NCBI GenBank assembly: GCA_021324755.1
Contig: JAJPIL010000002.1
Coordinates: 1 to 42,339, forward strand
Length of the DNA stretch: 42,339 nt
Reading direction: 5' to 3'
Source of the DNA: Pseudomonadota bacterium
GTDB lineage: Bacteria > Desulfobacterota > Binatia > Binatales > Binataceae
The number at the start of each line of letters is the position of its first letter. Position 1 is the stretch's first letter. The notes under the pieces were generated by a model. It did not search any database. It was given only the letters and a program-made list of their open reading frames with translations, and was not told where the DNA came from. Below, in pieces: positions 1 to 42,339 of this stretch. A program made the translations under genes and the position numbers.

Positions 1-1214
1 AAAGTCAGCACGACCAGCGCGCCCACTACAAATGACAGCTCGCCCTGATGAATCGAGTCACGCCCTAGAGACGGGCCGACGGTGCGCTCTTCGATAATTT
101 CCACTGGCGCCGGCAACGCGCCCGAGCGCAAAACTATCGCCAAGTCATGAGCTTCGTTGATCGAAAAACGACCCGTAATCGAAACTTTACCCCCTGGAAT
201 ACGCTCTTTTATTACCGGGGCTGAATAAACGGTTCCATCAAGGACAATCGCTAAGCGGCGACCCACGTTTTCCGCAGTGATCGCGTCGAAAATTTTGGCG
301 CCACGCTGGTCTAAATCGACAGCAACGTAAGGGCCCTCCAGGCGCGAACCAGGGCGCACTCGGGCATCGACCACCGAATCACCCGTCATCAACACTGGCG
401 ATTCTACTAGGTAAGGCTGACGCCCACCCGGACCTGGGGGGCCATAAAGAATTTCGTCTCCCGGCGGAGGTCCGTTCTGCAAAGCGTCCTGCACGCTGTG
501 GCTGTCATCTACCAATTTGAACTCTAAAACAGCGGTTTTGCCGATTAGCTCCTTGGCGCGCTCGGGATCTTGGATGCCCGGAAGCTGCACGAGAATATCG
601 TTATCTCCTTCCCGCGCCACAGTAGTCTCTCTAACACCTAATTGGTCTATACGGTTACGGATCGTTTCGAGCGCCTGTTCCATCGCGCTGCGCATAATTC
701 GCATCTTCTCGGACGGACGCAAACGCAGCTCAAAGGCCAAAGCCTCATCGCTACTGCTGGCGGGTGACACAACAAAATCCGTAAATGACTTCTCTACGAT
801 GTCCTGAAAGGCACTACGCTGGCGCCTGTCCTTAAGCCGGACTAAAAGCGCATCGGAGTTGTCGGCAACCAGCTGATCGAACTGAATTTGGTTCGCCTTG
901 AGCTCTCGCTTAAGGTCCTCCCCGCGACGCGTTAGCGCAGCCTTTACGGCTTGCTCAAGTTTGACCTCTAGCAGCATATGGGTGCCGCCCTGAAGGTCAA
1001 GACCGAGCTGAATCTGAGGCGTCGGCAAGTAGGCTTTCAACCACTCGGGAAACCTAACGCCGGCGGTCGGAAGCAACAACACCACCGCCACGACCGCCAG
1101 CGCTGCGGTTAGGTAAAGGCGTGTAAGAGCCGAGCCGTTGGTTAAGTGGAGGTACAAAATCGCCCCTCCAAGGGCGATCAAAATCAAGATTGGAGCGAAC
1201 GTTTGGTTTTCCAA
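1..1214 (-). CDS. secD: Protein translocase subunit SecD (3' end outside window)
   Basis: SecD is the inner-membrane accessory of the Sec translocon; with SecF it uses the proton gradient to drive late steps of export. The reading frame is open to the window edge, so about 404 codons are visible and the C-terminal membrane part is missing. The family signature GLDLQGGTHMLLEV follows the first membrane segment, and the periplasmic P1 region continues to the edge. There are two candidate TTG starts. The one at 1214 has an AGGTGA ribosome site and adds an extra hydrophobic stretch. The one at 1157 has a strong GGAGGGG site and gives the usual single N-terminal membrane helix. It is the last gene seen of queA-tgt-yajC-secD, 46 bases after yajC. 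Function is certain; the start is not. Confidence 0.95.
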   Translation of the reverse strand, partial: MENQTFAPILILIALGGAILYLHLTNGSALTRLYLTAALAVVAVVLLLPTAGVRFPEWLKAYLPTPQIQLGLDLQGGTHMLLEVKLEQAVKAALTRRGEDLKRELKANQIQFDQLVADNSDALLVRLKDRRQRSAFQDIVEKSFTDFVVSPASSSDEALAFELRLRPSEKMRIMRSAMEQALETIRNRIDQLGVRETTVAREGDNDILVQLPGIQDPERAKELIGKTAVLEFKLVDDSHSVQDALQNGPPPGDEILYGPPGPGGRQPYLVESPVLMTGDSVVDARVRPGSRLEGPYVAVDLDQRGAKIFDAITAENVGRRLAIVLDGTVYSAPVIKERIPGGKVSITGRFSINEAHDLAIVLRSGALPAPVEIIEERTVGPSLGRDSIHQGELSFVVGALVVLT

Positions 1215-1260
1215 GGCTTCGTCTCACCTAAGTATTAGAACGCTACATCGGGCATGCTCA

Positions 1261-1640
1261 CTAATTGCCTTTAGCCTGCCCCTGATCTTCTTTCTTACCC
1301 GTACCTTTAGGCGTTTTCCCATAGCTCGAGAGCGCCGCGATTTGCGAGCGTTCCACACGCACTCTCACCTGCGGAGCGATCTCGAGGGTTACGATTTTAT
1401 CGCCGAGCTCCACGATCCGCCCGATAAGCCCGCCGGCAGTTACGACCTCGTCGTTACGTTTGAGGGCACTTAGCATCTTTTGGTGTTCGCGCGCCTTTTT
1501 GACTTGCGGGCGAACTTGCACGAAGTAGAGAACCGCGAACAGCAGCAGCATCGGCACGACGTATGCGAAAAAAGCTTCCGTGTTTGGGCTGGCCGATCCG
1601 GCTGCCTGACTCTGCGCCCATGCCAATCCTTCCCAGAACA

Positions 1641-1641
<1 letters not shown>
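1261..1641 (-). CDS. yajC: Sec translocon accessory protein YajC
   Basis: Small inner-membrane protein that associates with SecDF. At 126 residues it has the normal family length. A short N-terminal segment rich in Ala, Ser and Gln precedes one membrane helix (about residues 24-42). The motif VRPQVKKAREHQKML and the conserved VVTAGGLIGRIVEL follow, then a charged cytoplasmic tail. Its ATG shares one base with the tgt stop codon (TAATG), so translation is probably coupled to tgt. The tgt-yajC-secD order is the classic bacterial arrangement. Confidence 0.95.
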
Positions 1642-3846
<2,205 letters not shown>

Positions 3847-4156
3847 GGCCTGTAATTGACGCACGGAACGGATTGGCAATACGCGGAGGAAACTACGCTT
3901 GTTAGGCGCTGTTTTTTCGAAAGTTTATTCAGCTGTGGGCAAGAACTCAGCCACCGCCAGCTACACCTATTCTTAAACTATTGCAGCCACCAACCTTGCC
4001 ACTTCTCGGCTGGAACCGATTGCGCTGCTTAAGGTCTACTTCGCAGGCAGACCGATACGTAGCTTGCAAAGCCTACGTCTTATCGCTTGCGCGGGATTCT
4101 TTGCACCGTAGGCTCAATATCCTGACGGCTCGGCCAGAATTATCCTCCGCAAACCG
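3847..4156. other. Intergenic region upstream of queA
   Basis: A 310-base gap between the queA start and the end of the downstream oxidoreductase gene. No plausible gene. An imperfect hairpin lies at 4057-4078 (nine pairs with one bulged C and a GCA loop), without a T-rich tail on either strand. The promoter of the queA operon should be near 3850-3960 on the minus strand, but I could not pick a convincing -35/-10 pair. Confidence 0.5.
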
Positions 4157-5137
4157 CTAACTAACCCGCAACACGATCTTACCGAAATGTTCCAGGTCTC
4201 GCATCATGCGATGCGCACGGGGTGCTTCGGCCAACGGCAGCACTGCATAAATAGGCGGTCTTAGCTTGCCCTCGTTCAGAGCGGTGCCAAAGCGTTCTAA
4301 AAATAGCCGTACGATCTCGCCCTTTTGCTCGACCGGCCGGCTTCGCAAAGTGGAGCCGATTATAGTCAGATGGCGCCGCAAGACGGCGGCCAGGTCGATT
4401 TCTGCGCGAGCGCCCTTCATAAGACCGATGAGCACGAGACGGCCGCTATGGGCGAGAACTTCGATGTTTTGCGCGAGGTAAGCAGCGCCGATGATGTCCA
4501 ATACGAGGTCGACGCCGCGACCATCCGTTAAACTCATGACGCGAGGGGCAAAGGGACCTTCCTTATAGTTGATAGCGGCAAACGCGCCTAACTTGACGCA
4601 TCGCTCGCATTTGGACGAGTCGCCGGCGGTAACGATCGCGCGAGCACCCGAAGCTACCAGCAACTGAATCGCAGCGGTGCCCACACCGCTGCTCCCGCCG
4701 TGAATGAGGGCGGTCTCGCCCGGCTTCACCTGTCCGAGCATGAACAAGTTGAGAAACGCCGTGAGAAAAACCTCAGGGAACCCCGCAGCCTCCTCGTCGC
4801 TCATCGTCGGCGGCACGCGCATCGCGCAACGGTAGTCGACCGCCGCAAGCTCTGCGTACCCGCCTCCCGCAAGCAGCGCCATTACCCGCTCTCCCACGCG
4901 CCATCCTCGCACTTCCGCTCCAACCGCAACTACTTCGCCCGCGCACTCAAGGCCCAGTATCGGCGACGCTCCGGGTGGAGGTGGGTAATGCCCCTCGCGT
5001 TGCATTAGGTCGGCGCGATTAACTCCGGCACATCGTACCTTGATAAGAAGGTCCGTTGGTCCAGGTTCCGGCTTATCGACCTCGCCGATCTTGAGTACCT
5101 GTTCGTCTCCCGGACTATCAAAAACTATTGCTTTCAT
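4157..5137 (-). CDS. NAD(P)H:quinone oxidoreductase, zinc-independent MDR family (PIG3-like)
   Basis: A 326-residue medium-chain dehydrogenase/reductase of the quinone oxidoreductase (zeta-crystallin/PIG3) group, probably cytosolic and NADPH-dependent. The N-terminal GroES-like fold contains VRCAGVNRADLMQREG and the PILGLECAGEVVAVG block. The nucleotide-binding motif GGSSGVGTAAIQL follows near residue 147. The zinc ligands of alcohol dehydrogenases are absent, as expected here. The GGTGAG ribosome site sits three bases before the ATG. It seems to stand alone. The physiological substrate cannot be told from sequence; quinones or enoyl compounds are usual for the family. Confidence 0.88.
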   Translation of the reverse strand: MKAIVFDSPGDEQVLKIGEVDKPEPGPTDLLIKVRCAGVNRADLMQREGHYPPPPGASPILGLECAGEVVAVGAEVRGWRVGERVMALLAGGGYAELAAVDYRCAMRVPPTMSDEEAAGFPEVFLTAFLNLFMLGQVKPGETALIHGGSSGVGTAAIQLLVASGARAIVTAGDSSKCERCVKLGAFAAINYKEGPFAPRVMSLTDGRGVDLVLDIIGAAYLAQNIEVLAHSGRLVLIGLMKGARAEIDLAAVLRRHLTIIGSTLRSRPVEQKGEIVRLFLERFGTALNEGKLRPPIYAVLPLAEAPRAHRMMRDLEHFGKIVLRVS

Positions 5138-5361
5138 TGGCTCACCAACGTCGTATTACCTACGCCCTTGTGATGCGGGCGTTCCAATTCAACTTCGCCC
5201 GCATGAACTTTCTCCCCATCCGAACAACAAGCTCTCCGGCTAGGGCGTTGCCTCTTTAGCCTAGAAACCTCGGCGGGCAGCTTTGCGCGAAAAGCGCACA
5301 CGTACCCTAGGTTCGAAGCCGCCTCCATCCACCCGGCTCCGCCGTAGCGCCTCAGCACGCA

Positions 5362-5616
5362 TCAACCTTTGAACCCAGGACACGGATCGTACACCCAGCG
5401 TGTATTCACCGGCTCGCCCAGCGGGTTACCATCCTCGTCCACAGCCGTTATCTGCCCAGCATGGTCCAAGACGAAGCGTCGGCCACACTTCCTGCACCGA
5501 CCGTACTCAGCTTGGCTTCCATTGCGAACAATCTCGAAATCGTGACTATCAAGCGCAATAGAAAGCGACGGTCTCATAAGCCATTGGTAAGAGCTCTGCT
5601 GCCTCTGAATCCACAT
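5362..5616 (-). CDS. Hypothetical small protein with a CxxC zinc-ribbon-like knuckle
   Basis: Not recognised. The frame is open from 5823, but only the C-terminal part looks protein-like: HDFEIVRNGSQAEYGRCRKC, then GRRFVLDHAGQITAVD. That resembles a short zinc-ribbon knuckle followed by beta strands, with one further Cys (DPCPGF) near the end. I took ATG 5616 (84 residues); another ATG at 5577 is possible, and neither has a clear ribosome site. The upstream part of the frame is rich in Cys, Trp and Arg and looks like out-of-frame translation. Confidence 0.45.
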   Translation of the reverse strand: MWIQRQQSSYQWLMRPSLSIALDSHDFEIVRNGSQAEYGRCRKCGRRFVLDHAGQITAVDEDGNPLGEPVNTRWVYDPCPGFKG

Positions 5617-6134
5617 TTCAAGTAAGACTACACGAAACTGTAACTGGCACAGTTGGCGAGTCGAGGCGGGGCGACATATTCTATCGGCCTCAAACTGCGC
5701 CGGTTCGCAACGCCAGAAGCAATATAAGACGCAGACCGCAAAAATCAACTCAACAGACCGGATAAAACGGGCACGAGATGGCTTGTAAAACCAGCAAACG
5801 AATCGGATGTCGTTGATGTGCACAAAAAATTTGTTCCTAGGGGCATCGCGCTTTCCAAAAAATAAGCCCCCATCGGCGCTCTAGACCAGCAAGCTGCACA
5901 CACTTAATTAAATACGGTCAGCATCCTTTTTTGAGCCTTCAGTCGCGCTCACGAAAAGCCCAAAGCGGCATTGGTGACCAGCGCGAGCACGGCATCTACA
6001 ATTGAAATTGTCCTCTCGGAGAGATGTCGAGGGTCGGCGCGAAGCTCAAAGCACAGACTTTAAGGCTCTTGACGTCGCTGGTCCCCGGAACCGCAATGTA
6101 TCTGGTTAGTTGGTCGAGATTGCGCACAGAGCAG
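5617..6134. other. Intergenic region, no gene recognised
   Basis: About 518 bases between two divergently oriented hypothetical genes. It is more AT-rich than its surroundings around 5900-5950. A perfect 11-base palindromic element (CTCTCGGAGAG) lies at 6013-6023. The frames running through it (from 5823 on minus, from 6024 on plus) look like upstream extensions of the flanking genes rather than separate genes. Confidence 0.4.
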
Positions 6135-6530
6135 ATGCGCAGGGTGAAAGCTAATGCCCTTGCGGCTGTCTGTCTATTGAGTTTTGGCGCAATTTGCGCA
6201 TTAGCGGTAAACACGGCCCTGCTTGCGGTCAGTCACGCCTATGGTCAGGCTTATCCGTGCGAAATCTTGCCGCAACCGCAGGCGGGCAAACCAGCTAAAG
6301 TTCTTGGCGAGCGTCAGCCGTTGCCTGCCGGCTTTCCTCGCATTTGGAATCTTCGGCGAGGACCTGTACCGCCACCTCCCATCGGTTACAAGTGGGTCAA
6401 CCTTTATTGTACCCACAACGGAAGATGGGCACCTAACCTGATGGCGGACGAAGGCGGCAGGCCACGCCAAACGGTATACGTTCTTGCCCCGGTCGAGCAA
6501 CGATTGGTCGAAAAGCCACCGGCCAAATGA
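6135..6530 (+). CDS. Hypothetical secreted protein
   Basis: No family recognised. From ATG 6135 the protein has 131 residues and starts with a convincing signal peptide: MRR, a hydrophobic core (roughly residues 7-32), and a likely cleavage after AYGQA. The mature part has two Cys (YPCEI and LYCTHNG), which could pair, and a Pro-rich stretch GPVPPPPIGYKW. It ends in a short charged tail. The frame opens earlier (ATG 6024), but the extra 37 residues would bury the signal peptide. A small periplasmic or exported protein is the safest reading. Confidence 0.55.
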   Translation: MRRVKANALAAVCLLSFGAICALAVNTALLAVSHAYGQAYPCEILPQPQAGKPAKVLGERQPLPAGFPRIWNLRRGPVPPPPIGYKWVNLYCTHNGRWAPNLMADEGGRPRQTVYVLAPVEQRLVEKPPAK

Positions 6531-6719
6531 ACACCTGCGCACCGGAACTACATCAGGCGATCGTTGGCGCCAAGACCGTCGTGTTGCCTGGTGCCCGATA
6601 GGAAGGTTGTCTACTCAATAGTGGCCCTCTAGTGCCAGGCTGAGGAACAAGCCCGCTCTTTTGCTGCGATGTTTGTCCGGCACACGTGTGGCGGCTTTCG
6701 GGTAGGCTCCTCGAGCTCG

Positions 6720-7733
6720 TTATTCGACCGCGATAGGAATTCGAATTTCAACCACCGAGGAAACCGCCCTGCCATCCTTGATCGCGGGGAAGAAGCGCCA
6801 CTGCTTGAGAGTCTCCAACAGTAAGTAGTTAAGCCGTGGATTAGGAGTGGGTCTTACAAGCACGACCTGAGCCGTACCATCCGGCATGATTTGAAAGCGT
6901 GCCACAGCCTCAGCATGAAAAACCTCTGCCCGTAAGTCATCAGGAATCTTAGGCAAGGGAGCGTAAATTGCTTGCGCGCCACCGCTCGAAGAGCCAAACA
7001 GGCCGCCCCCACCACCGCCGGCTCCTCCCGGTCCACGGCCTAAAGCCTGCTGTGTTCCCCCACCCGAGTTACCTGCGGGCGCAGCAGCCGCTCCGGACGA
7101 ACTAGGTAGCGAGGACCCGTTTGGCGGCTTAACTGGCGAAGGTGGCGAGGCTTTTGCCACGGCATGCGCCGGTGCCGGAGATGTAGGCGGAGGAGGTTTG
7201 ACGATACGTCGACGGGCAATCGCCTTTGGGGCAGGCTTGGTCAAAGCCTTCGGAGCTGGTTTGGTCAGAGCCTTGAGCTTAGGTTTAGCCAATTCCTCGT
7301 TATGGACAGGCGTAGCCTTTGGTGCTGGCGTAGGCGCGGGACTCGATACTTTGAGTGCCGGTGTAGGCGCGGGATTTGACACTTTCGTCTCCGGCGGCTG
7401 CTTAACAGGTTCCGGCGCGCTGGTCGCGGCCACGGTACTAATTGGCTTGCTCGCCGAAGCGCCACTAGCCGGCATGGACGAACCAGCGCCAGCGGCACCA
7501 ACTCCGCTCGCCGCAGGCCCCGATCCTGCGCCGCCCCCCAATCCACCAACCATCAGCAACCCGACCTCAATCGGAGCGGGAGGCGGAGACAGCGGTTCAA
7601 GATTCAATAGATGGGCAAAAATGACGAGCACCGCGCCCCACAAAACCAGGGCGCTAGGGATAAGCCAAGAAAGACGACGCCACCCCTGGTCGACAGGGAC
7701 GCCAGTGGAAAAAGTCCAGACATTCTCAGTCAT
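6720..7733 (-). CDS. tonB: TonB-like energy transducer
   Basis: Links the proton-driven ExbB-ExbD motor to outer-membrane receptors. The 337-residue protein has one N-terminal membrane helix (about residues 23-47). A long Pro/Ala/Lys region follows (about 75-200), with repeats such as TKPAPKAL and SPAPTPAPK and a Gly-rich linker. The C-terminal TonB domain (about 255-337) contains AVARFQIMPDGTAQVVLV and LLETLKQWRFFPA. It overlaps exbD by eight bases and is the last gene of the operon. No receptor lies nearby, so the cargo is unknown. The internal repeats are also visible in the DNA around 7217-7385. Confidence 0.92.
   Translation of the reverse strand: MTENVWTFSTGVPVDQGWRRLSWLIPSALVLWGAVLVIFAHLLNLEPLSPPPAPIEVGLLMVGGLGGGAGSGPAASGVGAAGAGSSMPASGASASKPISTVAATSAPEPVKQPPETKVSNPAPTPALKVSSPAPTPAPKATPVHNEELAKPKLKALTKPAPKALTKPAPKAIARRRIVKPPPPTSPAPAHAVAKASPPSPVKPPNGSSLPSSSGAAAAPAGNSGGGTQQALGRGPGGAGGGGGGLFGSSSGGAQAIYAPLPKIPDDLRAEVFHAEAVARFQIMPDGTAQVVLVRPTPNPRLNYLLLETLKQWRFFPAIKDGRAVSSVVEIRIPIAVE
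7217..7385. repeat. Short tandem repeats in the tonB spacer
   Basis: Two adjacent sets of near-identical units. One encodes KALTKPAP twice; the other encodes VSNPAPTP/VSSPAPTP. They lie in the part of TonB that spans the periplasm. Such repeats can expand or contract in frame and change spacer length. Confidence 0.7.
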
Positions 7734-8127
7734 GCTGGACAGCGATTAAAAAATGGGCAACCCCGGCCCGGCGCGCTTGAAGCAGCGCTTGAACGACTAT
7801 CCCTTCGGGAGCAGCGCTATCCGCCGCAACCACCACGCTCGAGTCTGGTCCCCGCAACATCCTTCGCAATATATCCGCTTCGGTGGCCAACGTGGCAGGG
7901 ATCTTGTCGAGGTATACCTGGCCATCTTTGGTGATGGTGAGAGTGACCGACTCCTTGCGGTCCATCGCGTTGGCCTCGCCGCGGGGCAGGTTGACCGGCA
8001 CGGAATTCAAGCTTTGCATCGAGAGCGACGCCAACATAAAGGTAACGAGCAGAAAAAACATGACGTCGATCATCGGGATTATCTCGATCCGACCGCGCCG
8101 GTGCGGTCTAGCTCTATGCAGCCTCAT
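7726..8127 (-). CDS. exbD: Biopolymer transport protein ExbD
   Basis: Inner-membrane proton-channel subunit of the TonB motor. At 133 residues it has normal length. After a basic N-terminus the helix IPMIDVMFFLLVTFMLASL carries the conserved aspartate (about residue 22) needed for proton movement. The periplasmic domain includes SVTLTITKDGQVYLD and VVVAADSAAPEGIVVQAL. It overlaps exbB by 14 bases upstream and tonB by eight bases downstream, so the three are translated as a coupled operon. Confidence 0.94.
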   Translation of the reverse strand: MRLHRARPHRRGRIEIIPMIDVMFFLLVTFMLASLSMQSLNSVPVNLPRGEANAMDRKESVTLTITKDGQVYLDKIPATLATEADILRRMLRGPDSSVVVAADSAAPEGIVVQALLQARRAGVAHFLIAVQHD

Positions 8128-8773
8128 GGCGCTGCTCTCTCTGCTTACCTTCTTGGTCGAGCCTGATGTGCGCTACGAGTTTAGAGCCCAGACGCTCCAT
8201 CGTGTCCAACGCATGGGCTCTAAGGCGTTCGAAAAAGTTGAAGGCGAACAACGCGATAATCGCGATCAGAAGACCCAGCGCGGTAGCTATCAACGCCTCG
8301 GCCACCCCCGCCGTAACTTTGGTGGGCGCCACCACACCGCCCTCACCAATCACTTTAAAAGCCTGAATCATGCCGGTTATCGTACCCAACAATCCCAGCA
8401 GCGGAGCGCCGGTTACGACCGTTTCTAGCACCCACATCCCTCTACTGAGCGCCTTTTCTATCCTGCCGGCTTCGTCGTCCGCTCGGGATTCGATCCACCA
8501 CACTGGTCGGGAGCGGTTCTCCGTAATCACCGCAAGAAACCGCGCGTAGGCGTTGCGTGGCCCCAGTAATTTAAGCTGCTCTTCCACTGCCTCCCACTTG
8601 AAGTCTAAAGCTTCGCTTACCTCCCAGACCGAAGCGGGTAAGCGCAGGCTTCGGAAGTACACCACGGCTCGGTCGAGAATGATCATGACAGTGAGAATTC
8701 CAACGGCCACGAGCGGATACACCATCGGGCCACCGACTCGCAGCATTTGCCACGTTTCCCTCAGTTCGTCCAT
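8114..8773 (-). CDS. exbB: MotA/TolQ/ExbB proton channel family protein
   Basis: Pentameric channel scaffold of the TonB system. In 219 residues there are three membrane helices: near residues 17-36, near 115-140 (VLETVVTGAPLLGLLGTITG, the conserved ExbB/TolQ block) and near 155-178 (ALIATALGLLIAIIALFAF). The large cytoplasmic loop between the first two is typical. It is first in exbB-exbD-tonB. A TolQ role is unlikely because tolA, tolB and pal are absent and a TonB protein follows. Confidence 0.93.
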   Translation of the reverse strand: MDELRETWQMLRVGGPMVYPLVAVGILTVMIILDRAVVYFRSLRLPASVWEVSEALDFKWEAVEEQLKLLGPRNAYARFLAVITENRSRPVWWIESRADDEAGRIEKALSRGMWVLETVVTGAPLLGLLGTITGMIQAFKVIGEGGVVAPTKVTAGVAEALIATALGLLIAIIALFAFNFFERLRAHALDTMERLGSKLVAHIRLDQEGKQREQRHEAA

Positions 8774-8826
8774 CGCTAATTCCTACTTGTCATTGTTCCT
8801 CGAAAAGCTAGAGCTGAACCAGGTTA

Positions 8827-8841
8827 GGCACCTTTGGTGCC
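8827..8841. repeat. Small perfect inverted repeat
   Basis: GGCACC-TTT-GGTGCC between pepN and exbB, about 55 bases upstream of the exbB start. No T-run follows on the minus strand, so it is not a convincing terminator; it could be an operator for the exbB promoter. Confidence 0.3.
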
Positions 8842-8986
8842 CCCGCTTGGCCTCCATCAACATGCCAAGCCGTGTGATGGCAAGAGCCTAGCTCGGCCCC
8901 AAGTCGCCAAAATCCAAGAGTCGTATCTGCCCCCATATCTGGCGCGCTCTCTGGACGTCTACATACTCTCATACCTACATAGGCAC

Positions 8987-9024
8987 AAAAAACTTTCAAG
9001 AGCGACAGCATTGATGGTTCGCTC
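8987..9024 (-). terminator. Possible terminator after the aminopeptidase gene
   Basis: On the minus strand GAGCGA, overlapping the stop codon, can pair with TCGCTC 13 bases later. After seven more bases there is a run of six T. The stem is short and the T-run slightly distant, so this is only moderately convincing. Confidence 0.35.
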
Positions 9025-11590
9025 AGGATTCGCTCAATTGCTCTGCCAGGCGCTCTCCTTCTCTTTGTTTGAAGGTCGCGGCGATTTTGAGCTTTTCCAG
9101 ATGTTGATCGATCATCTTGCCGGCCTGCTTCACTTTGTGAGCGGCAAAAAAGCTGACCACGTCGTCGACTTTGTCCACAAGCGCCACAACGCCTTCACAC
9201 ATCCGTGGCAGAGCGCTCTCCGGATACTTTTCGTTCATCGTCTGCCAGTTGCGCTTCAAGAACTCCCAGGCTTCGTATCTGCAAACGTTGTTGACGAGCA
9301 ACGCATGCATCAGGTAGGGCGCATTCTGCGTTCTGACTTCGCCGTTAATCGTCATCTCCATCGTGTTGCGCAGCAGGTCTAGCCGCTGAAAATCAGCGAG
9401 CGCAAAAAGGTAACGCTGTTCCTCCTGGGGTGTGCGTGCAGATTTGAAGTTGTTTTTGAACTCTTCGTACTGCGCTCTGTCGCCGACGTAAGCTGTGACC
9501 GAAATCAGAGCTGGGACGAGGTCGGGATCGACCGACTGCGGATCGCGCCGGTATTGGCTATAGAGTTCGAGCGCGCGGCTTTGTGTCTCGGCGTCGTCGC
9601 CGAGCGTACCCATTGCGTCTACCAGAGCTCCACGCAACTGGCTAATTAAGCGGTCCTCGTTCGGCGAGGGCGTCCACCCAAGGCGACGCAGCGCGGGTCC
9701 AACGAGCTCGCGGACCTTAGCCTGCAGAGCTTGCCGAGCGCTCGGCGGCGCCACCATGTCTAGGTAATTGAGCGGTCCGAGCAACGCCCGCCATACGTTG
9801 AGGTCGTTTTCGTCGCGAAAGATCTTGCTCGCCATCCTGAAGAAATCGCGTACCGAAGTGAGTCCGGCCAGCACCATGGCCCACGTATCGCCGACAAGCG
9901 TGAAGCGTTCGATTGGCTTGAGCTGCCCCACAGCATCGGTTAGTGCCTCGAGCAATTTCGGTTCGTAATGCACCCGATAAAAGCCATGCCCGCCTTCATT
10001 GACCAACACCCATTCGGGTGCAGCCGGCAGCTCAAGCGTTGCTGTCGCCTCCTCCATCAGCACGGCGCGACTGAATGTAGAGCCGTTAGCGCTCCCTCTT
10101 ATTTTCATCGGGACGCACCATAGCTGGTCGTCCTTCCTACCTTCTTTCGGAAGATACAGAAAGCGCTTCTGGGAGAACTTGAGGGTCCGCCCATCTGGTT
10201 CGAGCTCGACCCTCACGACCGGCAAGCCAGGTCGAAAGATCCACGACTCCATCATTCGCCGCACCGGCTGGCCGGAGACGGTCTCGAGCGCGTCCCACAG
10301 GTCTTCGGTGCGGGCGTTGGCAAATTCGTGGCGGCGCAAATACAGTCGGATACCGTCGCGAAACTGGTCTGCGCCCAGAAATTGCTCGAGCATCCGTAGT
10401 ACTGCGGCCCCCTTCTCGTAGGTCAGCACGTCGAACATCGCGCGGGCTTCGTCGGGGCTTTTTACCTCGAACTCGATCGCCCGCGTGTTCTCAAGGCCGT
10501 CGGTCGCCATCGCAGAGGCTTTGGACACGCTAAAGCTATCCCACCGCCTCCAATCCGGCCGCCATGCGTCGACCGCAAGCATCTCCATGAAAGTCGCGAA
10601 GGCCTCGTTCAGCCACAGCCCGTTCCACCACTCCATCGTCACCAAGTCGCCGAACCACATATGGGCGTTCTCATGGCAGACGACGTCGGCCACACGCTCG
10701 AGCTCGGCACGCGAAGCCTGCTTTTCGTCGACAAGCAGCGCGGTCTCCCGAAACGTGATCGCGCCAAGATTCTCCATCGCACCAGACGCGAAGTCCGGAA
10801 TAGCTATCAAGTCGAGCTTGTCGCCCGGGTACGGCCGCTGGTAGTAGTCGGCGAAGAACTTTAGCGAAAACGCGCCGACCTCCTGCGCCCACTTAGTTAG
10901 CCCTCTCTTGCCGGGCGGAAAGACGATTCGTAGCGGAACCCCGTCAACGAACACTGGCGGTGTGGATTCGAGCTCGCCCACGATGAAGGCTACAAGGTAG
11001 GTGGACATCTTAATCGTCTCTTTGAATACCACCTCTTTAAGCCCCCCGCCGAGCGAGCGCTCGGACTCAATAGCGGTATTTGAGAACGCGCTGAGCTTTT
11101 CGTCGATCACAAGCGTGGTCTTGAAGACAGCTTTGATAGCTGGTTCGTCCCAACACGGAAAGGCCCGGCGGGCATCGGTCGCCTCGAACTGCGTGGCTGC
11201 CAGCATGTGCCTGCGACCCTGCTCGTCGCGGTACTCGCTCCGATAAAAACCGTGCAGCTTGTCGTTCAACGTTCCGCGAAACGCAAGCTTAAGTCGCGCA
11301 GGCCCCCTGGGGAGAACGCGGTCGAACACGAGATGAGCCCGCTCTGTTTGCGGGTCCAACTTGGCCCGACCGTGAACAAGCTCGCCCGAAAGTTCAAGCT
11401 TCACATCGTCAATCTCTAGCTCTAGCGCGTTGAGAACAATCTCGTTTACCGGTTCGCAAATTTCGATCGTTACTGTCTCCTCGCCCGTAAAAACGAACGT
11501 ATTCAGATCGGGCTTGAGTCTAATTTCATAGCGCTCAGGACGCACCGTGGTGGGGAGCCTATAAGGATTCTCCTGGCTAACGACACTCAT
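9023..11590 (-). CDS. M1 family zinc aminopeptidase
   Basis: A zinc exopeptidase that removes N-terminal residues from peptides. From ATG 11590, with GGAG eight bases upstream, it has 855 residues, close to the family norm; a GTG at 11599 has no proper site. The N-terminal beta domain is followed by the substrate motif GAMEN (about 270-274), the zinc motif HENAH (about 306-310) and the third ligand Glu about 19 residues on in WLNEAFATF. The long C-terminal helical domain matches the ERAP-type (ERAP1_C) architecture. No signal peptide, so it is probably cytosolic. It is a single-gene unit with no obvious link to its neighbours. Confidence 0.93.
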   Translation of the reverse strand: MSVVSQENPYRLPTTVRPERYEIRLKPDLNTFVFTGEETVTIEICEPVNEIVLNALELEIDDVKLELSGELVHGRAKLDPQTERAHLVFDRVLPRGPARLKLAFRGTLNDKLHGFYRSEYRDEQGRRHMLAATQFEATDARRAFPCWDEPAIKAVFKTTLVIDEKLSAFSNTAIESERSLGGGLKEVVFKETIKMSTYLVAFIVGELESTPPVFVDGVPLRIVFPPGKRGLTKWAQEVGAFSLKFFADYYQRPYPGDKLDLIAIPDFASGAMENLGAITFRETALLVDEKQASRAELERVADVVCHENAHMWFGDLVTMEWWNGLWLNEAFATFMEMLAVDAWRPDWRRWDSFSVSKASAMATDGLENTRAIEFEVKSPDEARAMFDVLTYEKGAAVLRMLEQFLGADQFRDGIRLYLRRHEFANARTEDLWDALETVSGQPVRRMMESWIFRPGLPVVRVELEPDGRTLKFSQKRFLYLPKEGRKDDQLWCVPMKIRGSANGSTFSRAVLMEEATATLELPAAPEWVLVNEGGHGFYRVHYEPKLLEALTDAVGQLKPIERFTLVGDTWAMVLAGLTSVRDFFRMASKIFRDENDLNVWRALLGPLNYLDMVAPPSARQALQAKVRELVGPALRRLGWTPSPNEDRLISQLRGALVDAMGTLGDDAETQSRALELYSQYRRDPQSVDPDLVPALISVTAYVGDRAQYEEFKNNFKSARTPQEEQRYLFALADFQRLDLLRNTMEMTINGEVRTQNAPYLMHALLVNNVCRYEAWEFLKRNWQTMNEKYPESALPRMCEGVVALVDKVDDVVSFFAAHKVKQAGKMIDQHLEKLKIAATFKQREGERLAEQLSES

Positions 11591-11813
11591 AAGTTCCACT
11601 CCGTAATTAAATCGCAGTTTCTGATGCCAAGCTCACCTTTCGGCCTCGGTCTTTCTCCTGGAAACCGACCAGACCGCACGTCTAGCTTTCGTGGCATCGC
11701 AAGACCCAACTTTAACTAAGTTAGGCTCGAGCGACCCCCGGAGGCAAACCCGCGTTAAGAAAGCGCCAACAATCGGCGAAAGTCTTGACAAAGCGGGGAT
11801 AAACAAGCCACGG

Positions 11814-12671
11814 CTAATTACGGCTCTGTCGCGCAATTTCAGCGAAAGTAGTAAGCTTTACCCCGTTTGCTGCTAAGAGCTCTTTTAAGCGAGGGTCGGT
11901 CAGTAACGCAACTTCGCGTTGAGCTTCGGCGGGCGGAGGCGTGCGCCCGACGTCTGCCGCCGGATGGAAATAAATCTCGGTCACTCCTTGCGGCAAGCGC
12001 GGAATGAGACCGTGCAGGTAGGACTCGGTAAATCGGCCGCTCTGATGCAGCCCGAAAAGCCAATCATTCGACTTAAGGCCGCGCGCTTTTGCTAACCGGC
12101 GCATCCGTGCCGAAAGCAGCCGGAAGATGACCGCCTCGACCACCTTTCGCGCGGCGGCCGCGCGCGATAGCCGTAGAGTCGTCAAAAGCGGTTCCCTTAC
12201 CAAACGCAGACATGGAATCCGAAATTCTGCGGCCAAGTCCATCACGATATCGCAAATCACCGGATGGGCGTGAAAGTTCAAGTGCCCGTTGATGTGGTTC
12301 AAGTAGCCCACGAGTTCGAGATGTTTTTCCACTTGAGCCCGACACTCATCCCGCAGTTGAGAGCGAAGCCGGCGGTCGAAAAAATATCTGAGACCCGTCA
12401 CCACCGGATTGCTCGCAAACGCTCCTTGCGCGTCGACCAGACCCGCAACGCGCCCCGAATCGAGCAGGCTCAAGCCACGGCAAACGACTAGGTGCAATCC
12501 GACGTCTAGAGCTGGATTATCTCTGGCTGCGGCGGCCGCCTCCTTGTGGGCTTCACCGGTAACCATTAGGCTTGCGCTCGTCAGTACGCCTTCTCGATGC
12601 GCTTTTAAGATGCCCGCATTGGCCTCCGGCGAGAAGCCGAAGTCGTCGCCGTTGATAATAAGAGCCCTCAA
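11814..12671 (-). CDS. hpnK: Hopanoid biosynthesis-associated deacetylase HpnK (YdjC/ChbG-like)
   Basis: Family members are metal-dependent carbohydrate deacetylases. HpnK removes the acetyl group from N-acetylglucosaminyl bacteriohopanetetrol on the way to glucosaminyl-BHT and the BHT cyclitol ether. The 285-residue protein starts MRALIINGDDFG, where the DD pair binds metal. It continues with GLHLVVCRG, the His motif HINGHLNFHAHP and TEIYFHPAAD near the end. HpnI (the glycosyltransferase that makes its substrate) and HpnJ are not in this window, so they are elsewhere or the substrate differs. It is divergent from hpnG across 91 bases. Confidence 0.88.
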   Translation of the reverse strand: MRALIINGDDFGFSPEANAGILKAHREGVLTSASLMVTGEAHKEAAAAARDNPALDVGLHLVVCRGLSLLDSGRVAGLVDAQGAFASNPVVTGLRYFFDRRLRSQLRDECRAQVEKHLELVGYLNHINGHLNFHAHPVICDIVMDLAAEFRIPCLRLVREPLLTTLRLSRAAAARKVVEAVIFRLLSARMRRLAKARGLKSNDWLFGLHQSGRFTESYLHGLIPRLPQGVTEIYFHPAADVGRTPPPAEAQREVALLTDPRLKELLAANGVKLTTFAEIARQSRN

Positions 12672-12762
12672 CTGGTCCTATCCCTGAACAACTTGAACGC
12701 CGAACTAAACCGTTGGAAACTCAACTCGTACCTAACACGACAAGTAACTTTTGCTACCTGAG

Positions 12763-13536
12763 ATGGTGATTATCTTTTACGCCTTGGAACGCGAGATCAC
12801 ACCTTTTAAACGCACTTTGCCCGCATCGTCAAGGTTCGAGACAGGTGGGCTTGCGGGATGGCGCGCAAGGCTTTTCGCAACCGAACTCGTGATGGTCGCT
12901 ACAGGAGTCGGGCTGCGGCGCTCCACTGAAAGCGTCAAGCGCGCGTTGGAAACGTTTCCCGACCCAACGCTCGTGATATCGACCGGGGTTTGCGGGGCGC
13001 TGCGCGCAGAGCTTCGGCCCGGAACGATTGTAGTTGCAGATCGCCTGATAATGGCTAGCTCGGACGCAGAGCGCTTCGAGGAGGTGCCGGTAGCCAGCGG
13101 GCAGATAGCGCTGATAAGACGCGCTTTAGCAACCTGCCGGCTTCCGATAGTGATCGGTCCGACCCTCAGCGTGCGCCATGTGCTGCCTGACGGAGCAAGC
13201 AAGCAACACGCCCATCGCGAATCGGGCGCAATCGCGGTCGACATGGAAAGCGCCGCGATCGCACGCGAATGCCAAAAGGAGAACGTTCCGTTCGCATACG
13301 TCCGCGCGGTCCTCGATGCGCGCGACGACCTCCTGCTCGGACCCGGAATAATCGACAAAACTGGCCACATCCGCATCCTCAAAGCTGTCGCTTCGCTACT
13401 ACTCAATCCGCCAGCGCTGCTCACCCTGTGGAGGCTCGTGAAAAACATGTCCTTAGCGACGGCAAATCTTTCGCAAGCGCTTACCGCCATAACCGCGCAA
13501 CACGCAGATCATTCGCGAACGAATCAAGGAAGCTAA
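12763..13536 (+). CDS. hpnG: Adenosylhopane nucleoside phosphorylase-like protein HpnG
   Basis: HpnG releases adenine from adenosylhopane, giving ribosylhopane (or its phosphate) on the way to bacteriohopanepolyols. The protein has the PNP/UDP phosphorylase fold: the N-terminal VIIFYALEREITPFK, VMVATGVGL, the glycine-rich STGVCGALRAELRPGTIVVAD and the purine-site motif VDMESAAIA. Start ATG 12763 (257 residues) is preferred over an in-frame TTG at 12751. It is the only plus-strand gene of the hopanoid island. By sequence alone an MTA/SAH nucleosidase is possible; the surrounding hpn genes decide the call. Confidence 0.85.
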   Translation: MVIIFYALEREITPFKRTLPASSRFETGGLAGWRARLFATELVMVATGVGLRRSTESVKRALETFPDPTLVISTGVCGALRAELRPGTIVVADRLIMASSDAERFEEVPVASGQIALIRRALATCRLPIVIGPTLSVRHVLPDGASKQHAHRESGAIAVDMESAAIARECQKENVPFAYVRAVLDARDDLLLGPGIIDKTGHIRILKAVASLLLNPPALLTLWRLVKNMSLATANLSQALTAITAQHADHSRTNQGS

Positions 13537-13631
13537 CCTTGCCTAAGGCCGCAATTTGCCATGCGAGCGCTTGAGCTGGAGGCGTTTCACATTTGTCGCC
13601 TAAGCATCCCATTTTTGCGCCCGCCTATTCG

Positions 13632-14513
13632 TCAGCGCTTATCCGCATGCGATTCAACCCGCTCGATAAAAGGCGCATTGTATGGGAATTCGGCAAGATG
13701 GCGCTCTATCGCCTCATCGTTGCCGTAGCTGTCGGGCCTCGTCACGATGTGAATTACCATCGCGGCAAAAGGCACGAAGATAAACACCGAAGCCCATGCA
13801 ATCTGCTGCGCGCCGATTCGAAACAGCATCGTGATTGCGAATACCACAATCCCGCCATAGAGAGCCGGACCGAGCAGCGCCCGCGAGGGTATCCCAGGCA
13901 TGACGCCAAGCGGCTTTACCCCGGGCCGCCTCAAGCGCCCTTCGAGCCACTGGAAAATTCTGACCGATACCGCAGCAACGAAAAACCATCCCACGTAATT
14001 GCTGATCGGAACGCCGAAATGGGGGCCAGGCGGGTCGTACCAAAAAATTTTCCCCAAAAACCATCTATCTCCGCGCACGCTCAATGGATCCACCACAGCG
14101 TCGATCATCACCATGAAAAGCGACGCTAAAAGCCACACCCGCGGCGCGCGCCGAAGACTCGTCGTATCGAGCTCTCGCAAATCCAGCCCCCTGCGATACA
14201 GCGGACATGACACCAACAGCGCCACCGTATAGCTTGCAAAAGCTAGAAAGGTAAAGGAAAGCGAGTCCATAAAGGGCACGCCCCCAACCCATATTTCGCG
14301 TCCCACAGTCGCCGGAATGTAATGGTATAAGCCGAACGGAAAGCCGTTATGAACCGAGCTCCATTCGCACGACCAAGCTACAAAATACGTAATTAGAGTG
14401 AATATGAGAGTTGCTCCCAGTCCAAAATTCACCGTGGAAATAAAAAGGTAACAGGCAAGGAAAATAAATACGTAAGGTCTAAGCGCGATCGTCGAAAGTA
14501 GAAGTCGAAACAC
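13632..14513 (-). CDS. Carotenoid biosynthesis membrane protein (CruF / DUF422 family)
   Basis: A 293-residue integral membrane protein with about seven helices. Conserved polar blocks of the CruF (carotenoid 1',2'-hydratase) family are visible: the SCEWSSVHNGFPFGLYHY region, GVPFMDSLSF, DAVVDPLSVRGDRW and WYDPPGPHFGVPISNYVGWF. Family members hydrate the psi end of carotenoids such as gamma-carotene or bisanhydrobacterioruberin. No phytoene synthase, desaturase or lycopene cyclase is adjacent, but it lies between hopanoid genes that build a C30 backbone. Whether its substrate is a C40 carotenoid or a squalene-derived C30 product is open. Confidence 0.8.
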   Translation of the reverse strand: MFRLLLSTIALRPYVFIFLACYLFISTVNFGLGATLIFTLITYFVAWSCEWSSVHNGFPFGLYHYIPATVGREIWVGGVPFMDSLSFTFLAFASYTVALLVSCPLYRRGLDLRELDTTSLRRAPRVWLLASLFMVMIDAVVDPLSVRGDRWFLGKIFWYDPPGPHFGVPISNYVGWFFVAAVSVRIFQWLEGRLRRPGVKPLGVMPGIPSRALLGPALYGGIVVFAITMLFRIGAQQIAWASVFIFVPFAAMVIHIVTRPDSYGNDEAIERHLAEFPYNAPFIERVESHADKR

Positions 14514-14829
14514 TTAAGTTACGTCTTCGACAAGAAGTAGCTAGTGGTATTTAGTAGTAAACACGCTAAGAAAGCAATTTAACCTCCAGCAAAAGAACGC
14601 TGCACTTCGCTCTTAACTCAAGACGCAAAGCTTCGACAGCGTCATGAGCCGAGCGCGCGAGCCTCTCGGAAACCACATACGCTGCAATTCACTCGGCGTG
14701 GTACCGAACCTCTAGCGCCCTGACCCAAAGTGCTCGACCGATACAACCTATAGCTCCAAAACGGAGCAAAAGTCGTGCTTTTGCCACGGCCGAATTAGTC
14801 AATTCTCAGGTCACGTGGCAGAGCGTCGC
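14514..14829. other. Intergenic region between hpnA and the CruF-family gene
   Basis: 316 bases with no plausible gene. The part next to hpnA carries the two overlapping hairpins described separately. Closer to the CruF-family start the sequence is AT-rich (about 14540-14600), where a minus-strand promoter would be expected; no clear -35/-10 pair was identified. Confidence 0.4.
14753..14784 (-). terminator. Overlapping hairpin pair after hpnA, terminator-like
   Basis: Just past the hpnA stop, on the minus strand, GCAAAAG-CACGA-CTTTTGC forms a perfect seven-pair stem with a five-base loop. Its last two bases also begin a second hairpin (GCTCC-GTTTT-GGAGC), so the two stems exclude each other. 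There is no long T-run, so termination is plausible but not proven; mutually exclusive stems are also seen in attenuators. Confidence 0.35.
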
Positions 14830-15825
14830 TTAGCGAACGAACCCATGCTGCTTGTAGAAACGCACCGCCTTTTCGAGAGCTGGATCAATCGGTCCCGCGA
14901 TATAGCCTAGTTCGGCGCGCGCCTTGCTAGAATCAAAGAACATCGGCTTGCGAGCCATCCTTACTTCCGTAAGGCTTGCCCGCGGCGGTTTATGGCTTAC
15001 CACTTCGGCCCATAATTCGGCCATGGCTGCAAACAGGTAAGCTCCGATGTACGGCACTTTGAATTTCGGCGCAGGCACTCCAGAGATCCGCTCAAGTCGC
15101 AGGAACAGCTCTTTTAAAGTTAGATTTTCTCCGCCAAGGATATACTTTTCTCCGATCTTGCCTTTTTCCGCCGCAAGCAGATGGCCCCGAGCGACGTCCT
15201 CTGCGTCTACCAGATTAAGCCCCGTATCGAGATAGGCCACCATCTTGCCGCGCAGGTAATCCAAGATGACGCGGCCGGTTGGCGTGGGCTTATAATCGAA
15301 CGCTCCCACCGGGGTCGAGGGATTAACCACAATTACCGGCAATCCTCGACGCGCAAAGTTGAGAGCCAGTTGCTCTGCGATAAACTTCGAGCGCTTGTAA
15401 GTCCCGACCATGTCGTTAAGCGAGACGGGCGTATCCTCTCTGCCCACGCCGTCGGCACCGATTCCGAGCGTCCCGACGGTACTGGTGTGCACAACCCGGT
15501 CAACACCGTGTCGCCAAGCGGCCTCCATGACGTTTCTGGTGCCTTCGATGTTGGTAGCGTACATTGACTCTTTGTCGCGCACCCATAACCGGTAATCAGC
15601 GGCGACGTGAAAGACGCGCTCGCACCCAGCGATTGCGCGCTCTACCGAGCCGAAGTCCCGCACGTCGCCCAAGACGGTCTCGTATTCCAGCCCCTCGAGC
15701 GCGTCGAGCGAGGCGCCCTCGCGTACCATCACCCGCACGCGCTCGCCCCTTGCGAGCAAAGCCCGCACCACATGACAGCCAACAAATCCGTTGCCACCGG
15801 TGACCAAGTTCAGTCGAGAAGCCAT
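14830..15825 (-). CDS. hpnA: Hopanoid-associated sugar epimerase HpnA
   Basis: An extended short-chain dehydrogenase, 331 residues, of the group annotated as hopanoid-associated sugar epimerase or dihydroflavonol-4-reductase-like. The NAD(P) motif is TGGNGFVG (about residues 9-16) and the catalytic tetrad is represented by HTSTVGTLG and YKRSK. C-terminal substrate-domain blocks include NLVDAEDVARGHLLA and KYILGGENLTL. It follows hpnE by 20 bases and ends the long operon. Its biochemical role in hopanoid synthesis has not, to my knowledge, been settled; assignment to HpnA rests on sequence type and position. Confidence 0.88.
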   Translation of the reverse strand: MASRLNLVTGGNGFVGCHVVRALLARGERVRVMVREGASLDALEGLEYETVLGDVRDFGSVERAIAGCERVFHVAADYRLWVRDKESMYATNIEGTRNVMEAAWRHGVDRVVHTSTVGTLGIGADGVGREDTPVSLNDMVGTYKRSKFIAEQLALNFARRGLPVIVVNPSTPVGAFDYKPTPTGRVILDYLRGKMVAYLDTGLNLVDAEDVARGHLLAAEKGKIGEKYILGGENLTLKELFLRLERISGVPAPKFKVPYIGAYLFAAMAELWAEVVSHKPPRASLTEVRMARKPMFFDSSKARAELGYIAGPIDPALEKAVRFYKQHGFVR

Positions 15826-15845
15826 ATCTAGACGTACTGCCCGGG

Positions 15846-17222
15846 CTAGGCTCGCAAGCGCGTAAGAGCAGCCCGCGCTGCCTCGTATCCCGAAGCGACC
15901 GCGCTTTCGATGGTGGCCGGAAGGCCGGTGGCGACCCAGTCGCCCGCTAAAAACAAATTCTCCAGCGGGGTGCTTACCGTCGGGCGCAGCGCGAAAGTCT
16001 CCGGCAAGGGCGCCAGAGTTGCCTGTTTTTCCTTGATGACGATAGCTCGCAGGATTTTGGCCGCGCGAGCCTCAGGAACCATCTTTTTAAGGTCCTCCTG
16101 CACTTGGGCCGCTAGCTGCTGCGTGCTTAGCTCGACTAAGGATCGGGCTCCACTGATGACGAAGCTTAGATGGGCTAGTTTGCGATTTTCGCGACCCGAC
16201 CAGAGCGCCTCTTTGTTAAAGAGCCATTGCGTGGTGGTGTCGATGAAGCCGACAAAAGGAGCATCGATTACCTGCCGGTCGAGCCAAAGATGCACGCAAA
16301 TTATGGGGGAAGAGGAAAGTCTACGAAGTCGCGAAAAAAAGGGGCTGTCTAAAAGTTGCGCAGGTAAAATCCGAACGAGCGCCATCCACGGAACGGCACT
16401 GATTACGCAGTCGGCCGCGAGCACCTGGCCATTGCTAAGGCGCACGCCCGCAACCCGCCCGGCTCCGTCCATCTCGAGCGCTGTCACCGCGCTGTGGGTC
16501 ATTATCCTACCACCGTGGCGCTCGATGTAGGAGCGACTGGGCTCGCAGTATAACTCGCTCAACCCCACCGCCGCATAGGCGATCGCGGAGTCTCGCCGAC
16601 GACTGAAGAAAGCCCGACGCAAGACTTCGCATAAAAGGGCGGCGCTCGCGCGTTGAGGCTCTTCATTGAGGGCAGCGATCGCCAACGGATACCAGAACGC
16701 CCGTCGAACAGCCGCCGGTTGACCCAACCAATCCATCAATTCCGCAACGGTCATGCGCTCCATTTGAGCCCGCGCCAAGCGCTGCATCGCCAGCATTCGC
16801 GCTCCCCCGAGCAAGAGCCGGATGCGGTCGCGAGGAGCAAGATGGCGGTAGCGCAGCACGCCTGCCACCATGTGGGCGGGCCCAGGTAAGCGGGCAGCGC
16901 GCAGAGCAGCTCTGCTGCCGTCGGGCGCCACCATCTCGACCGTCATGTCATCCTGAAAAGTAAGCTGCTTGCTTGCGCCAATGGCATCGAGAAAGGCCAG
17001 CGTATGGCGGTAACATCCCATTATCAGATGCTGGCCGTTGTCGACCGTGTCTTGAGCCTTGTCGTCGAAGAACGAGTAAGCACGCCCGCCAAGCTCCGGT
17101 TTCTGCTCGACAACAGTGACGCCTATTCCGTGTCGAGACAGCTCCACGGCGGCGCTAAGCCCGGCAAAACCGCCTCCAATAATCGCCACCTCTGGCCTGT
17201 CAGACCGCGTAGGGGATCTCAT
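15846..17222 (-). CDS. hpnE: Hydroxysqualene dehydroxylase / squalene-associated FAD desaturase HpnE
   Basis: The last enzyme of the HpnCDE route, which reduces hydroxysqualene to squalene using FAD. The true start is ATG 17222, which overlaps the hpnD stop as ATGA; the frame remains open upstream to 17675, but that part is merely the shadow of hpnD. The 458-residue protein begins with the dinucleotide motif IIGGGFAGLSAAVELSRHG and VVEQKPELGGRAYSF. It has the amine-oxidase/phytoene-desaturase fold and ends with the FAD-binding block NLFLAGDWVATGLPATIESA. Membrane association is expected because the substrate is a C30 lipid. Confidence 0.93.
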   Translation of the reverse strand: MRSPTRSDRPEVAIIGGGFAGLSAAVELSRHGIGVTVVEQKPELGGRAYSFFDDKAQDTVDNGQHLIMGCYRHTLAFLDAIGASKQLTFQDDMTVEMVAPDGSRAALRAARLPGPAHMVAGVLRYRHLAPRDRIRLLLGGARMLAMQRLARAQMERMTVAELMDWLGQPAAVRRAFWYPLAIAALNEEPQRASAALLCEVLRRAFFSRRRDSAIAYAAVGLSELYCEPSRSYIERHGGRIMTHSAVTALEMDGAGRVAGVRLSNGQVLAADCVISAVPWMALVRILPAQLLDSPFFSRLRRLSSSPIICVHLWLDRQVIDAPFVGFIDTTTQWLFNKEALWSGRENRKLAHLSFVISGARSLVELSTQQLAAQVQEDLKKMVPEARAAKILRAIVIKEKQATLAPLPETFALRPTVSTPLENLFLAGDWVATGLPATIESAVASGYEAARAALTRLRA

Positions 17223-18079
17223 GCCGGTATCCTGAGGAGCCTGCTCTGGGCCCAAGCGCGACCCACCAAATAAAGTTTTTGCGGCAGCGAAAGCGTGTAT
17301 CTTTGTGTAAAAACGCGGTACCTGCCTTTCACGATACGGTCGAGCAGCGCAGCGTAGATAAGCCTCATCGCCTCGGCAGCGAGCAAACAAGGTCTGTCTT
17401 CGGGGGCGAGTGCTACTTCTGCAGCGCTGTAATACTGGCGGGCGCGACTGGCCTGATACTCCATCAGCGCGACGAAGCGTTCGCTGTAGACCCCATGCAA
17501 AATCTCGCTCTCTTGAACCGAGAAGCGTCGCAGGTCTTCCATCGGAATGTAAATCCTGCCGCGCGCCGCGTCTTCGCCAACGTCCCTCAGAATATTGGTC
17601 AGTTGAAAGGCGATACCCAGTTTTTCGGCATAGATTTTGGTAGACGGATTTCGGTAGCCGAATATCTCGATACATATAAGCCCCACTGCCGAAGCGACGC
17701 GCCGACAGTAAAGCTCGAGCTCTTCGAAGGTTTCGTATCGCGCGCGCGTCAAATCGGTCTCGACACCAGTGATAATCTCTTCAAACGGACCGCGGGAGAG
17801 GGCAAATCGCCTGACCGCCTCCGCGAGAGCCCGCGAGACGGGTCGCGTGGCCCGGCCGTCGAAGACCAGGTCGAGCTCCCTGCGCCATTGGGCGAGTATC
17901 TCTGCCGGAGCGCTGAACGCCCCGTTGTCAGCCACGTCATCCACGAAGCGACAGAAGGCATACACCGCATACAGCGCTTCCCGACGCTCCTTGGGCAGGA
18001 GCATGAAGGCATAATAAAAGTTAGTGGACGCGCGCCGCGTGATCTGCGCACAGCGCTCGAAAGCTTCTGTCAGCTCCAT
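17219..18079 (-). CDS. hpnD: Presqualene diphosphate synthase HpnD
   Basis: Condenses two farnesyl diphosphates into presqualene diphosphate, the first committed step to squalene in the HpnCDE route. The protein has 286 residues and the all-helical trans-isoprenyl synthase fold. The first aspartate-rich motif is FVDDVAD (about residues 46-52); the second is NILRDVGEDAARGRIYIP. It overlaps hpnE by four bases (ATGA) and lies 254 bases downstream of hpnC. The closely related HpnC is separate in this window, which supports distinct roles for the two paralogues. Confidence 0.93.
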   Translation of the reverse strand: MELTEAFERCAQITRRASTNFYYAFMLLPKERREALYAVYAFCRFVDDVADNGAFSAPAEILAQWRRELDLVFDGRATRPVSRALAEAVRRFALSRGPFEEIITGVETDLTRARYETFEELELYCRRVASAVGLICIEIFGYRNPSTKIYAEKLGIAFQLTNILRDVGEDAARGRIYIPMEDLRRFSVQESEILHGVYSERFVALMEYQASRARQYYSAAEVALAPEDRPCLLAAEAMRLIYAALLDRIVKGRYRVFTQRYTLSLPQKLYLVGRAWAQSRLLRIPA

Positions 18080-18333
18080 TTGTGGGCGTTAGGAGAACCG
18101 TTTTCTTAGACAAAACTATCGAGACGAATTCCCAGCTTGGCGAGCTTGCCCCGACATCGCTATCAAGCGAAGCAGCGTCTGCAAGCGGGCCTTAAAACGG
18201 GCATCCATAACAAACCCGCCTCAACCATGGAAAACCAATTCGATTTTTGGCGCGAATCGGTCGTTCGCCTTTATCGCCCGCCCCGCCAGACCTCATCCAC
18301 ACCTTTCCCACTCACTTTCCTACGAAGGCGAGA

Positions 18334-19227
18334 CTAAATTTCCAGACGCCGGCTGAGCGCATGCAACCCTAGCCTAATGTAGTCCAGCTTGCCGAGCGTG
18401 GGCCTGCGGCGAAAGACGTCGTATCCGACACGTTCAATCGCTCGCAGAATCGCAAGTCCACCCCCCGCAAAGATAAGGACGTCTCGCGCAAGTCGCTTGT
18501 CGACCAAACGGTGAAGCTCAGCCCCCTGCAGCAGCAGGCTTCTAGCAAAATCAACCTCGTGACGCATCAAAGCGACGAACCTGTCGTTGACCTCCCCACG
18601 CGCAAGTTCCTCTGTGCCAACGCCGAAGCGCTTGAGATCGGCGCGCGGAATATATATGCGTCCCTTTTTCAGGTCGACCGCAACGTCTTGCCAAAAATTC
18701 GCAAGCTGAAGCCCCGAGCAAACGAGGTCGGAAAGTCGCTGGCGCTCAGGGTCTCGATAACCGAACAGGTACAGCACAAGACGTCCCACTGGATTGGCGG
18801 AGTAACGGGCATATTCGAGCAGGTCATCGATCGTTTCGAACCCCTGGAAGTCCAGGTCGGTACGGAAGGCCTTCAAAAGGTCAAGAAATGGCTCGCGCGG
18901 AATATCATAGCGCCGGACGGTATCGGCGATAGCGATGAATAGCGGCCCTCGCGGCTTTCCCTCGTATGCGTCGTTGAGGTCCTGCTCCATGCGGTTCAAT
19001 TTATCGAGGTCGCGCTCCTCGTCGGCGTAGTCGTCAGCGGTGCGCGCGTAAGCGTAGATCGCGTACATGTGGGGCCGCATTTCTGCCGGCATGAGCCATG
19101 ACGCCACTGTGAAGTTTTCGTAATGGGAGCGGGCAAGGCGCGCGCAATAAGCGTAGGCAGCCTTGAGCTGGACCTCTGAATCCCAGGCCGCTGTCAGCTC
19201 AGTTTTTTTGCCGGGCATCGGCGTCAT
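18334..19227 (-). CDS. hpnC: Hydroxysqualene synthase HpnC
   Basis: Converts presqualene diphosphate to hydroxysqualene. It is 297 residues long and homologous to HpnD. It carries the aspartate motif RTADDYADEE (about residues 62-71) and QLANFWQDVAVDLKKGRIYI as the second motif region. Other family blocks are YSANPVGRLVLYLFGY and the N-terminal ARSHYENFTVASWLMP. The start is ATG 19227 (a second ATG follows three codons later), ten bases after the dxr stop. The 254-base gap down to hpnD holds no gene I can support. Confidence 0.92.
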   Translation of the reverse strand: MTPMPGKKTELTAAWDSEVQLKAAYAYCARLARSHYENFTVASWLMPAEMRPHMYAIYAYARTADDYADEERDLDKLNRMEQDLNDAYEGKPRGPLFIAIADTVRRYDIPREPFLDLLKAFRTDLDFQGFETIDDLLEYARYSANPVGRLVLYLFGYRDPERQRLSDLVCSGLQLANFWQDVAVDLKKGRIYIPRADLKRFGVGTEELARGEVNDRFVALMRHEVDFARSLLLQGAELHRLVDKRLARDVLIFAGGGLAILRAIERVGYDVFRRRPTLGKLDYIRLGLHALSRRLEI

Positions 19228-19237
19228 CGTAGCTACT

Positions 19238-20392
19238 CTATGCCGCTATCAGCTCGTTGACCAGTTCGCGCGCTCTCTCGTCGGCCTCCAACAGGTCCTC
19301 GAGGCAGCTAGCTTTGCGATTGGGCTGCCGCGCCATCACCGTCTCTAGATAGTGAGGAATAGCCACAAAGTTGATTCGCCCTTTGAGGAAGTTCTCTACC
19401 AGCTCTTCGTTCGCCGCATTCAAACAGGCAGGCATCACTCCGCCCGCCTCGAGAGCCTGATAAGCCAAGCGCAGACACGGAAAGCGCTCCGGATCGGGCT
19501 CCTCGAACGTGAGCGCCCCACATTCGACAAGGGAGAGCGGCTTGAGATGGGCAAGCGGAAGGCGCTCAGGATAGGATAGCGCGTAGGCGATCGGGATCGT
19601 CATATCGGGGATCGCCATTTGCGCGATCACCGACCCGTCGACCAGCTCAACCATCGAGTGCACCACGCTTTGCGGATGGACCACGACCGAGATGCGTTGT
19701 GGTTCCACGTCGAACAGCCATCGCGCTTCGATGACCTCAAGTCCCTTGTTCATGAGGGTGGCGGAGTCGACGGTCACCTTCTTGCCCATCCGCCAGGTGG
19801 GATGCTTAAGCGTATCGGCAACGGTAATGCTCGAAAACTGCTCCCGCGGCAAAGTCCGAAACGGGCCGCCCGAGGCGGTAAGTATTATTCGGTTGATGTG
19901 TTCGCGACGCTGTCCGTGAAGGCACTGGAAGATGGCGTTGTGCTCGCTGTCGACCGGCAACAGCCTAGTGCCTCGTCGCCTGACGGCGTCAATTATCAGT
20001 TCCCCGGCCACCACCAGCACTTCCTTATTGGCGAACGCGATATCCTTGCCGGCTTCGACCGCCGCATAGGTGGGGCGCAGGCCAAGCACGCCCACCATCG
20101 CGCACACCACAAGCTTTGCCGTGGGATAGGTGGCGACCGCTATGGCACCCTCGATGCCCACGCAAATTTCGGGCTTGCTCGAACCAAGCCGGCTGCGCAG
20201 TTCGCGCGCGGCTTCCTCGGTGGACACCGAGACGAGCTGCGGCCGAAAGCGCTTTATCTGCTGGGCGAGCAGATCGACGTTTCGACCAGCCGCCAGCGCG
20301 ACCACCTTGAACCGTTCTTCGAAGCGACTGACCACGTCGAGCGTAGTCACGCCGATCGAGCCAGTCGAGCCTAGAACTGCTATTTCCTTCAT
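19238..20392 (-). CDS. dxr: 1-deoxy-D-xylulose 5-phosphate reductoisomerase
   Basis: Second step of the MEP pathway: NADPH-dependent rearrangement and reduction of DXP to MEP, supplying IPP and DMAPP. The 384-residue protein shows the Rossmann motif LGSTGSIGVTTLDV at the N-terminus, AFANKEVLVVAG, the metal/substrate motif PVDSEHNAIFQCL, TASGGPFRT, and the signature HPTWRMGKKVTVDSATLMNK followed by GLEVIEARWLF. Its start overlaps the shc stop by four bases (ATGA). The coupling of a precursor enzyme to squalene-hopene cyclase suggests co-regulation of supply and use; the remaining MEP genes are not here. Confidence 0.95.
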   Translation of the reverse strand: MKEIAVLGSTGSIGVTTLDVVSRFEERFKVVALAAGRNVDLLAQQIKRFRPQLVSVSTEEAARELRSRLGSSKPEICVGIEGAIAVATYPTAKLVVCAMVGVLGLRPTYAAVEAGKDIAFANKEVLVVAGELIIDAVRRRGTRLLPVDSEHNAIFQCLHGQRREHINRIILTASGGPFRTLPREQFSSITVADTLKHPTWRMGKKVTVDSATLMNKGLEVIEARWLFDVEPQRISVVVHPQSVVHSMVELVDGSVIAQMAIPDMTIPIAYALSYPERLPLAHLKPLSLVECGALTFEEPDPERFPCLRLAYQALEAGGVMPACLNAANEELVENFLKGRINFVAIPHYLETVMARQPNRKASCLEDLLEADERARELVNELIAA

Positions 20393-22398
20393 TGCCCGTT
20401 GGACCCGGCAACGCTCTGAGCTTCAAGCCGCTTGCGCAAGCGCCCCAGGGCCATGAGCGGAAAGTACTGCGCGTAGCCGCCGTAATGGAGGTAGAAATGG
20501 TTGGGGAAACCGGTGCCGGTGAATTCGCTCTCGTGCCAAAGGCCGTTTTCATCCACGTTCGACATCAGCCACTGGGCGCCGCGGATCGCCTCGTCGCTCA
20601 CGGCGTCCTCGCCCGACAAAAGGCCGATCAGCGCCCACGCGGTCTGCGAAGGCGTGCTGGCTCCTTTGCCGCGATAAAGCGGGTCCTTATCGCTCAAGCA
20701 GCTTTCGCCCCAGCCGCCGTCGGGGTTCTGCTTCGATTTGAGCCACCGAACCGCCCTTTTCACCCAAGGCTCGTCGAGGTCGACGCCTATCGAGCGCAAG
20801 CCCGCCAGCACTGAGAAACATCCGTAGATGTAATTCACTCCCCAGCGACCGCGCCATGAGCCGTCGCTCTCCTGGTGGCGTTTGAGCCATGCGATTGCGC
20901 GTTGCGCTACCGGGTGATTGGCCCTATAGCCGACGTTCCCCATCATTTCGAGCACTCGCCCAGTCACGTCGGCACATGTGGGATCGGTGACCGCCTCCAC
21001 ATCGGCAAATGGGGCCTTGTTGAGCCAGTGAGCTTTGTTGTCGGCGTCGAACGCCGCAAACCCGCCGTCGCTCGACTGCATGCCGAGCACCCAGTTTGCG
21101 CCCGCGCTAATCGCGCGCTCGATCGCCTCCTGGTCGGCGAGCCGACAGTTAGCCAGAACGCACAGCGCCACGGCGGCGTCGTCAACGTCGGGATACCAAT
21201 CGTTGTAAAACTGAAAGGCCCAGCCACCCGGCGAAAGCTCAGGACGTTTGACCGCCCAGTCGCCGCGCCGGTGGATCTGTTTTGCCACAAGCCAGCGCGC
21301 GGCCTTTTGCAGCTCTTGCGCGTCAGGCGCCGAGCCGGACTCGATGAGCGCTTTTGCGGCGAGTACCGTGTCCCATACGGGCGATACACAAGGCTGGTAG
21401 AGAGCTTTGTCGCCCATCTCCCATACAAGCTCATGGCTCGCCTCGAGCGCTTTGCGGATTACCGGATGGTCGTTGGTGTAACCCAACCCCTTTAGCGCCA
21501 TCGTCGTAAGCAAATAACAAGGCTGAATCCCGGCCCAGGAACCGTTAGCATCCTGGCGCTCAAGGACCCACTGTTCGAGCTTGCGCAGGGCTTGTGCGCG
21601 CAATTTTTGAATCGGCCTTCGATTGTACAAGCTCAACAGCCAATCGGCAGCGTTGAGCAGAGTGGTCAGAGACAGCCAGTTATTGTCACGCCTGCGACTA
21701 AACCGAGTAAAATGCGGCGGCAGGATATAGAGCTCGAGCACGCCCTCCACATAGCCGATTTTGACCACCGGACGCGTTGCCTGAAGCAGCATAAGCGCCG
21801 CCACGATCGGTCGCGCCCAGGCCGACAATTTGTACATGTGCACCGGAAACCAGGTCGGCAAGAGCGCTATTTCGACCGGCACGGCGGGCGTACATTCCCA
21901 GGGCACTTGGCCCAACGAGGCTAGATAGAAGCGCGCGAGCACTCCGATTTTGGCTATGCCGCCATTGGCCAACACCCACCGTCGCGCGCGAGTCATCGCC
22001 TCCTCGCCGGCCCGACGCCCGGTCAGTTTCAAAGCGGCGTAAGCCTCGACCGTCGTGGTCAGATGCCCCGGCCCTCCATGAAAAAGGTTCCAGCTTCCAT
22101 CCTCGGATTGGGTTTCGAGCAGGTAGTTGGCGATCCGGGTTTCGAGCGCCGGTTCGACCCGCCCCATAAAGTGATTGAACATAACGAACTCGGCATTCAT
22201 CTGCGCGTTCGCGGTCAGAGGAAACATCCAGTAACCTTCAGGATGTTGCGCGGCGATGAGTGCCCGGCGGGCTCGTTCGACGACCTCGTCCAGTTGCGCC
22301 TTAAAACTAGCTCGTTCGTCCGCGACAGTCTTGGCTTCGCCGTTGGCCTGCGCCACAGCTTCTCCCAGCGAATCCAGGTTGTTCAGTTCAGTCGCCAT
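20389..22398 (-). CDS. shc: Squalene-hopene cyclase (HpnF)
   Basis: Cyclises squalene to hopene/diplopterol at the membrane. At 669 residues it has family length and shows the QW repeats of this fold (QSEDGSW, QDANGSWAG, QSSDGGFAAFD, QESDGSWRGRWG, QNPDGGWGES). The catalytic acid motif, usually DxDDTA, reads DVDDAA at residues 404-409: both key aspartates are kept, but Thr is Ala through ACC-type to GCC. The N-terminal extension (about 1-38) is acidic and probably disordered. It sits between a zinc dehydrogenase (52 bases upstream) and dxr (four-base overlap). Confidence 0.94.
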   Translation of the reverse strand: MATELNNLDSLGEAVAQANGEAKTVADERASFKAQLDEVVERARRALIAAQHPEGYWMFPLTANAQMNAEFVMFNHFMGRVEPALETRIANYLLETQSEDGSWNLFHGGPGHLTTTVEAYAALKLTGRRAGEEAMTRARRWVLANGGIAKIGVLARFYLASLGQVPWECTPAVPVEIALLPTWFPVHMYKLSAWARPIVAALMLLQATRPVVKIGYVEGVLELYILPPHFTRFSRRRDNNWLSLTTLLNAADWLLSLYNRRPIQKLRAQALRKLEQWVLERQDANGSWAGIQPCYLLTTMALKGLGYTNDHPVIRKALEASHELVWEMGDKALYQPCVSPVWDTVLAAKALIESGSAPDAQELQKAARWLVAKQIHRRGDWAVKRPELSPGGWAFQFYNDWYPDVDDAAVALCVLANCRLADQEAIERAISAGANWVLGMQSSDGGFAAFDADNKAHWLNKAPFADVEAVTDPTCADVTGRVLEMMGNVGYRANHPVAQRAIAWLKRHQESDGSWRGRWGVNYIYGCFSVLAGLRSIGVDLDEPWVKRAVRWLKSKQNPDGGWGESCLSDKDPLYRGKGASTPSQTAWALIGLLSGEDAVSDEAIRGAQWLMSNVDENGLWHESEFTGTGFPNHFYLHYGGYAQYFPLMALGRLRKRLEAQSVAGSNGQ

Positions 22399-22450
22399 AA
22401 GCTTCCACGCCCTGCAAGTTTTCGATCGGGTAGCCGATAAGATTTAGCCG

Positions 22451-23554
22451 CTATGGAACGATCGCGCATTTAAGAAGCTCTCCGCGTTCGAGCAGAGCGA
22501 ACACCTCTGCCAGCTCGGCCAACCTACGTCGCGAATCGATTATGCGTTCTACTCCAGGCAACGCATGTTCTTGCAAGGCGGCCAGCGCCGCGGCTACGTC
22601 GCGCGGCCGATAGTGAAACGGAGCCAACAGGGTCAAATTGTCGTAATGCATCCGCCGAGTATCGAGAGCGACTGAGGTGCCGCTAGGACATCCGCCGAAG
22701 AACACCACCCGTCCCCCACGCCGCACCAGTCGCAGCGCTTGTTCCCATCCGGCTACCTGGCCGGTCGCTTCGATCACTACGTCAGGACCGAAACCGCTAT
22801 TAAGCCGGCAAGCCACTGCCTCGACTTCCTCGCGCTCGACGTCGATCACGTCGTCAGCGCCAAACTCAGCTGCGGCTCGCAGCCGGTTAGCCCTACGGCC
22901 CGCCACGACCACGCGCCGCGCTCCGCGCGCCTTGAGCGCGCTCAGATGAAGCAAGCCCAGCGGCCCGGCCCCCAGGATCAGAACTGTCTCAAAGCTTTGC
23001 ACCTGGGCCATCTCCTGCGCATGAAAGACGCAGGATAGCGGCTCGAGCAGAGCAGCCACTTCGAAGGAAACATCCGAAGGTTTCTTAAACGTATGGCGCG
23101 CGACGACGTGAGCCGGAAGCAGCAAGTAGTCGGCGTAAGCGCCCATCACGATATGCTCGACGACCTGCCGACACAGGTTTTCCTGGCCACGCCAGCAAAA
23201 AAAACAGGTCATGCACGGAGCGCTCGGCACGGCCACGATGGCGTCGCCGATTTTGAACTTGTCCACACCTGGTCCGGCCTGTGCGACGATACCCGAGAAC
23301 TCGTGGCCCAGAGGCGTCGGCGTGGGAAACAGCGGATGGCCTCGCTTGTAAGTTTTAAGATCGGTGCCGCAGCTGAGAGCGCATTTGACTTCGATCAGTA
23401 GCTCTCCGGCTTTCGGTTTCGGTAGCTCGACCTCTCTCATTTCAAGCTTGCCTGGGGAATACAGAACGGCCTGACGGCCGCGTCCCAGGCCGTTTGCGTT
23501 GACCATTTCCACGTTCCGCGCAGAGTTTTCACAGCTTGCCATATGCAACAGCAC
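22451..23554 (-). CDS. Zinc-dependent medium-chain dehydrogenase (threonine/sorbitol dehydrogenase type)
   Basis: An alcohol/polyol dehydrogenase of 367 residues. It has the catalytic zinc region ALSCGTDLKTYKRG and PLGHEFSG, a structural zinc loop with four Cys (PCMTCFFCWRGQENLC), and the NAD(P) motif LILGAGPLGLLHLSALKARG. The start is GTG 23554, sharing one base with the ispA stop, with GGGAG five bases ahead; ATG 23542 lacks such a site. Its place between ispA and shc suggests a role with isoprenoid, hopanoid or polyol intermediates, but the substrate cannot be read from the sequence. Confidence 0.85.
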   Translation of the reverse strand: MLLHMASCENSARNVEMVNANGLGRGRQAVLYSPGKLEMREVELPKPKAGELLIEVKCALSCGTDLKTYKRGHPLFPTPTPLGHEFSGIVAQAGPGVDKFKIGDAIVAVPSAPCMTCFFCWRGQENLCRQVVEHIVMGAYADYLLLPAHVVARHTFKKPSDVSFEVAALLEPLSCVFHAQEMAQVQSFETVLILGAGPLGLLHLSALKARGARRVVVAGRRANRLRAAAEFGADDVIDVEREEVEAVACRLNSGFGPDVVIEATGQVAGWEQALRLVRRGGRVVFFGGCPSGTSVALDTRRMHYDNLTLLAPFHYRPRDVAAALAALQEHALPGVERIIDSRRRLAELAEVFALLERGELLKCAIVP

Positions 23555-24474
23555 TACATCTCCCGCTCCACCACGTAGGAGGCCAGACCCCGCAAAGCTT
23601 GCGCTTGAGCGCCAAAGCCTGCCAGCGCCTCCAGGGCTCGCTGCTTGAGCTGATGGGCCAGCTCACGGGAGCGTTCGAGCCCGAGCAGCGTCGGATAGGT
23701 AGCCTTACCGTGAGCTTTATCCTTTTGTGTGCGTTTACCCATGCGCTCGGCTGAGGAAGACACGTCCAGGATGTCATCCATAATCTGGAAAGCCAGACCG
23801 GCATCGCGCGCATACGCGCTCAAAGCCTCGATCTCGTCCGGTTGAGCGCCTCCAAGCCATCCGCCACCCCGCGCTGCCACGACGAACAACGCACCGGTCT
23901 TCTTGCTGTGCAGCAGCTCGAGCTCGTCGATGCCGAGTGTGCGACCTTCGCTCAGTATATCCAGGGTTTGCCCCCCCACCATTCCCGCAGAGCCTGCGGC
24001 GCAAGCAAGCTCTTGTATGACGCGCAACACGACGTTTGCCGAAACGTCGGTTTCCTGCCATTCAGCCACCACCTTAAAAGCGTCAGTGAGCAAGGCATCT
24101 CCTGCCAAAGTGGCGATCGCTTCTCCGTAAACCTTGTGGTTGGCCGGTTTTCCGCGCCGCAAGTCGTCGTCATCCATACATGGCAGATCGTCGTGGATCA
24201 TCGAGTAGGTGTGGATCATCTCGAGCGCGCAAGCAAAACCCAAGGCGCTACGAGTTCGCCCACCCACAGCTTCGCATGCTGCCAGTGCAATTACAGGCCG
24301 CAGCCGCTTGCCGCCCGCAAACAGGCTGTACCGCATCGCCTCGAAAAGCACCGAAGCGGGACCTTCGCCTTGGGGAACAACGAGGCGAAGAGTATCCTCG
24401 ACCAGCTTTCGCCGTTCCTCCAGATAATGCTCGAAGTTAAAGCCTTGAGGGTCAGCTTCTTTTGCTGTAGTCAT
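23554..24474 (-). CDS. ispA: Polyprenyl (farnesyl/geranylgeranyl) diphosphate synthase
   Basis: Chain-elongating trans-prenyltransferase that makes FPP, the substrate of HpnD. From ATG 24474, with GAGG five bases upstream, it has 306 residues; a TTG at 24489 is less likely. It has the first aspartate-rich motif DDLPCMDDDDLRRG, the second FQIMDDILD, GGKRLRP near the N-terminus and the KKTGALF motif. It is the first gene of the run ispA-dehydrogenase-shc-dxr-hpnC-hpnD-hpnE-hpnA. Product length (C15 or C20) is not decided by sequence alone; FPP is inferred from context. Confidence 0.9.
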   Translation of the reverse strand: MTTAKEADPQGFNFEHYLEERRKLVEDTLRLVVPQGEGPASVLFEAMRYSLFAGGKRLRPVIALAACEAVGGRTRSALGFACALEMIHTYSMIHDDLPCMDDDDLRRGKPANHKVYGEAIATLAGDALLTDAFKVVAEWQETDVSANVVLRVIQELACAAGSAGMVGGQTLDILSEGRTLGIDELELLHSKKTGALFVVAARGGGWLGGAQPDEIEALSAYARDAGLAFQIMDDILDVSSSAERMGKRTQKDKAHGKATYPTLLGLERSRELAHQLKQRALEALAGFGAQAQALRGLASYVVEREM

Positions 24475-24850
24475 CGTCGCCTCGGACAATCAATTGCGGC
24501 AAGCTGAAATAGGCCACCATGACGGCCTGCGCTGGTCGAGCTGTGCAAGAGGCAGGCAGAAAAAGCGCGACGAGTCGGCTCTCGTTTCGCGCTTGCCCAT
24601 CTCGCGCGCTCCTCTCAAGGCTCGGTCTGCCGAGCTAACCGCGCCAACTATGCAACCAGCTAAATCCAATTGCCTCGGACCAGATCCGGCCATGACAATC
24701 GCCTCCCCCATCCGTATCCCGATGCCCCACTGAGCCTTAGCTATAGTACTGGCGGACCACCAGCAAAAGAACCCTTTGCGCTTCATAAAGCCGGATGCCG
24801 ACAGATCGTGGAAAGAAAGTGGCCGCGCCAAGCTGCAGCTCGGCTTATGT
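24475..24850. other. Intergenic region upstream of the ispA-hpnA operon
   Basis: 376 bases without a credible gene; a 113-codon frame on minus has no family features and odd composition. It should hold the operon promoter and leader. On the minus strand TTGCTG (24766-24761) and TATAGC (24745-24740) form a weak promoter candidate with a 15-base spacer. Between it and ispA are a long hairpin at 24563-24594 (perfect AAGCGCG/CGCGCTT arms with inner CGAG/CTCG) and a smaller one at 24621-24634 (CTCGG-TCTG-CCGAG). Confidence 0.45.
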
Positions 24851-25849
24851 TTACGCTATATAATGGCGCACCAAAGCGATCGTGTCCCGCAGGTTTTTGC
24901 CGAAGTCCAAAGCCACTGTTCCCTCGAAGCCTGAGTGTAACTTACAATGGCGACACCTTGGATCCTGCCGGGTCCGGTAAAACTCCCAGTCGGTCGCTTC
25001 GTGCATCTCTTTAAACGTACGGTAGTGGCCGTTGGTGATAAGGTAGCAAGGCCCCTTCCATCCTTGGGGATTGCGCGTCACTGTCGTCCACGGACTGCAC
25101 AGAAGATCTCGCTCGCCCAAGAGGAAATCGAGGTAAATAGGGGTGTTGATGATATTGTGGCGACGGGCGAGCTTGCGCACCCGATAAAACTTGTACGGCA
25201 TCTCATCGGTCTTGAGGTAAATGTCGTTGGAAAGCACTTGATAATGGTAACCTGGCGTCACCAGCATCCCATCCACACCGAGGCTGGTGAGCAGCTTGAT
25301 CATTTCCTCGAGCTCCTCGGCCGACGTTTCGCGATAAACCGTAGTATTGGTCTGGACGCGATATCCCTCTGCCTTCAGAAGCTTTATCATCTTGATGCAG
25401 TGGTCGAAGACGCCCTGACGCGCCACGACTCGGTCGTGCGTCTCGCGCATCCCGTCGAGATGGATGTTGAAGCTGAGGTAAACGTTGGGCTTCACGTGCT
25501 TAATGAATCGCTCGAGCAACAAGGCATTAGTGCAGATCTGAACGTGGCGGCGCTTTTCGATAAGCCCTTTGGTCAGCTCGACGATGTGCTTATAGATAAG
25601 CGGTTCGCCGCCGCAGATCGAAACTATAGGCGTGTCCGCCTCGTCAGCCGCACCCAAAGCCTCTTCCAAAGGCATTTGGTCCCATAGCGTGTCTTTGTAC
25701 TCGACGATTCGACCGCAACCGACACACGCCAGGTTGCAAGCGTGGAGCGGCTCGAGCATCAAGACCAAAGGGAAATACTTCTCCCCGGCCTTTCTTTTGC
25801 GAGCGATATGGCGAGCCAAATCGATCATTAGCCTAAGCGGCATTCGCAT
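24851..25849 (-). CDS. hpnH: Adenosylhopane synthase, radical SAM protein HpnH
   Basis: Joins a 5'-deoxyadenosyl radical to diploptene, giving adenosylhopane, the entry to side-chain-extended hopanoids. In 332 residues the radical-SAM cluster motif is CNLACVGC (Cys 38, 42, 45). Then come SICGGEPLIYKHI, QICTNALLLERF, FNIHLDG and a C-terminal Cys set CRHCKLHSGFE matching the HpnH family. It has a good GAGAGG ribosome site. It follows the TetR gene by 45 bases, so the two are probably cotranscribed and HpnH supply is under that regulator. Confidence 0.92.
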   Translation of the reverse strand: MRMPLRLMIDLARHIARKRKAGEKYFPLVLMLEPLHACNLACVGCGRIVEYKDTLWDQMPLEEALGAADEADTPIVSICGGEPLIYKHIVELTKGLIEKRRHVQICTNALLLERFIKHVKPNVYLSFNIHLDGMRETHDRVVARQGVFDHCIKMIKLLKAEGYRVQTNTTVYRETSAEELEEMIKLLTSLGVDGMLVTPGYHYQVLSNDIYLKTDEMPYKFYRVRKLARRHNIINTPIYLDFLLGERDLLCSPWTTVTRNPQGWKGPCYLITNGHYRTFKEMHEATDWEFYRTRQDPRCRHCKLHSGFEGTVALDFGKNLRDTIALVRHYIA

Positions 25850-25894
25850 AAGCGCACCCTCTCCCTATTCACCGGCAGGATCGCCGCCGGGCTT

Positions 25895-26548
25895 TTACCC
25901 GTTCGACACCACAGTGGACCCATCCGTTCGAGCGCTCTGCTCGCCAAATAGCAACGAGTAGAGCATCTCGAGCACTTTCTCCACCATCGGCTCGGCCGTG
26001 TGCAGGAATAACACGTCGACCAATAACCCGTTGAGCGTGGAAATCAGAAAGCTGGTTGTGGTCTCAACGTCAAGTCGTCGCGAACAAAGCCCTTTCTCTT
26101 GAGCCCTGCGGACGAGATCTTTTAAAAGGCAAGCGTAACTATCGTAGATACTTCTGATTTGACTCCTGAACGAGTCTGTCTTCTCCTGCTCGCTCTCTTC
26201 TTCTCGCAAAAGCCGCATCAGGAAAAAGCGCACCGCGCTAGCGTAGTCTCGCACGAACTGAACGTAAAGCTCGATCAAGCGTTTGAGTTGCTCGCGTTCA
26301 TCGAGCTCCTGCGCCTCGCTGGCGAAATCGATCGAGAACGGCTCGAGCAGCCGCTTGATGACGGCGAAAAACAGTTCCTCTTTCGACTTGAAGTGCCAAA
26401 AGATAAGCGCTTTACTGACGCGCGCCTGACGCGCCACCTCTGACATCGAGGCTTCATGAAAACCGCGGCTGGCGAACAGGCGGGATGCGGCGCGCAAAAT
26501 TTCGTCACGTGACTCCTGCGACTCCTGACGAGACAGAGCGGCTGACAT
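25895..26548 (-). CDS. TetR/AcrR family transcriptional regulator
   Basis: A 217-residue one-domain repressor type. The helix-turn-helix is at about residues 34-56 (MSEVARQARVSKALIFWHFK, then SKEELF), preceded by ILRAASRLFASRGF. The C-terminal ligand-binding half is helical with no known signature. It lies directly upstream of hpnH. A perfect 11-bp inverted repeat covers its own predicted promoter, which is the usual arrangement for self-repression. The inducing ligand is unknown; a lipid or membrane stressor would fit the genes controlled. Confidence 0.9.
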   Translation of the reverse strand: MSAALSRQESQESRDEILRAASRLFASRGFHEASMSEVARQARVSKALIFWHFKSKEELFFAVIKRLLEPFSIDFASEAQELDEREQLKRLIELYVQFVRDYASAVRFFLMRLLREEESEQEKTDSFRSQIRSIYDSYACLLKDLVRRAQEKGLCSRRLDVETTTSFLISTLNGLLVDVLFLHTAEPMVEKVLEMLYSLLFGEQSARTDGSTVVSNG

Positions 26549-26678
26549 CTCAATGCCCTTTCAAGATGACCTGCCCGGCTTCGACACCCTTAACTGCAAC
26601 AATGGCGCTTACAGCGGTAGCGCTGCACAGCTCCTCAACGTCGGCCGCGAACGCTCTACGGCGTCTTGGCACCTAACC

Positions 26679-26717
26679 TTACGGTCAGTACTTTACGCCG
26701 ACTGACCGTAAAGTCAA
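26679..26717 (-). promoter_or_regulatory. Predicted tetR-hpnH promoter with TetR operator
   Basis: TTACGGTCAGT (26679-26689) and ACTGACCGTAA (26701-26711) form a perfect 11-bp inverted repeat with an 11-bp spacer. A second, interlocked repeat (ACTTTACG at 26690-26697 with CGTAAAGT at 26707-26714) is also perfect. On the minus strand TTGACT (26717-26712) and TAAAGT (26695-26690) make a -35/-10 pair 16 bases apart, so bound repressor would cover the polymerase site. The tetR ATG lies about 130 bases downstream. Confidence 0.7.
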
Positions 26718-26781
26718 GTGCAGCGGGCAATCGTTGGGCATTCGCTTCAAAAAGCCGAGCCGGTGTCAGGGGCTTTGCAGC

Positions 26782-27816
26782 CTAGTAAGTCTCTTCTATC
26801 TCCTTAACCGCAACGTCCTCTCCGGACAGTTCCGCGGATTTGCGCGCAGCTACAATCGTCAGCATAAGATTGCGCAGCTCGGCGGTTCGCTGGGCGATTT
26901 CGCTGGCACCGGTACGTCCTTTTAGAGCGTCAAGAAAGTTGGCGAAGACCGGGGCGAACCACCGCGCATGATAAGAATCATCTGCCTCGTCACTTACATT
27001 AAAGCGCATGTGCTGCCCACTTTGGCTGACCAGTTTGATTACATCCGCGTCGATTTCGACAAAGCCCTTGGAGCAGCGTAACAGGGTGACGGTCTTGCGT
27101 ACCGGCGCACGCCAGGAAAGATGAACGTAGGCCACCCTTTTGCGCGAAAAGCGCAGCTTTAAGTCGACGGTTTGCTCGCCCACTCCACTTCCGACGTGAT
27201 CAAAGCGCGCCGAGACGGCGACCGGGCGCTCCTCCTCCATCAACCAACAGGCAAGGTAAAAAACGTGCCATCCGTGGTCGATTAGAATTCCCCCACCGCG
27301 CGCCGCTGGACCGAGTCGCCATCCTCAATGGCCACCTGCAGGAACAGAACGAAGCCGGGTGAAGGAAAGTTCATTGAGCTCGCCTAGCCATCCTTTCTTG
27401 AGCAGCGCGAAAGCGGTTCGAAAACTCGGAGCGTAGCGCCAATTATCGACGCAATAAAGGACCAAGCCTTGGCGCGAAGCAAGTTGTGTCAAGCGGTCGC
27501 ACTCTTCTAGGGTCAAACAAAGCGGTTTTTCAACCAGTACGTTTACGCCCGCTCTCAGGGCAGTCGCAGCGGACACCGCGTGAAATTCGGGCGGGCTCGC
27601 GATATCCAAAAAGTCTAGCCGCTCGGCTTCCAGCATCGCTTCCAAATCGCGATAAATCCTAGCTTTCGGAAGCAAACGGCTTGCTTCGTAAGCGCGCTCC
27701 GCAACCGGCTCGTGCACGGCCACGATCTCGATATCGTCGCGAGCATGGTAGGTCGGCAGATGAGCGTGCGTAACCACTTGCCCAAACCCGGATATTGCTC
27801 CGCGCAGCTTTGCCAT
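26782..27816 (-). pseudogene. Gfo/Idh/MocA family oxidoreductase interrupted by an in-frame TGA
   Basis: Reading from ATG 27816 (GGAGG six bases ahead) gives the N-terminal half of an NAD(P)-dependent sugar/inositol dehydrogenase. It has GAISGFGQVVTHAHLPTY, the EKP catalytic motif in VEKPLCLTLEECDRL, and VDNWRYAPSF. Codon 164 (27327-27325) is TGA. The same frame then continues without any shift into GWRLGPAARGGGILIDHGWH, the normal next block of the family, and runs to a stop at 26782 (about 344 codons in all). One base change would restore a full protein. Options are a recent nonsense mutation, readthrough or recoding, or a sequence error. It ends the minus arm of the head-group locus. Confidence 0.8.
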
Positions 27817-27955
27817 CAAACCCCTCCAACGCCCTAACCGCAAAATCTACCATCCGCTCACTGTTCCGAGCCCTGCCTACCGACGAGTTGAAAAAGCTCC
27901 TTTCGCAGGGAAAGCGCTAGCGGAATATCCCACAATGTTACGGCAAGTGAAACCG

Positions 27956-28435
27956 TCAACGGCCAAACCCGAAAAATTCGTTCGCATAATAAAACCTACC
28001 CACGCCCGCTGCCCGAGCACACTGCGCGTCGATCTCCTGGTCGCCAACCATCACCGAGGAGCTCAGGTCCAGGTCGTATTGCTGAGCAAGCTCAAGAATC
28101 ATCCCAGGCTTGGGTTTACGACAATCGCACCGGTCGGCGTCCTGATGCGGACAGACCTTCCAGCCAGTAAGCGCTCCTCCCAATTGGCAGTTAAGGTCCA
28201 AAAGAGCTCGTTCCAGCGCATCCAGGGTGAATCGGCCTCGAGCAACACCCGCCTGGTTCGTCACCACAAAGATAGGGGTTGTGCGCCTTATTGCGTTCAA
28301 TTTCGAGGCAACGTTAGGAAGTACCCTTATAATTATCTCGCCTTTGCTGTTCAGTGGCAGCTCTCGTCTTTCGTCGAACGCAACTAGCGTTCCAGTCAAA
28401 TCGCAAAACAGAGCTGACCGTTTTGACAAAGCCAT
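27956..28435 (-). CDS. HAD-IIIA family protein, GmhB/histidinol-phosphatase-like
   Basis: A 159-residue capless HAD protein resembling D-glycero-D-manno-heptose-1,7-bisphosphate phosphatase. It has motif I as FCDLTGTL (nucleophile Asp 12), motif II in VVTNQAGVARG, a zinc-type loop CPHQDADRCDC followed by RKPKPGM (motif III), and VMVGDQEIDAQCA (motif IV). The position two after the nucleophile is Thr instead of Asp, the residue that usually acts as general acid/base. DxTGT is normal in P-type ATPases but unusual in GmhB-like phosphatases. ATG 28435 is used; a TTG at 28456 is possible. Direct repeats of about ten bases (AAAGGTTGTT) lie just upstream. Confidence 0.8.
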   Translation of the reverse strand: MALSKRSALFCDLTGTLVAFDERRELPLNSKGEIIIRVLPNVASKLNAIRRTTPIFVVTNQAGVARGRFTLDALERALLDLNCQLGGALTGWKVCPHQDADRCDCRKPKPGMILELAQQYDLDLSSSVMVGDQEIDAQCARAAGVGRFYYANEFFGFGR

Positions 28436-28471
28436 ACCGCTAACAACCTTTAACAACCTTGGTGGGTATCT

Positions 28472-29866
28472 TTAGTTTTCAGTACGCCAGCTTATCGAGC
28501 GCTCGACCAGCTTGAAGACGTCTCTAAGGATGGCTAAACCTGCTTGGGCCTGCTCGGCGCTGAGCACCAGCGGTGGGTTGATGCGCATGCGCGCCGAATA
28601 ACCCATCGTGAGGAGGCCGCGTTTTAGAGCTTCGCTAAAAATGAAATGCATTGTTTTCTGGCCTAGCGGCTCTTTGGTCTTACGATTGCGTACGAAGTCG
28701 ATACCGATCAGTAGACCGCGACCGCGTACGTCCCCAATAAACGGAAACTCCTCCATAAGCTCGCGTAGGCCGTTAAGCAAAATAGCGCCGACCTCTCTTG
28801 CGTTTTCCACCAACCGTTCTTCAACGATTACTCGCAACGTATGTTCCAGCGCGGCGGCCGCGAGCGGATTACCCCCGTAGCTCGACGAAGCAGAGCCAGG
28901 CAGACTGAAAGGTCCCCTTTCTACAAGCTCGGGACGACAGACAGTTGCCGACACCGGAAAACCGCCACCAATTCCTTTGCCTATCGTCATGACGTCAGGC
29001 TCGACACCGCTGTGTTCGATCGCCCACATCCGCCCGGTGCGCCCCGCGCCAGTTATCATTTCGTCGACGATCAGCAAAGCTCCTTTTTCCCGAGCCACCT
29101 TCTTGAGCGCCGGCAAGTAATCATCCGGCGGGACAACATTGCCCGTAGTGGCCTGGCATGGCTCAACCAGAATCGCGCTCACCGCTCCAGCACTCACCTG
29201 GTCGATATAGCGGCGGGCAAACTCTACACAGTACAGGCCGCATGACGGATAGCTCATTCTGAACGCACAACGATAACAATCCGCATAAGGGATCACGTAT
29301 TGCCCACTTGAAAACGGTCCGTAGCCTTTTTTGGAGCCGTCGCCCGCCAGTCCCAACACCGCGCCGGTCTTGCCATGAAACGCGCCCCAAAATCCAACTA
29401 CCTCGTGTTTGCCCGTATATGAACGAGCGACGCGCAGTGCTGCTTCTACCGCCTCTGCGCCACCGCTGAAGAGTGAAATCGCCCCGAGATAGCTAGGCAA
29501 CAACTCCGACAGCCTTTGGAGCGCCCTCAAGCGTGTCCGATTGGCAAAGCTTCCGACTATCAGGCGCTCGGCCTGAGCCGACAACGCTCGAGCCAGATCT
29601 TTTCGCCCATGACCCAGGCTGGCAACCCCAATTCCGGCTACAAAATCGAGGTAAACGTTGCCGTCGGCGTCAGTCAGCGTCGCCCCGTGACCATTTTCGA
29701 ACGCGATTTGCGCAAGCAACGTAATTTTCTGGCGGCTTGGACCGAGATAGGCCCTTTCGGCAGCGAAGATTTCGAGTGAACGTGGCCCCGGAATAGGTGT
29801 TTTCAAGGCGGGCAAAGTCGGTGAAGATTCCGCAGAATCGGGATCCCGACTAGATTTTCGCCCCAT
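28472..29866 (-). CDS. Class III PLP-dependent aminotransferase
   Basis: A 464-residue enzyme of the GABA/ornithine aminotransferase type. The PLP lysine is K297 in TIGKGIGGGFPVSA; the cofactor aspartate is in LLIVDEMITGAGRTG; SLFSGGAEAVEAALR and WGAFHGKTGAVLG are the phosphate-binding and ring-stacking regions. A Cys-containing insert CYRCAFRMSYPSCGLYC is shared with a subgroup of 4-aminobutyrate-like aminotransferases. A HpnO role (ribosylhopane to aminobacteriohopanetriol) is possible because HpnO is class III and hopanoid genes are near. However, it lies inside a six-gene minus operon of nucleotidyltransferase, HAD and ATP-grasp genes, so amination of a ketone or aldehyde polyol intermediate there is my preferred reading. 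Confidence 0.85.
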   Translation of the reverse strand: MGRKSSRDPDSAESSPTLPALKTPIPGPRSLEIFAAERAYLGPSRQKITLLAQIAFENGHGATLTDADGNVYLDFVAGIGVASLGHGRKDLARALSAQAERLIVGSFANRTRLRALQRLSELLPSYLGAISLFSGGAEAVEAALRVARSYTGKHEVVGFWGAFHGKTGAVLGLAGDGSKKGYGPFSSGQYVIPYADCYRCAFRMSYPSCGLYCVEFARRYIDQVSAGAVSAILVEPCQATTGNVVPPDDYLPALKKVAREKGALLIVDEMITGAGRTGRMWAIEHSGVEPDVMTIGKGIGGGFPVSATVCRPELVERGPFSLPGSASSSYGGNPLAAAALEHTLRVIVEERLVENAREVGAILLNGLRELMEEFPFIGDVRGRGLLIGIDFVRNRKTKEPLGQKTMHFIFSEALKRGLLTMGYSARMRINPPLVLSAEQAQAGLAILRDVFKLVERSISWRTEN

Positions 29867-29880
29867 CTCGCCACACTCTC

Positions 29881-30702
29881 CTACTTCTTTTTCCTAGCTG
29901 AAAGCAGGCTTAAACATCGCTTGGCTATCGCCGCCGCCGCCAACTCTCTGATCGGAGCAAAGCTTGGCCAATCATTAAGGTCGATCAAAAAAACACCTTG
30001 TTCGTTTACAACGGCGTCTCCCCCCCACACTTCAAGCCCTAATGCGGCTGCGGCCATTCGAGCAATTTGGGCAAGTTTCGAGTTTACGCCTGCGAATACA
30101 CTGGTTAGACCACACGGTACAAAAAAATCTTCACCGCTTACGCCGTAAAACTTAACTACCGTGCCCGACAAAGCCTGCTGCAGGTATGCCCAACGGATAC
30201 CCTTGGCGACAAAGGCCGTCAAAGCATCGTTCAGCTCGGTTAAGCTCCGCACCTCGACGACGCAACCTGAGCTCAACCCGAGCGGGTCGGCTGGTTTGAC
30301 GAACACACCTCTCTCAAGTACAAGCCCCCGCAAATCTATAGCCGCATTCCTTCCGGGTATCGCAATCAACTCTCCAGGCGGCGTTGGTACCCCCGCCCGC
30401 TTCAGGATGTGATTGAGCATGTCGCGATAGCATCTGCGAATCGAATCCGCGGAGTTTACGACCAGGACCCCGGCATTCTCAAAGGACCGAAGTAACTCCA
30501 GACTTTGCGCGCTTTTGCACATCGCAAGAACTAAGTCAAAGTTCGCCGAATCGACCTCGCGCAGGTAGTCCGGCGTCGAGACCTCGGTTGAGCAACCATG
30601 GTCTGAAAGGCGCGCCAGAACGGCGTCCATAATGGCTTTGTCGACCTCTACTCTGTCTGGGGAATGCTCAGGCTCGCGGTAGATGCCTAAAACGCGAAAC
30701 AT
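29881..30702 (-). CDS. ATP-grasp family enzyme
   Basis: A 273-residue ATP-grasp protein from ATG 30702; a TTG at 30759 would add 19 residues and neither site is strong. The visible parts are an N-terminal MFRVLGIYREPEHSPDRVE domain, the central ATP-binding strands (GVFVKPADPLGLSSGCVVEV, then the YLQQALSG strand) and VVKFYGVSGEDFF. The metal-binding end is FLIDLNDWPSFAP, with Asp and Asn as expected. ATP-grasp enzymes ligate a carboxylate to an amine or thiol, or phosphorylate inositol phosphates (ITPK type). With an aminotransferase 14 bases downstream and a nucleotidyltransferase upstream, either amide formation on a new amine or polyol phosphorylation is possible. Confidence 0.8.
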   Translation of the reverse strand: MFRVLGIYREPEHSPDRVEVDKAIMDAVLARLSDHGCSTEVSTPDYLREVDSANFDLVLAMCKSAQSLELLRSFENAGVLVVNSADSIRRCYRDMLNHILKRAGVPTPPGELIAIPGRNAAIDLRGLVLERGVFVKPADPLGLSSGCVVEVRSLTELNDALTAFVAKGIRWAYLQQALSGTVVKFYGVSGEDFFVPCGLTSVFAGVNSKLAQIARMAAAALGLEVWGGDAVVNEQGVFLIDLNDWPSFAPIRELAAAAIAKRCLSLLSARKKK

Positions 30703-30792
30703 GGTGTTCGTATAGCACTGATCATTAGGGTTTGACTCTCGCGGCAGGTGTACTGTCAATGGCCTGAGCTTTGTTTGCTTTCAGCGGGTTGA

Positions 30793-31563
30793 TTAAACAG
30801 AATTTTGCTCGCCCGCCTCTCGTAGCATCTGTTCGGCTCGTTCAAGATCTGCCATCTCGTCCACATCCACCACTTCGTCCAGCTCGACCGTCCCCAACCT
30901 CACGCTTTGCTCGACCATCAACGCAAGCAACTGCCGCAAAGCGTTTAGCCCTTTCGACCGGGCCACTGAACCCAAGGCAAATATATTAGTAGAAAAGGCA
31001 AAGATTCCCGCGGTCACTAGATTTTGATGCCCTTGCGTGAACGACGTAATCTCTGCGTCGGGCGAAACAGTGGTAAAAAGAGGAGTCGGGTCGCCCTGCC
31101 AACGAGTCACCCCAACGATGCCGCCAAAAGTTCGATCGTTGGTGGCGGGCGTGCCCATCTGGCTACTATATTCGGCCTTAAAAAGTTTCTCGGCTGCGCT
31201 AGTACAGAATTTGCTAAAGTCGCGAGCGCTCAATACTGCGTCAACTGTGATCGCGACGAAGTGGCTTGCGACGATATAATCTGCAAACGCTAGCATCGTT
31301 TCCATCGAGTTGGCCGTGTCACGCACGACAAGCTTGACCGTTGGCAAGAGACTTATCCGATCGCGTTTAATCCGCTCGAAAATCTCGCTGTTTACGATCG
31401 CGTAGACTTCCTTGATTCCCACTCGGTCCATGAGTCGGGCCTGACGAACTAGAAGCGGCTCCCCACAGACCGGCGCTAGCGCCTTGGGGAATGTTGCCCC
31501 ACTTGCGCGCAATCGTTGGCCGCGTCCGGCCGCCAAAATCGCTCCCTGCGTGAGCTTCACCAC
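30793..31563 (-). CDS. Sugar/inositol-phosphate nucleotidyltransferase (IPCT-like)
   Basis: Activates a phosphorylated alcohol to an NDP derivative, probably CDP. The 256-residue protein has the signature AILAAGRGQRLR followed by FPKAL (Lys 27) and a later metal aspartate region VAITVDAVLSA. It resembles inositol-1-phosphate cytidylyltransferase and related MobA-like enzymes. Starts GTG 31563 or 31560 overlap the stop of the upstream HAD gene, so translation is coupled. The CDP-alcohol transferase across the divergent promoter is the natural user of its product. The exact nucleotide and alcohol are unknown. Confidence 0.82.
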   Translation of the reverse strand: MVKLTQGAILAAGRGQRLRASGATFPKALAPVCGEPLLVRQARLMDRVGIKEVYAIVNSEIFERIKRDRISLLPTVKLVVRDTANSMETMLAFADYIVASHFVAITVDAVLSARDFSKFCTSAAEKLFKAEYSSQMGTPATNDRTFGGIVGVTRWQGDPTPLFTTVSPDAEITSFTQGHQNLVTAGIFAFSTNIFALGSVARSKGLNALRQLLALMVEQSVRLGTVELDEVVDVDEMADLERAEQMLREAGEQNSV

Positions 31564-32270
31564 GTAAGGTTCACGAGCTCGTCAAGATGGGTTATCGTGC
31601 GATCGACCTGGTTATATGTGCCGTCGGCTGGCATCGAAGGCCGGGCAACAAGCCACACGGTCCGCATCCCAAGCTCCCGTGCGGGCTGGCAGTCTTTTTC
31701 CAAGGAATCGCCAATCATCGCGGCATCCGCAAAGGCGACGCTGAGGCGGCTTAAAACGTAGACGAACAGGCGACTGTCTGGCTTAAAGATGCCTACGCGG
31801 CTCGAGTCGGCGACGACATCGAACAGCTCCAGGAGCCCCCCTTGAGCCAGCACAGTAGTCAAATTGCCGTAGAAGTTCGACGCCACAGCGAGGCCAAAGC
31901 GTTTACGCAATGCCTCGAGCGTCGCCCGACTTTGATGCATACCAGCTAAGGTTTGTTTTGCAAAGCCAAAAGCAATCTGCCGAGCCAGACGCAGATCATG
32001 CCAGGGACCCAGGTCGGGTGCGCTGCGCGCTAGATATCCAAATTGCAAACGAACCAAAAGGTCGAGCAGAGGCTCAAGTTCAAGAACTTCCTTCACCGGG
32101 CCTCTGCGATAACATTCGCTGGTGGCATAGTCGAAGGCAGGCTGGAGCTGGCTGCGAGTCAGAGTAATTCCTGCGGCAGCATAATGGCGCAAAAACCTGT
32201 CGAGCCAATGGTCCCCCGGTACGTCTAACGTGCCGCCAAAGTCAAAGATCAAGGCTTGGGGTTCCGTCAT
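31557..32270 (-). CDS. HAD superfamily hydrolase-like protein (subfamily I)
   Basis: A 237-residue HAD protein with an alpha-helical cap between motifs I and II. Motif I is LIFDFGGTLD (Asp 10), motif II is LAVASNFYGNL, the lysine motif is VGIFKPDSRLF, and motif IV is AAMIGDSLEKDC. As in the other HAD gene of the locus, the second aspartate of DxD is missing, here Gly. Known phosphatases such as YihX also have Gly there, so activity is not excluded. ATG 32270 is used, with a TTG at 32288 as alternative. It is the first gene of the minus arm and is coupled to the nucleotidyltransferase by a seven-base overlap. Confidence 0.82.
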   Translation of the reverse strand: MTEPQALIFDFGGTLDVPGDHWLDRFLRHYAAAGITLTRSQLQPAFDYATSECYRRGPVKEVLELEPLLDLLVRLQFGYLARSAPDLGPWHDLRLARQIAFGFAKQTLAGMHQSRATLEALRKRFGLAVASNFYGNLTTVLAQGGLLELFDVVADSSRVGIFKPDSRLFVYVLSRLSVAFADAAMIGDSLEKDCQPARELGMRTVWLVARPSMPADGTYNQVDRTITHLDELVNLTW

Positions 32271-32332
32271 AACAAGGAGTCGGTGCAATTTCCCGTAGGC
32301 TATAAGTCCAGCCGCATAGTATGGGATTGGGC

Positions 32333-32343
32333 CACATAATGTG
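32333..32343. promoter_or_regulatory. Palindrome CACATaATGTG in the divergent control region
   Basis: A perfect 11-base palindrome about 65 bases upstream of the minus-arm start. Palindromes of this size occur by chance, so it is only interesting as one of a group in the same 279-base region. Confidence 0.3.
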
Positions 32344-32349
32344 CGATCC

Positions 32350-32366
32350 GGTTTGCCCGGGAAACC
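32350..32366. promoter_or_regulatory. Near-palindrome GGTTTGCCCGGGAAACC
   Basis: Seventeen bases with two-fold symmetry and a single mismatched pair, centred in the divergent region. Candidate operator half-sites GGTTT/AAACC. Confidence 0.35.
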
Positions 32367-32378
32367 TCATCGACACCG

Positions 32379-32392
32379 CACGTTCGAACGTG
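32379..32392. promoter_or_regulatory. Perfect 14-bp palindrome CACGTTCGAACGTG
   Basis: Uninterrupted perfect palindrome near the middle of the region between the two arms. About 0.02 such sites would be expected by chance in a stretch this short (one per 4^7 positions). It is a good candidate for binding a dimeric regulator that acts on both arms. Confidence 0.5.
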
Positions 32393-32509
32393 GCTCCTCG
32401 GCGATGAGGACTAAGGATGCCGCCCCTACTCGTGCTGCATCGCTCCCGGGCTCCGTATCGCGTTACGATGCTGCCACGGCATTAGGTTTGCTCTTTTCAA
32501 TCACGTTCG

Positions 32510-32541
32510 TTGACACGACTGACCGGTTGGTCTAATAGACC
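32510..32541 (+). promoter_or_regulatory. Promoter of the CDP-alcohol transferase / radical SAM arm
   Basis: A consensus -35 (TTGACA, 32510-32515) and a five-of-six -10 (TCTAAT, 32531-32536) are 15 bases apart. The -10 lies inside the inverted repeat GGTCT-AAT-AGACC (32529-32541), a possible operator. The predicted transcription start (about 32543) is only some seven bases before ATG 32550, and there is no ribosome site, so the messenger would be nearly leaderless. Confidence 0.55.
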
Positions 32542-32549
32542 TAACAAAT

Positions 32550-33806
32550 ATGGTACATCTTGGCGAGAATCGGCCCGTCCGAACCGCCATCATATTAGAC
32601 GGCTGGCTTGGAACATATAGCCTTTTTGGCCGTTCGCTTCTTGAAAGGAATTGCAAGCTATGCCGACGGGCGGGAATCGAGCGGTTCATGATCGACTGTC
32701 CCCCAGAGCGGCAAGACGCCGTTTTGCGCGCGTTGGGCGACAAGACCGCTTGCGGGCAGCTCTTCTTTATCGACTTAAGTAAGTGGCTCAAGACTGCCCG
32801 CGATGAGCTAACGGTCTACGCTCCGTGCTTGGTCTTGAGTGCTAACGTCGTGTTTGTAGAGGCGGACCTGCGCCATTTGCTGGATACTTACGCTTCTATG
32901 CCATCATCGGCCGGCGTCAAGCTTACTGTAGACGGAGCAGACGAGCGCACCCGATTTGCTGTAGGACTTCTCGGTGGCGTGCTCGGGCAAGGCGCTTCGC
33001 TCAAAGAAATTTCCCTTGCGGGACCCACTCCTTTCGCTTTTAAGCTTACAGGTGAACTTGACGAGCGGAGGGTGATTCGGACAAGCGAGCTCAAGCTTGC
33101 CAAGGCTTTGCGCAAAGAAACGGTCGATACTGACACGTTCATTGCCCGGACCGTCGATCGACGGCTGTCGTGGCCGGTCAGCTGGATGCTTGCGCAGACC
33201 AGTGCAACGCCTAACCAAGTTACTCTGGCCAACACCGCTCTCGGGCTTCTGAGCGCATGCCTTTTGGCGGCCAAAAGCTATGGATGGCGAGTGGCGGGCG
33301 GAGCCCTTTTCGTCGTATCGATTATTGCCGACGGCGTGGACGGCGAGCTTGCCCGTTTAAAAATGTTGGAGTCGAAAGCAGGCGAACAGCTCGACCACAT
33401 CACCGACAATCTGGTGCACGCGGCTGTATTTTTGGGGATCGCCGTCAGCGCGTACCGCAAAGGTGAGGGGCTGCGTGTAGTGGCAGCGCTCGTAGCCCTG
33501 TTGATCGGCTTCTCGCTATGTGCCTACGCTATCATTCGTTCGCGACAGAAGCTTAGCGAGGCGACGGCGGCGAGCTGGTTGTCTCGTCTGGAGCGAATGA
33601 CCGGTCGCGATTTCGCCTATCTGATATTTGCACTTGCGCTAGTTGATCGCTTGGAATATTTCCTTTGGGGTGCAGCATTTGGAACTTACGTAGCTGCAAC
33701 CATTTTCTGGAGTCTACCGTGGCTCCGGACGCAAACGCGCACAACCGGACGAACGCAACCGTCTCGTCCTGACTTAGTTACGACAAAGGAGAGCTATGAA
33801 GCGTAA
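32550..33806 (+). CDS. CDP-alcohol phosphotransferase with fused degenerate nucleotidyltransferase domain
   Basis: A membrane enzyme that displaces CMP from a CDP-alcohol with a second alcohol to form a phosphodiester. The C-terminal half (about residues 210-400) has the complete family motif D261-D264-G-A268-R269, G278, D282, D286 with canonical spacing. [16 protein letters not shown] precedes it, and four to five membrane helices surround it. The N-terminal half (about 11-190) has a nucleotidyltransferase-like start ([20 protein letters not shown]) but lacks the GxGxR and Lys of active enzymes. The layout recalls bifunctional inositol-phosphate cytidylyltransferase/di-inositol-phosphate synthase, with the active cytidylyltransferase here moved to a separate gene. 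Product: phospholipid or soluble phosphodiester, undetermined. Confidence 0.85.
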
Positions 33807-35124
33807 ACCCCGCATCTTATTGATCCAGCCTACGACCGTTCATCTCGACGGCACGCCGCACAAGACAAGATGGCGGCTCATAATCGGGCTGATGATCCCG
33901 TATATTGCCGGTCTAACGCCCGACGACTTCGACGTTACGCTGTGCGACGAGCGCCTGGAGGACATCGATTTCGAGGCTGGGTGGGACCTTGTCGGGATGA
34001 CTACGACGATCGGCGCGGCTTTGCGCGCCTACCAGATCGCCGACAAGTTCCGAAAGCTCGGGATCCCGGTCGTGATGGGCGGCTTTCACGCCACACTGCA
34101 AACCGAAGAAGCGCTCAAACACGCCGACGCCGTCGTGCAGGGAGAAGCCGATCTCGTATGGGAGCAACTGCTGCGCGACTGGCAAGACGGCAAGCTCAAG
34201 CGCATTTATCGTAGCGACAAGCTCCACGACCTAAAGGGCCTGCCGCGCCCGCGCCATGAGCTGCTCAAGCTCAATCGCTATCTGTTTAAGGCCTTGCCGA
34301 TCCAGGCGACTCGCGGATGTCCCTACCGTTGCGCGTTTTGCGAAATACCGGTGTTTTACAATGGCACCTACCGGACACGACCAGTTGGTGACATCGTAGA
34401 AGAGATCAAGCAGCAAATTAAAATCACCGGCATCCGCCGCTTCCAGTTCATCGACGACCAGATAACAGGAAAGCACAGATTTGCTCGCGAGCTCTTCCGG
34501 GCGCTCATTCCACTCAACATCCGCTTTTCATGCCTTTGGACCGTCAACTCGAATCATGACGAGGAGTTACTCGAGCTGGCTGCCAAAGCTGGCGTCTTCC
34601 ACGTCAATATCGGCGTGGAATCAATCAACCAGGACAGCTTGCTGACGATACACAAGATTCAGAACCACGTAAAGGAGTACAAAAAGCTACTGGCGCGGCT
34701 CGAGAAATACGGTATCTACTACTCGCTGAATTTCCTTTTTGGCCTGGATGCCGACAAGCCCGATATTTTCGACGCGACGTTACGCTTCTTGCACGAGATC
34801 CGCGCGCCAGAAGCCTTCTTCAACACGGTGACTCCGCGCAAGGGCACCCCGATGCGAAAGCAGCTCGAGGAGGAAGACCGCGTCATTATCCCAGACGCCG
34901 ATATGTTCACGAACAACTTTAGGTGTATGTTCGTGCCCAAACAGATGTCGCCGCAGGAAGTAGAAGAAGGAGTTTGGCGTTGCACGACGGAGTTTTACTC
35001 GCTCAAGTCAATTTTCAAACGCCTTGTCTTCCCGCCTCACAAGTTTATTTGGCAGGGACTAACTGAAAACCTGCTGTTCTATTGGGGAGCCAAGCGACGC
35101 ATCGACCCGGTTGACTACTACTGA
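33796..35124 (+). CDS. B12-binding-domain radical SAM protein
   Basis: 442 residues. The N-terminal Rossmann-like B12-binding-type domain (about 5-135) includes [20 protein letters not shown] and [11 protein letters not shown]. The radical-SAM motif is CPYRCAFC (Cys 175, 179, 182). The rest of the barrel has [20 protein letters not shown] and [13 protein letters not shown], with a C-terminal region seen in many such proteins ([16 protein letters not shown]). Family members methylate unactivated carbons or form carbon-carbon or carbon-sulfur bonds. The start has a strong AAAGGAGAG site and overlaps the preceding gene by 11 bases, so the two proteins are made together. It is not a close match to HpnP, HpnR or HpnJ as I remember them; the substrate is unknown. 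Confidence 0.85.
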
Positions 35125-35436
35125 AACCGGATGCAATTGACCAGTTGTTGAGGTTTTTATCTGAGCAAACCCGAATCTCTAGCCGAAAACCTAAAAGCCT
35201 CGCTGTGGGGCAATGAATTCGGGATTGCGCCGCAAATTGTTTTTACTAGCAGCGCTCGCTAAACGTGGATAAGCGTCAACGCCCGGCGGGGGCGCGGCGC
35301 CGCTTTTCCTGCAAACTATGCGCGCATCGATAGCGTTGAGCTTTAACGCTTCGGGCGGATAGCTGAGAATTTCCCGACCAGGGTTTGCGCAAGCCTTGCG
35401 CGTTTTACCGCTGGCGTTCGCCGCAATTCAGGCAGC
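35125..35436. other. Convergent intergenic region
   Basis: 312 bases between the radical SAM gene (plus) and panC (minus). No gene seen. It holds the plus-strand terminator candidate at 35207-35244. It also has a perfect six-pair hairpin AGCGTT-(7)-AACGCT at 35332-35350 with no T-run, and a GC-rich palindrome (GCGGCGCCGC) near 35294-35303. Confidence 0.45.
35207..35244 (+). terminator. Possible terminator of the radical SAM operon
   Basis: GGCAAT (35209-35214) pairs with ATTGCgCC (35224-35231, one bulged G). Five T follow at 35240-35244, eight bases after the stem. About 85 bases downstream of the radical SAM stop. Confidence 0.35.
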
Positions 35437-36294
35437 TTACTGCGCCCCGACATCGGCCAGCACCACGTTATCGATAAGTCGCGTTCTGCCTACCCAGGCC
35501 GCGATCGCGATCACGGCGGGCCGGTCAAGCTTACTTATCGGTTCGAGCGTACGCGCGTCGGCAACTTCCAGATACTCCACCCTTACGGTGGGTTCTTGGG
35601 CAAGAACTTGTCTTGCCTCTGCCAACAATTCTTCTGCCAGAAAAGAGCCTTCGCGAAAACGCCTCTGCGCCGCATTCAGCGCACGACTTAGCGCAAGTGC
35701 AGCCTGCCGTTCAGCGCTCGACAAGTAGGCGTTACGCGAGCTCATCGCAAGGCCGTCGGGCTCGCGCACCGTGGGCATAGCGACAATCTCTACGTCGAAG
35801 TTGAGGTCGCTGACCATGCGCTCCACGGTTCGCAGCTGCTGATAGTCTTTTTCTCCGAAAAACGCCAGATGGGGTTTGACGATGTTGAAAAGTTTTGCCA
35901 CAACGGTCGTAACACCGCGGAAATGGCCCGGACGAAACGCTCCACAAAGGCCGCGGGTAAGCTCAGTGGTTTCAACCCAGGTCTGAAAGCCTTGCGGATA
36001 CATCTCGGCGGGCTCAGGAGCAAACACGACGTCGACCGGCACGCGCTCCATCAAAACGCAGTCCCGCTCGAAGTCGCGCGGATAGGTATTAAAGTCTTCC
36101 CGCGGGCCGAATTGCGTCGGATTTACAAAAATTGAAACCACAAGTCTGTCCGCGCGCCGACGCCCCTCGCGCATCAGACTGAGATGGCCCTCGTGCAAGT
36201 AACCCATCGTGGGGACAAAGGCGATCCGCTCACCCCTGAGTCGAGCCGCCTCCGACCAACGTTGCATCTCTTTTACCGCTTTAATCACTTCCAT
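35437..36294 (-). CDS. panC: Pantothenate synthetase (pantoate-beta-alanine ligase)
   Basis: Joins pantoate and beta-alanine with ATP to make pantothenate. The 285-residue protein has the family blocks VPTMGYLHEGHLSLM (with the HIGH-like HEGH), SIFVNPTQFGPREDFNTYPR, RPGHFRGVTTVVAKLFNIV, FFGEKDYQQL and SSRNAYLS (the KMSKS-like region). Its start lies inside the end of a small upstream frame (ATGGAAGTGA), so it may be translationally coupled to that frame. It is downstream of panB, the previous enzyme but one of the route. Confidence 0.95.
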   Translation of the reverse strand: MEVIKAVKEMQRWSEAARLRGERIAFVPTMGYLHEGHLSLMREGRRRADRLVVSIFVNPTQFGPREDFNTYPRDFERDCVLMERVPVDVVFAPEPAEMYPQGFQTWVETTELTRGLCGAFRPGHFRGVTTVVAKLFNIVKPHLAFFGEKDYQQLRTVERMVSDLNFDVEIVAMPTVREPDGLAMSSRNAYLSSAERQAALALSRALNAAQRRFREGSFLAEELLAEARQVLAQEPTVRVEYLEVADARTLEPISKLDRPAVIAIAAWVGRTRLIDNVVLADVGAQ

Positions 36295-36518
36295 AACGTT
36301 TCTTCAAAAAGTCGAACTAGCGTAATTTCGTAACGAACTCGTGAGAACTTGTTGCCCAAGACCTCGCTGCCGACCTCGACCTTGCGAGCGCTTCGACGCT
36401 CCAGCTCCAAACCCTCTCGGCTTGCCCTACCCCGCAGTCGCCTGCTAGCCAAGCGCGACGCAAGACGGTTGGTGAGGCGCTCTCTTAGCTTCATCTTCCG
36501 CGTGCCAGTGCGCTCCAT
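36285..36518 (-). CDS. Possible small basic protein between panB and panC
   Basis: An unrecognised frame of 77 residues from ATG 36518 (69 from ATG 36494). It fills the 238-base gap between panB and panC. The protein is very rich in Arg and Leu (RLTNRLASRLASRRLRGRAS), suggesting an amphipathic helix, followed by a more ordinary stretch VEVGSEVLGNKFSRVRYEIT. Its stop overlaps the panC start by ten bases. The neat fit in the gap favours a real gene; the composition and weak ribosome site argue against. The frame also stays open into panB, which proves nothing. Confidence 0.35.
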   Translation of the reverse strand: MERTGTRKMKLRERLTNRLASRLASRRLRGRASREGLELERRSARKVEVGSEVLGNKFSRVRYEITLVRLFEETLWK

Positions 36519-36532
36519 GTGAAGCCAAGCCG

Positions 36533-37351
36533 TCAATCGGAATAGGCGTGTTCTGGACCAGGAAATCGACCTAGGCGCACGTCGCTTACATACTCCTTGG
36601 CAGCGCGGCTTATCTCGTCCCACAACCGAGCGTATCGCTTTGCAAACCTGGGTGGTGACTCTTCGCACAAACCAACCATATCGTGCATCACGAGCACCTG
36701 CCCATCGCATTGAGCGCCCGCGCCAATCCCGATGGTCGGAATATAAACTTTGGACGTTATCTCGGCGGCGAGCGAAGCCGGAACTCCCTCGAGCACAAGC
36801 GCGAAAGCGCCGGCGTCCTCCAAAGCCAAAGCGTCATCGAGAAGTTGCTGGCGTGAGCGCGCGCCGAATCGTTCGGAGCGGCCCTGAACCTTAAAGCCGC
36901 CCATCCGATGTACCGCCTGGGGAGTTAGTCCAACGTGCCCCATCACCGGGATTTCCGCCTCGACCAGGCGACGAACCGTTTGAGCGACGGTCACGCCGCC
37001 CTCCAACTTCACGGCCTCAGCTCCTCCCTCCTTGATCATGCGACCGGCACTATGGACGGCCTGTTCCGGACTTACCTGGTAAGAAAGAAACGGCATGTCC
37101 CCCACTACCAAGGCGCGTCTTACCGCCCGCGTCACTATCTGGACGTGATAAATCATCTGCTCGAGCGTAACCGGCAGGGTCGTGGGATGTCCTTGAACAA
37201 CCATCCCAAGGCTATCCCCGACCAGCAACAAATCGACGCCTGCGTCGTCAAAGATACGCGCGAAGGGATAGTCGTAAGCCGTAAGCGCGACAATCTTACG
37301 CCCCTCGGCCTTCATCCGAACCAAATCTGGAACGCGCACCTTATCCTTCAT
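36533..37351 (-). CDS. panB: 3-methyl-2-oxobutanoate hydroxymethyltransferase
   Basis: First committed step of pantothenate synthesis: transfers a hydroxymethyl group from methylene-tetrahydrofolate to ketoisovalerate. From ATG 37351 (GAGGTG ribosome site) it has 272 residues, normal length. It carries IVALTAYDYPFARIFDDAGV, LLVGDSLGMVVQGH, LVVGDMPFLSYQ, EGGAEAVKLEGG, PVMGHVGLTPQ and IPTIGIGAGAQCDGQVLV. The frame is open far upstream, but family alignment fixes this start. An intrinsic terminator ends 29 bases before the start codon, implying that expression depends on readthrough. Confidence 0.95.
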   Translation of the reverse strand: MKDKVRVPDLVRMKAEGRKIVALTAYDYPFARIFDDAGVDLLLVGDSLGMVVQGHPTTLPVTLEQMIYHVQIVTRAVRRALVVGDMPFLSYQVSPEQAVHSAGRMIKEGGAEAVKLEGGVTVAQTVRRLVEAEIPVMGHVGLTPQAVHRMGGFKVQGRSERFGARSRQQLLDDALALEDAGAFALVLEGVPASLAAEITSKVYIPTIGIGAGAQCDGQVLVMHDMVGLCEESPPRFAKRYARLWDEISRAAKEYVSDVRLGRFPGPEHAYSD

Positions 37352-37734
37352 AGCGCACCTCGAGGCTGCCAAGGGAGCCAAAAAGAAAATGGGGTTGCCG
37401 CGCACCGGCAACCCCACCGAAGTCAGACATAAATACTCGTCTCGGTCGGCAGTCCCGGTCCGGCTCGATCCAGGCAGCCTAAATCCGCCTAAACTATGGC
37501 AAAAACCTATTGCGCCCCCTGCTGGTCGCAACAGGCGCATTGCCCGGGCATCTACCCTGGACACGCACCTATTTGCTCATTTATCCCAGCCTCGGACCAA
37601 AGTAAAGCGACTTTATGCTTTAAGTTTACACCCGTTCCACCAATAACCAGAGCGAGTTTCAAAGTATCGAAGCGCCGCGTATTTCGCGTATTTTCCTCCA
37701 GCATGCGGGCTCGAAAGCTAAAGACGAAAAGTAG
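37352..37734 (-). promoter_or_regulatory. Long leader region of panB, candidate riboswitch/attenuator
   Basis: 383 bases without a gene between the PDZ-protein gene and panB. On the minus strand several stems can form before the terminator. TGCGCC pairs with GGCGCA (arms at about 37537-37532 and 37514-37509). A stem ACCG-AGAC / GTCT-(5-base bulge)-CGGT covers about 37445-37414. The direct repeat TTTAGGC occurs twice near 37495-37475. A candidate regulatory RNA class, the pan motif, is known upstream of panB genes in other bacteria; I could not test whether this matches it. Confidence 0.45.
37381..37415 (-). terminator. Intrinsic terminator directly in front of panB
   Basis: On the minus strand a perfect ten-pair GC-rich stem (GGGGTTGCCG / CGGCAACCCC, loop GTGCG) is followed at once by ATTTTCTTTTT. 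This is the best terminator of the window. Only 29 bases, including the ribosome site, separate it from the panB ATG. Confidence 0.8.
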
Positions 37735-38556
37735 CTACTTTTTCGCCGCAGCCGTCGCAAACGAAACACTAGGCATCTCGACCGGTATCTGCAAACGCTT
37801 CCCTCCACGCACAATATTCAAGTATACGATATCGCCAGGTTTGACATTCCTTACCTGATCATCGAACTCAAGAACGTTAGTTACTCGCACACCGTCGACG
37901 CCAATGACAAGGTCGAAAGACGTGCCGATTCGACTTTGGTCGACCGCTGCCATTACTAGCATCGCCGGCGGAAAGACCAAAGAGGCAGCCGCGAAAGCTC
38001 CGTCGATGAGGTAATGGGTAGTCGCGCGGTAGGGCTGAATCCCGGCCCGCGCTGCCGGACTTCCCGGAAGTACCGACTGCACAACTAGACCCTCCACCTC
38101 GGTGCCGTCGGCAAGCGGCGCAGACCCCTCGCGCACCTCGATTCCCAGCACCGAGGTGTAGCTACCATTCATCAGGAATTCGTTGAGCGTGGCAACCGGC
38201 GGTAAGTTTACCGGCGTCAACGTTTCACCGGCAGATTCAGAAGGTAAAGCGCCAGATGTCTCCGCCGACGATTGCGCACCCGCTCCAACAACAGAACCTT
38301 GGATGGGCGCTTGCGGCACTTCCAGCGACGTTGCGGGATCGGTCTGTGAGCCGAGCGCCGCCCCGGTCGCTTGCGCAACGAGAACGTTTTCGGCCATCAG
38401 CGATGGACGACGACATTGTCCCGCGGGCGACACGATCGCGCCGCCACTGACCGGCTCGCACGAAACCGCAAAGGTCGTGGACGCGGCGCCTACAATTTTC
38501 GGCACCAACAAAAAGACTCCCGTTGCCCCCACAGCAACGAGGACGATCTTGCGCAT
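37735..38556 (-). CDS. Secreted or membrane-anchored PDZ domain protein
   Basis: A 273-residue protein from ATG 38556 (GAGGTAA ribosome site). It has an N-terminal signal or anchor (MRKIVLVAVGATGVFLLVP), then a low-complexity Ser/Ala/Gln region (about 60-110) and a C-terminal PDZ domain (about 135-260). PDZ parts are SVLPGSPAARAGIQ, FDLVIGVDGVRV and VYLNIVRGGKRLQIPVEM. About 30 residues, hydrophobic in part (FAAASLVFPPAMLVMAAVD), are inserted between the first two, longer than in most PDZ domains but reminiscent of Deg-protease PDZ inserts. No protease domain is present. The family is not recognised beyond PDZ; type II secretion GspC is a distant alternative. Confidence 0.7.
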   Translation of the reverse strand: MRKIVLVAVGATGVFLLVPKIVGAASTTFAVSCEPVSGGAIVSPAGQCRRPSLMAENVLVAQATGAALGSQTDPATSLEVPQAPIQGSVVGAGAQSSAETSGALPSESAGETLTPVNLPPVATLNEFLMNGSYTSVLGIEVREGSAPLADGTEVEGLVVQSVLPGSPAARAGIQPYRATTHYLIDGAFAAASLVFPPAMLVMAAVDQSRIGTSFDLVIGVDGVRVTNVLEFDDQVRNVKPGDIVYLNIVRGGKRLQIPVEMPSVSFATAAAKK

Positions 38557-38566
38557 GGGCGTTACC

Positions 38567-39454
38567 TCACGCTTTGAGAAGCCGCCACTTGCCTTCATCT
38601 GCGTCTTCGGCGACGAGCCCCTCGAGCTTTAGCTTTTTGAGATGCGCGCGAACCGAACTACCAGCCGCCGCGTGCAGATAAGGCGGAACATCGGTGTATA
38701 TCTCCGCTACGATCTCGGAAACCGAGCGCCGCCCGCGACCTAGTACCTCGAGAATCTGTTGTTCGCGAAGTTCGCGATGGGCGATATACTCGCGAATCTT
38801 CTGCTCGGGATTTCTTATAGGCGGTCCGTGGCCAGGATATATAACCTCGATTTCCAGCGATAAAAGCTTTTTAAGAGAGTTCAGATACTGGGCAAGATCG
38901 CCGCCATCGTCGGGAATTACAGTTGTACCGGCTCCCAGAACCACGTCGCCGCTGAAAAGCGCCTTCTCCTCCACCAGATAGAAACAAAGGTGATCGGGAG
39001 CGTGACCCGGCGTATGGACCGCCTTTAGCGTCGCACCTTCGGTGGCTACAACCGCCCCATCGACCAACGGGACAACGTCTGCCACGGCAACCGAGTCGCG
39101 CCCTGGCCACGGCATCTTCAGCACGTCGAGACGGCCATAGCGCTCACGCACTTGGGGCACGCCACCGATGTGATCGATGTGAGCGTGGGTGACGACGATC
39201 GCTTCAAGCTCTGCCGCGTCGGCGAGTTCTCTAAGCGTCGCGCTCAGAAGCTCGCCGTACTCAGGCACTCCTTGGCCAGCATCCAAAAGCAGACGTTTTC
39301 GTCCTGTGCCGACAATGTAGGTATTGGTTCCGGGACCGGTAAAAGCGCTGGGATTTTTACCGAGCACGCTGACCACGCGCTCGGAGTAGCGGGCGTTGTC
39401 GGGCATCTGAAGACCAACCATTGAGTCGCTAACCACCCGCTTTGCCTCGCTCAT
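38567..39454 (-). CDS. Metallo-beta-lactamase-fold hydrolase with C-terminal winged helix (LACTB2-like)
   Basis: A 295-residue binuclear-zinc hydrolase. The start is ATG 39454, set by GGGAGG six bases ahead; the longer frame to 39607 runs into coaX. Metal motifs are THAHIDHIGG, TPGHAPDH, LFSGDVVLG and YPGHGP. The C-terminal about 70 residues (EQQILEVLGRGRRSVSEIV to the end) look like the small winged-helix domain of LACTB2-type proteins, which cleave RNA or thioesters. The substrate is unknown. It is 22 bases downstream of coaX and probably cotranscribed. Confidence 0.85.
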   Translation of the reverse strand: MSEAKRVVSDSMVGLQMPDNARYSERVVSVLGKNPSAFTGPGTNTYIVGTGRKRLLLDAGQGVPEYGELLSATLRELADAAELEAIVVTHAHIDHIGGVPQVRERYGRLDVLKMPWPGRDSVAVADVVPLVDGAVVATEGATLKAVHTPGHAPDHLCFYLVEEKALFSGDVVLGAGTTVIPDDGGDLAQYLNSLKKLLSLEIEVIYPGHGPPIRNPEQKIREYIAHRELREQQILEVLGRGRRSVSEIVAEIYTDVPPYLHAAAGSSVRAHLKKLKLEGLVAEDADEGKWRLLKA

Positions 39455-39476
39455 AGCCTGCCTCCCCATCCCAGCT

Positions 39477-40262
39477 CTAGCGTGCCGTCTCCGAACGACG
39501 ATTCCGCTCGTAAACCAGCCGCAATCCCTTGAGCGTGAGAAACTCGTCGACTTCTTCGATAGTGGTAGACTCGCGCGCGATAAGCGAAGCCAAGCCGCCG
39601 GTCGCAATCACACGAGCGCCTTCGCCGCGCTCTCGCTGAATACGTTCCACCAAACCGTCGACCAAAGCCGTGTAGCCGAAGATCAAGCCGGATTGGAGGG
39701 CATGTACGGTAGTTCTACCGACCACTTCGGGCGGCCGGGCGAGCTCAACCTGAAAGAGCCGGGCCGCGTGAGCGGCCAAAGCTTCCATGGAAACCCCTAA
39801 GCCAGGCGCGATCGCGCCTCCCGCATATTCTCCACGCGCGGTGACGTAGTCGAACGTTGTCGCGGTGCCAAAGTCGACCACGATGCACGCGCTGCGAAAA
39901 CGGTCATAGGCCGCAACCGCGTTCACTATTCGGTCGGCCCCGACATCCTTGGGATTTTCGTAAAGCACTGGAAGGCCCGTTTTAACCCCGGGACCTACGG
40001 TCAGCGGCTCACAGCGAAAGTACTCACGCGCCAACTGCTCGATAGTGGGTTCGAGAGGAGGCACAACACACGCAATCGCCACGCCCTCTGGGCGAAAGGG
40101 AACCGGCAAACCCGCCGCCGAAAGAAGACTGCTCAACAAAACCCGATGCTCGTCGTAGGTGCGCGTCCGATCGGTAGCGATCCGCCAGTGGTGCAGCAAG
40201 TGTTCTTGACGGTAGATGCCAACCACTGTGTGTGTATTGCCAACGTCGATCGCTACAAGCAT
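39477..40262 (-). CDS. coaX: Type III pantothenate kinase
   Basis: Phosphorylates pantothenate, the first step from vitamin to CoA. The type III (CoaX) enzymes belong to the ASKHA fold. The 261-residue protein begins MLVAIDVGNTHTVVGIY (phosphate-1 motif) and has ENPKDVGADRIVNAVAAY, the phosphate-2 motif VVDFGTATTFDYV, GGAIAPGLGVSMEAL and ATGGLASLIA. Start ATG 40262 fits the family; a GTG at 40298 adds 12 unsupported residues. With panB and panC nearby on the same strand, vitamin synthesis and its activation are clustered. Confidence 0.94.
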   Translation of the reverse strand: MLVAIDVGNTHTVVGIYRQEHLLHHWRIATDRTRTYDEHRVLLSSLLSAAGLPVPFRPEGVAIACVVPPLEPTIEQLAREYFRCEPLTVGPGVKTGLPVLYENPKDVGADRIVNAVAAYDRFRSACIVVDFGTATTFDYVTARGEYAGGAIAPGLGVSMEALAAHAARLFQVELARPPEVVGRTTVHALQSGLIFGYTALVDGLVERIQRERGEGARVIATGGLASLIARESTTIEEVDEFLTLKGLRLVYERNRRSETAR

Positions 40263-40930
40263 CTGGGAACTTTCACCTCTTTCCGAACCGTACCGCACCC
40301 TCCCAGGAACTCAGGCGGCTTTCTCAGCGACCCTCGCGGCTATCTCTCCTCCCCCGACTTGCCCCGGGCCGTCTGGGCCTAACCCAAAAGGAGGCAGGCT
40401 TAGACTGGGTCAAGTCTCCCGCAACTTAAAAGCCACTTTCTAGGCTAAATATTAATACCTATTGCTTTACAAAACTAGAGTTGCTTGCCTCCGAGCGCAC
40501 CAACGGCGAGCGAAAACGGAATAGCCCAACGCGTCTAAGACGGTACGGCCAAAGACGCAGTGCGTGGATCAAACTAGGAACCGGTACCGCTTTTCCACTG
40601 CTTAACGACTCCACTTTGCCCAACAACTCTTTGCGACGGTCGTCAAACTGGACGCCACGCCGGCCCGTAGGAGGGCAGCCTATCTGGCGCTCATGTCGAT
40701 TAACGTGGCCCATACTTGACTAACCCTTGAGGCTTACTGCCTCGATAGGGCAAGGCTCGCGGTTAGAGCACGCGCGTACTTCCTCTTGGAAGAGCGCCAA
40801 TTACGTTTAACTTTTTTGCCACCTTGGCGCCGAGACCGATGGGAGATTATTTCGAGTTTCGCAAGTCTACATCAAATTGCAGCTGGCGAATGGCTTTACA
40901 AAATTTTTCAAACAAGTAAGATTGCGACCG
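40263..40930. other. Long intergenic region, no gene supported
   Basis: 668 bases between the divergent coaX and SDR genes. Overlapping frames of about 80 codons on both strands (40459-40723) have no family features and look like chance. A perfect seven-base inverted repeat (GCGCCAA at 40794-40800 and TTGGCGC at 40824-40830, 23 apart) may be a regulatory site for the SDR gene. The part around 40440-40470 is AT-rich. Confidence 0.4.
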
Positions 40931-41689
40931 ATGGCTTTTGAGAAAGTCGCGATGGTAACAGGCGCCGGGCGAGGAATCGGCCGGCAAATTGCTTTACGGC
41001 TGGCGCACGAAGGCTACGCTGTCGGTCTTCTTGCTCGCACAAAGTCTCAGCTCGAGGAGACGGCCGACCTGATAAAACAGCAAGGCGGCACAGCCCTGGT
41101 CGTTCCGACCGACGTATCCAAACGGGAGCAAGTAGTCGTAGCGGTAACGACGATCGAGCAGGAGCTGGGACCGATCTCAGTGCTGATAAATAACGCTGGG
41201 GCTTACCTACGAAAGCCTTTCGCCGAGATCAGCGAGGAGGAGTTCGACTTTCAGCTGAAGGTTAACACTTACGGGCCGTTTTTCTGTTCCCAGGCGGTGG
41301 TGGAAAAAATGGCGGCCAGAGGCTCGGGCGTAATCATCTTCATTCTGGGTTCGGAAAGTCGTGGCGGCCCTGCGATGTACTCGGCGTACAACGCATCGAA
41401 AGCGGCTCAGCGAGAAATCGCCTTGTCTTTGGCTCACGAGTACATGTACCGTGGCATCCATTGCGCAACGCTCGACGTCGACGGGCCGGTCGACAGCCCC
41501 AGGGTGCGAGAGGCAATGCCGAACGCCCACCCGAATCAATTCATTTCGCCCGAAGCGATCTGCGACGAGATCGTTCATCTGGTAAACCAACCGCCCAACG
41601 CTTGGTCTTTCGTCGTCGACTTGCGGTCGCTTGCTCAATGGCGGCCGCGCGCATCTGCTAAGAAAAAGGCGGCGACCGAAGAGAAATAA
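40931..41689 (+). CDS. Short-chain dehydrogenase/reductase
   Basis: A classical SDR of 252 residues from ATG 40931. It has the cofactor motif VTGAGRGIGRQIALRLA near the N-terminus, LINNAGAYLRKPF, a serine in LGSESRGG, and the catalytic YSAYNASKAA. The substrate loop and C-terminus (DGPVDSPRVREAMPNAHP) are specific to this protein. The Arg after Gly-Ala-Gly-Arg-Gly and LLARTKSQLEE suggest NADPH. Substrate unknown; 3-oxoacyl-ACP reductases are related. The C-terminal tail is Lys-rich. The frame opens earlier (40877), with no support for the extra 18 residues. Confidence 0.85.
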   Translation: MAFEKVAMVTGAGRGIGRQIALRLAHEGYAVGLLARTKSQLEETADLIKQQGGTALVVPTDVSKREQVVVAVTTIEQELGPISVLINNAGAYLRKPFAEISEEEFDFQLKVNTYGPFFCSQAVVEKMAARGSGVIIFILGSESRGGPAMYSAYNASKAAQREIALSLAHEYMYRGIHCATLDVDGPVDSPRVREAMPNAHPNQFISPEAICDEIVHLVNQPPNAWSFVVDLRSLAQWRPRASAKKKAATEEK

Positions 41690-41718
41690 ACTTTACTGAC
41701 GACTAGGTCGTAGAGTTT
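41688..41718 (+). terminator. Possible weak terminator after the SDR gene
   Basis: ACGAC-TAG-GTCGT (41699-41711) is flanked by AAACT and AGTTT arms (41688-41692, 41714-41718) that can extend the stem with an internal loop. The T-run is only three bases, so termination is uncertain. Confidence 0.3.
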
Positions 41719-41920
41719 GCCGCAACTGGCGCGAAAAGACGAGCTGGAATTATTTCGCGGTCGACCCTTCCGATTCGATCGCGCTAAAAAGAGACCGAAT
41801 ATCTGACCGACTGGCGTGACTGCTGGGCGCACCGATGGTATCCGTGGGGCAAGAACGAGTCCGCGAGGGCGCGTCGGTTGGTCACGCGAACCCAGGGTAT
41901 CGTTTTAGCCAGCTAAGGAT

Positions 41921-41926
41921 TATACT
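41921..41926 (+). promoter_or_regulatory. Possible -10 box of the tRNA-Pro gene
   Basis: TATACT, four or five of six to consensus, 58 bases before the mature tRNA. No good -35 box at the right distance was found, so confidence is low. Confidence 0.3.
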
Positions 41927-41984
41927 CTCGATGGAGAAGCTGGTAGACCGGTTGCGTACCTAACTTGTCTCAACCCGCGTAGGT

Positions 41985-42061
41985 CGGGGCGTGGCGCAGC
42001 CTGGTAGCGCACACGCTTGGGGTGCGTGTGGTCGCCGGTTCAAATCCGGCCGCCCCGACCA
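41985..42061 (+). tRNA. tRNA-Pro (anticodon GGG)
   Basis: The cloverleaf can be folded by eye. The acceptor stem CGGGGCG pairs with CGCCCCG, including the C1-G72 pair typical of bacterial tRNA-Pro. The D arm has GGTAGCGC. The anticodon stem CACGC/GCGTG carries the loop TTGGGGT, with anticodon GGG at 42019-42021 reading CCC. The T arm has GGTTCAAATCC, and an encoded CCA end is present at 42059-42061. Confidence 0.97.
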
Positions 42062-42339
42062 AGAGAGCTCCGCCCGTTATCTCATGCGTTCAGGCAGATG
42101 ACAAGCCTGCACGCCTTTTATGTCAAGCACGCACGACTCGGGAAAAAGATAGGCGCTGTCGCACCGAAGTCAAATTCACGCTCTATCGTGAGCTTTCGGT
42201 GCCACGCTCTGGCAGTCAAGCCGCGTATCCGCGACGGCGTGCAACTTTCTTGCGAAAAGTCAGCAGGTAACCGGTGTGAAGAGGCTAGGAAAACGATCGA
42301 CTCGGTTATTGTTTTTCGCGCCTAACTAAGCATGCTCGA

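Follow-up and report, generated by a model that had tools for sequence, protein, structure and literature searches.

A six-gene cassette conserved in several phyla, and its probable role in making an aminocyclitol phosphate head group

In the streptomycin-type antibiotics, the aminocyclitol is made by oxidation and transamination of inositol, together with a kinase and a phosphatase, and the bacteriohopanetetrol cyclitol ether pathway, which consists of HpnI, HpnK and HpnJ, places an amino-cyclitol on a hopanoid. Activation of a cyclitol with CDP, followed by the action of a membrane CDP-alcohol phosphotransferase, is found in IPCT/DIPPS (di-myo-inositol phosphate) and in AF2299 of Archaeoglobus. 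Inositol lipid production has been described as relatively rare among Bacteria, and a putative alternative cluster for it, proposed but unproven, is present in Bacteroides vulgatus and Prevotella (BVU_RS13095, 13105 and 13115; Heaver 2022, PMC9246714); it comprises a nucleotidyltransferase, a CDP-alcohol phosphotransferase and a HAD protein near the gene of inositol-phosphate synthase (MIPS). Here we describe a cassette that would share the logic of CDP-cyclitol activation with IPCT/DIPPS and AF2299, and whose products, with a probability of roughly two in three, build a head group from the phosphate of an aminocyclitol, most likely of amino-inositol.

The window, i.e., the whole stretch of DNA that was analysed, comprises 42,339 nt of contig JAJPIL010000002.1 (GCA_021324755.1) of a Pseudomonadota bacterium that GTDB places in Desulfobacterota; Binatia; Binatales; Binataceae; the host is a soil bacterium. 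The original prediction had located eight protein families in two divergent arms between positions 26782 and 35124, and all eight were confirmed there, seven with Pfam profiles and the ATP-grasp enzyme through its predicted structure. The minus-strand arm carries a Gfo/Idh/MocA dehydrogenase (Gfo; 26782..27843), HAD1 (27956..28456), a class III aminotransferase (AT; 28472..29866), an ATP-grasp enzyme (29881..30759, with its start probably at the ATG at 30702), a nucleotidyltransferase (NTP; 30793..31563) and the HAD-IA hydrolase HAD2 (31557..32288); the plus-strand arm carries a CDP-alcohol phosphotransferase (CDP-AP; 32550..33806) and a B12-type radical SAM protein (33796..35124). The cassette consists of six of these genes, those of HAD2, NTP, the ATP-grasp enzyme, AT, Gfo and CDP-AP. 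It is conserved in several phyla, and the copy in the window looks like a worn version of this gene set.

The AT belongs to class III (PF00202, Aminotran_3, 1.3e-92, 311 bits against a cut-off of 30.5). When its frame is read through an in-frame stop, the dehydrogenase matches both PF01408 (1.8e-20) and GFO_IDH_MocA_C3 (4.1e-17), and the same read-through product obtained 67.5 bits against the equivalog model of inositol 2-dehydrogenase IolG (TIGR04380), far below its cut-off of 355. The NTP matches NTP_transf_3 (9.9e-11), and 18 columns of its alignment (including A-G, R-L, K and several D) are identical in all 28 rows, the window included. HAD2 matches PF00702 (7.6e-13); its first motif, DFGGT, is without the second Asp that is usual in the phosphatase motif, which weighs against the pathway proposed below. 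HAD1, a HAD-IIIA protein of the histidinol-phosphatase/GmhB type (TIGR01656, 97.8 bits, cut-off 84.15), is an addition seen in the family of the window: it accompanies the AT in 24 of the 28 family loci, and no match to it was obtained in three loci of other families (L052, L067 and L069).

Two samples of loci bear on the integrity of the cassette. Among 28 loci of the same family, picked for their CDP-AP match, 24 hold AT, ATP-grasp, NTP, HAD1, HAD2, CDP-AP and radical SAM together, at about 37-64% protein identity to the window (80-86% for radical SAM), and because so many loci share the set, the clustering is not due to chance. Across phyla, the best 80 loci of at least 586 confirmed ATP-grasp relatives have NTP in 78 loci, CDP-AP in 75, HAD2 in 75 and MIPS in 50. 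AT and the dehydrogenase are inherited as a pair, Gfo being present in 19 of the 22 AT-positive and in none of the 58 AT-negative loci among these best 80; the genomes of the remaining three AT-positive loci (G004, G009 and G035) have Gfo elsewhere, beside hpnH. The six core genes occur jointly across phyla, and they are not each clearly orthologous to an enzyme of a separate known pathway; for these six, neither of the two outcomes named as refuting the original prediction was found.

The core formed by NTP, ATP-grasp, CDP-AP and HAD matches the Bacteroidetes alternative inositol-lipid cluster of PMC9246714, and the window contains its set of NTP, CDP-AP and HAD. The loci of Phocaeicola and Sphingobacterium that were examined hold this set plus an ATP-grasp gene and a flippase-like LPG_synthase_TM gene; the term 'ATP-grasp' is absent from the text of PMC9246714. 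The cassette thereby draws attention to a step, that of the ATP-grasp enzyme, to which no role has been assigned in the gut Bacteroidetes cluster for inositol lipids. The window type differs in that it adds the dehydrogenase and AT, in that its CDP-AP has an extra NTP-like domain, and in that MIPS is not adjacent. The view that no pathway with this set had been described must be qualified, since the chassis lacking the amination pair had already been proposed, though not proven, for Bacteroidetes in that article.

The analysis shows the gene content of the cassette, its co-inheritance, its link to MIPS, the predicted folds of the ATP-grasp and CDP-AP proteins and the joint occurrence of Gfo and AT; each reaction set out below is inferred, and so are the sequence of the steps, the position on the ring, the acceptor and the product. 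MIPS, encoded elsewhere in the genome of the window, would convert glucose 6-phosphate into inositol phosphate, from which HAD2 or a general inositol monophosphatase would release inositol. The Gfo/Idh/MocA enzyme would oxidize one ring hydroxyl to a ketone, which the AT would turn into an amine, i.e., inosose into inosamine. The ATP-grasp enzyme would then phosphorylate the ring again, the NTP, as a CTP:inosamine-phosphate cytidylyltransferase, would activate it as CDP-inosamine, and the AF2299/DIPPS-like membrane enzyme would use a lipid alcohol as the acceptor of inosamine phosphate. Lacking the amination pair, the same chassis would yield plain inositol lipids, which is the form expected in Bacteroidetes. 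By analogy, the logic of oxidation, transamination, kinase and phosphatase would be common to this pathway and the streptomycin-type one, although the latter leads to a sugar antibiotic and uses an AT of another class, whereas a CDP-activated head group is proposed here.

The step open to the strongest alternative is that of the ATP-grasp enzyme. The protein gave no match in the Pfam search, and its AlphaFold2 model (pLDDT 92.4) has a full ATP-grasp fold of the RimK/LysX/Ddl type (RimK 7qyr: Z 23.0, rmsd 2.8 over 249 residues), a fold that, going by the model, it would have in common with the ITPK inositol phosphate kinases. Profile searches matched ITPK4 (7.3e-6). We propose that the enzyme is a cyclitol kinase, but it is possible, if doubtful, that it instead acts as an amide ligase and couples an amino acid to the newly formed amine, the ring phosphate coming straight from MIPS. 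Such a function would agree with the top fold rows, which are ligases (the nearest being the amino-acid ligases RimK, LysX and Ddl), and with a profile match, on a par with that to ITPK4, to the ATP-grasp protein 7drm (6.3e-6), which we take to be a ligase. However, the enzyme is also present in the 58 AT-negative loci among the best 80 of 586, in which no amine-making gene was found, and it shares the D-x-N form of the metal motif with the three ITPK rows aligned, whereas the two other ATP-grasp rows have E-L-N.

Of the amino-inositol or amino-polyol phosphodiester product that had originally been put forward, the amino-inositol form is the best reading because of the links to MIPS and to the Bacteroidetes inositol-lipid cluster, and it is preferred over other polyols because of the AT-Gfo pairing and the MIPS association. 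MIPS lies within the locus in six of the 22 AT-positive loci among the best 80 of 586, all six confirmed by Pfam: L084, L091, L093, L117 and L140 each unite MIPS, AT, Gfo, ATP-grasp, NTP, CDP-AP, a flippase-like gene and HAD2, and in L078 MIPS directly precedes HAD2. In the genomes of L075, L077 and L080, MIPS is about 17-23 kb from ATP-grasp, apparently on the same contig, and of 15 named genomes with ATP-grasp that were searched outside the Bacteroidetes set, 13 have MIPS. Among 96 related genomes, MIPS was found in 43 of 48 with and 14 of 48 without ATP-grasp, while 34 have neither (p 1.4e-9, uncorrected for kinship); the 5 ATP-grasp-positive genomes without a MIPS match are G015, G019, G033, G065 and G078. 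Of the relatives outside the family, 9 have both genes, 2 have ATP-grasp alone, 13 have MIPS alone and 31 have neither (p 0.004). Since 14 relatives have MIPS but no ATP-grasp, MIPS has other uses too. It should be noted that the examination of ATP-grasp surroundings left out six further genomes of the class (G046, G052, G058, G065, G071 and G078).

It is unlikely that the phosphate of a different amino-polyol, or of an amino sugar, serves as the head group, with the MIPS link reflecting a shared need of these lineages for inositol. MIPS in the genome of the window is indeed on a separate contig (G000:C12, the window being on C9), models of other sugar dehydrogenases give scores with Gfo too, and the PDB profile matches of the NTP to IPCT (2xme 9.2e-12; 4jd0 2.6e-12) stand among many to sugar nucleotidyltransferases. 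Nevertheless, the six in-locus MIPS genes are of two types, and AT, Gfo and MIPS are all absent from two genera, that of G008 and that of G015 and G027.

The CDP-AP (CDP-OH_P_transf, PF01066, 1.4e-15) proved to carry, fused to its N terminus, a nucleotidyltransferase-like domain that was overlooked at first and looks degenerate. Its profile matches are AF2299 (4o6m, 1.6e-17) and IPCT-DIPPS (4mnd, 2.4e-11), and its model (pLDDT 79) has inositol-phosphate transferases and AF2299 as top fold matches (AF2299: Z 23.3, rmsd 3.9, 319 residues; 4mnd: Z 22.6, rmsd 4.1, 340 residues), so that the overall arrangement of an NTP-like domain and a membrane CDP-AP is predicted to match. The motif DX2DGX2AR...GX3DX3D, taken from PMC9246714, appears in its alignment row as DGVDGELAR and GEQLDHITD. 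Unlike IPCT/DIPPS, the window has two separate proteins with an apparently degenerate N-domain, adds the dehydrogenase and AT, and scores far under the equivalog cut-off of 580 of NF041135 (NTP 38.5 and CDP-AP 79.3 bits). The 4mnd-like architecture and the resemblance of CDP-AP and NTP to the solute-making DIPPS and IPCT would suit a soluble amino-inositol phosphodiester, akin to di-myo-inositol phosphate, with a cyclitol rather than a lipid as acceptor. We consider this quite unlikely, given that the homologous Bacteroidetes cluster has been proposed for inositol lipids (PMC9246714), that flippase-like genes occur in 33 of the best 80 loci, and that hopanoid genes adjoin the cassette in some lineages.

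Hopanoid genes surround the cassette in Binatota and Desulfobacterota, and a hopanoid may therefore be the acceptor there. In the window, a TetR regulator (25895..26548, minus strand; PF00440, 2.3e-19) separates the dehydrogenase from HpnH, the adenosyl-hopene transferase at the start of the hopanoid cluster (24851..25849, minus strand; TIGR03470, 385.4 bits, cut-off 225), and HpnK lies at 11814..12671 on the same strand (TIGR03473, 265.8 bits, cut-off 232.6). HpnJ adjoins cassette genes in L072, L073, L081 and L085, and HpnK does so in L072. The specific product could be a phospho-amino-inositol hopanoid, for instance of bacteriohopanetetrol in phosphodiester linkage, with other lipids in lineages without hopanoids, although we hold this idea to be tentative and rather doubtful; literature searches found no hopanoid head-group class with phosphodiester-linked amino-inositol. 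The bacteriohopanetetrol cyclitol ether, unlike the proposed product, is an ether formed from glucosamine without CDP activation or a phosphodiester. If our main reading is true, a zwitterionic amino-inositol in place of the inositol head group would constitute a new class of membrane lipids and possibly a new biomarker, encoded by a cassette that spans several phyla, sometimes inside hopanoid loci. The prediction can be tested in a named cassette-bearing isolate, Desulfoferrobacter suflitae DRH4.

The radical SAM protein (Radical_SAM 3.4e-20, B12-binding 3.6e-8) had been expected to modify the product, which was not borne out. It stays under the cut-offs of named families (HpnJ 78.9/577.6, HpnR 47.1/650, BchE 103.8/481) and 40 of the 41 family genomes have it, with identities of 80-91%. 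Because it persists where the cassette is gone, being kept at 84-91% identity in G008, G015 and G027, none of which has an intact cassette, the gene is probably a neighbour outside the cassette. A single pathway of all eight genes is very improbable: radical SAM adjoins CDP-AP in family loci, and a 34% identical protein is encoded about 4.5 kb beyond Gfo in the Acidobacteria locus L086, but the gene evolves far more slowly than the cassette genes, and its homologue (35-39%) is on a different contig from the cassette in G066, G072, G085 and G086.

HpnO, the aminobacteriohopanetriol synthase, belongs to the same aminotransferase class as the AT. We give almost no credence to the AT being an HpnO-like hopanoid side-chain enzyme unrelated to the other genes, for which the shared class and the nearby hpnH would speak, since 29 cassette ATs form one group against six paralogues (support 100/98, in a tree without an HpnO row), and since a squalene-hopene cyclase match is missing from eight of 17 AT-positive named genomes searched (two of the eight being small MAGs), contrary to the restriction of HpnO to hopanoid makers.

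In the genome of the window itself, the pathway is probably decaying, and either broken or unaminated, because the dehydrogenase frame is split by a TGA (27327-27325, minus strand; also overlooked at first) and conserved residues have been lost in AT and in the ATP-grasp enzyme. The window AT has a long branch (0.73) with 36 of 217 conserved columns changed, and the NTP has 7 of 49 family-conserved columns changed. The TGA falls in a stretch that is variable among the relatives read, and the orthologues examined in relatives are free of stops. When an intact orthologue is compared with the genome of the window, the interrupted gene matches best and the runner-up is 28% identical, and in five of five examined genomes that have Gfo apart from the cassette, the dehydrogenase adjoins TetR-HpnH.

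The window spans the entire contig C9 (42,339 bases) of a 3.07 Mb genome, and comparison with its relatives indicates that the gene set it carries is a conserved cassette. The minus-strand arm holds, in coordinate order, hpnH, a TetR gene, the Gfo/Idh/MocA dehydrogenase (Gfo), a first HAD gene (HAD1, 27956-28456), the class III aminotransferase (AT), the ATP-grasp gene, the nucleotidyltransferase (NTP) and a second HAD gene (HAD2), and the plus-strand arm holds the CDP-alcohol phosphotransferase (CDP-AP) followed by the radical SAM gene (33796-35124). Among 28 Binataceae loci picked by a CDP-AP match on usable contigs, AT, ATP-grasp, NTP, HAD1, HAD2, CDP-AP and radical SAM occur all together in 24; of the others, L042 and L049 have CDP-AP and radical SAM only, with ATP-grasp elsewhere in their genomes (G004 and G007), L046 lacks AT, HAD1 and Gfo, and L053 (genome G015) holds a decayed cassette. 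CDP-AP matched strongly, at E 1.3e-70 or better, in 37/41 Binataceae genomes, and ATP-grasp (E < 1e-70) is present in 37/41 and in 11/55 genomes from the rest of the class. Three further families, represented by L052, L067 and L069, have HAD2, NTP, ATP-grasp, AT, Gfo and CDP-AP in a compact operon that lacks HAD1, and their radical SAM homologues sit on separate contigs.

When the ATP-grasp alignment was scanned against 84,980 species genomes, at least 586 relatives were confirmed, of which the best 80 were taken as loci. Genes were scored at 300 bits for AT, 100 for Gfo and ATP-grasp, 80 for NTP and HAD2 and 150 for Hpn genes, and by any match at E 1e-4 for CDP-AP, inositol-phosphate synthase (MIPS) and the flippase-like gene. 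NTP is present in 78 of these best 80 loci, CDP-AP and HAD2 in 75 each and MIPS in 50, many of the loci stopping at contig ends. Gfo is found in 19 of the 22 AT-positive loci versus none of the 58 AT-negative ones. The three AT-positive loci without it (L089, L120 and L129) apparently come from genomes that carry Gfo elsewhere (G004, G035 and G009, respectively). Where Gfo lies apart from the cassette (G004, G009, G026, G033 and G035), it is beside TetR and hpnH in all five cases, and TetR adjoins it in 9/9 Gfo-holding loci of the Binataceae set. This distribution indicates that AT and Gfo are a single amination module.

Nearly all AT-negative loci (56/58) bear Bacteroidota names; MIPS is present in 44/58 and a flippase-like gene in 23/58. 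The cassette without its amination pair, which we call the chassis, is the kind of cluster put forward as an alternative, unproven inositol-lipid route by Heaver and colleagues for B. vulgatus and Prevotella (PMC9246714). The Bacteroidetes loci L082-L151 hold an ATP-grasp gene beside NTP, CDP-AP and HAD genes; the term "ATP-grasp" is absent from the text of PMC9246714. Since our loci were recruited through ATP-grasp, clusters lacking this gene would be missed. The original prediction knew of no described pathway with this gene set. This novelty stands for the two amination genes and for ATP-grasp, but not for the chassis, which was already proposed. Among the papers listed by literature searches, which covered few subscription journals, none showed an amino-inositol phospholipid pathway.

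The distribution of MIPS bears on the nature of the substrate. In four loci of Ignavibacteria/Bacteroidota (L084, L093, L117 and L140) and one of Bdellovibrionales (L091), MIPS, AT, Gfo, ATP-grasp, NTP, CDP-AP, a flippase-like gene and HAD2 are found in one locus, and in L078 (Syntrophobacterales) a MIPS of a different type lies immediately ahead of HAD2. The family of the L084 MIPS was assigned by Pfam, with no NCBIfam family at E 1e-15. Two kinds of MIPS were seen among cassette-bearing genomes, one of the mycothiol INO1 type and one like the Bacteroidetes enzyme. Across 96 related genomes, 43 have both MIPS and ATP-grasp, 5 ATP-grasp only, 14 MIPS only and 34 neither (Fisher p 1.4e-9); the corresponding counts are 9/2/13/31 outside the family (p 0.004) and 34/3/1/3 within Binataceae (p 0.007), all three p values being uncorrected for kinship. 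ATP-grasp was scored positive at E < 1e-70 (48/96 genomes); five genomes with weak matches (E 6e-4 to 1e-5) were scored negative, and counting them gives 53. MIPS was also found in 13 of the 15 named genomes searched, 13 of these 15 having AT in the locus, and the two without a match are MAGs of 2.6 and 1.8 Mb. In three Chthoniobacterales/Spartobacteria genomes, MIPS lies ~17-23 kb from the cassette, apparently on the same contig. Conversely, AT, Gfo and MIPS are missing from G008 and from the genus that includes G015 and G027, all of which retain hopene cyclase and radical SAM; in G015, an altered ATP-grasp remains, as do fragments of CDP-AP and HAD2. MIPS and the cassette thus appear to travel together. 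An amino-inositol phosphodiester, as originally predicted, is well supported by comparative genomics, although it is unproved. In two genomes from another family of the class, a weak and distant ATP-grasp match lies no more than ~1 kb from MIPS (G053:C107; G060:C110 and C113, L154), which is perhaps a second ATP-grasp/inositol pairing.

The proposed route would run from inositol through inosose, inosamine, its phosphate and CDP-inosamine to a lipid head group. The CDP-AP model (pLDDT 79) is closest in fold to AF2299 (Z 23.3, rmsd 3.9, 319 residues) and Archaeoglobus IPCT-DIPPS (Z 22.6, rmsd 4.1, 340 residues), PIP synthases ranking next. Because alignments of its N-terminal domain show no G-x-G-x-R-L loop such as that of NTP, the CDP-cyclitol should come from NTP, the stand-alone enzyme. 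For the ATP-grasp protein, both a kinase and a ligase have to be weighed. The nearest folds to its model (pLDDT 92.4) are RimK, LysX and Ddl-type ligases, along with several ATP-grasp enzymes of other kinds (Z 20-23). The matches listed by two fold comparisons, 50 of them in the first, include no ITPK chain, and a Pfam search assigned no family. The profile matches include the inositol kinase ITPK4 (7.3e-6) and the ATP-grasp protein 7drm (6.3e-6), and the metal motif is D-x-N, which we take to be a mark of kinases, as in three ITPK rows, two other rows compared having E-L-N. We consider the enzyme fairly likely to be a kinase, a ligase being a possibility of lower odds; kinase activity would close the route.

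Several cassettes adjoin hopanoid genes. In Desulfobacterota, the cassette of L074 lies between HpnH and HpnL-, HpnN- and HpnM-like genes, of which HpnH alone is over the cut-off, and those of L073 (Desulfoferrobacter suflitae DRH4), L081 and L085 directly follow HpnJ, which is over the cut-off; after the cassette of bacterium HR30 (L072) come genes for an HpnL-like protein (155 of 196 bits), HpnK and HpnJ. In L063 and L066, from other Binatia families, AF2299-like CDP-AP paralogues are a few kb at most from HpnJ, which scores 742.7 and 707.4 bits (cut-off 577.6), and no other cassette gene was matched there; they may be another sign of a hopanoid link. All 41 Binataceae genomes have a hopene cyclase match (40 over the cut-off) irrespective of the cassette, so that cyclase presence alone is uninformative on the acceptor. 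However, 8 of the 17 AT-positive named genomes have no such match, which makes hopanoids unlikely as the only acceptor. These eight genomes also disfavour the assignment of AT as HpnO, as does a tree of 29 cassette rows and six same-family class III paralogues (L077 being left out of the 22 named AT loci), in which the ATs of the cassette fall into a single group (support 100/98) separate from the paralogues. HpnI is over the cut-off in 49/96 relatives and below it in the genome of the window (280 of 310 bits). In the window itself, hopanoid genes form a long cluster that also holds other isoprenoid genes (11814-25849); family models were applied to HpnK, HpnH and the cyclase, and other names, such as HpnA, HpnC, HpnD, HpnE and HpnG, were given by eye.

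Modification of the product by the radical SAM enzyme, also predicted originally, found no support. The gene is present in 40/41 Binataceae genomes at 80-91% identity, the sole genome without a match being G039 (83% complete), and it persists at 84-91% identity in G008, G015 and G027. It evolves much more slowly than its neighbours and scores far below named families. Against this, a 34% identical relative lies ~4.5 kb past Gfo in an Acidobacteria cassette locus (L086). Membership of the pathway is disfavoured, and the conservation pattern indicates a cassette neighbour under strong constraint.

The copy of the cassette in the window is probably decaying. Its dehydrogenase has an in-frame TGA (27325-27327), which is unlikely to be a recoded codon and is taken as a nonsense mutation or assembly error because the sequence around it is variable and the relatives examined lack it. 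Conserved columns were those shared by 90% of the remaining rows, with the window and G015 left aside in choosing them. At these columns, the window deviates at 36/217 positions in AT, 11/68 in Gfo, 14/76 in ATP-grasp, 13/66 in HAD1, 7/49 in NTP, 3/38 in HAD2 and 2/50 in CDP-AP, and, in the non-cassette neighbours, at 19/328 in radical SAM and 1/49 in HpnH; a row was dropped if it had an internal stop, a length outside 0.75-1.4 times that of the window protein or, for CDP-AP and radical SAM, a score below 100 bits. The AT and Gfo values exceed even those of other-family rows (maximum 15 and 3), and G015 equals the window in ATP-grasp (14) and HAD1 (13). The AT end branch of the window is 0.73 versus 0.02-0.29 in family mates, one identical pair aside. 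Together with the in-frame stop and the genes missing from G015 and G027, these conserved-column changes and the AT branch suggest that the pathway is being lost, part of the excess deviation reflecting the divergent position of the lineage in the family. Four relatives carry a luciferase-like monooxygenase gene between HAD1 and the dehydrogenase (L033:15310-16197, PF00296 7.8e-51; L057:3485-4339, L087:14347-15198 and L044:3515-4366, judged by eye), where the window has merely ~110 bases.
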